A stretch of DNA of 41,211 nt, from positions 1 to 41,211 of the IMG/VR virus record IMGVR_UViG_3300008116_000452. The stretch is one strand, 5' to 3'. The notes below the pieces were generated by a model. That model saw only the letters and a program-made list of their open reading frames with translations, had not been told where the DNA came from and did no database searches. The DNA comes from a virus. Below are positions 1 to 41,211 of the stretch, piece by piece; the first letter of the stretch is position 1; each line of letters opens with the position of its first letter. A program made the translations under genes and the position numbers.

Positions 1-2
1 AC

Positions 3-212
3 CATCCTTCAAAACATAATTTAGTTAAATCCTTTATTCAAGAAATGAGCACATCCGGAGCAGCTGGTGGGTTTTTAACTAAGTATCCTTTCCAAAAACC
101 GGGTACTTCTCCTAACATATCCCAATATACTTCTATAGGATATAAATTAGTTAATCCCAAATCCCTTAGAAAAAAAGCTAAAGGAATAGATTATGTGGAT
201 TTACACAAATAA
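3..212 (+). CDS. C-terminal end of an unrecognised protein (partial)
   Basis: The frame is open from the left edge to the TAA at 210-212 and gives the last 69 residues of a protein whose start lies outside the window. It contains a Gly/Ala-rich stretch (SGAAGGFLTKYPF) and a basic C-terminal tail (SLRKKAKGIDYVDLHK). I do not recognise the family. By T4 gene order a portal or prohead-core gene would be expected here, but nothing in these residues proves that. The stop codon lies one base before the ATATTTAT box that precedes the next gene. Confidence 0.6.
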   Translation, partial: HPSKHNLVKSFIQEMSTSGAAGGFLTKYPFQKPGTSPNISQYTSIGYKLVNPKSLRKKAKGIDYVDLHK

Positions 213-213
213 T

Positions 214-221
214 AATATTTA
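214..221 (+). promoter_or_regulatory. ATATTTAT box, candidate late promoter
   Basis: An exact copy of the recurrent intergenic octamer, squeezed into the 14-bp gap between the upstream stop and the ATG at 227. Only 5 nt separate box and ATG. If it acts as a -10-type element, the transcript would be leaderless or nearly so. Confidence 0.5.
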
Positions 222-226
222 TTGAT

Positions 227-1291
227 ATGAAGACACTTCAAGAACAATATAATTTAATTAAAGAGGGGAAAGGGCACAAAGGCGTGTTCTTAAAGGAAGC
301 TAAAAGATTATTTCCTAATATTGTTCCTAATGCTGCTACTTTTGAACAAACTGCTAAATTACTAAAGCAGCGTAGTGTCATTAGTGAAAACATATTCCCT
401 TTAATCCCCTCAGCGGGACTAAATCCTTTTACTTCATTTGATAAATTTATTAATGAAGAAGCAAAAGCTACTGAAACTAAACCTACTAAAGAAGTCAGCG
501 AAAAGGAAACAGCTGGGTACGATTATAAAGACCAAAAAAATTCCAATAACCAAATTTACGACCAATATATCAATGGCTTAAAATTTGAAATGGAACAAAA
601 CCCAGAATTGCTAGCTTACAAACCAACTGAAGCTTTATTAAAAGTTAAAGAAATTGTAGTTAAAAATCTTGAAAAAGATCCTTTATACTATATGAAAAAT
701 GCAGCATTTGGGGTAAAAGATTTAGGATATACTGAACTTAAAAAACAAGAAGATCCAACAGGTAAATATAAATCCTCCGGCTATGGAGACTTAAAAGAAA
801 ATACAATGAACAAATCAGATAAACTCATAGAATTATTGGAGGAAGCTATCGCTGGTGTTCCTTCTCTTGGCAACCCTTTCGCTGATCGTAAAAAAACAAA
901 TTACGAATCAAAATTTGAAGCTTTCTTAACTGAAACTGAAGATGAAAAAATAAAAGAGGGTGAAGCTGCTTACGAATACAAAAGAGGTGAAAAAGCAGGA
1001 GAAGAAATGGAAAAAAAAGACCAAATGAAAAAAAAGGGAAGAATGAAAATGGCTGAGGTACTTAAAGAAGCGGAGCGTTTGGGTGAGATGGCTAGAAAAA
1101 AAGTACAAGCTAAAATCTACGAAAAAGCTATCAAAGAAAGAAAGGAGGCAATGTCTATAAATGAAGATGAGTCTCTTTCTGAATTCATTAACCAATCTGC
1201 TATCCAAGAAGTTGCTAAAGAAATTAAAGAGTTAGAAAGAAATTTAATGGAAGTTTCTGCCGATGAAAATACTATGAGCGGAGGGAAATGA
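227..1291 (+). CDS. Lys/Glu-rich protein upstream of prohead protease, possible prohead core component
   Basis: A 354-residue protein of unknown function. The N-terminal 60 residues (motifs KEGKGHKGVFLKEAKRLFP and FEQTAKLLKQRSV) look like a small folded domain. The middle and C-terminal parts are very rich in Lys and Glu and should form long helices or coiled coil, especially residues 230-340. No signal peptide or membrane segment is visible. It sits directly before the gp21-like protease and overlaps it by ATGA, a place where T4 carries small prohead-core genes (67, 68). A role in the prohead core is therefore plausible, but it is inferred from position only. The start has no Shine-Dalgarno sequence. 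Confidence 0.85.
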   Translation: MKTLQEQYNLIKEGKGHKGVFLKEAKRLFPNIVPNAATFEQTAKLLKQRSVISENIFPLIPSAGLNPFTSFDKFINEEAKATETKPTKEVSEKETAGYDYKDQKNSNNQIYDQYINGLKFEMEQNPELLAYKPTEALLKVKEIVVKNLEKDPLYYMKNAAFGVKDLGYTELKKQEDPTGKYKSSGYGDLKENTMNKSDKLIELLEEAIAGVPSLGNPFADRKKTNYESKFEAFLTETEDEKIKEGEAAYEYKRGEKAGEEMEKKDQMKKKGRMKMAEVLKEAERLGEMARKKVQAKIYEKAIKERKEAMSINEDESLSEFINQSAIQEVAKEIKELERNLMEVSADENTMSGGK

Positions 1292-1905
1292 GACAAACTC
1301 TAATAGAAACACAAATTTTTAGGATTTCTCCTCAAGCAATTACTGAAGCAGTTAAAACTGAAAATGGTAATTTGATTGTTGAGGGGAGATTACAATCTGC
1401 CGAAACCAAAAATGGTAATGGTAGATACTACCCTAAAAGTGTGTTAGAAAGAGAAATTAATAAATATAAAAGTGGACCTATAAGCGAAAACAGGGCTTTA
1501 GGCGAGCTAGACCACCCAGATTCTTCTATTATAAATTTAAAAAATGTTTCACACAACATTAAAGATGTGTGGTGGGACGGGAATGATGTTATAGGTAAAA
1601 TTGAAATTCTACCTACCCCTTCGGGAAACATATTAACCCAATTATTTAAAAATGGAATAACAGTAGGAGTTTCTTCACGTGGTATGGGTAGCTTAAAACC
1701 CATAGGAGAAACCCAAGAAGTACAAGATGACTTTGAACTGTTATGTTGGGACTTTGTTTCTACTCCATCAACCCCAGGAGCATATGTTCACCCTATTCAT
1801 GAAAGTTTAAATACTTTTAGTCCTATTATAGAAAATAAATATAAAAAAATTAACGATCTTATTACAGAAATACTTTGTAATAGCGGGCAGTGTTCTATTT
1901 TGTAA
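1288..1905 (+). CDS. 21: Prohead core protease (T4 gp21-like)
   Basis: A 205-residue serine protease of the T4 prohead protease family (T4 gp21 is 212 aa). It would cleave scaffold, core proteins and the capsid protein N-terminus during head maturation. The family signatures are in order: GRYYPKSVLEREINKY (residues 45-60), GELDHP with the probable catalytic His76, GVSSRGMGS with the nucleophile Ser129 or Ser130, and CWDFVSTPSTPGAYV, which supplies an acidic residue at Asp155. The ATG overlaps the preceding TGA (ATGA). A strong Shine-Dalgarno sequence, GGAGGG at 1280-1285, lies just before it, one of very few in this window. Scaffold and capsid genes follow, as in T4. Confidence 0.93.
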   Translation: MRQTLIETQIFRISPQAITEAVKTENGNLIVEGRLQSAETKNGNGRYYPKSVLEREINKYKSGPISENRALGELDHPDSSIINLKNVSHNIKDVWWDGNDVIGKIEILPTPSGNILTQLFKNGITVGVSSRGMGSLKPIGETQEVQDDFELLCWDFVSTPSTPGAYVHPIHESLNTFSPIIENKYKKINDLITEILCNSGQCSIL

Positions 1906-1930
1906 AATTTTTTGTTTGAGGGAAAATTAA

Positions 1931-1960
1931 AGGGAAGTGCTTAATGCGCTTCCTTTTTTT
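1931..1960 (+). terminator. Rho-independent terminator after prohead protease
   Basis: Stem GGAAGTGC (1933-1940) pairs with GCGCTTCC (1946-1953) with one G-T wobble and a five-base TTAAT loop. A run of T residues follows immediately. It separates the protease unit from the scaffold/capsid unit. Confidence 0.88.
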
Positions 1961-1964
1961 TTGG

Positions 1965-1972
1965 ATATTTAT
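1965..1972 (+). promoter_or_regulatory. ATATTTAT box, candidate promoter for scaffold and capsid genes
   Basis: An exact copy of the recurrent octamer, placed right after the terminator T-run and 102 nt before the scaffold ATG. No box or terminator lies between scaffold and capsid genes, so this one would drive both. Confidence 0.6.
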
Positions 1973-1981
1973 TTAAAGAAT

Positions 1982-2049
1982 GTATCATTCACATATATGA
2001 TACCGATTATTATTATTAATCCCTATTACGCTTCTACAGAATAAGCGTA
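1982..2049 (+). promoter_or_regulatory. Two-hairpin leader before scaffold gene
   Basis: Two stems are visible. GTATCAT (1982-1988) pairs with ATGATAC (1997-2003) across an 8-nt loop. TACGCTT (2027-2033) pairs with AAGCGTA (2043-2049) across a 9-nt loop. Both are 7-bp perfect stems. The first would lie within about 10 nt of the 5' end of a transcript started from the box at 1965-1972. A role in mRNA stability or translation is inferred. Confidence 0.45.
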
Positions 2050-2074
2050 CTTTCCAAAACAAAATTTAGGAAAA

Positions 2075-3235
2075 ATGGCAAACAGAGATTTGTTAAAGGA
2101 AGCTATTGCTGATGCAAAAGCTGTTAAAGAAGTTGCTATTGCTAATGCAAAAGCTGCTTTAGAAGAAGCCTTTACTCCTCATCTAAAAAACATGCTTGCT
2201 GAAAGAATCAATGAAATGGACGATCTAGAAGAACTAGACCTTTCAGAAGTTGATAAAATGAAAGAGGAAGCTCAAATGAAGATGAAAGAAGGTAACAAAA
2301 TGAACAAGGTAGATGAAAAGTATGATTCTGATATGGACGAAGAACTCAACTTAGAAGAAATCTTAGCTGAATTGGAACTTGAAGAAGGCTACGACATGGA
2401 CGAAATGAAAGACATGGACGAAATGAAAAACATGGACGAAATGGAAGACATGGATGGAATGGAAGACATGGATGAAATGGACTACATGAAAGAAGAAGAA
2501 GCTGAAGAAGAAATCAACCTTGAAGATATGAGTGAAGAGGAATTAAAAAGCTTTATTGAAGATGTTATCGAAGATATGATCGAAGATGGTGAATTAGTTC
2601 CTGGTCCTAATGCTGATGAATCTGAAGATGAAGAAGATATGGAAATGGACGGAGCCGAAGACGAAGATGTTGACATCGATGTTGACCTTCAAGAAGGTAA
2701 AGGTAAAGTAGAAGAAGCAGAATTAGTTGGTGCTATGATAGATAATGCCGAACTAGTTGCTCTTGCGGGTGCTTTAGGAGTAACTGCCGCCTCTGTCGCC
2801 GCTATGGGTGCTGAAGCCTTAGTTAAAAAATTAGCTAATAAGTTCAAAGGTAAAAAAATGGATGAAGCCGAAAAAGAACTTAAAGAAGCTAAACAAGTTA
2901 TCAATCACTTACGTTCTGAACTTAACGAAGTTAATCTTCTTAATTCTAAATTGCTCTATACAAACAAAATTTTCAGAAACAAAAGCTTAACTGAAAACCA
3001 AAAAATTAAAGTTTTAAAAGCTTTTGATAAAGCTGAAACAGTAAAAGAAGCTAAAGCTATTTTTGAAACTCTTAATGAAAATTTAGTTGCTAAGTCTACT
3101 AAATCTAATATAAGAGAATCTATGGGTATGGCTTCTAAGCCTGCGGGCGTTGCTCCTAAGCGTGAATTGAATGAAGGTATTGTTCAAGAGGATGCTATGG
3201 TAGCTCGCTTTAAAAAGCTAGCAGGTATTAAATAA
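2075..3235 (+). CDS. 22: Prohead scaffold / core protein (T4 gp22-like)
   Basis: A 386-residue, strongly acidic, helix-rich protein in the position of T4 gp22 (269 aa), the internal scaffold that is digested by gp21 during maturation. The N-terminus (KEAIADAKAVKEVAIANAKAALEEAF) and the basic C-terminus (MVARFKKLAGIK) fit the T4-like scaffold pattern. Residues about 104-140 are a low-complexity run of Met-Asp-Glu units (MDEMKDMDEMKNMDEMEDMD). Residues 215-250 are Ala/Leu-rich, followed by a Lys-rich patch and a coiled-coil segment at about 265-300. The weak leader AGGAAAA precedes the ATG. It lies 30 bp upstream of the capsid gene, with no promoter box between. Confidence 0.88.
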   Translation: MANRDLLKEAIADAKAVKEVAIANAKAALEEAFTPHLKNMLAERINEMDDLEELDLSEVDKMKEEAQMKMKEGNKMNKVDEKYDSDMDEELNLEEILAELELEEGYDMDEMKDMDEMKNMDEMEDMDGMEDMDEMDYMKEEEAEEEINLEDMSEEELKSFIEDVIEDMIEDGELVPGPNADESEDEEDMEMDGAEDEDVDIDVDLQEGKGKVEEAELVGAMIDNAELVALAGALGVTAASVAAMGAEALVKKLANKFKGKKMDEAEKELKEAKQVINHLRSELNEVNLLNSKLLYTNKIFRNKSLTENQKIKVLKAFDKAETVKEAKAIFETLNENLVAKSTKSNIRESMGMASKPAGVAPKRELNEGIVQEDAMVARFKKLAGIK

Positions 3236-3265
3236 TTATTAATTTAAATCAATTAAAAAAACAAA

Positions 3266-4894
3266 ATGTCAAAGTTAAATTCACTTTTAGAAAGTGCTAA
3301 CTCGTGGAAAGTCATTCAATCTGACGCCGCTAGATTAGCTCGTAAATGGGAAAAGACAGGTTTGTTGGAAGGCCTCAAGTCTGAGGTTGAAAGAAACAAC
3401 ATGTCTTTAATCCTTGAAAACCAAGCAAAACAACTTGTTGTTGAATCTTCACAAACTGGTGGTGGTACCGCTTCTACTGGTACTTTCACCGCAGGTACTG
3501 GTGAACAGTGGGCTGGTATTGCTCTCCCACTCGTAAGAAAGGTATTTGGTCAAATCGCTGCTAAAGAATTCGTCAGCGTTCAACCAATGAGCCTTCCTTC
3601 AGGCCTTGTTTTCTTCCTTGACTTCCAATACGGAACAACCAAATCTGGTTCTCAGTTCACAGTAGGAGGTGATGTATTTGGTAACGGCTCTATGTACGGT
3701 GTTACCGATACTACTTCTGCTCCTGTTAATGGTTTATACGGTGCTGGTAGATGGACATACTCTTCAAACGTAACTTCTTCTGCTGGAACTGGTGCTACTG
3801 AAGCTTCTGCTTCATGGGCTGAAGTTGGATATGATTCTAGTCTTTCTGCTTCTGCCGCTGCTGGTACTTTAAAGAAAATCACTGTTCCTTTAACTTCATT
3901 CAGCAACCCTGATAAAGAAGGTGTTAGAGGTTTCTTCGTTTCTGCTTCTACTATTACTACTAATTACCCACAGTTTAACTACGCAGATACAACTAACGTT
4001 TACCTCTTTACTAACGGTACTAACGGTGTTGACCCATCAGGATTTGCTATTACTTATGTTCAACAACCAACTGATAAATTTAGAGGTGACTTCGAAGATG
4101 GAAACACTGCATTGAACGCTAACAATGCTGTAATTTCTATCCCAGAAATTAACATCAAGATGAAGTCTGAAGCTATTGTTGCTAAAACAAAGAAGCTAAA
4201 GGCAGTTTGGACACCTGAATTTGCTCAAGACTTGAACGCTTACCATAGCTTAGACGCTGAGGCTGAGTTGACAAGTATCATGAGTGAATACATTGCTCTT
4301 GAAATTGACTTGGAAATCCTTGGTATGTTGATTGAAAATGCTCTAACTGTTGATTACTGGTCAGCTGTTAACAACGTAGCTTATGATGGAACTACAAACA
4401 CCCCATCTAACAGTGACTTAGGCTTCTTCAACACACAAGGCCAGTGGTTCCAAACCATCGGCACTAAGATTAACAAAGTTTCTAACAAGATCCACCAGTT
4501 AACCTTAAGAGGAGGTGCTAACTTTATGGTTTGCTCCCCAACCGTCGCTACTATCCTAGAATCAATCCCAGGATTTGCTGCTGCTGACGGAGCTGATGCA
4601 GAAACTATGAACTATGCTTTCGGTATCCAGAAAATGGGTAACTTAAACCAAAAGTACCAAGTTTATAAGAACCCATACATGACTGAAAACACAATCTTGT
4701 TGGGCTTCAAAGGATCTCAGTTCTTGGAAACAGGTGCTACTTTCGCTCCTTATATTCCATTGATCATGACTCCTCTTGTGTACGATCCAGATACCTTTAC
4801 ACCAAGAAAAGGTCTCTTGACTCGTTACGCTAAGAAGATGTTGAGACCTGAATACTATGCTAAGATCTACGTTAACGGATTAAACACCCTCTAA
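3266..4894 (+). CDS. 23: Major capsid protein (T4 gp23-like)
   Basis: A 542-residue major head protein (T4 gp23 is 521 aa). Alignable blocks include ENQAKQLVVE near residue 51, VQPMSLPSGLVFFLDFQYG near 103, KLKAVWTPEFAQDLNAYHSLDAEAELTSIM near 312-341 (read in pieces) and LLTRYAKKM near the C-terminus. By position, gp21 cleavage is likely after Glu60 (QLVVE then SSQTGG), the counterpart of the T4 site after FLTE. The region around residues 120-300 is rich in Ser, Thr, Gly and Asn and diverges from T4. Codons favour AAC, TAC, TTC and AAG, unlike neighbouring genes, which suits very high expression. A strong terminator follows. Confidence 0.95.
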   Translation: MSKLNSLLESANSWKVIQSDAARLARKWEKTGLLEGLKSEVERNNMSLILENQAKQLVVESSQTGGGTASTGTFTAGTGEQWAGIALPLVRKVFGQIAAKEFVSVQPMSLPSGLVFFLDFQYGTTKSGSQFTVGGDVFGNGSMYGVTDTTSAPVNGLYGAGRWTYSSNVTSSAGTGATEASASWAEVGYDSSLSASAAAGTLKKITVPLTSFSNPDKEGVRGFFVSASTITTNYPQFNYADTTNVYLFTNGTNGVDPSGFAITYVQQPTDKFRGDFEDGNTALNANNAVISIPEINIKMKSEAIVAKTKKLKAVWTPEFAQDLNAYHSLDAEAELTSIMSEYIALEIDLEILGMLIENALTVDYWSAVNNVAYDGTTNTPSNSDLGFFNTQGQWFQTIGTKINKVSNKIHQLTLRGGANFMVCSPTVATILESIPGFAAADGADAETMNYAFGIQKMGNLNQKYQVYKNPYMTENTILLGFKGSQFLETGATFAPYIPLIMTPLVYDPDTFTPRKGLLTRYAKKMLRPEYYAKIYVNGLNTL

Positions 4895-4916
4895 TTTAGA
4901 TTTTAATTTTAAAAAA

Positions 4917-4946
4917 GAGAGCCTAGCTTTGCTAGGCTCTTTTTGT
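4917..4946 (+). terminator. Rho-independent terminator after capsid gene
   Basis: A perfect 10-bp stem, AGAGCCTAGC (4918-4927) with GCTAGGCTCT (4931-4940), three-base TTT loop, then a T-rich run. It is flanked by an A-run on the 5' side, which extends the helix. This is the strongest terminator in the window. Confidence 0.93.
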
Positions 4947-4963
4947 TTTCTAGTAGGTGCACT

Positions 4964-4971
4964 ATATTTAT
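4964..4971 (+). promoter_or_regulatory. ATATTTAT box, candidate promoter for enzyme cassette
   Basis: An exact octamer within TATATTTATA, 18 nt after the end of the capsid terminator and 28 nt before the ATG at 5000. It is the only box before 7338, so it would drive all three overlapping enzyme genes. Confidence 0.6.
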
Positions 4972-4999
4972 AGTAAATTAATAAAATAGCACACATAAG

Positions 5000-5914
5000 A
5001 TGAAAGAAACCCCGTCGCAGTTACCTCTACCGGCTTTTGTTATGAATTTCCCATTTACATTAGATACAAGCAATCCCAATAATGTTTGGATGCAGGAATT
5101 AAGCCCTGAGGATTTAAAAATAAATAAAGGAGCAGCTTACCGACAATTTTTAGATTTATATGAATTTGTAGCAGGAAACAGTTTAGTTTATTTGCTTCCC
5201 TCTCAAGGTAACTTTCAAGACCAAGTTTATGTAGCTAATTTAGGGACTTATCTTCCCCATATAAAAAATTCTAACCATATTGTATTATCTAATTTTACAT
5301 CTGAACCTCGTCAAGGAGAAGAAAAGGTAGGACTACCATTTTTTGATTTAATGGGGTATCAAACTCATGTAAGTCCTTTTAAGTGGGAAGGAGAAGCAGA
5401 TTTAAAATATCTTTATGATAACATTTATATTGGGGGGTATGGTATCCGCTCAGATATTCAAACCTATAACTGGATGGAAGAAGAATTTGATATGAATATC
5501 ATAAAACTAGAAATGGTTGAAGATTATTTATATCACTTAGATTGTTCTATTTTCCCGTTAACTAAAGGCAAAACTTTGGTTTGTACGGAGTTGTTCACCC
5601 CTGAAGAGTTAGCGCAATTATCACAATATACTGAAATAATAGACGTTAGTATTGACGATGCATTTAATGGTCTTACTAATTCTGTTAGATTGGGTAATAT
5701 GATTATGTGTGCTTCTAATATTTCCGAATTGTCAAGACACGATGAAAACTATGAAGGTGAAAAAGCTAAAATTAACAGTCTTGAAAAAATCTGCTTCAAT
5801 GAAGGACTCGAACCAGTATTTTTTAACCTTTCAGAATATATGAAATCCGGTGCTATGTTAAGCTGCATGATAATGCATCTAAATTATATTGATTATACAA
5901 AATCTCTACTTTAA
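5000..5914 (+). CDS. DDAH / amidinotransferase-superfamily enzyme
   Basis: A 304-residue protein of the guanidino-group-modifying superfamily (dimethylarginine dimethylaminohydrolase, amidinotransferases, arginine deiminases). These enzymes use a Cys nucleophile with a His and act on arginine-like substrates. Visible signatures in order: NFPFTLD (residues 16-22), DQVYVAN with Asp74, EPRQGEE with Arg104, WEGEADLKYLYD (129-140), GGYGIRSD, LYHLD with His179, and a C-terminal SGAMLSCMIMHLN with the expected nucleophile Cys289. The length fits a single-domain enzyme. The stop overlaps the next start (TAATG). The family is clear from the ordered motifs; the substrate is not. It could be a metabolic enzyme, or could modify arginines in a protein. 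Confidence 0.85.
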   Translation: MKETPSQLPLPAFVMNFPFTLDTSNPNNVWMQELSPEDLKINKGAAYRQFLDLYEFVAGNSLVYLLPSQGNFQDQVYVANLGTYLPHIKNSNHIVLSNFTSEPRQGEEKVGLPFFDLMGYQTHVSPFKWEGEADLKYLYDNIYIGGYGIRSDIQTYNWMEEEFDMNIIKLEMVEDYLYHLDCSIFPLTKGKTLVCTELFTPEELAQLSQYTEIIDVSIDDAFNGLTNSVRLGNMIMCASNISELSRHDENYEGEKAKINSLEKICFNEGLEPVFFNLSEYMKSGAMLSCMIMHLNYIDYTKSLL

Positions 5915-6663
5915 TGGCTCAATATTTAGAAGATTGGTTAGAAAGTGAAGTTGAAGAACTTTCTAAACTAGAAGTAGGAGAACTATCAAACACATTCTTT
6001 TTTAGGGACCCCATGCGTCCCAATTATATAGATTACCAACATTTTTATTCTCCCGCGGATGGTGTAATTTTATACCAAAAATTTATACAAGATGCTACTG
6101 AGCCTATAGTAGAGATTAAAGGTATGAATTATACAATCCAAGATGTTCTTGGAGATAAACGTTATAATAAACCTTCTTTAGTAATTGGCATATTCATGTC
6201 GTTTTATGACGTTCATATAAATAGAATACCATACTCCGGTATACTACAATATAAAGCGCTAGACCCAATTGAATCTACTAATAAACCTATGTTAGCGATT
6301 GAAAAGGATATTTTAAATGCCGCTATTAATCCTAATAATTTAGAATATCTAAAGTATAATGAAAGAATGTGGAATAAAATATACTCACCACAATTAGATT
6401 ATACTTACTATTTAGTACAAATTGCTGATGAGGACGTAAATGTTATAGCTCCCTTTATAAATGACCAAAATGCCCCTGTATCCCAAAACGAACGTTTTTC
6501 ATTAATAAGATGGGGTTCTCAAGTTGATTTAGTACTTCCGTTAGACGAAAGATACGATTTTGACCTTGTCTTAGAAGATGAAATGCACGTAAACGCTGGT
6601 TTGGATAAGTTAGTTAAAATCAACTTCAAAAATGACCCATTTCAACAATACCCCCGAAGCTGA
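5914..6663 (+). CDS. psd: Phosphatidylserine decarboxylase-like protein
   Basis: A 249-residue protein with the whole motif series of pyruvoyl-dependent phosphatidylserine decarboxylases. These are FFFRDPMRP (28-36), YSPADGV with the triad Asp49, EIKGMNYTIQDVLGD (67-81), MSFYDVHINRIPYSG with His101, YNERMW near 148, and ERFSLIRWGSQVDLVLP (193-209), where Gly201-Ser202 would be the self-cleavage site that makes the pyruvoyl group. The Asp, His and Ser needed for maturation are all present. The known family reaction turns phosphatidylserine into phosphatidylethanolamine at the membrane. No membrane anchor is visible, so it may be soluble or act on another serine-bearing substrate. It overlaps the upstream gene by one base and the PhoH gene by 32 bp. 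Confidence 0.87.
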   Translation: MAQYLEDWLESEVEELSKLEVGELSNTFFFRDPMRPNYIDYQHFYSPADGVILYQKFIQDATEPIVEIKGMNYTIQDVLGDKRYNKPSLVIGIFMSFYDVHINRIPYSGILQYKALDPIESTNKPMLAIEKDILNAAINPNNLEYLKYNERMWNKIYSPQLDYTYYLVQIADEDVNVIAPFINDQNAPVSQNERFSLIRWGSQVDLVLPLDERYDFDLVLEDEMHVNAGLDKLVKINFKNDPFQQYPRS

Positions 6664-7312
6664 AGAAATCTTCAGAGAAAAAAAAGTAATAAAAAATCCT
6701 ATTAAGTTTAAAGTTAACTTAAACGAAGAGCAAAAAGAAGCTAAACAAAAAATATTAGATAATACTATAACTCTATTAGCAGGTCAAGCCGGTTCGGGTA
6801 AAACGTTATTAGCTTGCCAAATAGCACTAGACGGCTTAATTCGTAAACTTTACGAAAAAATAATTATAACTCGTCCCACAGTATCTAAAGAAGAAATTGG
6901 GTTTTTACCTGGAGATTTGAGAGAAAAAATGGACCCGTGGGTTCAACCTATATACCAAAATTTATATATTTTATACGATAAAGAAAAAGTAAATAAATTT
7001 ATTGAAGACGGTAAAATAGAAATTGTTCCTGTATCTTTTATGAGAGGTAGAACATTTGTTGATTCCTGCGTTATAGTAGATGAAGCTCAGAACGTTACAC
7101 ATGAACAAATGGAAATGATCGTAACTCGCTTAGGGTTACGTTCTAAAATGATTATTTGTGGCGACACTCATCAAATTGACCTTAAGAAAAAAGAAGATTC
7201 TGGATTCAAATATTTGTATACAGCATCTCGAAAGATTAAAAATTTAGAAGCCTTAACTCTTACTTCAAACCATCGTAATGAAATTGTAGAAGACTTAAGA
7301 GATTATTATTAG
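6632..7312 (+). CDS. phoH: PhoH-like P-loop ATPase
   Basis: A 226-residue PhoH-family ATPase. The Walker A motif GQAGSGKT is at residues 51-58 and Walker B CVIVDEAQN at 146-154. Other family blocks are TRPTVSKEEIGFLPGD (80-95), VSFMRGRTF (134-142), ICGDTHQIDL and the C-terminal LTSNHRNEIVEDL. The PhoH domain is related to the N-terminal part of superfamily 1 helicases; its role in phages is unsettled, though it is frequent in marine phages. The ATG at 6632 lies 32 bp inside the decarboxylase gene, and this start keeps an N-terminal leader of about 30 residues before the conserved EEQKEAKQKIL segment. Confidence 0.93.
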   Translation: MTHFNNTPEAEEIFREKKVIKNPIKFKVNLNEEQKEAKQKILDNTITLLAGQAGSGKTLLACQIALDGLIRKLYEKIIITRPTVSKEEIGFLPGDLREKMDPWVQPIYQNLYILYDKEKVNKFIEDGKIEIVPVSFMRGRTFVDSCVIVDEAQNVTHEQMEMIVTRLGLRSKMIICGDTHQIDLKKKEDSGFKYLYTASRKIKNLEALTLTSNHRNEIVEDLRDYY

Positions 7313-7337
7313 GAAAATCCCATTTACTTATTTCTTA

Positions 7338-7345
7338 ATATTTAT
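7338..7345 (+). promoter_or_regulatory. ATATTTAT box, candidate promoter for appendage genes
   Basis: An exact octamer in the 47-bp gap after phoH, 14 nt before the ATG at 7360. No hairpin terminator is visible between phoH and this box, so read-through from the enzyme cassette is possible. Confidence 0.58.
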
Positions 7346-7359
7346 ACAAAAACATTGCA

Positions 7360-7758
7360 ATGTCAGCAGGAAGATACTCATTTACCATAGAACAGGGAGC
7401 CACTATAGATTTTGAGCTTGCATATAAAGACTCAGATGGAAACCCTATTGATTTGACTGGATACCAAGGGAGAATGCAACTTCGCCCTTCAGCCGGGTCT
7501 GAAACTATATATATTACTTTATCAAGTAGTTTAAGTCCTGATAGAACTGGATTAAATTTTAGTGGTTCAAGTGGATTAAATCCTCCTACTTCTGGGACTA
7601 TTGGAATTTTTATTTCGGCATACTCTTCTTCACAATTAAGTTTTAATGAAGCATATTATGATCTAGAATTAGCAACAGGAAGTGCTTATCCTATAGTTAC
7701 TAGATTATTAGAAGGTCAAGTTAAATTGTCTCCAAATATAACATTAGGACTTTATTAA
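7360..7758 (+). CDS. Small beta-sandwich virion protein
   Basis: A 132-residue protein beginning SAGRYSFTIEQGATIDFEL, then YKDSDGNPIDLTGYQGRMQLR and a C-terminal YYDLELATGS...RLLEGQVKLSPNIT. This pattern (a binding domain that describes strands around DGNPIDLTGY) is common in small immunoglobulin-like proteins of T4-like and baseplate-type phage structures. The exact virion location is unknown. It starts the appendage cassette and overlaps the collagen-like gene by TAATG, which suggests coupled production and a shared structure. Confidence 0.82.
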   Translation: MSAGRYSFTIEQGATIDFELAYKDSDGNPIDLTGYQGRMQLRPSAGSETIYITLSSSLSPDRTGLNFSGSSGLNPPTSGTIGIFISAYSSSQLSFNEAYYDLELATGSAYPIVTRLLEGQVKLSPNITLGLY

Positions 7759-8426
7759 TGAGCTGTGGATGCGGAAATGTACCATGCCGTCACATAGTAA
7801 TAACTAATAATAGTAACTGTGGCGATGAAAAAGTAACCGTTACTCAACCTCTTATGGGGGTTGTTCAAGTAACTGCGGTTGGTCCTCGTGGTGCTTCTGG
7901 TTCTTCTGGATCTTCGGGTATTTCTGGCTCTAGTGGTTCTTCTGGATCTTCGGGTACTTCTGGAAACAATGGTTCTTCTGGATCTTCGGGTACTTCTGGA
8001 AACAATGGTTCTTCTGGATCTTCGGGTACTTCTGGCTCTTCTGGTGCTAATGGAGTAGCAGGATTTGGGTGGAATTCTACTGTAGATTTTTATAATCCTA
8101 CTACTAAAAAGATACAAATGGAAAATGTAGGAGATGTTTATAGTGTAGTAGTTACTTTTAGAGCAAAAGCTCCTAATGCTAACCAAACTCATATAGATCT
8201 TTCACTTTCTTCAACTGGAATTACCCCGTATGATAGGGTTTCTAAAAGTTTAGGCTTTATTAAAGGAAATAATGAGTGGGAAAATTATTATGAAATTTTC
8301 AATTTTTATGCTGATGCTGACTTTGTTACTAATGGCAATCAATGGAAAATTGCTGCTATAGGCGGAGATGTATCTGTAGCAAATGCCATTTACTTTATTC
8401 AACGAACCTTTAACGCTGGGGTATAA
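7758..8426 (+). CDS. Collagen-like virion protein, short repeat
   Basis: A 222-residue protein in three parts. Residues 1-41 form a small Cys-rich head (Cys3, Cys5, Cys10, Cys21: MSCGCGNVPC) that runs into VTVTQPLMGVVQVTAVGPRG. Residues about 42-99 are Gly-Xaa-Yaa triplets, mainly GSS, GTS and GNN. Residues 100-222 are a globular, probably beta-sandwich domain (KIQMENVGDVYSVVVTF...). This head-stalk-tip layout is typical of trimeric phage fibres and decoration fibres. Its N-terminus resembles that of the next protein, so both may dock on the same site. Overlaps on both sides are TAATG. Confidence 0.85.
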   Translation: MSCGCGNVPCRHIVITNNSNCGDEKVTVTQPLMGVVQVTAVGPRGASGSSGSSGISGSSGSSGSSGTSGNNGSSGSSGTSGNNGSSGSSGTSGSSGANGVAGFGWNSTVDFYNPTTKKIQMENVGDVYSVVVTFRAKAPNANQTHIDLSLSSTGITPYDRVSKSLGFIKGNNEWENYYEIFNFYADADFVTNGNQWKIAAIGGDVSVANAIYFIQRTFNAGV

Positions 8427-9451
8427 TGGGACGTAATTCAATAAATATAGCAGACCAACCTAACCAAATTGTTCTAGTAGACCAGAACAGAAAGGTTGTT
8501 GTTACGGACAATGTCTGTAATAAGTCTGTTACTATTGAATTACCTCAAACTAATTTAATTGTACAAGAAGAATATACTAAAGTAGTAACAATTAATGAAG
8601 GTGCTACTGGTAAAGCTGGCTCTTCTGGCAGCAGTGGTACTTCTGGTAGAGATGGACGTGATGGAGGAGGAGGTTCTTCAGGTAGCTCAGGTTCCTCAGG
8701 TATAACAGGAACATCAGGTACAACAGGAACTTCAGGTACTGCAGGTACCTCAGGTACTTCAGGGGAAAATGGCACTTCAGGAAGCACAGGATCTTCAGGA
8801 AGTAGTGGAAGTACGGGATCAAGTGGTACTAGTGGCAGCACCGGCTCTTCAGGTAGCAGTGGATCTACTGGAACTTCAGGCACTTCAGGTGAAAATGGTA
8901 CCTCAGGCTCTTCAGGTACCTCAGGAAGTAGTGGCACCTCTGGTTCTTCAGGAAGCACTGGCACTTCCGGCAGCACAGGAACTTCTGGAAGTAGTGGCAG
9001 TTCTGGGGAAAGTGGTACTTCTGGAAGTTCAGGTTCATCGGGAACAACCGGTACTTCAGGTAGTACTGGAAGCTCAGGCTCTAGTGGCTCCTCAGGTGAA
9101 TCTGGCACCTCTGGCAGTTCAGGAACATCGGGCCAAGATGGAGCTTCTTCAGTTCAAAACCCAGGAAATAATAGAGTAATTACTTCTACAGGAATATCTA
9201 CTGGATTACTTGCTGAAGAAAATATGTTATTTACGGGAACTCTTCTTTCTGTAAGTAGCAGTATAGAAATAACAGGTTCATCTACTAATAATATTTTCCT
9301 TATAAAACTTGATAATGGAAATGGTCAAAGTGAAAAAATTAAAGTTAACAATGAAGGTATTTTAATTTTAGGTAATTTAGATTCTGCTCCTACTGCTATT
9401 ACGGGTGGAATTTATTATTCTAATGGAAGTTTTTATTTAGGAATTGAATGA
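8426..9451 (+). CDS. Collagen-like virion protein, long repeat
   Basis: A 341-residue protein with an N-terminal head (1-58, IVLVDQNRKVVVTDNVCNKS), a Gly-Xaa-Yaa stalk of about 180 residues (59-241, GSS, GTS, GST, GTT, GES, GEN, GRD) and a C-terminal domain (242-341, ending AITGGIYYSNGSFYLGIE). The C-terminal ending, with a 'show one frame of data' beta motif, is common at tips of phage fibres. The stalk contains no proline. Fibre or head-decoration function is inferred from layout and from the neighbouring paralogue. Confidence 0.85.
   Translation: MGRNSINIADQPNQIVLVDQNRKVVVTDNVCNKSVTIELPQTNLIVQEEYTKVVTINEGATGKAGSSGSSGTSGRDGRDGGGGSSGSSGSSGITGTSGTTGTSGTAGTSGTSGENGTSGSTGSSGSSGSTGSSGTSGSTGSSGSSGSTGTSGTSGENGTSGSSGTSGSSGTSGSSGSTGTSGSTGTSGSSGSSGESGTSGSSGSSGTTGTSGSTGSSGSSGSSGESGTSGSSGTSGQDGASSVQNPGNNRVITSTGISTGLLAEENMLFTGTLLSVSSSIEITGSSTNNIFLIKLDNGNGQSEKIKVNNEGILILGNLDSAPTAITGGIYYSNGSFYLGIE
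8602..9148 (+). repeat. Gly-Xaa-Yaa coding repeat
   Basis: Nine-base codon triplet repeat encoding GSS, GTS, GST and related triplets. Serine codons are mixed (TCT, TCA, AGT, AGC, TCC, TCG), so the DNA repeat is degenerate although the protein repeat is regular. Confidence 0.85.
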
Positions 9452-9455
9452 TCAT

Positions 9456-9463
9456 ATATTTAT
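9456..9463 (+). promoter_or_regulatory. ATATTTAT box, candidate promoter
   Basis: An exact octamer in the context ATATTTATAACAAACTA, 35 nt before the ATG at 9499. The same extended context ATATTTATAACAAACTA recurs at 19283 before the tape measure gene. Confidence 0.6.
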
Positions 9464-9498
9464 AACAAACTAAATCCCAATAACAAAACGATTTTAAT

Positions 9499-10560
9499 AT
9501 GGCACAATGGAAAAAAGTAGTTGTCTCGGGCAGTAGTGCAGAATTAGCTGCTCTTAAAGTAGACAACCTAACCTCTGGGCAAGTAGTAATAGGTGGAGGT
9601 TCTGCAGGTAACCTCTCAACCACAGCAATAAATGGTACTGGTAATATAGTAGCGACCACAGCAGCAACCGGATTATCACATTCTGGTTCTTTTAGTGGTT
9701 CTTTCTTTGGTGATGGTTCTGGGTTATCTGGCGTTGCTGCTAGTTTTCCGGTAACTCAAAAAGATCCTTTAGCTGGAACTACACAAGTATTTGTTAATGA
9801 TGGAGCAAGTAAATATGCTACCATATCTCAATTTAATTCTGCCTCATATGTAGGTTTAAGTGGGGATATAACAGCAACAAGTACTGGGGTTGTTACTATT
9901 GCTAACAACGCTGTTACTACTGCTAAAATAGCAACTTCTCTTGGTACACTAGGTGTTAACAATTTTACTGGTAGTTTTACTGGTTCATTTAAAGGTGATG
10001 GTAGTAATTTAACAGGAATCGCAACTACTCTAACAACTGACGCTGATAGTGGTGGTACCCAACCTGTAAGTTTACAAACTGATACCTTAGACATTGCTGG
10101 AGGGACCAATATTACAACTACTGTAGGTAAAGTAGGCAACACAGTCACGGTTACTGCCAACTTAGATAATACTCTTACAGGAGATATTACCTTCTCGGGT
10201 GATGTAATTACAATACAGAAAAAACTCGTAGTCCAGGGCACAGCTTCTTTCCAAAATACTACTAATTTAGAAGTAGCAGATAGATTTGTCCTTTTAGCTT
10301 CGGGTTCTAATTCTACAGGAGATGGCGGTATTGTTATCCAACAAGCTACCCAAGATGTAGGTGAATTATTTGGGTGGGACAGTGGACAAAATAGATGGGC
10401 AGTAACCGGTAGCTTTACAGCCAATCAATCTTCATTTACTCCTGATGCTTATCTTTCCTTAGTTGTTGATGAAGACAACGGAAGTACTGATGTAGCTAAG
10501 TACCAAAAACGAGGTAACATCAAGATTGATACTAACGACGATATTTGGATTTACGCATAA
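9499..10560 (+). CDS. Beta-rich appendage protein with GDGS repeats
   Basis: A 353-residue structural protein. The N-terminal tag MAQWKKVVVSGSSAELAAL is shared in form with the protein at 11013. The middle has repeated strand-turn units, GSFSGSFFGDGSGLSGV (about residues 62-78) and GSFTGSFKGDGSNLTGI (about 156-172), and the segment SLSGDITATSTGVVTIANNAV. This pattern is common in phage fibres and related appendages. The C-terminus (YQKRGNIKIDTNDDIWIYA) may be the tip. Serine, threonine and glycine dominate and no cysteine is seen. The virion site is not known. Confidence 0.83.
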   Translation: MAQWKKVVVSGSSAELAALKVDNLTSGQVVIGGGSAGNLSTTAINGTGNIVATTAATGLSHSGSFSGSFFGDGSGLSGVAASFPVTQKDPLAGTTQVFVNDGASKYATISQFNSASYVGLSGDITATSTGVVTIANNAVTTAKIATSLGTLGVNNFTGSFTGSFKGDGSNLTGIATTLTTDADSGGTQPVSLQTDTLDIAGGTNITTTVGKVGNTVTVTANLDNTLTGDITFSGDVITIQKKLVVQGTASFQNTTNLEVADRFVLLASGSNSTGDGGIVIQQATQDVGELFGWDSGQNRWAVTGSFTANQSSFTPDAYLSLVVDEDNGSTDVAKYQKRGNIKIDTNDDIWIYA

Positions 10561-10577
10561 AATTAATTATATAGGTT

Positions 10578-10763
10578 ATGGGATTACTCGATAAAATACA
10601 ACCAAAATCTCCCCAAGAAACTCCTAAGGATAATTTGGAAAAAAAAGAAATTGAATTTATATTAAATACTATAAAAAACTCTAGCTTTAAAGGTGAAGAT
10701 TTAGACATCCTTTATAGAGTTGTAGTTAAGTTACAAAATCAATATATTAAATTAGAAACATGA
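10578..10763 (+). CDS. Small charged protein, function unknown
   Basis: A 61-residue protein, MGLLDKIQPKSPQE then a Lys/Glu-rich segment and an amphipathic helix (EFILNTIKNS...ILYRVVVKLQNQYIKLE). The C-terminal half has the Leu/Ile spacing of a helical bundle. It follows the 9499 gene by 17 bp and overlaps the next small frame by ATGA. I do not recognise it. Confidence 0.65.
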   Translation: MGLLDKIQPKSPQETPKDNLEKKEIEFILNTIKNSSFKGEDLDILYRVVVKLQNQYIKLET

Positions 10764-10924
10764 CATATGATGTTAATGAATTAAGTCTTCTTAGAGAATC
10801 TCTTAACCATATAACAATAAAAGGGTCTGATGCAAAATTAATAGCTAATCTTCAAACCAAATTAGAACAAAACATCTCAGACCTAAATACTTCTAAAACT
10901 TCAAAGGGGACCACAACTAAGTGA
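10760..10924 (+). CDS. Very small protein (54 aa), function unknown
   Basis: ATG at 10760 overlaps the preceding TGA (ATGA), and TGA at 10922-10924 ends the frame. The product is mostly helical and charged (MTYDVNELSLLRESLNHI, then KLIANLQTKLEQNISDL). Its last codons form the 5' arm and loop of the terminator at 10903-10932, so gene and terminator are packed together. The tight overlap and the similar helical character suggest a pair with the preceding small protein. Confidence 0.6.
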   Translation: MTYDVNELSLLRESLNHITIKGSDAKLIANLQTKLEQNISDLNTSKTSKGTTTK

Positions 10925-10932
10925 TCCCTTTT
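10903..10932 (+). terminator. Terminator overlapping the end of the 54-aa gene
   Basis: The arms are AAAGGGGACCAC (10903-10914) and GTGATCCCTTTT (10921-10932) around a six-base loop. Eleven of twelve positions can pair, with one C-A mismatch and one G-T wobble. The T-run is part of the 3' arm. Confidence 0.75.
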
Positions 10933-10934
10933 GT

Positions 10935-10942
10935 GTATTTAT
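10935..10942 (+). promoter_or_regulatory. GTATTTAT, one-base variant of the box
   Basis: It differs from the recurrent octamer only at the first base. It sits directly behind the terminator, as most exact copies do, and 70 nt before the ATG at 11013. Confidence 0.42.
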
Positions 10943-10950
10943 GATAAATT

Positions 10951-10996
10951 GTTGGCCCGAAAGGGAAGTGGGCACCACACTTATGGTGTAACCAAC
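10951..10996 (+). promoter_or_regulatory. Possible three-way-junction RNA leader
   Basis: The outer helix GTTGG (10951-10955) pairs with CCAAC (10992-10996). Inside lie a GAAA-capped hairpin, CCC (10956-10958) with GGG (10963-10965), and a second hairpin, CACCA (10973-10977) with TGGTG (10984-10988) around a six-base loop. It is the longest GC-richer stretch in any gap of the window and ends 16 nt before the ATG at 11013. It is not a tRNA. Function is unknown. Confidence 0.45.
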
Positions 10997-11012
10997 CACA
11001 ATATAGTTAGAT

Positions 11013-12269
11013 ATGCCAAACTGGAAAAAAGTAATTACATCTGGTAGCAATGCTACCCTGAACGAGATAACCGCTAGTGTAGTCTCTGCTTCTTCTTTTG
11101 TAGGAGCATCTACAGTTAAATACCAAACTGGTTCTTCTCTTCAAACTAATTTAGGAAATCTCCAAATTTTTAATTATGCCACAGATGTGTTTATTACGGC
11201 TAGTAATAATCAATTAATTCTACAATTTGGAACTCCTGCTTTCCCTACTCTTGGTACATTTACTGTAAGTGGATTTGATAATGATAGATTTAGTGGTCCT
11301 GGTGCTGGTAGTTACGTAGTAGATAATACCTATAATTTTACTTTTAATTATACATTAGACCCAACAAATACATTTGTATCTACTTCCCTTTTAAGCACAG
11401 TTTTTGGAACAACAACAGAAATAACTAAATCTTTAAGTGGCGCTAGCTCTACTACTTTTTATGTTAATACTACTAATCCTAATATAAATTATTTTCATTC
11501 TGGATCTCACACATTTGAAGCAGGATTATGTGTTCAATTAGCGGACGGAAGTTTATATAGCACAAAACGAGCCCTTAGTTCGGGCACAACTACGCTAACA
11601 AAAGATAACCCCACAACCCCAGGAATCTCATTTAATTATTCAGGTTTAACTGGAGGAACTTCTTTTGTAAGTAACACAGGCAACTACAGTACTTCCGATA
11701 TAGAAGAGGGAGTTACTGGGACTATAACATTTACATCATCTTCGGGCACAGCAGATGGGTGGAGTAGTAATGGTGTTTTTACAACTTCAAACTCAACCCC
11801 CATTACAGTAACTGCTGCTGGAGCCATTACAACGGTAACAGTAAGCCAAAGTTGGGATTCAGGAGGATTAGGAACTCCTCTCACACCACTTGCGGGGAAT
11901 AGAACCCAAAGCAAAGCTTTTAGTAGAATAATTTCTCTCCGCTATGGTGCTTCAGATAGTGGGTCTTTTACAGAAGCCCAATTGCGAGATGTATTAGCTT
12001 GGGAAACTGGGACAGGAGTACAAAATGGTAATATTGATTTTGGAAATATTAACCCCAATGGTGATACTATTAGTGTAACAGTAACAACTTCTCCTAAATT
12101 TATATATATTATATATGCTAATAATCAATCTGATTTAACTCAAATAGTCCAAAACCAACAAAATATAATAAATAGTTTTACTAAAACAGTTGTAGGAAAT
12201 TATAAAGTTTATAAAGGTCCTGAAATTACCCTTTTACCAACAACATTCACAGCAACTTTATCAACATAA
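11013..12269 (+). CDS. Beta-rich appendage protein, N-terminal paralogue of the 9499 product
   Basis: A 418-residue structural protein. The first 20 residues (MPNWKKVITSGSNATLNEIT) match in form those of the 9499 product (MAQWKKVVVSGSSAELAAL), and the rest diverges. The body is Ser/Thr/Gly-rich with many short predicted strands. The C-terminal half contains RIISLRYGASDSGSFTEAQ and SPKFIYIIYANNQSDL, then KTVVGNYKVYKGP, a pattern I associate with receptor-binding or fibre-tip regions but cannot assign. The N-terminal tag may be a shared docking peptide. Confidence 0.8.
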   Translation: MPNWKKVITSGSNATLNEITASVVSASSFVGASTVKYQTGSSLQTNLGNLQIFNYATDVFITASNNQLILQFGTPAFPTLGTFTVSGFDNDRFSGPGAGSYVVDNTYNFTFNYTLDPTNTFVSTSLLSTVFGTTTEITKSLSGASSTTFYVNTTNPNINYFHSGSHTFEAGLCVQLADGSLYSTKRALSSGTTTLTKDNPTTPGISFNYSGLTGGTSFVSNTGNYSTSDIEEGVTGTITFTSSSGTADGWSSNGVFTTSNSTPITVTAAGAITTVTVSQSWDSGGLGTPLTPLAGNRTQSKAFSRIISLRYGASDSGSFTEAQLRDVLAWETGTGVQNGNIDFGNINPNGDTISVTVTTSPKFIYIIYANNQSDLTQIVQNQQNIINSFTKTVVGNYKVYKGPEITLLPTTFTATLST

Positions 12270-12275
12270 TAAATT

Positions 12276-12815
12276 ATGCCATTATTAGCAGATGGATTTA
12301 TAATACAAGCCTCAGTTCCTATCGACAATAGATTTTTTGTCACGGGATCGGCTCAATTATTTGGGATCCAAACTGTTTATGATGGTTTAACAGTATATGT
12401 TACTGGTTCAAATGAATATTATTTATTAGTTAATGATGAAGAAAGTGATACTAATATTGGGTGGCGTCAACTTCCTGTAACATATGTAACTTCAAGTACC
12501 GCTGCGGTAAGTACTACTACTATTTTATATGACATAATTACTGGAAGTACTCCCCATTCTACTGCTGTAAGTTATCATAGTGCTCATTCTAATTATCATA
12601 TATATGACGCAAACGGAACTAGAGCCGGGTCTTTAATAGCTAGTTTTAATGGCAATTCATTAGATTACACAAATTTCAGTAATATAGGTACTGGAGATGG
12701 GGCCAATCACATTGATATCCAAGTAGTATTAGCTACTAATGGAATTAGAATCCAAGCAATTAATTCTGATGGATCTAAAACCCCAGTAGTTAAAATTTCT
12801 ACTCAGCTTTTATAA
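12276..12815 (+). CDS. Beta-rich appendage protein
   Basis: A 179-residue protein that follows the preceding gene by 6 bp. The N-terminal 70 residues (ASVPIDNRFFVTGSAQLFG, then GLTVYVTGSNEYYLLVND and GWRQLPV) match a small domain often found at the start of phage appendage proteins: a 'what was set' strand pair followed by a Tyr-rich strand. The C-terminal half is Ser/Thr/Asn-rich with HSAHSNYHIYDANG. No enzyme motif is visible. Its stop codon overlaps the next ATATTTAT box. Confidence 0.78.
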   Translation: MPLLADGFIIQASVPIDNRFFVTGSAQLFGIQTVYDGLTVYVTGSNEYYLLVNDEESDTNIGWRQLPVTYVTSSTAAVSTTTILYDIITGSTPHSTAVSYHSAHSNYHIYDANGTRAGSLIASFNGNSLDYTNFSNIGTGDGANHIDIQVVLATNGIRIQAINSDGSKTPVVKISTQLL

Positions 12816-12822
12816 TATTTAT
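12815..12822 (+). promoter_or_regulatory. ATATTTAT box, candidate promoter for neck genes
   Basis: An exact octamer that begins on the last base of the upstream TAA, 11 nt before the ATG at 12834. No terminator lies upstream. Confidence 0.55.
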
Positions 12823-12833
12823 AAAAAAACATC

Positions 12834-13988
12834 ATGGCAAATTCTCTAATATGGCCCGGCTCTAGTTCATTTTTCCCAGGGGATACTCCATTTGGATTTT
12901 ATGATAACGATTTAGATTTCCAATGTGATGCTGATAAAGTAGCTATGTTTGTAGCTCGTAGATTAGGGTATCCTTTGATTGATGTTGAACTTCAAGACCT
13001 TAATTTTTATACAGCATTTGAAGAAGCTGTAACAACTTATGGTAATGAAGTATATGCATTTAAAGCTAGTGAAAATTATCTTTCATTAGAGGGGTCAACT
13101 ACTGGATCTAATTTAAATTATAAATTACAACAACCTAATTTAGGCACTATTGTTAGAATAGCTGAACAATATGGTGAAGAAGCGGGCGTGGGGGGATCTG
13201 TAAGTTGGAGAACAGGGAGTGTAGTCCTTACTGCTAATAAACAAGTTTATGACCTAAACGAATGGGCAACCTCCCAAAGTATAGCATCAGGAGATATAGA
13301 AATTAAAGAAATATTTTATCAAGCTTCTCCTTCTATTGTAAGATATTTCGATCCTTATGCTGGTACAGGAACAGGGGTACAAGGATTATTAGATGCCTTT
13401 GGATTTGGTAGTTTTTCTCCAGGTATTAACTTCTTATTAATGCCTATTAACTATGATTTATCTAAAATTCAAGCTATTGAATTTAATGACCAAATAAGAA
13501 AATCTAATTATAGTTTTGAATTAGTCAATAATCAATTAAGAATATTTCCTATTCCTACTGTTAATGGTGATAAATTATTTTTTAAATATATTTTAAAATC
13601 TGACAGAAACAGAGCTACAGTTAGTGGAAGTATAGGAAGTGGAGTTGTAACTGATGTTTCTACAGTTCCATACACTAACCCTATTTATTCTTACATTAAT
13701 TCTATAGGTAGACAATGGATATTTGAATATACTTTAGCTCTTTGTAAAGAAATGCTGGGATATGTTAGAGGTAAATACACCACAGTCCCTATTCCTAACG
13801 CAGAAGTAACTCTTAATCATAGTGATCTTATCTCGGCTGCAACTTCTGAAAAAGTGGCATTGCTCGAGAGACTAAGAGGATATTTAGACGAAACATCTCG
13901 AAATAAGTTATTAGAAAAAAAGGCTAATGAAGCTGAGTTTATACAGAAAGACTTAAACGCAGTACCTTACACAATCTTTATTGGCTAA
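12834..13988 (+). CDS. 13: Neck protein (T4 gp13-like)
   Basis: A 384-residue protein that matches the gp13 neck family of T4-like phages (T4 gp13 is 309 aa). These proteins form the ring at the head-tail junction. Distinctive segments are FYDNDLDFQCDADKVAMFV (about residues 22-40), the helical block IFEYTLALCKEMLGYVRGKY near 300-320, IPNAEVTLNHSDLIS and the C-terminal ALLERLRGYLDETSR. The extra length comes from the middle (GTGTGVQGLLDAFGFGSFSPG). The next two genes are gp14- and gp15-like and are joined by TAATG overlaps, as expected for one neck operon. Confidence 0.85.
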   Translation: MANSLIWPGSSSFFPGDTPFGFYDNDLDFQCDADKVAMFVARRLGYPLIDVELQDLNFYTAFEEAVTTYGNEVYAFKASENYLSLEGSTTGSNLNYKLQQPNLGTIVRIAEQYGEEAGVGGSVSWRTGSVVLTANKQVYDLNEWATSQSIASGDIEIKEIFYQASPSIVRYFDPYAGTGTGVQGLLDAFGFGSFSPGINFLLMPINYDLSKIQAIEFNDQIRKSNYSFELVNNQLRIFPIPTVNGDKLFFKYILKSDRNRATVSGSIGSGVVTDVSTVPYTNPIYSYINSIGRQWIFEYTLALCKEMLGYVRGKYTTVPIPNAEVTLNHSDLISAATSEKVALLERLRGYLDETSRNKLLEKKANEAEFIQKDLNAVPYTIFIG

Positions 13989-14497
13989 TGGCACTTTTTG
14001 GACGACAGAGAGATATTAATTTATTTACAACAATTAATAGAGAATTGTTGGGGGATATTATTAACCAACAATGCTCTTTTTATAAACTAAAATTAGAACA
14101 AACTACCTTTAATCTTTATGGAGAGGCAGCAGGCGGGAAATTTTATAACGGCCCTACTCTATTTAACTGTTTAATCAAATTTTCAGACCAAGAATACCCT
14201 ATAACTGATTTTGGTGTAGATTTTAACTGGGCAATTGACTTTATGTTTTTAAGAGAAGATTTGGTTAATGCCCATGTTGTACCTGAGGTAGGAGATATTA
14301 TTATGTACCAAAATGCTTATTATGAAATAGACAGCATTATAGCTACCCAATATCTCCTAGGCAAAAACCCAGATTACCCAGATGAACCTAATCCATTAAA
14401 CCCTGGTTTATCTGAGTTTGGTTCTAATTTTTCAATTACTTGTAAAACTCATTACGAGCCGGCAGATAAATTTAACATTACTAAAGAAAGATTCTAA
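13988..14497 (+). CDS. 14: Neck protein / head completion (T4 gp14-like)
   Basis: A 169-residue protein with features of T4 gp14 (256 aa): NLYGEAAGGKFYNGPTLF near residues 42-59, a central DFGVDFNWAIDFMFLREDL, then VVPEVGDIIMYQNAYYEIDS and the LLGKNPDYPDEPNP loop. It would join gp13 in the neck that seals the packaged head. It is shorter than T4 gp14. Start and stop both form TAATG overlaps with neighbours. The assignment rests on motif style and gene order. Confidence 0.78.
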   Translation: MALFGRQRDINLFTTINRELLGDIINQQCSFYKLKLEQTTFNLYGEAAGGKFYNGPTLFNCLIKFSDQEYPITDFGVDFNWAIDFMFLREDLVNAHVVPEVGDIIMYQNAYYEIDSIIATQYLLGKNPDYPDEPNPLNPGLSEFGSNFSITCKTHYEPADKFNITKERF

Positions 14498-15432
14498 TGG
14501 CAGAAGAAGGTAAAATCCCCATTCCTAAATCTCAACTTGAGGTTTCTAATGAGCAAGTACAAGCTCGTCAAACATATGGTGTGCCTAATGAATTTACTCC
14601 TACTAGAGCTACGGCCGATAATAGAGTAAATGATCAAGTAGTAAATCCTGCTAGAGCGGCACAAATTTCTGTTAAAGATGAAGCATGGAAACCCTTTACT
14701 ATAGGGCTAAAAGATATTGATGAAACTATTAAATACTATTTTGATAACGTAATTAGACCTACAGTTTCTCAAAGTGGGGCTAGAGTAGCAGTCCCCGTAA
14801 TTTATGGTTCCCCTGAAAGATGGAAATCAGTCCAACGTGACGGATACTATAGAGATGTTAATAATAGAATTATGGCACCTCTTATCATGTACAAAAGAAC
14901 ATCAATTGATAGAAATAGAAGCATGATATCTAAAATTGATGCTGATTTTCCTCAAACTTATGCTGTTTTTCAACAAAAATACACTAAACAAAATTTTTAT
15001 AATCAATTAAGTGTATTAAATGGTGCTACACCTATTAAAACATATCAAGCTGTTGTAATACCTGATTTTGTTACTCTTAATTATTCTTGTGTAATATACA
15101 CCTATTATATGGAACAATTAAACAAAATTATGGAAGCTATAAATTATGCAGCCGATTCATATTGGGGAGATCCTCAACGTTTTAAATTTAGAGCGGGTAT
15201 TGGCTCTTATCAAACGATTACTGAATTAAATGTGGGGCAACAACGTACTGTAAAAGGATCATTTGAAATTAAAATGAATGGTTACCTAATTCCTGATGTA
15301 ATTCAAAAGGATCTTAATGCTGTTAAAAAATTCTCAAGTGATTCAAAAGTTATAATAGGTCAAGAAACTGTACAAAATTTAGGACGAAATACTAATAATG
15401 GTTTTATTGAAGATATAAACACTAATCTTTAA
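14497..15432 (+). CDS. 15: Tail completion / sheath terminator (T4 gp15-like)
   Basis: A 311-residue protein of the gp15 family (T4 gp15 is 272 aa), the hexameric ring at the head-proximal end of the tail. Visible features are VPVIYGSPERW (residues 99-109), APLIMYKRTS (127-136), YQAVVIPDFVTLNYSCVIYT (183-202, the conserved strand block), MEQLNKIMEAINYAADSYWG (205-224) and the C-terminal KGSFEIKMNGYLIPD. The N-terminal 60 residues are extended and charged. It follows gp14 by TAATG and precedes the sheath, consistent with T4 order 13-14-15-18-19. Confidence 0.85.
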   Translation: MAEEGKIPIPKSQLEVSNEQVQARQTYGVPNEFTPTRATADNRVNDQVVNPARAAQISVKDEAWKPFTIGLKDIDETIKYYFDNVIRPTVSQSGARVAVPVIYGSPERWKSVQRDGYYRDVNNRIMAPLIMYKRTSIDRNRSMISKIDADFPQTYAVFQQKYTKQNFYNQLSVLNGATPIKTYQAVVIPDFVTLNYSCVIYTYYMEQLNKIMEAINYAADSYWGDPQRFKFRAGIGSYQTITELNVGQQRTVKGSFEIKMNGYLIPDVIQKDLNAVKKFSSDSKVIIGQETVQNLGRNTNNGFIEDINTNL

Positions 15433-15449
15433 TTTTAAACTAAAATTTT
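15431..15449 (+). terminator. Weak AT-only hairpin, possible terminator
   Basis: AATTTTA (15431-15437) pairs with TAAAATT (15441-15447) across a three-base loop. The stem has no G-C pair, so its strength is doubtful. It overlaps the stop codon and precedes the next box. Confidence 0.3.
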
Positions 15450-15457
15450 ATATTTAT
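15450..15457 (+). promoter_or_regulatory. ATATTTAT box, candidate promoter
   Basis: An exact octamer, only 4 nt before the ATG at 15462. As at 214, this implies a leaderless or nearly leaderless mRNA if the box acts as a -10 element. Confidence 0.5.
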
Positions 15458-15461
15458 TATC

Positions 15462-15710
15462 ATGGAAAATGTTACAAAACTTACTGAACAAGAGTTACAA
15501 CAAATTAAAGAGTTGCAACAACAACAAGAAACTTTAATAGCTAATTTTGGTCAAATTGAATATCAAATTCAAGTTCTTGAATTGCAAAAAGAAAAATTTG
15601 TTGAACAATTAGAACAAATTAGAATTAAAGAGACTGAAGTAGCTAAAGAGTTAAGTCAAAAATATGGTAATGGTTCTATTGATTTAGAAAAAGGAATATT
15701 CATAAAATAA
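15462..15710 (+). CDS. Small coiled-coil protein, function unknown
   Basis: An 82-residue protein that is almost wholly a Gln/Glu-rich coiled coil (TEQELQQIKELQQQQETLI, then GQIEYQIQVLELQKEKFVEQ) with a short C-terminal YGNGSIDLEKGIFI strand. The architecture resembles small prefoldin-like or hub-assembly proteins. It is its own transcription unit between tail completion and sheath, flanked by an ATATTTAT box on each side. No family can be named with confidence. Confidence 0.78.
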   Translation: MENVTKLTEQELQQIKELQQQQETLIANFGQIEYQIQVLELQKEKFVEQLEQIRIKETEVAKELSQKYGNGSIDLEKGIFIK

Positions 15711-15733
15711 CGCCTTTTTTGAAAATTTTTTTA

Positions 15734-15741
15734 ATATTTAT
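15734..15741 (+). promoter_or_regulatory. ATATTTAT box, candidate promoter for sheath gene
   Basis: An exact octamer, 40 nt before the sheath ATG. The leader then holds repeated ATTAATTAATTAATTT, which is self-complementary but AT-only. Confidence 0.58.
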
Positions 15742-15781
15742 CTAAGACAATTAATTAATTAATTTTTAATCTCGAAAAAAC

Positions 15782-17515
15782 ATGGCAGAATTAATAATTT
15801 CTCCGGGGGTATTTAACAATGAAAATGTCCCCACAATTCTTGAAGCAGCCGCCGCTCCTATTGGTGCTGCTATCGTAGGTCCTGCAATTAAAGGTGCAGT
15901 AGGTATTCCTACCCTTGTCACCACTTACAGTGACTATTTAACAAAATTTGGTGGTGCTATTGTTAGTGGTGGTATTGAATACTCCTACTTCACTGGTATC
16001 TCTGCTCAAAACTACTTTAAGCAAGGTGGTACTAGTTTATTGGTAACCAGAGTTGCTAGTGGTTCATTTACATCCGCTACTTCTACTAATGTTGCTACCG
16101 GAAGTAATGCTGGTTCAGGAGCTAACAACGTATTTACTCTAAAAACTATCTCTCAAGGTACTATTATGAACAGTTCTGGAAGTGAAACAACCGGAAATGC
16201 TCTTGCTAATGGTACTAAAGATAACTTAAGATGGGAAATCACCAACGTAGACTCTGGTTCTGGTATCTTTACCCTCTTAATTAGACAAGGTGATGACAGA
16301 GCATCAGATAAAAACGTTCTTGAAACATGGAGAGGTGTTTCTCTTGACCCAACTAGAGAAGACTATATTGCTAAAGTAATTGGTAACCAAGTCTTTACTG
16401 TAGGCGACGATGGAGGTAATGCTTACGTTTCTGTAACTGGTGAATACCCAAATAAATCTAACTTCGTCGTTGTTGGTTCTGTTCTTAAACCAACCCCTCG
16501 TTATTTAGATGGTGCAGGTAACTTTAAGGCTGAATTTACTTCTTCACTTCCTAAAGCCCAAAGTGGTTCATTTGAAAATGCTGTTGGAAGCCTTTTCCCA
16601 GCAGCCGCAGCTACTAACTTCTACCAAGCTATCACAGAAACTAACACTCAAGGTTTAATTGCTGACAACTATACTGCTTCACTTAACTTGTTGAGAAACA
16701 AAGATCAGTATGCTTTCAACGTAATTAGTGTTCCTGGTTTAGTTTACGAATTTGCAGCTCACAAAACTATTCTTGATACTCTTGTTACTAACACCACTAC
16801 TAGAGGTGATAGTATTTTACCAATTGACTTGGTTGACTACGGTGCAGGTACCTCAGAGGTTGTTTCTCAAGCTTCTTCTTTAAACACTAACTATGCTGCG
16901 GCTTACTGGCCTTGGTTGTTAGTTAGAGATGAAAACACTGGTGCTAACGTATGGTGCCCTGCTTCAACAGTTATCCCTTCAGTCTATGTCTTCAATGACA
17001 ATACTTCTGAAGCGTGGTTCGCTCCTGCAGGTTTCACTAGAGGTACAATGCCAAACGTTGTTGCTCCTGAAAAAACTCTCCCAAGAGCGCTTAGAGATAC
17101 ACTTTACAACGGTAAAATTAACCCAATCGCTACATTCCCCGGAACTGGTGTTGTAGTTTACGGTCAGAAAACATTACAGTCTATTGCATCTGCAACTGAC
17201 AGAGTTAATGTTAGAAGATTGTTGATTGCGTTAAAACAATTCATTAACTCAGTTTCCCAAAACTTAGTATTCGAACCTAACTCTTTACAAACCAGAAACA
17301 GTTTCTTGAGTGTTGTTAACCCATACTTGGAAACAGTTCAACAAAACCAAGGTTTGTATGCGTTCAAGGTTATCATGGATGCTTCGAACAACGGACCTGA
17401 TGTTATCGATAGAAACGAGTTGAGAGGTGCTATTTACCTACAACCTGTTAAAACCGCTGAATTTATCGTTCTTGACTTCAACCTCCTACCAACAGGAGCT
17501 GAATTCCCAGCGTAA
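15782..17515 (+). CDS. 18: Tail sheath protein (T4 gp18-like)
   Basis: A 577-residue contractile sheath subunit (T4 gp18 is 659 aa). The N-terminus ISPGVFNNENVPTILEAAA and GAAIVGPAIKG, and the C-terminal segments INPIATFPGTGVVVYGQKTL and NVRRLLIALKQFINSVSQ, are typical of contractile sheaths. The C-terminal DRNELRGAIYLQPVKTAEF is the part that interlocks subunits around the tube. The middle (residues about 90-280) is the variable surface region. Codons favour AAC, TAC, TTC and CTT, like the capsid gene. A strong terminator follows at 17541. Confidence 0.95.
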   Translation: MAELIISPGVFNNENVPTILEAAAAPIGAAIVGPAIKGAVGIPTLVTTYSDYLTKFGGAIVSGGIEYSYFTGISAQNYFKQGGTSLLVTRVASGSFTSATSTNVATGSNAGSGANNVFTLKTISQGTIMNSSGSETTGNALANGTKDNLRWEITNVDSGSGIFTLLIRQGDDRASDKNVLETWRGVSLDPTREDYIAKVIGNQVFTVGDDGGNAYVSVTGEYPNKSNFVVVGSVLKPTPRYLDGAGNFKAEFTSSLPKAQSGSFENAVGSLFPAAAATNFYQAITETNTQGLIADNYTASLNLLRNKDQYAFNVISVPGLVYEFAAHKTILDTLVTNTTTRGDSILPIDLVDYGAGTSEVVSQASSLNTNYAAAYWPWLLVRDENTGANVWCPASTVIPSVYVFNDNTSEAWFAPAGFTRGTMPNVVAPEKTLPRALRDTLYNGKINPIATFPGTGVVVYGQKTLQSIASATDRVNVRRLLIALKQFINSVSQNLVFEPNSLQTRNSFLSVVNPYLETVQQNQGLYAFKVIMDASNNGPDVIDRNELRGAIYLQPVKTAEFIVLDFNLLPTGAEFPA

Positions 17516-17540
17516 TAAATTCTTTCATATAAGAGAAAGG

Positions 17541-17570
17541 GGTTGGATTTTATCCAACCTCTTTTTTTTT
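17541..17570 (+). terminator. Rho-independent terminator after sheath gene
   Basis: GGTTGGAT (17541-17548) pairs perfectly with ATCCAACC (17552-17559) across a three-base TTT loop, followed by a long T-run. Upstream GAAAGG can extend the stem with the T-run by wobble pairs. Confidence 0.92.
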
Positions 17571-17573
17571 CGA

Positions 17574-17581
17574 ATATTTAT
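17574..17581 (+). promoter_or_regulatory. ATATTTAT box, candidate promoter for tube gene
   Basis: An exact octamer 3 nt after the terminator T-run and 51 nt before the tube ATG. A small GACC/GGTC hairpin with an ACTAA loop (17586-17598) follows 4 nt later and would be close to the 5' end of the mRNA. Confidence 0.62.
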
Positions 17582-17632
17582 ATTAGACCACTAAGGTCCA
17601 AATTTGATTATTAACTTTAAAAATTAAACACT

Positions 17633-18121
17633 ATGGCAGTATTAGATTTTAATGAAATATTTTTCCGCGCGTTTGAACCCAAACAGCAGAATAGATTTTT
17701 GATGTTGGTAGATGGTGTTCCTTCTTACTTCATCAAGGGTGTTGGAGCGATTACCGTAGCTCAAGGTGAGGTTGTTCTTAACCACATTAACGTGTACAGA
17801 AAGGTTAAGGGTAAAACCACTTGGGGAGACGTTCAGTTAACACTTCACGACCCAATTTCTCCATCAGGCACCCAAACCATTATGGAATGGGTTAGATTAC
17901 ACCACGAATCAGTAACCGGTAGAGATGGTTACTCTGACTTCTACAAGAAGGACGTAACTTTGAACGTACTTGGTCCTGTTGGTGATATCGTTTCTGAGTG
18001 GGTATTAAAAGGATGCTTTATTAAGGATGCTAACTTTGGTGATTACAGCTGGGATACTGAAAACACAGCCCAGTCAATCACTATGACTTTAACTCCTGAC
18101 TACTGTGTCTTGAACTACTGA
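17633..18121 (+). CDS. 19: Tail tube protein (T4 gp19-like)
   Basis: A 162-residue tube subunit, nearly the same length as T4 gp19 (163 aa). The pattern FRAFEPKQQNRFLMLVDGVPSYF near the N-terminus (read as two halves), TTWGDVQLTLHDP (62-74), then the LNVLGPVGDIVSEWVLKGC strand and the final DTENTAQSITMTLTPDYCVL is the tail tube fold seen in T4 and many contractile phages. The gene stands alone between a terminator on each side, so its expression can be set independently. Codons again favour AAC, TAC, TTC and AAG. Confidence 0.94.
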   Translation: MAVLDFNEIFFRAFEPKQQNRFLMLVDGVPSYFIKGVGAITVAQGEVVLNHINVYRKVKGKTTWGDVQLTLHDPISPSGTQTIMEWVRLHHESVTGRDGYSDFYKKDVTLNVLGPVGDIVSEWVLKGCFIKDANFGDYSWDTENTAQSITMTLTPDYCVLNY

Positions 18122-18142
18122 TTAGTAGTAGAAATCTTAAAG

Positions 18143-18170
18143 AAAGACGCACTAAATGTGCGTCTTTTCT
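18143..18170 (+). terminator. Rho-independent terminator after tube gene
   Basis: AAAGACGCAC (18143-18152) pairs with GTGCGTCTTT (18158-18167) across a five-base TAAAT loop. A short T-rich tail follows. Confidence 0.9.
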
Positions 18171-18180
18171 TACTTTATCG

Positions 18181-18188
18181 ATATTTAT
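18181..18188 (+). promoter_or_regulatory. ATATTTAT box, candidate promoter for chaperone genes
   Basis: An exact octamer 11 nt after the terminator and 37 nt before the ATG at 18226. Confidence 0.6.
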
Positions 18189-18225
18189 ATTCAAAACAAT
18201 TTATTAATTAACACAGTTATCTAAC

Positions 18226-19002
18226 ATGAGTGACGAAACTAAAATGGAAGTTGTAGACAAAAAGTATGATTTTCCTACTGAAACAGTAGAATTGCCTTCT
18301 AAAGGTTTACTTTACCCTAAAGACAATCCTCTTTCTTCCGGTAAGATTGAAATGAAGTACATGACCGCTAAAGAAGAGGACATTTTAACTAACCAAAATT
18401 ATATTAAACAAGGCATTGTTCTTGATAAGTTGATGCAGTCGTTGATTGTATCGAAGGTTAATTATGATGACCTTGTAGTAGGGGATAAAAACGCAATTAT
18501 GGTTGCGTCTCGTATTTTAGGATATGGTAAAGACTATACCTTTGAGTATGAAGGTCAAGAAACCACAGTAGACCTCTCAGAAATTGAACCTAAATGGATT
18601 AATGAAGAGCATTTAGTAGAACCTCATACTAATGAATTTAAATATACTCTTCCTCATTCTGGGACTGAAGTTACTTTTAAAATCCTAAACAATAAGGATG
18701 AAAAAATTATCGAAGCCGAAGTTAAAGGATTAAAGAAAATTAACAAACTAGCTTCTCCCGAATTGTCAACCAGACTAAAACAAATGATTTTATCTGTTAA
18801 TGGTGATGATTCAAAGAAGACTATTAGAGATTTTGTTGATAACCATTTCTTAGCTCGTGACTCAAGAGCATTAAGAGAACATATTAAGGAGATACAGCCC
18901 GATATGGATCTTACATTTGATTTTTACCCTGAAGATGGGGGTGATACTCAAGAAAGTGTAAAGATTCCTATTGGGGTCACGTTTTTTTGGCCTGACGCTT
19001 GA
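18226..19002 (+). CDS. Tape-measure chaperone / baseplate hub-type protein (T4 gp26-like position)
   Basis: A 258-residue protein with VELPSKGLLYPKDNP (21-35) and EMKYMTAKEEDILTNQNYIKQG (42-63, read in two parts), a pattern found in T4-like phages in the gp26 baseplate hub or tail-assembly-chaperone slot. The C-terminal half is mixed helix and strand and ends GVTFFWPDA. It lies directly before the tape measure gene, where tailed phages encode chaperones that coat the tape measure. A second frame (18971-19252) begins inside its last 32 bases, with a T7 run at 18982-18988, so a fused longer product is likely. Confidence 0.78.
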   Translation: MSDETKMEVVDKKYDFPTETVELPSKGLLYPKDNPLSSGKIEMKYMTAKEEDILTNQNYIKQGIVLDKLMQSLIVSKVNYDDLVVGDKNAIMVASRILGYGKDYTFEYEGQETTVDLSEIEPKWINEEHLVEPHTNEFKYTLPHSGTEVTFKILNNKDEKIIEAEVKGLKKINKLASPELSTRLKQMILSVNGDDSKKTIRDFVDNHFLARDSRALREHIKEIQPDMDLTFDFYPEDGGDTQESVKIPIGVTFFWPDA

Positions 19003-19252
19003 GTATAGGTTTGCCTTGTTTTCTATGATTCATGATATAGTTTATCATGGCAATGGGGGTTTTGATTGGCACACCGTTTACAACATGCCGATTTGGTTGC
19101 GTAAACTAACCTATAATAAAATATTACATTATCTTAAGGAAAAGAGTGAGGCACAAAAGAACTCAATGTCTTCAAACGGGAATACATCCACCCGCCAAAT
19201 TGATTTCACTAAACCCCCACCCCCAGACATAAAACCGGGCCAACGTTTATAA
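18971..19252 (+). CDS. Second chaperone frame, probably expressed by ribosomal frameshift
   Basis: This frame is open from 18962 and ends at 19252. Its first possible start is TTG at 18971; the first ATG is at 19025 and lacks a Shine-Dalgarno sequence. The product contains LEYRFALFSMIHDIVYHG, then NGGFDWHTVYNMPIWLRKLT and a Lys/Glu helix, and ends in a Pro-rich tail (PPPPDIKPG). Chaperone pairs of this kind in other phages are made by slippage from the first frame. Here the frame lies at +1 (equal to -2) relative to the 18226 gene, and the run GTTTTTTTGG spans the overlap. The biologically relevant product may be the fusion of about 345 residues. Confidence 0.72.
   Translation: MGSRFFGLTLEYRFALFSMIHDIVYHGNGGFDWHTVYNMPIWLRKLTYNKILHYLKEKSEAQKNSMSSNGNTSTRQIDFTKPPPPDIKPGQRL
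18981..18990 (+). other. Candidate slippery sequence for programmed frameshift
   Basis: G-T7-GG, read in the zero frame as ACG TTT TTT TGG. A +1 or -2 slip here enters the downstream frame, and the zero-frame TGA follows 9 bases after this run (19000-19002). Phage Mu uses a -2 slip at the equivalent gene pair. No strong downstream pseudoknot was identified by eye. Confidence 0.5.
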
Positions 19253-19256
19253 TAGA

Positions 19257-19282
19257 GGGCGACACGAAAGTGTTGCCCTTTA
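19257..19282 (+). terminator. Rho-independent terminator before tape measure gene
   Basis: GGGCGACAC (19257-19265) pairs with GTGTTGCCC (19270-19278) across a GAAA tetraloop, one G-T wobble, then TTTAAT. The T-run is short, so termination may be partial. Confidence 0.8.
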
Positions 19283-19290
19283 ATATTTAT
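19283..19290 (+). promoter_or_regulatory. ATATTTAT box, candidate promoter for tape measure gene
   Basis: An exact octamer within ATATTTATAACAAACTA, the same extended context as at 9456, 16 nt before the ATG at 19307. Confidence 0.62.
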
Positions 19291-19306
19291 AACAAACTAT
19301 TCCTGA

Positions 19307-22300
19307 ATGGCTACTGAAGAACAAAAAAATAACCAACAGACTCTTAACGATTTACTTAAAGATTATATCTCGGGGCAACTTGAAGCTGCCGAATATACTG
19401 CTTTAGTAACCAGTAGAACTGCTGATTTAACAGATGCTATTAGGAAAACAGTTAGACAAAAACGAGAGGCTACTGAATTAGATAGACAATTGGTTTCATC
19501 TGTTAAAAAAATAGCAGATTTAGCTCGTTCTTTAGAAAAACCTTATCAATCTGTTTTTGATGTTCAAAAAGACATTATTAAAAATGATAAAGAAATAATT
19601 AGATTAGAGAATTCTTTAGGAGCATTACGAAGCAAACTTTCAGAGGCTGAAATAAAAGATATAGAAACTTATAAAACTGCTCAACAGAGTGTTATAGATA
19701 ATGAAAAACTTTTAGGACAACTTAAGTCTCAACTTAATGCTGAGGAAAAAAAAGCAGCTAATGAATATTTTGATATTATAAATGCTAATCAGGAAGCAAT
19801 TAATAAAGAAAATAAATTAAAAGAACAAGTTGATTTAAGTGGATATGAAGCTAAAAAGGAACTTATAGAAAAATTAAAAGCAGCTGAACTTAAAGCAAAC
19901 GAAGAAGTTTTTATATCTAAACAAATAGTAAACCAAGCTGAAGAAGCCGCTAGAAAAGCTCAACTTAATTTTCAAGCTGCTCTTGCTGGAACTAATGAAG
20001 AGGCAAAACGGTTAGCAAAAGAAAACTTAGATATAGCTAATAGTGAACTAGATATTGCTAAACAACTTAATAGAGAATATGAAACTCTACAATTTAATAA
20101 TCGTGTAGAGTTATCAACAGCTGAAAAAACTCTTACTAATAAAGAAAAAGAACTTTTAGCTGCCCAAAAACTAACTGAAATCACAGCAGAAGAATTAAAA
20201 GATTACGAAAGGATTTTAAAAACCAGACAAGATATTAATGTAGAAGCAGTTGAGGCAGTTTCAACCGCAGAAAAAAATTTAGCTCTTAGTAGAGATGAAC
20301 TTGAAACTTCCCAAAAACAACTTACTACTGATGCTCAAATCGCAGCTCAAGCTGAAGAATCTTTAGAAGTAGCTAGAACTAATGCTAAATTTTTAGCAGA
20401 CCAAGAAGCTAAACAAAAAGAACTCCTTAAAATACAAGGACTTTATAATATTTCATTAGGATTTGCTGAAGGTTTCCTTAAAAAGATGGGGGCCAATAGT
20501 GCTGTTATTGCTTTAGGATTAGAAGAAGGTAAAAAAGCCGCAGAAGAAATGGCTTTAGCTATTAAAGAAGGAGAAGTTAGTTTCCGTGGCCCCTTTAAAG
20601 GACTCCAAAAACAACTCGCCGTCTTCTCAGCAGGAGTTAAAGGAACTTTTAAAGGAATGGGTGAAGGGTTAAAACAAGCCTTAGGGTTAGCTGGGCTTGC
20701 TACTTTAATAGGCAAAGCTCTAGGAAATGTGGCTAGTACTATTAAAAAAGTTATTTTATTCCCTATTAAAGCTGCTTTTAGTGCTCTATTAGCTCCTGCC
20801 AAAACTATAGTAAGTGAAATAGGGGGATACTTTAACGAAGCATTTAGTTATATTAGAGATAATTTCTTTAGTATACGAGGGCTGGTTAGTACCTTTAAAG
20901 AGGGAGAAACTTTAATGAAAACCTTATCACTAGCTACTGAAAAAGTAGCTACTGATTTAGGAGTTTCTACTGCTTCTGCCCGTCAACTTAATAACCAAGT
21001 TGCTAGGCTAAGTGGTGAAATGGGAGCCCTCCCTGAAAAATTAGCTGAAAATATGGTTGCCCTAAACCAGTCATTTGGTACTACACAACGTTTTTCTAAC
21101 GAAACTGTTCGTTCATTTAATAAATTAGTAGAAAGATTAGGTTTTTCTACCGAAGAAGCAGCAGAATTAGTTAAAATTTCTAAACTTCAAGGAGAAACTA
21201 CTAACCAAACATTACAATCCTATGAAGATGAAGTTTTAGCTCTTAAAAATCAATATGGGATAGCAATATCTTCAAAAGAGATTTTTCAAGAGATATCTAA
21301 AGTTAGTTCTGCTACTAGATTAACTTTAATAGGTCAAAATAAAAGTATAGGAACAGCTGTTTTTCAAGCTAAAAGATTAGGTTTAGAATTAAGTAAAATT
21401 GAAAATATAAGTTCTAGTTTATTAGATTTTGAATCCAGCATTTCTAAAGAATTAGAAGCAGAATTATTAATTGGTAGAGACTTAAATCTTGAAAGAGCTA
21501 GACAAGCGGCTTTACAAGGAGATTTTGCTGCTGTAGCTAAAGAAATATCAAAAGAAGCAGGCTCAGCCGCTGAATTTGGTAAATTAAATATCATTCAACA
21601 AGAAAGTTTAGCTGCAGCAGTGGGTATGACACGTGATGAATTAGCTAAAGTTGTCGAAACTCAAGCCTTACTAGAAGCAACAGGATTTGAAGATATGAAC
21701 TCAGCACAAGCTGAGTTTAATAAACTTGTTGCATCTGGGATGAAAATTGAGGAAGCTCAAGCTAAATTTAGACAAAAATATGGAAACGAAGCCCTTGATA
21801 CCCAATTAGCACAAGTTGCTTATGCTAAACAAAGAGAACTCCAAGAAAGAAAACTTGCAGAAACCCAAATGGCAATGGCTCAAGCTATGTTGCCGGTTGC
21901 TCAAGCATTTATCAAACTCCAACTCACCCTCCAGAAAATAAGGAACATTATTGTCCAAGAAATGCGTCCTTTCTTTAACGCTTTTTCAGGGTTAATTGGG
22001 GGTGCTGGTAAATCTATGGAAACCGGTTTATATAAATATGCTTCTTTATTGGGGGAAAAACTTAATGCCGTTGGTCTTACTTTAGTCCAATTTTTTAAAA
22101 CTTATGGACCCAACATTAAAGAAATCTTTATGGGGGTACTAGATGTATTCGGATCTATATATGGTTTTGTAGGAAAAATAATAACTCAGTTATTTAGTAT
22201 TAAAACTACTGGGGGTGGGACTAAAGGTATTTTTGATTCTATTTCTAGTGCTTTAGCTTCTGCAGTAGATTATATAAATAATATAGATGTAAATGCTCTT

Positions 22301-25300
22301 ATTACTAAAGTAAAAACTTTTGCAAATGATGTAAAAGATACATTTAGTTTTATTTGGGAAAAAGTTAAACAATTTGTTAGTTTTCTTAAAGAAAATAAAA
22401 ACATAACTGCTGCCGGAGCGGGTTTATTGGCTTTTAATAAAGCAGCACCTGGAGTAATAGGAGGAGTAGCAGGAAAAGCAGCATCTGGGGTTGCTAGTGC
22501 CGTAGGTAATGTTGCTGGAAAAGCTGGAAATGTTATAACTCAAAAGTTAGGATTAGGTGAAGTATTTGGAGATATTGGTAGTACCCCAAGTAAACCATTG
22601 TATGTTTCCGTAGTAGAAGGAATGGGGGGTGTGGCAGAAGATTTAGGTAATTCTGTAACTCGTGCTTTAAACGCTAATAGAAAAGCAGGAATAGGAGGTG
22701 GGTTTAGAAGTGGAGCTAGAGGTTTAATGTCTTATGCTAAGGATGCCTTTAAAGGAGGAAGAGCGGGAACAGTAGGTAGAGCAAGATTAGCGAGAGCGGC
22801 TCGAGGATTAGTAACAGGACAAGGTGCCTCTTTTGTAGGAGGAACAAGAGCAGCCTCAACAGTAGCTCAAGCAGGACGAGCAGCTACCACAGCAGGGCAA
22901 GTAGCTTCAACTACTGCTCAAGCAGGACGAGCCGTTACTACAGCAGCGGGGATTGGAAGAGCAGCATTAGGGGGAGGAGTAGCTATAGTAGGTATAGCTG
23001 CAGAAATGGCACTTGACCATTTTGCCAGCAAAGCCAGAGAATCGGCTAACTCTATAGATGAACAAATTGCTGCTTCAAATAATGAAGCCGATATCAAAAA
23101 ACTAAATACTGAAAAGGAAAATAAATTAAATGCTGCTCGTAACTTAGAGATAGGAGCATCTACTGCTAAGTGGGCAGGAATAGGAGCAAGTGTAGGTATG
23201 TTATTTGGCCCATTTGGAATGGGAATTGGAGCGGGTGTTGGAGCAGTCGCAGGATTCACAGCAGGGATGATAGAAGCCAATAAACAGAGAGCATTTGAAT
23301 TAACAGAAGAAGGTAAATTCCAAAGAGATTTTAGACAATTACAACTAAAAAATGCAAAAATTCAATCTCAAATAGAATTAAGTTATGCTCGTTTAGAAAT
23401 TCAAGAAAAAAAGGCCATTATACAACAAGAGAAAAAAATTCGTGAAGATTTTGCAACCCAATTAAAAGGAATAGACTTATCTGTTCCTATGGAAAAACCT
23501 ACAGAAGCATTTAAAGCTCTTGCCCAAACTTTATTTGACACAGGGAAAATAACAGAAGAACAATTTAAAGGAGCAATTAATGGTACTATATCTCCTTTAA
23601 AATTAATGCAACTTGCTTCTAACAATGCCGCTAATTCTATTGCTACTTTATATAAAGTAGCAGCAGCAGCCGCAAAAGAAGCAGGAATAAAAGCAGCCGA
23701 ACAAGTTGCAACAGCACTAGGTACTTCCCCAGAATTAATCCAAAGCCAAATTGATCAAGTAACAAATTTTACAACTAACATACTCCCCACAGTTTCTGAA
23801 GATTTATTTAGAAAGTATGGAAAGGTTTTAACTGAGAATCTTGATACTTCTGCTGTTGGAGTACTTCGAGGACAAGATTCCACAGTAGAAGGCAAAAGAC
23901 TTGTACAAGTTATATTTGAACAATTAAAAGGAATAGGAATAGAAGGTGGAGAAGCTAAAACGGCTATGGATGCAGTTTTGGCTCAACTTAATAAAGGCGG
24001 AGATTTTGACATTAGTAATACCGAAGACCTCCAAAAATTATTTAACCTAATAACGGAAAGAGTTAGCCAGGGATACGAATATACTCAAGGTTTAATTATT
24101 AAAGCTAAAGGTTTAGCAGAATCATCTGCCCTTGAATTTAGTAGCACTTTTATACCTAGACTTGAAGGAATCCAAACTAAATTAGGTTCTGATAATAAAG
24201 GAACTACCCAACTTTTATCTACTCAATTATCGGTAATCCCTGGGATGGAAAGTTTTATGGCAGAGATGGCCAAAGGAGGAATTCAGGCTGGTGAATTTGA
24301 CCAGATTAAACAAGCCTTAGTTGACGTAGGAAGTGCCGCTGCTGCTGTAGTAAAGTCTGCTACAACTCCGCAAGATCAAAGTACTGAAGCTTACCACAAT
24401 GCTAAAGCTCAATATGATGCTATTATGAAAGCTATAAATGCTTTAAGCCCCCAAACTCAAAATACACAAGATGGTGTAATTCCTTCTATTCAACGAGTTC
24501 AAGATGGCTCTAGCATATCTAATAATGGTCCCTTTACTATTCAAGACAGTAAAGGAAATCTTGCTATAACTCACCCTAAAGATAAATTAGTAGTATCACC
24601 TAATGTTTCGTATATTAACGACGGGGCTACTGGTAAAGGAGGTCCTGTTTTCCCAATTAGCGAAAAATTTGGAGCATTAGATGTTAAGGTATCTCCTAAG
24701 GGAGTTATGGTTCAAAAGGTTAATGACGCCGTCTCTACTTCTAAAGAATTTTCCTTAGTTCAACAAGTTAATGATGCTTTTAGTGTTACTGAAACAGATA
24801 ATAAATTTGTTGAAAAAATAAAAGAAGCCAAAGAACAAATTTGGAACACTTACAACCAAACACCCAGATCCGTAGTTTCAGGTAACCCTGGGGTTTATGC
24901 TTGGGACAATAATGTAGAAGCTATGTTTACCCTTAAGCCTGGGATGAGATCACCCCAGCAGCTTATGATGGCGATTCCTACTGAATTTATCCATAAACTT
25001 AGAACAACTGAACCTGAATTAATTGGGTTAAGAAGTGATATGGGATTCGCTGATCCTAAAAAAGTTAGTACTCCTGTCATACAAAATCTTGTGAATGAAG
25101 CTTTTAGTTGGACTTCTGGTGGTTATCAATATAAAAAAGGAAATGAATCTACTTTAGATTCAATTTTAGATCCTTATCAACCTGAATTAATTAGAAGTTT
25201 AATTCTAGGTTATGCTCCTGTAAAACCAAGTTCATCTACAACATTCCATACTCTTGACAAAAAAGAAGGATATAAACCAGGAATGATAAATGTTGGGCAG

Positions 25301-28300
25301 TCTGTTAGTGAAGGTTTATCCTTAGAAGGAGCAGCAGTTCAACAAATTCAAGACGCCATTAGTCCTTGGGAAATTTTTAGTAATCCTATAGGAGCTGTAA
25401 AACATTATTTATTACCTGTAATAGTAGAAGAATCAGGTCATATAATAAAATCTTTATTTAAGTCTAAAACTCTTTTAGCTCCTCTTAAAGCTATACTTAA
25501 GAAAACACCTATAATAGGACATGCTATGCATGCTGCTACAGGAGCTATTAATATTTCTCATCTTTTACACAAAGAAGGAGTTACTAGAGATAAACTTGAC
25601 CAAGAAGTAGGTAAAGCAGCTCTTACTACTTTGGGGGGCATTGGTGGAGGTATATTAGGTGCTATGTTAGTTGGCACTTTAGGAACATTAGCTACAGGAC
25701 CTGCTGGTATGGTATTGTCAGTATTAGGTGGAACTGTAGGTGGTATTTTAGGTGAGATGTTTGCTGGTTTTGTAGCTGATAAGTTGGGAGCTAGACCTGT
25801 TGGATCACCAATTGTATCCTTATTCCATCAAGAACATAATAAACTCCACCCACCCACTTCAGCTGGTTCATCTTCATCAAAAGGACCATTTACAATAATG
25901 GATCGATTAGGCAACATAGCAGTAACTCATCCTAAAGATGGTATTGTTGTATCTCCTAATATTTCATATGTTAATGATGGTGCTACTGGTAAAGGAGGTC
26001 CTGTTTTCCCAATTAGCGAAAAATTTGGAGCACTAGATGTTAAAGTATCTCCTAAGGGAGTATCTGTCCAAAAAGTTAATGATGCTTTATTAGCAAATGA
26101 TAAAACCGAAACTATTAAAGAAGATATTTGGAACAAGTATGGTAAGGAAAACCGAAATGTAATTCCTTATCATTCTGGAGTTTACGTTTGGGATGATGCG
26201 GGGTCTCAAATGTTTTTTATTCCCGAGTTTGCTAAACAACCTTCTCATATTAATAAAGCTCTTAGGGTTCCTTTCTTACATGCTTTAAGAGCAACAAGCC
26301 CTGAATTAATAGGGATGAGAAGTGATATGGGATTTGTAGATCCTACAAAAATCCACACTCCTACCGTACTGAATTTAGTAGATGAAGCTTTAGGCACCTC
26401 AGAAGGTAACCCCGCTTCAGGAACTAATGGAAAAGGAAACGAATCTACTTTAAATTCTATTTTAGACCCATTCCAGTCAGAATTAATTAGAAAAATTATC
26501 AAAAATTATGCTCCCGTTTCTTTTGATAGAAATACTACATTCCATACCCTTGATAAAAAAGAAGGTTACAAACCATCTGATTTGATTAGCATTAGTCAAT
26601 CAGTTAGTGAAGGTTTATCCCTAGAAAATGTTCCCCAAACTCAAAAAGTTCAAGATGGTTCTAGTATATCTAATAAAGGAGGCCCAGTTTTCCCAATTAG
26701 CGAAAAATTTGGAGCACTAGACGTTAAAGTATCCCCTAAAGGAGTTATGGTTCAAAAGGTTAATGATGGTGTTGTAGCTCCTTCTACTTATCAAGAAGTA
26801 TTAGGATCTACTTCTGCTACTAATATTATTAGTTCTAATGTTATAAGTGGATTAGGAGTTCCTGGGGTTACTGAGGAAAATTTTAAGGGTCAATTCACAG
26901 TAGCTACTCCTAGTGGGCTAAAAAATATTGTAAGCCCTTTGAACAAAATGGGCAAAAGTAAAACCCTAAGCGAATTTATTCCTTCTGGGCCGGCTATTGC
27001 TGACAATTCATTTATTGTAAAGTATAGTGATGGCAAAGTGGACCAAATTTTAAATGAAGGTAATATTAAATTCCCACAAGATCCTTATACCAAGCTAAAC
27101 CTAACAGAAATCTCAGCCTCAGGCAATGGTTTATTAGCTTTATCTAGGGCTCTTAATGAAATTAAACCCCAAGATATAAAACTTAGCACAGGTCAAACCG
27201 GAACTATTTATACTGCGGATCGATATGGTATAGGATTTAAACAAGACAGAAAAAGTTCTGGTTTAATATTAGACCCAGGCCCCATTAATAATTTAGTAGC
27301 AACCTTTAACTCTTTACAAGAACTTTTCCCATATTTAGCGGTTACTAAGGAAAGTGATAAGTATGTAACGGGTATTCCTGCCACAAAAATAAATCTAGGG
27401 GGAAAAAGAAACGACTATGATAGCCAAATCCAATATGCTCGAACTGATTATGTTCCCCAACTTCTAAACAGTACAATTAAAAATTTCATCCCAGCTGATA
27501 GAGGAATTGGTGAAGAAGCTTTAATCAAAGAAGGACTTGAACCATTTGATTTCTCCAAGATAAAAGAAGTTATAGAAAACATTAGACCCAAAGTACCCCA
27601 CCTTAAGGATTTTTGGTCTAATGTTAGAAGCGAAATTTCATACTCAGAAAAAGCATGGGAGATAGTAAGAGATTCATTTATACCTCAGTATATAAACCGT
27701 GTTTTAGGTTTTGCTCAAAAATATGTTAGCCCCCAATTTTATGAACAGTTTAAAACTGTTATCTCACCCCAAACCAAAAATATATCATTTACTTTTAAAG
27801 ACCTATTTGATAACACTGAATTAGGACGACCAGGAACCACATCAGGAGCGGCTGTAAAAACTGCCCAAGGAGAATATGCTGAAGGTTCAATCCAAAAAAC
27901 ATCGGATGGTATCTCTACAGTACAACATCTTCAAGAAACAAATCAAATTCAACAGGTTAATGATGGGTCAGCATTGTCTTCTAAAGGACCGTTTACTATA
28001 ACAGATAAATTTGGAGCTACTGCTATTACGGCAGCAGGTGACGGTGTTGTAGTATCGCCTAATATTTCATATGTTAATGATGGGATGGTAGATATGGAAC
28101 CTATTGCCCCTGTTGCTACATCGTCTACACAACAAAATACTACCGTTATAGGACAAGATAATAGCGAGCTTAAAAAAGAACTTGAATCAATGAGACAATT
28201 AATGTCCGAATTGATAAAAGAATTACCCTCAATTGCTAATCGTCCTATTAGAGTTGAATTAGATGGTAACAGAATAGGTGGAATTTTAGGAAATAATGCA

Positions 28301-28312
28301 TACAGAGGATAA
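19307..28312 (+). CDS. Giant tape measure protein
   Basis: A 3001-residue protein in the tape measure slot, directly after tube and chaperone genes. Residues 1-390 are a long Lys/Glu/Ala coiled coil. Residues about 460-520 and 840-960 contain hydrophobic and amphipathic helices, and about 530-870 is a helical core. Two Gly/Ala-rich membrane-like segments lie near residues 1285-1325 (WAGIGASVGMLFGPFGMG) and 2105-2165 (TLGGIGGGILGAMLVGTLG). From about residue 1735 the protein is built of internal duplications that carry GPFTI, VSPN and VQKVNDA motifs. Tape measure proteins set tail length and often span the membrane at infection. T4 gp29 is only 590 aa. Alternative readings (fusion of tape measure and hydrolase or adhesion domains) cannot be excluded, but no catalytic motif was found. 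Confidence 0.9.
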   Translation: MATEEQKNNQQTLNDLLKDYISGQLEAAEYTALVTSRTADLTDAIRKTVRQKREATELDRQLVSSVKKIADLARSLEKPYQSVFDVQKDIIKNDKEIIRLENSLGALRSKLSEAEIKDIETYKTAQQSVIDNEKLLGQLKSQLNAEEKKAANEYFDIINANQEAINKENKLKEQVDLSGYEAKKELIEKLKAAELKANEEVFISKQIVNQAEEAARKAQLNFQAALAGTNEEAKRLAKENLDIANSELDIAKQLNREYETLQFNNRVELSTAEKTLTNKEKELLAAQKLTEITAEELKDYERILKTRQDINVEAVEAVSTAEKNLALSRDELETSQKQLTTDAQIAAQAEESLEVARTNAKFLADQEAKQKELLKIQGLYNISLGFAEGFLKKMGANSAVIALGLEEGKKAAEEMALAIKEGEVSFRGPFKGLQKQLAVFSAGVKGTFKGMGEGLKQALGLAGLATLIGKALGNVASTIKKVILFPIKAAFSALLAPAKTIVSEIGGYFNEAFSYIRDNFFSIRGLVSTFKEGETLMKTLSLATEKVATDLGVSTASARQLNNQVARLSGEMGALPEKLAENMVALNQSFGTTQRFSNETVRSFNKLVERLGFSTEEAAELVKISKLQGETTNQTLQSYEDEVLALKNQYGIAISSKEIFQEISKVSSATRLTLIGQNKSIGTAVFQAKRLGLELSKIENISSSLLDFESSISKELEAELLIGRDLNLERARQAALQGDFAAVAKEISKEAGSAAEFGKLNIIQQESLAAAVGMTRDELAKVVETQALLEATGFEDMNSAQAEFNKLVASGMKIEEAQAKFRQKYGNEALDTQLAQVAYAKQRELQERKLAETQMAMAQAMLPVAQAFIKLQLTLQKIRNIIVQEMRPFFNAFSGLIGGAGKSMETGLYKYASLLGEKLNAVGLTLVQFFKTYGPNIKEIFMGVLDVFGSIYGFVGKIITQLFSIKTTGGGTKGIFDSISSALASAVDYINNIDVNALITKVKTFANDVKDTFSFIWEKVKQFVSFLKENKNITAAGAGLLAFNKAAPGVIGGVAGKAASGVASAVGNVAGKAGNVITQKLGLGEVFGDIGSTPSKPLYVSVVEGMGGVAEDLGNSVTRALNANRKAGIGGGFRSGARGLMSYAKDAFKGGRAGTVGRARLARAARGLVTGQGASFVGGTRAASTVAQAGRAATTAGQVASTTAQAGRAVTTAAGIGRAALGGGVAIVGIAAEMALDHFASKARESANSIDEQIAASNNEADIKKLNTEKENKLNAARNLEIGASTAKWAGIGASVGMLFGPFGMGIGAGVGAVAGFTAGMIEANKQRAFELTEEGKFQRDFRQLQLKNAKIQSQIELSYARLEIQEKKAIIQQEKKIREDFATQLKGIDLSVPMEKPTEAFKALAQTLFDTGKITEEQFKGAINGTISPLKLMQLASNNAANSIATLYKVAAAAAKEAGIKAAEQVATALGTSPELIQSQIDQVTNFTTNILPTVSEDLFRKYGKVLTENLDTSAVGVLRGQDSTVEGKRLVQVIFEQLKGIGIEGGEAKTAMDAVLAQLNKGGDFDISNTEDLQKLFNLITERVSQGYEYTQGLIIKAKGLAESSALEFSSTFIPRLEGIQTKLGSDNKGTTQLLSTQLSVIPGMESFMAEMAKGGIQAGEFDQIKQALVDVGSAAAAVVKSATTPQDQSTEAYHNAKAQYDAIMKAINALSPQTQNTQDGVIPSIQRVQDGSSISNNGPFTIQDSKGNLAITHPKDKLVVSPNVSYINDGATGKGGPVFPISEKFGALDVKVSPKGVMVQKVNDAVSTSKEFSLVQQVNDAFSVTETDNKFVEKIKEAKEQIWNTYNQTPRSVVSGNPGVYAWDNNVEAMFTLKPGMRSPQQLMMAIPTEFIHKLRTTEPELIGLRSDMGFADPKKVSTPVIQNLVNEAFSWTSGGYQYKKGNESTLDSILDPYQPELIRSLILGYAPVKPSSSTTFHTLDKKEGYKPGMINVGQSVSEGLSLEGAAVQQIQDAISPWEIFSNPIGAVKHYLLPVIVEESGHIIKSLFKSKTLLAPLKAILKKTPIIGHAMHAATGAINISHLLHKEGVTRDKLDQEVGKAALTTLGGIGGGILGAMLVGTLGTLATGPAGMVLSVLGGTVGGILGEMFAGFVADKLGARPVGSPIVSLFHQEHNKLHPPTSAGSSSSKGPFTIMDRLGNIAVTHPKDGIVVSPNISYVNDGATGKGGPVFPISEKFGALDVKVSPKGVSVQKVNDALLANDKTETIKEDIWNKYGKENRNVIPYHSGVYVWDDAGSQMFFIPEFAKQPSHINKALRVPFLHALRATSPELIGMRSDMGFVDPTKIHTPTVLNLVDEALGTSEGNPASGTNGKGNESTLNSILDPFQSELIRKIIKNYAPVSFDRNTTFHTLDKKEGYKPSDLISISQSVSEGLSLENVPQTQKVQDGSSISNKGGPVFPISEKFGALDVKVSPKGVMVQKVNDGVVAPSTYQEVLGSTSATNIISSNVISGLGVPGVTEENFKGQFTVATPSGLKNIVSPLNKMGKSKTLSEFIPSGPAIADNSFIVKYSDGKVDQILNEGNIKFPQDPYTKLNLTEISASGNGLLALSRALNEIKPQDIKLSTGQTGTIYTADRYGIGFKQDRKSSGLILDPGPINNLVATFNSLQELFPYLAVTKESDKYVTGIPATKINLGGKRNDYDSQIQYARTDYVPQLLNSTIKNFIPADRGIGEEALIKEGLEPFDFSKIKEVIENIRPKVPHLKDFWSNVRSEISYSEKAWEIVRDSFIPQYINRVLGFAQKYVSPQFYEQFKTVISPQTKNISFTFKDLFDNTELGRPGTTSGAAVKTAQGEYAEGSIQKTSDGISTVQHLQETNQIQQVNDGSALSSKGPFTITDKFGATAITAAGDGVVVSPNISYVNDGMVDMEPIAPVATSSTQQNTTVIGQDNSELKKELESMRQLMSELIKELPSIANRPIRVELDGNRIGGILGNNAYRG
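24520..25357 (+). repeat. Tape measure internal duplication, copy 1
   Basis: Codes for a unit that begins GPFTIQDSKGNLAITHPKD, continues SEKFGALDVKVSPKG, IWNTYNQ, LIGLRSDMGFADPKK, STLDSILDPYQPELIR and TTFHTLDKKEGYKPG, and ends near GLSLEGAAVQQIQDA. The unit recurs at 25879-26640. Confidence 0.8.
25879..26640 (+). repeat. Tape measure internal duplication, copy 2
   Basis: Same order of segments as copy 1: GPFTIMDRLGNIAVTHPKD, SEKFGALDVKVSPKG, IWNKYGK, LIGMRSDMGFVDPTK, STLNSILDPFQSELIR, TTFHTLDKKEGYKPS, then GLSLENVPQ. The copies are separated by the glycine-rich membrane-like segment (25358-25878). DNA identity is high in the SEKFG part and lower elsewhere. Confidence 0.8.
26673..26776 (+). 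repeat. Tape measure internal duplication, short third copy
   Basis: Only the central segment of the unit is present (NKGGPVFPISEKFG, then LDVKVSPKGVMVQKVNDG). The 28-base stretch starting GTTTTCCC and ending TTGGAGCA is identical in all three copies. A fourth, diverged GPFTI unit lies at 27977-28087 (KGPFTITDKFGATAITAAG). Confidence 0.75.
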
Positions 28313-28320
28313 TTTTTGTG

Positions 28321-28328
28321 ATATTTAT
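28321..28328 (+). promoter_or_regulatory. ATATTTAT box, candidate promoter for baseplate genes
   Basis: An exact octamer 8 nt after the tape measure stop and 46 nt before the ATG at 28375. A small ATATG/CATAT hairpin (28334-28347) follows within 6 nt. Confidence 0.58.
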
Positions 28329-28374
28329 ATTATATATGATTTCATATGTTAAACCCTAATTAAATTAAATAACC

Positions 28375-28548
28375 ATGGCACTATTACAATCTTTAGCGGT
28401 AACTAACTTAGGATTTAAAGGACAACAACCACCCGTTACTAACCCAAACCCACTTGGTCCTAACGGTCAAACCTGCTTGAATGTCTCTAGTCTTGATTTA
28501 GCTAATGGAGGTACTCCTACCGGATACTTAGGTAACCTTCCTCAATAA
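28375..28548 (+). CDS. Very small protein (57 aa), function unknown
   Basis: ATG at 28375 after an A/T-rich leader, TAA at 28546-28548. The product is MALLQSLAVTNLGFKGQQPP followed by a Pro/Asn-rich middle and the C-terminal GGTPTGYLGNLPQ. It has its own promoter box and lies only 14 bp before the next gene. The codon use (AAC, GGT, CCA) is like that of well-expressed genes here. A small structural or assembly peptide is plausible but unproven. Confidence 0.62.
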   Translation: MALLQSLAVTNLGFKGQQPPVTNPNPLGPNGQTCLNVSSLDLANGGTPTGYLGNLPQ

Positions 28549-28562
28549 TTATTTTTATTTGA

Positions 28563-28946
28563 ATGGCTCAAGCTCCCGGCCCACGACTCCTTAAAATTAG
28601 GACTAATTTAAGAACTATTAAGTATGGAGTTGGAGTAGGAGACAGACTAAATGGAGCTAACAGTAATGAACCTTATATAAGAGTTCCTCTTACTCGAGAC
28701 TATTTTGAAACCCCTGCTACTTCTGTATTTGGAGGAGTAGCTAAAAATGGAGAGATAGGAATATCTTTGGCAGCCGCCCAAGATAGTTCCCGTCTCTCCA
28801 AATTTTTTTCTGATACACTTAACCCAAGAACTGGGGTTTTTCTATTAAACCAAAAACTTCTTTCGTTACAAGGACCTCAAACTCCGTATGCAATTCTAGG
28901 GGAGGTTTACCTTTTGGAGATAATTTTACTGGATATGAGTTCTTAA
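28563..28946 (+). CDS. N-terminal fragment of the interrupted gene
   Basis: As sequenced, this fragment codes for 127 residues. The last dozen or so (GEVYLLEIILLDMSS) are out-of-frame residues read after the missing G. The true N-terminal part ends near YAILG. Confidence 0.6.
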   Translation: MAQAPGPRLLKIRTNLRTIKYGVGVGDRLNGANSNEPYIRVPLTRDYFETPATSVFGGVAKNGEIGISLAAAQDSSRLSKFFSDTLNPRTGVFLLNQKLLSLQGPQTPYAILGEVYLLEIILLDMSS

Positions 28947-29529
28947 CTAGAACTTTTTACAACAACGATGCCAGTAGATTAAATGTTTTATATAAAAATA
29001 AAATAGCCCAAGTTAAATTAAATGCAGCGGAGGTTGCATCCTCTTTAGCTTTTGGGATTAATACCTTACTTCCTACCGTTTTATTTACTTATGGGGGTGG
29101 GGCTCAAAGCCCATTAACTATAATAAATAGAAATTCAACCACCTCAGATTATAAACCCAACTCAAGAGAAATAGTCTTTAAAGGGGTTTATACTTTAACA
29201 TCTGAGCAAATAAGTAAAAAGAAAAGATCAACTTCTACCGGATTTGGGGATGGTGAAGGTCAAGTACAAAATTTTATAAGTCAAGTTAGTAATCCTCCTG
29301 TAACTTTAGGAAGAAGAACAAACTATACTCAATTTAATAGGAGCAAAACTTTTAATACTGGAGAATATGATCCTAATTTAAATAGATATGCTTACGATTC
29401 AAATGTAGTGTTTCCTAACAAAGGAACAGATCTTATAAATTATAATTCTTTATATTCAAGTGAAACCGGGCCTAAGTTATAAAAGGCTTTTCAGATAACT
29501 ATTCTGCAACTTGGGATCCTTTTAAATAC

Positions 29530-30030
29530 ATGGGAAGAGGAGAAAATTTCTATAAATATAAAGGCTTTGATAGAAGTATTGGTTTTGATTTTGATGTTTA
29601 TGTAGGATCCAAACCTGAACTATTTCCAGTTTATAAAAAACTTAACTACCTAGCTTCTTTAACAGCCCCCGATTATTCAGAAACTGGTTTTATGAGGGGT
29701 AACATAGTTCAACTTACTGTAGGAGATTATTTAAATGATGTGTACGGAGTTATAACTGGATTTAATTTTAGTATACCTGAAGAATCTTCTTGGGATATTT
29801 CTAGGTTAGATGATGGACAAATTGATGGAACTTCTGCAGAATTACCCTTATTAATTAATGTCAGTTCTTTTGAATTTAAACCTATACATAATTTTGTTCC
29901 GGCTACCGATAGTAAATCTCCTAATACTATAAGTTCACCTTTTATTTCTCTAGGAACAGATCAATCTAAATTTAAAAATTACCTTAATGAAGAAGGATCT
30001 GTAATTTCTCTTACTTCTGCTATCCCCTAA
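29530..30030 (+). CDS. C-terminal fragment of the interrupted gene
   Basis: As sequenced, an ATG at 29530 gives 166 residues (MGRGENFYKYKGFDRSIGF onward). The same frame is open back to about 29476 (VIKGFSDNYSATWDPFKY), which joins the upstream fragment, so this ATG is an internal methionine and not the natural start. Confidence 0.6.
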   Translation: MGRGENFYKYKGFDRSIGFDFDVYVGSKPELFPVYKKLNYLASLTAPDYSETGFMRGNIVQLTVGDYLNDVYGVITGFNFSIPEESSWDISRLDDGQIDGTSAELPLLINVSSFEFKPIHNFVPATDSKSPNTISSPFISLGTDQSKFKNYLNEEGSVISLTSAIP

Positions 30031-30344
30031 TGAGACGCTATCAAGACATATCTCTTTTAGATAATTCCCAAATAAATCCTGGGAAGAGGTTTTATTCTAC
30101 TGTAAAGTATCCTGAGGTTCCGGTATCTGTAAATGATGTATACGTTATAACTCAACAAGGGGATAGATTTGATTTATTAGCTAATCAATATTATAGTGAT
30201 AAATCTTTATGGTGGGTAATATCTATTGCTAATAATAGCCTAATCCAAAACTCTCTTATACCCCCTGTTGGTATCCAAATCAGAATCCCTGCCAACTTCT
30301 CGGAAGTTTTAAATAGTTATAATAAATTAAACAGAAATGTCTAA
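30030..30344 (+). CDS. LysM-like baseplate protein (T4 gp53 / P2 gpX type)
   Basis: A 104-residue protein. The segment DVYVITQQGDRFDLLANQYY (residues 32-51) followed by SDKSLWWVISIANN (52-65) and PPVGIQIRIP is the LysM-like fold found in small baseplate proteins (T4 gp53 family, P2 gpX). These parts bind hub and wedge subunits. The start overlaps the previous stop (TAATG) and the end overlaps the next gene by 8 bp. T4 gp53 is longer, so only the LysM-like core is shared. Confidence 0.78.
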   Translation: MRRYQDISLLDNSQINPGKRFYSTVKYPEVPVSVNDVYVITQQGDRFDLLANQYYSDKSLWWVISIANNSLIQNSLIPPVGIQIRIPANFSEVLNSYNKLNRNV

Positions 30345-32829
30345 TATTGTAGGAGGACCCCTATCACAAATTGTACAAGATCAAATTGAGCGGAGACAAA
30401 AAATTATAGGTAATAACTCTGAAGTCTTATCCGAATTAGGAGAAAGGATTATCCATAATAATAACAAAAGCTCATGGGTAAGAATGGCATCATCAGTTGA
30501 CATAACTGATACTACTAAAATATCTAAAAATTTAACTGGTGTAACAAAAGGCAAAAATTTTTCTCAACAATTTGCTCTTTTTGGAGGTATAAATTTTTCT
30601 CCTTCTATTACAAGAGGAGGAGTTACCCCTGATTTAGATAATATATTTACTGCTAAAGATTATTCTTATGGTTTAGGGGGTAATGAACAAGGATACCAAC
30701 CTATTTTTGGTATAGATTCTGTTAAAGTGGGCCATATTAATAGAGGGGCAGTTCGTAAATTTGATATACGATTAATGGCTCATAATAAAACCCAACTAGA
30801 AATTATAGAAACTCTTTATCTAAGATTGGGTTATTATATGCTTTTAGAATGGGGTCATACAGTTTATGTAAACTCTACAGGAAATTTAGTTAAATCACCT
30901 GAGTATTTTACCCCTGCCTATAATACTTTTTATGAAGAAGGAAAAACTGATAATGATATTATACAAGGAATAAATTCTTACCAAAGAGAAAGTGGAGGAA
31001 ATTATGATGGAGCTTTAGTAATTGTAAGTAATTATAGCTGGAACCTAGAACAAGATGGAAGTTATTCTATTACTATATCAGGAATATCTAAAGGAGGATT
31101 AATAGATAGTTTATTATTAAATTATCCCGAAGATACTGATACTCCTAGTGTAGAAAAATACGTTATAATAAATCCTAACACTGGAGAAAAAAACAGAATC
31201 CTAAAAGGACTAGGACAATCTACAACAGTACCTAAAGGATCTACCCTAGATAAATACTACTCAGGAAAAATAGCTGATAAATTATCTGAAGGAGCGTTTG
31301 AAACTCTTAAAACATTAGGAGCTATCCAAACCCCTAATGAGTTTCAAGATCAAACAAAATTAGAAGTTTCATTTGAAAATGAACAAGATAATGATAACAC
31401 TATAACTATTCTTGACCAAAGGAAATCAGCACTCAACAAAAAATTATTTGAATATCATAAAGCACTAAAAACTGCTTCTTGGATTAATATAAACAATAAA
31501 CCTCGATATAAATCTGTAGAGGGAAAAGATTTAATTACTTTAAAATTTGATAACCCTAACAAAGCTAGTGATGGGTATGCTTATAATTACATAAAATTAG
31601 GTAAACTGTTAGATGATATAAGAACAATTCTTTTTCAAGATAGAAATAATGTTTCTATTAAAATAGATAATACTAGGGATGAAAATTTTATGTTTACTCA
31701 TCCGTTTCAACATTCTTCTGATCCTGGGGTGTGTTTAGTTCCTTTTTCTTTTTATGAACAAGAAGAAGGTCCTGAACAAAAACTTTTATATGATATATTA
31801 GGAAGTGATTTTAGAGTAGAAGGAGATCCTAATAAGAAATTCCAAGGCAAAATCATGAATATTCATGTCAACATGGAATTCTTAGCCAAAACCCTACAAA
31901 CCTCAGTAGACACAGACTCAGGTGAAATCAGTCTCTATAAGTTCTTAGATAAAGTTTTAAGTGGTATCCAGTCTACTTTAGGAGACATAAATAGATTTAA
32001 TCTTACCTATATAGAAAACTCAGATTCAGGAAAAGGAGAGGGTCAAACCGGAGGTGGAGGTTTATTAATATTTGATGATACCGTAATCCCTGGACTACCC
32101 GAAGGACAAAGTGCAGACAATGCTATATCTTCTACTGGTGAAAAACAACTAAAATTATTTGGAGTTATTCCTAATGTAGAAGGAAGTTTTGTTAGAAATA
32201 TTAATGTTGAATCTAGTATATCTCAAAAATTTGCTACTCAAATTACTGTAGGATCAACCGCTAGTGGGGTTAATAATAGTACTACTCTTTTAAGTAGATG
32301 GAATGAAGGAACTGAAAATAGATTAGAAGCTGCTAAACGTAAAGAACAACCTACTAATTCTGATAATTCTGTACAAGAAAATAATAAACTACTAGAGATA
32401 ATTAAGAAAAAATATAAAGACCACGTAGAATATATTAAAAATACTTACATCAATTTTAAAGCCCCAGCACCCTCAGTTATTACTACTGCTCAATCTAACT
32501 TAAAATATTTATTAGAATACGATTTAGCAGTAAAAACTACTAATGGAGAATTAGCTGGTAAAGGATTTATTCCTATTAATCTTACTATAGAATTAGATGG
32601 CATTTCAGGAATGCTTTTATTTCAAAGAATAACTCCAACTGAAGAAATCTTACCTTATTCATATACTAATAAAATAAATCTTTTAATTGAAGCTATGGAT
32701 CATACTATTCAAAACAATGAATGGACTACTTCCATAAAAACAATAGCTACTCCTAAAAAGACAGATTTATCTAAAAATCTAGAAAAAGATAATAAATTTA
32801 GTTTATTAAAACCTCCTAAAGTAGTTTAA
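30337..32829 (+). CDS. Large baseplate structural protein, hub-like candidate
   Basis: An 830-residue protein. The N-terminal third includes FGIDSVKVGHINRGAVRKFD (about 130-149), then YLRLGYYMLLEWGHTVYVN, and SNYSWNLEQDGSYSITISGI (about 231-250). The C-terminal part has LLEYDLAVKTTNGELAGKGF, then SGMLLFQRITPTEEILPYSY and EAMDHTIQNNEWTTSIKTIA. The order strand-rich body then H-T-I-x-x-N-x-W-T-T resembles C-terminal parts of contractile-tail hub proteins, and the location after tape measure and LysM genes agrees. No lysozyme or hydrolase motif is seen. The assignment as hub is inference; a wedge protein is the main alternative. Confidence 0.72.
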   Translation: MSNIVGGPLSQIVQDQIERRQKIIGNNSEVLSELGERIIHNNNKSSWVRMASSVDITDTTKISKNLTGVTKGKNFSQQFALFGGINFSPSITRGGVTPDLDNIFTAKDYSYGLGGNEQGYQPIFGIDSVKVGHINRGAVRKFDIRLMAHNKTQLEIIETLYLRLGYYMLLEWGHTVYVNSTGNLVKSPEYFTPAYNTFYEEGKTDNDIIQGINSYQRESGGNYDGALVIVSNYSWNLEQDGSYSITISGISKGGLIDSLLLNYPEDTDTPSVEKYVIINPNTGEKNRILKGLGQSTTVPKGSTLDKYYSGKIADKLSEGAFETLKTLGAIQTPNEFQDQTKLEVSFENEQDNDNTITILDQRKSALNKKLFEYHKALKTASWININNKPRYKSVEGKDLITLKFDNPNKASDGYAYNYIKLGKLLDDIRTILFQDRNNVSIKIDNTRDENFMFTHPFQHSSDPGVCLVPFSFYEQEEGPEQKLLYDILGSDFRVEGDPNKKFQGKIMNIHVNMEFLAKTLQTSVDTDSGEISLYKFLDKVLSGIQSTLGDINRFNLTYIENSDSGKGEGQTGGGGLLIFDDTVIPGLPEGQSADNAISSTGEKQLKLFGVIPNVEGSFVRNINVESSISQKFATQITVGSTASGVNNSTTLLSRWNEGTENRLEAAKRKEQPTNSDNSVQENNKLLEIIKKKYKDHVEYIKNTYINFKAPAPSVITTAQSNLKYLLEYDLAVKTTNGELAGKGFIPINLTIELDGISGMLLFQRITPTEEILPYSYTNKINLLIEAMDHTIQNNEWTTSIKTIATPKKTDLSKNLEKDNKFSLLKPPKVV

Positions 32830-32832
32830 TTA

Positions 32833-33417
32833 ATGTATTATCCTAAAAGTCAAATCCAAATAAATCTTTATACTAAAGGAAATCAATTTCAATTGGTTTC
32901 TTCTGGAGAAGAGTATATAGGATATTACTGGAGGACTTCAAAAAATGAATATTTTACGGGACGTAATCCTGATGAAGGTTCATCACTTGCATTAAAACCT
33001 ATACTACCATCTCCGCCGTCTACCGTTAATACATTAGTTATACAACCACATAATACGTTATATAATAAATTAAAAAACATAGACACCAATAAAGTATTAT
33101 TACTTCCTTCATATAAAAAACCATCTCCTACTTTAGAAGATTATCAAGTAGGAAGTTTTACAAGATATTTTGCAAAAAAACAAACTCAAATTCTTTACAT
33201 AGAAATATCTAAAGATACATTTGATAAATTAAAAAACCAAGATAGTGCTTATGCCTATAGTGAATACACAATATTTACTTTACCTTGGCAAATTAGTGGT
33301 GATAAAGAAAAAGTTCAACAAACTAACCAAAAAGTAATATCTACTTTAGAAAAAGGATATCGTATAGAAGGATTACATTCCTATTTAAATTTTAATTATT
33401 TAGAATTTTATAAATAG
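32833..33417 (+). CDS. Structural protein of unknown role
   Basis: A 194-residue protein starting MYYPKSQIQINLYTKGNQFQ, then EEYIGYYWRTSKNEYFTGRN, with a mid-section of about 80 residues rich in Leu/Lys (LLLPSYKKPSPTLEDYQ) and a C-terminal Tyr-rich end (LHSYLNFNYLEFYK). The YYxxSxNxYFTGxxP block recurs in proteins of many marine T4-like phages without known function. It lies 3 bp after the hub-like gene and is the last gene before the long-fibre unit. Confidence 0.78.
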   Translation: MYYPKSQIQINLYTKGNQFQLVSSGEEYIGYYWRTSKNEYFTGRNPDEGSSLALKPILPSPPSTVNTLVIQPHNTLYNKLKNIDTNKVLLLPSYKKPSPTLEDYQVGSFTRYFAKKQTQILYIEISKDTFDKLKNQDSAYAYSEYTIFTLPWQISGDKEKVQQTNQKVISTLEKGYRIEGLHSYLNFNYLEFYK

Positions 33418-33426
33418 AATCTTCTA

Positions 33427-33434
33427 ATATTTAT
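33427..33434 (+). promoter_or_regulatory. ATATTTAT box, candidate promoter for long-fibre genes
   Basis: An exact octamer, 18 nt before the ATG at 33453. No hairpin terminator separates it from the upstream gene. Confidence 0.58.
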
Positions 33435-33452
33435 TGGGAGAACCACTAATCC

Positions 33453-36400
33453 ATGGCTGAAAAATTTCTAATAGATAGAGTTAAGGCAGGCACATCAACC
33501 GTAGGGGGGAGTGGTTTTTGTATCCCATACTCATTAACTGATGCTAATGATGTAACAGTTCCTAAAGGAACTATTTCTTTTTTTACTCCTGGGAGTGCTA
33601 CTCAAAATGTAACTTTAGTAGAGTACATTTATGTTGATAATTTTACATCTAACAATAATAATATTAGCCCCTACCTTACAGGTAGCTCAGCGGGTAATGT
33701 TTTAATTCATAAAAAAAGTGATCCTACTAAATACGCTATTTTTCCTTATTATAGTGTATCTAGCTTTCCTTTTACCTCTCAAGTTAGATTTAAAATAGCT
33801 AGTGGTAGTATAACAGGATCTTCAGCATATAGCTCAGCTACTCCTTTTTCTACTAATGATGAATTATGTCTAGTATTAGACTATAATTCGGGAACCGATG
33901 GAGGATCTACATCTTCAGGAACAAATGGAACAGCAGGTTCAAGTGGCACAACTGGAACAAGTGGTACAACGGGGACAAGTGGTACGGCTGGTTCTAGTGG
34001 TACTTCAGGAAATAGTTTTTGTTTGTTTAGATCTGATTATGATTCTACTACTTCTTCCCCCCAAGACCCAGGATACGGTGAATTTAGATTAAGTGGGGCT
34101 TGGAATGTTGATGCTACTAGAATTGATATAAGTGAGTTTACTAATTTTGATGGTAATATTGAAACTCTCTTAAATGAGATTAGTCTTCCTGCTTTATTAA
34201 AAATTACTAGTGTTTCTAACCAAGCTGTATGGAAACTTTTAAGACTCACAGCAAGAACTGACCAGACTAATTATGTATATTTTACTGTTACTGAAGTAGC
34301 TCGTGGTAGTACTTTACCATCTAATGGAGATACTTTTTGTTTTGTAATTACAGAAAATGGTACTTCAGGATCAAGTGGTTCATCAGGTTCTTCAGGTTCA
34401 AGTGGTACTACTGGAAGTAGTGGCTCTTCAGGAAGTTCAGGAACTACAGGATCTAGTGGTTCTTCAGGAACAACTGGCTCTTCAGGGTCTAGTGGCACTT
34501 CAGGTACAAGAGGTTCATCAGGTTCCAGTGGAAGTTCAGGAACAACCGGCTCTTCAGGTTCTTCAGGAACAACTGGCTCTTCTGGTAGTAGTGGATCTAC
34601 AGGAACTTCAGGATCAAGTGGAACAACCGGCTCTTCAGGCTCAAGTGGTACTTCAGGAAGTAATGGAACCTCAGGTTCTTCAGGCACAACTGGTTCTTCT
34701 GGTTCTTCAGGAACAACAGGAAGTAGTGGTTCCTCAGGTACTTCAGGATCAAGTGGTACCTCTGGTTCATCAGGAACTACAGGTTCATCTGGCTCTTCTG
34801 GTACAACTGGTTCTTCTGGGTCTAGTGGTACAACTGGAAGCAGTGGCAGTTCGGGCACAACTGGTTCAAGTGGGAGCAGTGGTACTTCAGGCTCATCTGG
34901 TACTACAGGTTCAAGTGGCTCTTCAGGCACAACTGGAAGTAGTGGTAGCAGTGGAACAACTGGAAGTTCAGGTTCATCAGGCACTGCAGGTTCAAGTGGT
35001 TCAAGTGGCACCTCAGGATCTACTGGAACATCAGGTAGCAGTGGTTCTTCAGGCACTACAGGCTCAAGTGGATCTAGTGGAACTTCAGGCTCATCTGGAA
35101 CATCTGGAAGCTCAGGTACAAGTGGTAGCTCAGGTTCTTCAGGTAGTTCGGGCTCTTCAGGAACTAGTGGTATAGATGGATTTTGTATAGAATACAAATA
35201 CAAAACTGGTACTAGTACAGTTACAGTTAATAATGGAGAATTTTATTATAATAGTGCTAATTTAACCATAACCCAAAGTTTAGTTACAAACGATCCACAA
35301 ATTAACTTTGATGTATATGTAGTTGCTTTAGCCTCTCAAGTAGATAGTGGTAGTATATTTTTAATTAGTACCGGTAGTTCTGCTTTTGCATTTGCTGGAA
35401 GGTTTAATGACATATCAACTGATGGTACTTATGCATATTATACTTTATCTACCCTCCCCGACAACAATTTAACAAATAACGATGTAACTTGTTTTGAAAT
35501 TGTAGCAGACGGCAAGTCTGGTACCTCAGGTACAACTGGAAGCAGTGGATCGAGCGGTTCATCAGGAAGCAGTGGTTCAAGTGGTAGTTCAGGAACTACA
35601 GGTAGTTCTGGTTCTAGTGGTACATCAGGAACAACCGGAAGCTCCGGTAGTTCAGGTACAACTGGCTCTTCCGGCTCTTCGGGCACTACAGGTAGTAGTG
35701 GTAGTAGTGGAACTACAGGTTCTTCAGGTTCCTCAGGCACCACAGGTTCAAGTGGTTCTAGTGGAACAACAGGATCTAGTGGGTCTTCTGGTACAACTGG
35801 CTCTTCGGGTTCATCAGGTACTACTGGTTCTAGTGGATCTTCAGGCACTTCAGGTAGTAGTGGAACTTCTGGCTCAAGTGGTACTACAGGTTCATCAGGA
35901 AGCTCAGGCACAACCGGAAGTAGTGGTAGTAGTGGTACAACCGGAAGCTCAGGTTCTTCTGGTACTACTGGTTCTAGTGGAAGTAGTGGAACATCTGGTT
36001 CTTCAGGAACTACTGGTTCATCAGGAAGTAGTGGAACAACCGGTTCTTCTGGTTCAAGTGGAACAACCGGTAGTAGTGGTAGTAGTGGAACTACGGGCAC
36101 AAGTGGTTCTTCAGGAACAACTGGTTCTAGCGGATCTTCAGGTTCTTCAGGAACAACAGGCTCTTCAGGTAGTTCTGGTACAACTGGAAGCAGTGGCTCT
36201 TCAGGTACAACAGGATCTTCAGGATCTAGTGGAACATCTGGTTCTTCAGGAACTACAGGATCTAGCGGAAGTTCAGGAACTACAGGTAGTTCTGGTTCTA
36301 GTGGAACTACAGGCTCATCTGGTTCAAGTGGCACCTCAGGCACAACTGGTTCTTCTGGTTCTTCAGGAACAACAGGAAGTAGTGGTTCCTCAGGTACTTC

Positions 36401-39400
36401 AGGATCAAGTGGCACGACTGGTAGTAGTGGTTCTTCCGGTACTGCAGGCTCTTCAGGCAGTTCAGGAACAACAGGTTCATCTGGTAGCTCGGGTACTTCT
36501 GGTTCATCTGGTACTACTGGAAGCAGTGGTTCTTCTGGTACAAGTGGTTCTTCGGGAACAACTGGCTCTAGCGGATCTTCAGGCACTTCAGGTTCATCTG
36601 GTACTACTGGAAGCAGTGGTTCCTCAGGTACTACTGGTTCATCCGGCTCAAGTGGGACAACAGGATCTTCAGGTACCTCAGGCTCATCTGGTACTACTGG
36701 TTCAAGTGGTAGTTCAGGAACTACAGGAAGCTCAGGTTCAAGCGGAACTACAGGTTCATCAGGTAGCTCAGGCACCTCAGGATCTTCAGGTACTACAGGA
36801 AGTAGTGGCAGCAGTGGTACTTCTGGGTCTAGCGGAACAACCGGTTCCTCAGGTAGTTCAGGAACAACTGGAAGTAGTGGCTCAAGTGGCACAACAGGAT
36901 CTTCTGGCAGCTCAGGAACTACAGGTTCATCAGGAAGTTCAGGTACTACAGGAAGTAGTGGTTCTTCAGGTACCTCTGGATCATCGGGAACAACTGGATC
37001 TTCGGGAAGCAGTGGAACAACGGGTTCAAGTGGTTCTAGTGGCACCTCAGGTTCATCAGGCACAACAGGTTCTTCTGGTTCTTCGGGTTCAAGTGGATCA
37101 AGTGGAACAACAGGATCTAGTGGCTCTAGTGGCACTTCCGGTTCTTCAGGTACAACTGGTTCTTCAGGCTCATCTGGAACTACAGGTTCAAGTGGTTCTT
37201 CAGGTACTTCAGGTTCAAGTGGAAGTTCAGGCACTACCGGGTCTAGTGGTTCATCAGGTACAACAGGTTCTTCAGGTTCAAGTGGTACTACTGGCTCTTC
37301 AGGCAGTTCTGGTACAACTGGAAGTAGTGGAAGTAGTGGAAGTAGTGGAACAAGTGGCTCAAGTGGAACAACAGGTTCTTCAGGTAGCTCAGGCACCTCA
37401 GGATCATCGGGTACAACTGGTTCATCTGGAAGTTCAGGTACTTCAGGTTCTTCAGGCACAACCGGATCTTCAGGTACAACCGGATCTAGTGGAAGCTCAG
37501 GTACAACAGGAAGTAGTGGTAGTAGCGGAACAACTGGAAGCTCAGGGTCTTCAGGTACTTCAGGTAGTTCCGGTACAACAGGTTCTTCAGGTTCTTCAGG
37601 TACAACTGGTTCAAGTGGATCAAGTGGTACTTCAGGTTCAAGCGGAACTACAGGTTCATCAGGTAGCTCAGGTACTTCAGGTTCATCAGGCACTACAGGA
37701 AGCAGTGGTAGTTCAGGAACAAGTGGTTCTTCAGGAACTACTGGTTCATCCGGCTCATCAGGTACCACAGGTTCTTCAGGCTCCTCAGGAACAACTGGTT
37801 CTTCAGGTAGCTCAGGTACATCAGGATCATCGGGTACCACAGGTTCTTCTGGTAGCAGTGGTACCTCAGGTTCTTCAGGAACTACCGGTTCATCTGGAAG
37901 TTCAGGCACTTCAGGTTCTAGTGGTACAACTGGATCTAGTGGAAGTAGTGGAACAAGTGGTTCAAGTGGTACAACTGGATCTTCGGGTAGTTCAGGTACT
38001 TCAGGATCTTCAGGCACAACCGGAAGTAGTGGTTCTAGTGGTACAACAGGATCATCAGGATCTAGCGGTACTTCAGGTTCTTCAGGAACTACAGGTTCAA
38101 GTGGAAGTAGTGGCACCTCTGGTTCTAGTGGAACAACTGGTTCATCTGGAAGCTCTGGTACAACTGGTTCTTCAGGCAGTTCTGGTACAACTGGAAGCAG
38201 CGGATCTTCAGGAACTAGTGGGTCTAGTGGAACTACCGGAAGCTCAGGATCATCAGGTACAACTGGTTCAAGTGGAAGCAGTGGCACAACAGGTTCTTCA
38301 GGTTCTAGTGGTACTTCTGGATCCTCAGGCACAACAGGTAGTAGTGGTTCTTCTGGAACGAGCGGTTCTAGTGGTACTACCGGCTCTTCAGGCAGTTCAG
38401 GCACATCTGGTTCTTCCGGTACTACCGGTAGTTCCGGTTCTAGTGGCACTTCCGGTTCTTCAGGAACTACTGGTTCATCTGGAAGCTCAGGTACTTCAGG
38501 TTCTAGTGGCACAACGGGATCTAGTGGAAGTAGTGGCTCTTCAGGCACTAGTGGTTCATCAGGTACAACTGGATCTAGTGGGTCAAGTGGCACATCTGGT
38601 TCTTCAGGTACAAGTGGTTCTAGTGGAACAACAGGAAGTAGTGGAAGTAGTGGTACATCAGGTTCTTCAGGTACAACAGGATCTTCAGGTTCAAGTGGTA
38701 CTACGGGCTCATCTGGTAGTTCAGGTACTTCAGGTTCCTCAGGTACAACAGGAAGTAGCGGTTCATCTGGAACTACTGGATCTTCAGGAAGCAGTGGAAC
38801 AACAGGCTCTAGCGGAAGCTCAGGTACTTCAGGATCAAGTGGTACAACAGGAAGTAGTGGAAGTTCGGGTACATCTGGTTCTTCGGGCACAACTGGTTCT
38901 AGCGGTTCAAGTGGTACTACAGGATCATCAGGAAGTTCAGGCACATCAGGATCATCTGGCACAACGGGTTCCTCAGGAAGTTCAGGCACTTCAGGATCTT
39001 CAGGCACAACCGGTTCTAGTGGAAGTAGCGGAACTAGTGGTTCAAGTGGCACAACCGGTTCTTCAGGTTCTTCAGGCACAAGTGGTTCTAGTGGTACTAC
39101 CGGCTCTTCAGGTAGTTCAGGTACAACAGGAAGTAGTGGATCTAGTGGAACCTCAGGTTCAAGTGGAACAACCGGATCTTCTGGAAGTTCTGGTACAACT
39201 GGAAGCAGTGGTTCATCGGGGACAAGTGGTTCATCAGGCACAACAGGATCTTCAGGTTCAAGTGGTACTTCAGGTTCTAGTGGAACGACCGGTTCTAGTG
39301 GAAGCTCAGGCACATCAGGTTCAAGCGGAACTACAGGCTCATCAGGTAGCTCAGGTACTTCAGGTTCCTCAGGCACAACAGGATCTTCAGGTAGTTCTGG

Positions 39401-40394
39401 AACTACAGGAAGCAGTGGAAGCTCAGGCACTTCAGGTATAAATGGCTCTTCAGGAAGCAGTGGGAGTTCAGGTACTACAGGTTCATCTGGTAGCTCAGGC
39501 ACATCAGGAGCAAACGGTTCATCAGGTAGCTCAGGTACTTCAGGTTCTTCTGGAACAACAGGTTCATCTGGTTCAAGTGGTACAACTGGTTCTTCTGGGT
39601 CTAGTGGCACATCAGGAGCAAACGGTTCCTCAGGAAGTAGTGGTACTTCAGGAGTTAATGGTTCTTCTGGTAGTTCGGGTACCTCAGGTGCAAATGGTTC
39701 ATCAGGTTCAAGTGGTACTTCAGGCATTAATGGCTCTTCAGGAAGTTCAGGATCTAGTGGTACTTCAGGAGCTAATGGCTCTTCAGGTAGTAGTGGTACA
39801 TCAGGTACAAGAGGTTCATCAGGTTCATCTGGGACCTCAGGTGTTAACGGTTCCTCAGGAAGTAGTGGTACTTCAGGCGCAAATGGATCCTCAGGCAGTA
39901 GTGGAACCTCAGGAGCAAACGGTTCATCAGGTTCTTCAGGTACTTCAGGTGCAAGCGGTTCTTCTGGTTCATCAGGTACTTCAGGTACAAGAGGTTCTTC
40001 AGGATCTTCAGGCACATCCGGAGCAGCGGGAGATGGAGCTTTATCTGTTACTCTTACTAACCAAGATGGTTCTGGGGATAAAACATTAACAATAAGTACC
40101 CCGGCTAATTTAAGTACAACTAATAATTATTTAAGAGGAGAATTAGTAGCCATTAATGATGAAGGTCAAACTGGGGATCGATATCAATCAAGCCGAATAG
40201 TTGTAACCTGGTTTGATAGTGGTACCAATATTAGACTAACTGCCGTAGAAGATGTTAGATATCCTGATAATGCTGTTATATATAATATAAATGATATTAC
40301 TCCTTCATTTGATGGAAGTGGCAATTTATTATTAGCCATATACCAATATAACATTAATAATGTTAATTACAAAATGAAATATATAGTCCAATGA
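33453..40394 (+). CDS. Giant collagen-like tail fibre protein
   Basis: A 2313-residue fibre. Domain A (about residues 20-145) starts FCIPYSL and ends LCLVLDYNSG; a short Gly-Xaa-Yaa run follows. Domain B (about 187-300) starts FCLFRSD and ends FCFVITENG; a stalk of about 270 residues follows. Domain C (about 573-685) starts FCIEYKY and ends CFEIVADG. Then comes a stalk of about 1500 residues (roughly 500 triplets), nearly all GSS, GTS and GTT. The C-terminal 120-residue domain (GALSVTLTNQDGSGDKTLTI onward) is probably the tip or trimerisation domain. There is no proline or hydroxyproline-like motif in the stalk. Long fibres of this type contact the host or branch from the baseplate. The stop overlaps the next ATG (ATGA). 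Confidence 0.88.
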   Translation: MAEKFLIDRVKAGTSTVGGSGFCIPYSLTDANDVTVPKGTISFFTPGSATQNVTLVEYIYVDNFTSNNNNISPYLTGSSAGNVLIHKKSDPTKYAIFPYYSVSSFPFTSQVRFKIASGSITGSSAYSSATPFSTNDELCLVLDYNSGTDGGSTSSGTNGTAGSSGTTGTSGTTGTSGTAGSSGTSGNSFCLFRSDYDSTTSSPQDPGYGEFRLSGAWNVDATRIDISEFTNFDGNIETLLNEISLPALLKITSVSNQAVWKLLRLTARTDQTNYVYFTVTEVARGSTLPSNGDTFCFVITENGTSGSSGSSGSSGSSGTTGSSGSSGSSGTTGSSGSSGTTGSSGSSGTSGTRGSSGSSGSSGTTGSSGSSGTTGSSGSSGSTGTSGSSGTTGSSGSSGTSGSNGTSGSSGTTGSSGSSGTTGSSGSSGTSGSSGTSGSSGTTGSSGSSGTTGSSGSSGTTGSSGSSGTTGSSGSSGTSGSSGTTGSSGSSGTTGSSGSSGTTGSSGSSGTAGSSGSSGTSGSTGTSGSSGSSGTTGSSGSSGTSGSSGTSGSSGTSGSSGSSGSSGSSGTSGIDGFCIEYKYKTGTSTVTVNNGEFYYNSANLTITQSLVTNDPQINFDVYVVALASQVDSGSIFLISTGSSAFAFAGRFNDISTDGTYAYYTLSTLPDNNLTNNDVTCFEIVADGKSGTSGTTGSSGSSGSSGSSGSSGSSGTTGSSGSSGTSGTTGSSGSSGTTGSSGSSGTTGSSGSSGTTGSSGSSGTTGSSGSSGTTGSSGSSGTTGSSGSSGTTGSSGSSGTSGSSGTSGSSGTTGSSGSSGTTGSSGSSGTTGSSGSSGTTGSSGSSGTSGSSGTTGSSGSSGTTGSSGSSGTTGSSGSSGTTGTSGSSGTTGSSGSSGSSGTTGSSGSSGTTGSSGSSGTTGSSGSSGTSGSSGTTGSSGSSGTTGSSGSSGTTGSSGSSGTSGTTGSSGSSGTTGSSGSSGTSGSSGTTGSSGSSGTAGSSGSSGTTGSSGSSGTSGSSGTTGSSGSSGTSGSSGTTGSSGSSGTSGSSGTTGSSGSSGTTGSSGSSGTTGSSGTSGSSGTTGSSGSSGTTGSSGSSGTTGSSGSSGTSGSSGTTGSSGSSGTSGSSGTTGSSGSSGTTGSSGSSGTTGSSGSSGTTGSSGSSGTTGSSGSSGTSGSSGTTGSSGSSGTTGSSGSSGTSGSSGTTGSSGSSGSSGSSGTTGSSGSSGTSGSSGTTGSSGSSGTTGSSGSSGTSGSSGSSGTTGSSGSSGTTGSSGSSGTTGSSGSSGTTGSSGSSGSSGTSGSSGTTGSSGSSGTSGSSGTTGSSGSSGTSGSSGTTGSSGTTGSSGSSGTTGSSGSSGTTGSSGSSGTSGSSGTTGSSGSSGTTGSSGSSGTSGSSGTTGSSGSSGTSGSSGTTGSSGSSGTSGSSGTTGSSGSSGTTGSSGSSGTTGSSGSSGTSGSSGTTGSSGSSGTSGSSGTTGSSGSSGTSGSSGTTGSSGSSGTSGSSGTTGSSGSSGTSGSSGTTGSSGSSGTTGSSGSSGTSGSSGTTGSSGSSGTSGSSGTTGSSGSSGTTGSSGSSGTTGSSGSSGTSGSSGTTGSSGSSGTTGSSGSSGTTGSSGSSGTSGSSGTTGSSGSSGTSGSSGTTGSSGSSGTSGSSGTTGSSGSSGTSGSSGTTGSSGSSGTSGSSGTTGSSGSSGSSGTSGSSGTTGSSGSSGTSGSSGTSGSSGTTGSSGSSGTSGSSGTTGSSGSSGTTGSSGSSGTSGSSGTTGSSGSSGTTGSSGSSGTTGSSGSSGTSGSSGTTGSSGSSGTSGSSGTTGSSGSSGTTGSSGSSGTSGSSGTTGSSGSSGTSGSSGTTGSSGSSGTSGSSGTTGSSGSSGTSGSSGTTGSSGSSGTTGSSGSSGTSGSSGTTGSSGSSGTTGSSGSSGTSGSSGTTGSSGSSGTSGSSGTTGSSGSSGTSGSSGTTGSSGSSGTSGSSGTTGSSGSSGTTGSSGSSGTSGINGSSGSSGSSGTTGSSGSSGTSGANGSSGSSGTSGSSGTTGSSGSSGTTGSSGSSGTSGANGSSGSSGTSGVNGSSGSSGTSGANGSSGSSGTSGINGSSGSSGSSGTSGANGSSGSSGTSGTRGSSGSSGTSGVNGSSGSSGTSGANGSSGSSGTSGANGSSGSSGTSGASGSSGSSGTSGTRGSSGSSGTSGAAGDGALSVTLTNQDGSGDKTLTISTPANLSTTNNYLRGELVAINDEGQTGDRYQSSRIVVTWFDSGTNIRLTAVEDVRYPDNAVIYNINDITPSFDGSGNLLLAIYQYNINNVNYKMKYIVQ
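34360..35172 (+). repeat. Gly-Xaa-Yaa stalk block 1
   Basis: About 270 residues of Gly triplets between globular domains B and C. Triplets are GSS, GTS, GTT, GST, with single GTR, GSN and GTA. Codons are mixed. Confidence 0.85.
35515..40030 (+). repeat. Gly-Xaa-Yaa stalk block 2, giant
   Basis: About 1500 residues of uninterrupted Gly triplets. The common units are GTTGSSGSS (27 bp) and GTSGSSGTTGSSGSS (45 bp). From about 39438 to the end the make-up changes: triplets with Asn, Arg, Ala, Ile and Val (GIN, GAN, GVN, GTR) appear every 9-15 residues. Third codon positions and Ser codon families vary freely between copies. Confidence 0.88.
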
Positions 40395-40954
40395 ACAATA
40401 CACATACTGAATTGGCATATAATTCTACGGCATTAACTATACGTTCTGCAGGCCCTGTTATTACCGGAAGTAATTCATTACCTGTTACTTCTACTACTTA
40501 TCCTACACTTAGTAATGATGGCTTTAATACTTATGCTCCTTTAGAAATTCCATTTTCGGGAACACATACTATAACTAGTACACTTACATCAATTACTAAA
40601 GATATTACCTATCCTTCAAATGCTTCTAAATTTCCTCCCTATAGTATATGTGAAGTAGAAGGATTAATTGCTGAAAATTTATCTACTGTAGCTCCACAAT
40701 TTTTCAGATTAACTTTTAATTTATATTATACTAGTGCTACTAGTAATTCTGTTATATTTGCGCGTTCAAACGGTATATTTAATTTAGGTTCAATATCTTC
40801 TACAACTTATATTTCTTTCCAAAACTCTATCTCAGCAGGATCTACTATCCAATATCTTCCTTCTCAAAATAAGTATACTCTTACTTTAAGATTTCTTGCA
40901 GCACAAACTTCTAATAAAGTTATAAGATATAATACTTTAATTACTATGTTATAA
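40391..40954 (+). CDS. Small beta-rich protein after the long fibre
   Basis: A 187-residue protein that overlaps the fibre gene by ATGA. The sequence is Ser/Thr/Asn-rich with many short strands (PFSGTHTITSTLTSITKDIT, FFRLTFNLYYTSATSNSVIF) and ends RYNTLITML. It has no cysteine except one in SICEVEG. It could be a fibre tip, chaperone or receptor-binding protein; position is the only guide. It overlaps the next gene by TAATG. Confidence 0.72.
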   Translation: MNNTHTELAYNSTALTIRSAGPVITGSNSLPVTSTTYPTLSNDGFNTYAPLEIPFSGTHTITSTLTSITKDITYPSNASKFPPYSICEVEGLIAENLSTVAPQFFRLTFNLYYTSATSNSVIFARSNGIFNLGSISSTTYISFQNSISAGSTIQYLPSQNKYTLTLRFLAAQTSNKVIRYNTLITML

Positions 40955-41211
40955 TGAAAACATATCCTTCTATAAATTTTTACGGAAACACTTCTCCTAA
41001 TAATTTAGTAGGAAGTAGTGGAACCCAAATGTATAATTGTACAAAAGGAAGTTTTATTATTGGGCTTGAAAATAATGTTAATATACAATCTTCTCCAACC
41101 CAAACACTAATCCGATTCTTTCAGTATAATAGCTCGGATGGAGGAAGTACTACTAATACTAGTAGGATAGTTACTTTAAATCTTAAATTTACCTTAACTA
41201 CTACATCTACA
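40954..41211 (+). CDS. Start of a further beta-rich protein (partial)
   Basis: ATG at 40954 overlaps the previous TAA (TAATG). The frame is open to the right edge of the window (86 codons). It begins MKTYPSINFYGNTSPNNLVG and includes TLIRFFQYNSSDGGS and VTLNLKFTLTTTST, with the same Ser/Thr/Asn-rich strand style as the 40391 product. The C-terminus is outside the window. Confidence 0.65.
   Translation, partial: MKTYPSINFYGNTSPNNLVGSSGTQMYNCTKGSFIIGLENNVNIQSSPTQTLIRFFQYNSSDGGSTTNTSRIVTLNLKFTLTTTST

Follow-up and report, generated by a model that had tools for sequence, protein, structure and literature searches.

A conserved phage gene pair of the DDAH and phosphatidylserine decarboxylase folds and its possible role in converting arginine to putrescine

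Introduction

What are three genes of metabolic type doing directly behind the capsid gene of a T4-like phage? The question is raised by a 41 kb virus record (IMG/VR record IMGVR_UViG_3300008116_000452) with gp23 capsid, T4-type head protease, sheath and tube genes. The whole stretch of 41,211 nucleotides was analysed and is called the window here. A sequence-only reading had labelled the three products as a DDAH-fold enzyme, a phosphatidylserine decarboxylase (PSD)-like enzyme and PhoH. It had offered, as a hypothesis, that the trio remodels host membrane lipids or amino acids, or modifies a virion component.

The cassette and its setting

The layout described by that reading is borne out. 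Three overlapping ORFs on the + strand occupy the coordinates given in Table 1. The DDAH-fold and PSD-like ORFs have a single base, 5914, in common (within TAATG), and the overlap between the PSD-like and PhoH ORFs is 32 nt (6632-6663). The upstream neighbour is the gp23 major capsid gene (3266-4894), followed by a terminator and then by the TATATTTATA box. On the other side, ORF 7360-7758 has a weak match to tail-fibre assembly proteins (phrog_3304, E 5e-5), and collagen-like repeat proteins come after it.

Table 1. Features of the cassette in window coordinates
Feature	Position	Strand	Basis or remark
Intrinsic terminator that follows the capsid gene and sets the cassette apart	4914..4944	+	Strong; 14-bp stem and T run
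TATATTTATA box, putative late promoter of the cassette	4963..4972	+	ATATTTATA copy statistics
DDAH-fold enzyme, predicted L-arginine dihydrolase	5000..5914	+	304 aa; PF19420; nearest solved structures ArgZ/AgrE
TAATG stop/start overlap, DDAH-fold/PSD-like	5912..5916	+	Likely termination-reinitiation coupling; junction conservation
PSD-fold pyruvoyl decarboxylase, predicted soluble ornithine decarboxylase	5914..6663	+	249 aa; PF02666
PhoH-family ATPase, probably co-transcribed neighbour	6632..7312	+	226 aa; PF02562

The three genes had also been proposed to share one promoter-like box. All eight exact + strand copies of ATATTTATA in the window are intergenic, where the intergenic share is 5.7% (binomial P ~1e-10), and seven of them sit 10-50 nt 5' of an ORF. 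Their positions are 4964, 7338, 9456, 12815, 17574, 18181, 19283 and 28321. The box is probably the late promoter of this phage lineage, which suggests that the cassette is expressed with the structural genes. The cassette probably forms one late transcript whose translation would be coupled, in keeping with the earlier proposal.

In the window, collagen-like tail proteins with GSS/GTSG repeats are found at 7758-8426, 8426-9451 and 33453-40394. The same repeats open an antisense frame of 1525 aa (35438-40015), in all likelihood an artefact of how the repeats are composed.

Conservation in related phages

Three IMG/VR scans with overlapping sets gave 239 loci and 114 distinct gene pairs. The scans favour near relatives, and the counts describe the window's lineage. 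The DDAH-fold gene lies directly 5' of the PSD-like gene in 229 of the 239 loci. In five more the two genes are further apart, with an ORF between them or on opposite strands (two of these loci are one contig in both orientations). The last five have one enzyme alone, and every one of them runs into a contig end. Of the 114 distinct pairs, 97 retain TAATGGC at the junction. Among near relatives dN/dS is ~0.04-0.12 for both genes, compared with 0.11-0.19 for the capsid gene. Both genes of the pair are under strong purifying selection in this group.

PhoH is a different matter. It matches PF02562 at 217.9 bits against a cut-off of 27, with the GxAGSGKT P-loop and the DE positions conserved, and it directly follows the pair in 214 of the IMG/VR loci. 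However, it is a neighbour in the window's lineage only. No PhoH gene was seen beside the pair in the examined stretches of Bacteroides-type and Campylobacter phages or in the bacterial loci examined. Within the lineage, it is sometimes swapped for a divergent PhoH or split from the pair by a homing-endonuclease-like ORF. The adjacency in related phages, whose absence had been named beforehand as grounds for refutation, is thus found for the two enzymes, whereas the idea of the trio as a functional unit is not supported. PhoH is probably outside the pathway of the pair.

Among 102 distinct cases, the PhoH slot holds a protein at >=60% identity to that of the window in 78 and a divergent one at 40-59% in 24. 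Two divergent PhoH types sit in the slot directly after PSD (loci L051, L066, L082 and others), as if replaced in place. ORFs assigned by eye as homing-endonuclease-like lie between PSD and PhoH at L049, L060 and L063 (6733-7269), and one lies between the DDAH-fold gene and PSD at L123 (1919-2668). In many Campylobacter phages, Hef homing endonucleases overlap the PSD gene.

The DDAH-fold enzyme

The first protein passes the Pfam gathering cut-off for PF19420 (DDAH_eukar) by a small interval, at 25.9 bits against 23. Its AF2 model has a pLDDT of 90.1, and Foldseek supports the pentein fold (AF2 input alignments, for both enzymes, left out rows from the phages collection). The nearest solved relatives by sequence (E 1e-15), profile (2e-23) and fold (1e-19) are ArgZ and AgrE, ahead of DDAH and amidinotransferases, and solved DDAHs fit the model less well. 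Equivalog cut-offs lie well above its scores for both arginine dihydrolase (NCBIfam NF052232, an equivalog domain; 73.1 bits against 450) and dimethylargininase (NCBIfam; 79.3 bits against 300).

One clue to the substrate comes from single residues. D74, N80, R104, E130, R150, H179 and C289 do not vary in the phage and bacterial sequences, and these include the Cys-His-Glu catalytic set of the pentein fold (C289, H179, E130). D134 was also considered, but it is D or E once the bacterial rows are included. In alignment with AgrE, N80 corresponds to Asn71, R104 to Arg90 and R150 to Arg139. Asn71 sets arginine dihydrolases apart from DDAH, which has Asp at this site, and the arginines of the Arg90/Arg139 type hold the alpha-carboxylate of the substrate in relatives. 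These residue roles are general background on ArgZ/AgrE, further supported solely by PDB titles such as ArgZ(N71S). Since the Asn71 equivalent and the carboxylate-binding arginines are kept, the expected substrate is free arginine and the expected product ornithine. By sequence, profile and fold the protein stands nearer to arginine dihydrolase than to DDAH, which corrects the label first given to it.

The PSD-like enzyme

The second protein matches PF02666 (PS_Dcarbxylase) at 86 bits against a cut-off of 22. The PADG aspartate (D49), the catalytic histidine (H101) and the GS self-cleavage site (G201/S202) are invariant. The corresponding residue of E. coli PSD, His-144, is the catalytic histidine and is essential for activity (PMC7952604). 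Loss of catalytic residues in close relatives had been named beforehand as grounds for refutation; in both enzymes they are retained. The AF2 model (pLDDT 87.7) has E. coli PSD and PsiD as solved fold relatives.

Is it then a phosphatidylserine decarboxylase? Several observations do not fit. The best score against the NCBIfam PSD equivalogs is 71 bits, where the cut-off is 183. The N-terminal hydrophobic helices of the type II PSD controls are missing, as judged by hydropathy, which detects hydrophobic stretches only: the best 19-residue value is ~1, compared with >2 in canonical type II PSDs. The substrate loop is remodelled relative to these enzymes. Where canonical PSDs have QIAGLVARRI, the PSD-like clade has QIAD-x-D-V-(N/D)-x-I, with the acidic residue D172. 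This clade is separate from the two canonical PSDs tested (support 100/100). Gene context differs as well. A pssA gene is directly 3' of psd in both annotated canonical controls, whereas none was found near the PSD-like gene in 29 bacterial loci. Acidic residues where other PSDs have two arginines would fit a cationic substrate such as ornithine. Taken together, it is likely that phosphatidylserine is not the main substrate of this enzyme.

The pair in other phages and in bacteria

Campylobacter phages have both enzymes (40 and 39 records), and in the one genome that was looked at their genes are widely separated. In six Bacteroides DAC-type phages the pair is adjacent. Near the pair in one of the latter, DAC19, there are two dUTPase/dCTP-deaminase-like genes and one IMP dehydrogenase-like gene (10273-10791, 15387-15884 and 15895-16869). 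A contig binned in a Flavobacteriales MAG (NZWA01000018.1) carries a phage-type pair at 68 and 74% identity, which hints at a flavobacterium host.

In bacteria the order of the pair is reversed, with PSD ahead of DDAH, and the identity to the window is 44-53%. These copies are closer to the window than those of Campylobacter or Bacteroides phages. In ten bacterial operons, a MATE exporter gene is directly 3' on the same strand. The ten come from Actinomycetota, Verrucomicrobiota, Latescibacterota, Campylobacterota, Gammaproteobacteria and Eisenbacteria. At Saccharothrix-type loci no MATE gene was seen. In Verrucomicrobiales the MATE gene is distant and convergent, and is followed by genes for a PotD/PotF-like polyamine-binding protein and a histidine kinase. 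Because these Verrucomicrobiales are related and their wider gene order is also partly conserved, the PotD link represents few independent events. At L094 (9314-12711) and in other Verrucomicrobiales the binding protein and the kinase, a PAS-type sensor, possibly form a polyamine-sensing unit.

The pair is rare, occurring in 2/289, 2/80 and 1/298 genomes in three phyla (samples that include the search-seeding genomes). Its two members co-occur strictly. A DDAH-fold gene was present in 23 of the 23 tested bacterial genomes that carry the PSD-like gene. In one of them it lies ~600 kb from the PSD-like gene, adjoining a MATE gene. Within one actinobacterial order (299 genomes), the same three genomes carry both genes at E<1e-100 and the remaining genomes carry neither at that threshold; the chance of this is ~2e-7. 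Co-occurrence holds across four gene arrangements. Since the genes co-occur in several orders, and even without linkage, it is very likely that the two proteins serve one pathway on a small molecule.

Does the pair stand in for the usual putrescine route in bacteria? The answer from their genomes is mixed. Saccharothrix genomes with the pair have genes for the ODC/ADC family, AdoMetDC and spermidine synthase clustered elsewhere. With this separate standard polyamine cluster, the pair may not serve the basic supply of putrescine in bacteria, and the product may be exported for another purpose. Verrucomicrobiales with the pair mostly have a single, LysA-sized ODC/ADC family member, and AdoMetDC was mostly not found in their genomes.

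A proposed pathway and its alternatives

The reading favoured here runs from arginine through ornithine to putrescine, which fits both enzymes and the polyamine-binding neighbour. The strict co-occurrence of the two genes and the MATE exporter in ten bacterial operons also speak for it, while the equivalog cut-offs that the proteins fall short of and the separate polyamine cluster of Saccharothrix speak against it. The DDAH-fold enzyme would act as an arginine dihydrolase, converting free L-arginine to ornithine, CO2 and 2 NH3. The PSD-fold enzyme would cleave itself at Gly201/Ser202 to form a pyruvoyl cofactor and then decarboxylate ornithine to putrescine. Expression of both would be late, probably as a single transcript, and TAATG would couple their translation. 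Putrescine, or spermidine made from it by the host, might neutralise packaged DNA or support late translation. When cells are depleted of polyamines, T4 synthesises less DNA and its virion maturation declines, and T4 particles contain polyamines (reviewed in PMC7226272). The chance that substrates, step order, product and use are all as described seems about even. The suggestion of amino-acid remodelling was right in kind, and is here made specific.

What if the folds are read correctly but the order is not? Agmatine deiminases belong to the DDAH superfamily. A pyruvoyl enzyme could first convert arginine to agmatine, which the other enzyme would hydrolyse, or citrulline could be the intermediate and yield N-carbamoylputrescine; the end product would still be a polyamine precursor. 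Pyruvoyl arginine decarboxylases do exist in phages (PMC9992855). However, the invariance of R104 and R150 leads one to expect an amino acid rather than agmatine as substrate, and the Asn71 equivalent favours full hydrolysis to ornithine over a stop at citrulline. Such a rearranged route is therefore unlikely, if worth keeping in mind. Only slightly less probable is that the pair makes some other small cationic or guanidino metabolite, exported through MATE by bacteria and used by phages to modify DNA or virions or to signal, for instance by amidino transfer from arginine and decarboxylation of the acceptor. The exporter in the operon, the patchy, accessory distribution of the pair, the DDAH fold of amidinotransferases and the nucleotide-metabolism genes near the pair in DAC19 all fit this idea. 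On the other hand, arginine dihydrolases clearly come nearest among the solved relatives, and the phages do not conserve a third enzyme together with the pair.

Two further explanations concern the pair as such. The PSD-like protein might be a true phosphatidylserine decarboxylase that remodels host membrane lipid while the DDAH-fold enzyme acts separately. Its score well above the PF02666 cut-off and its intact catalytic residues are as this would require, and viral psd genes have been read as lipid synthesis (PMC11360552). Yet the lack of hydrophobic helices, the altered loop and acidic motif, the absence of pssA near 29 bacterial loci and the strict pairing with a DDAH-fold gene make it improbable. 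They also count against the membrane-lipid role suggested earlier. The least probable explanation is that unrelated auxiliary genes gathered by chance where recombination is frequent, next to the capsid gene. PhoH variants and homing-endonuclease-like ORFs are indeed gained and lost there, but the recurrence of the same two families in different gene orders, even unlinked, and the strong purifying selection on them largely refute it.

Implications

No description of the DDAH-fold/PSD-like pair was found in the literature searched, which omitted most subscription journals. A marine survey treats viral psd as lipid synthesis and lists PS decarboxylase and amidinotransferase as separate auxiliary genes (PMC11360552). 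A survey of the polyamine enzymes of viruses detected no arginase homologue among phages and says nothing of phosphatidylserine decarboxylase (PMC9992855). It is a serious possibility, though one put a little short of even, that the PSD-like protein is the first of a new enzyme class, a soluble pyruvoyl decarboxylase of the PSD fold that acts on ornithine (or arginine). With arginine dihydrolase it would then form an undescribed arginine-to-putrescine route, in phages of at least three lineages and in a rare operon of bacteria that has its own dedicated MATE exporter.

If this is true, phage genes labelled "phosphatidylserine decarboxylase" and "amidinotransferase" are misnamed members of one pathway, and viral psd genes of this kind should be read as metabolic instead of as genes for lipid synthesis and immune signalling. 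Phages would own a second pyruvoyl-enzyme fold for putrescine. They would also own the arginine-to-ornithine step, whose arginase form the PMC9992855 survey did not find in them. The predictions of the pathway are specific and can be checked with two purified proteins.

Comparison with known systems

The closest known counterparts of the first enzyme are cyanobacterial ArgZ (Sll1336) and AgrE (Alr4995). By sequence alignment, the equivalents of Asn71, Arg90, Glu118, Arg139 and His168 are kept, as is the catalytic Cys in the C-terminal part. However, the phage protein stands alone at 304 aa, without the C-terminal ornithine cyclodeaminase domain, and identity is ~22%.

Type II PSDs such as Paracoccus Psd have the PF02666 fold, the PADG Asp, the catalytic His and the GS site in common with the second enzyme. 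They differ in their membrane helices, their substrate loop, an Arg-Arg where the phage clade has its acidic motif, and the company of pssA. A PSD fold working on a free amino acid has a precedent in PsiD, the fungal L-tryptophan decarboxylase and the second-best solved fold match, although this match is weak (E 2e-4, 11% identity) and the substrate of PsiD is aromatic.

Among phages, Campylobacter phage NCTC12673 has homologues of both enzymes in one genome at 37-40% identity, annotated as "amidinotransferase" and "phosphatidylserine decarboxylase". Unlike those of the window, the two genes are unlinked, and their names are probably misleading. Finally, phage-encoded pyruvoyl ornithine/arginine decarboxylases of the AdoMetDC fold are already known to feed putrescine (Lin et al., 2023, PMC9992855). 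These are likewise phage pyruvoyl enzymes on the way to putrescine, but they are built on a different fold.
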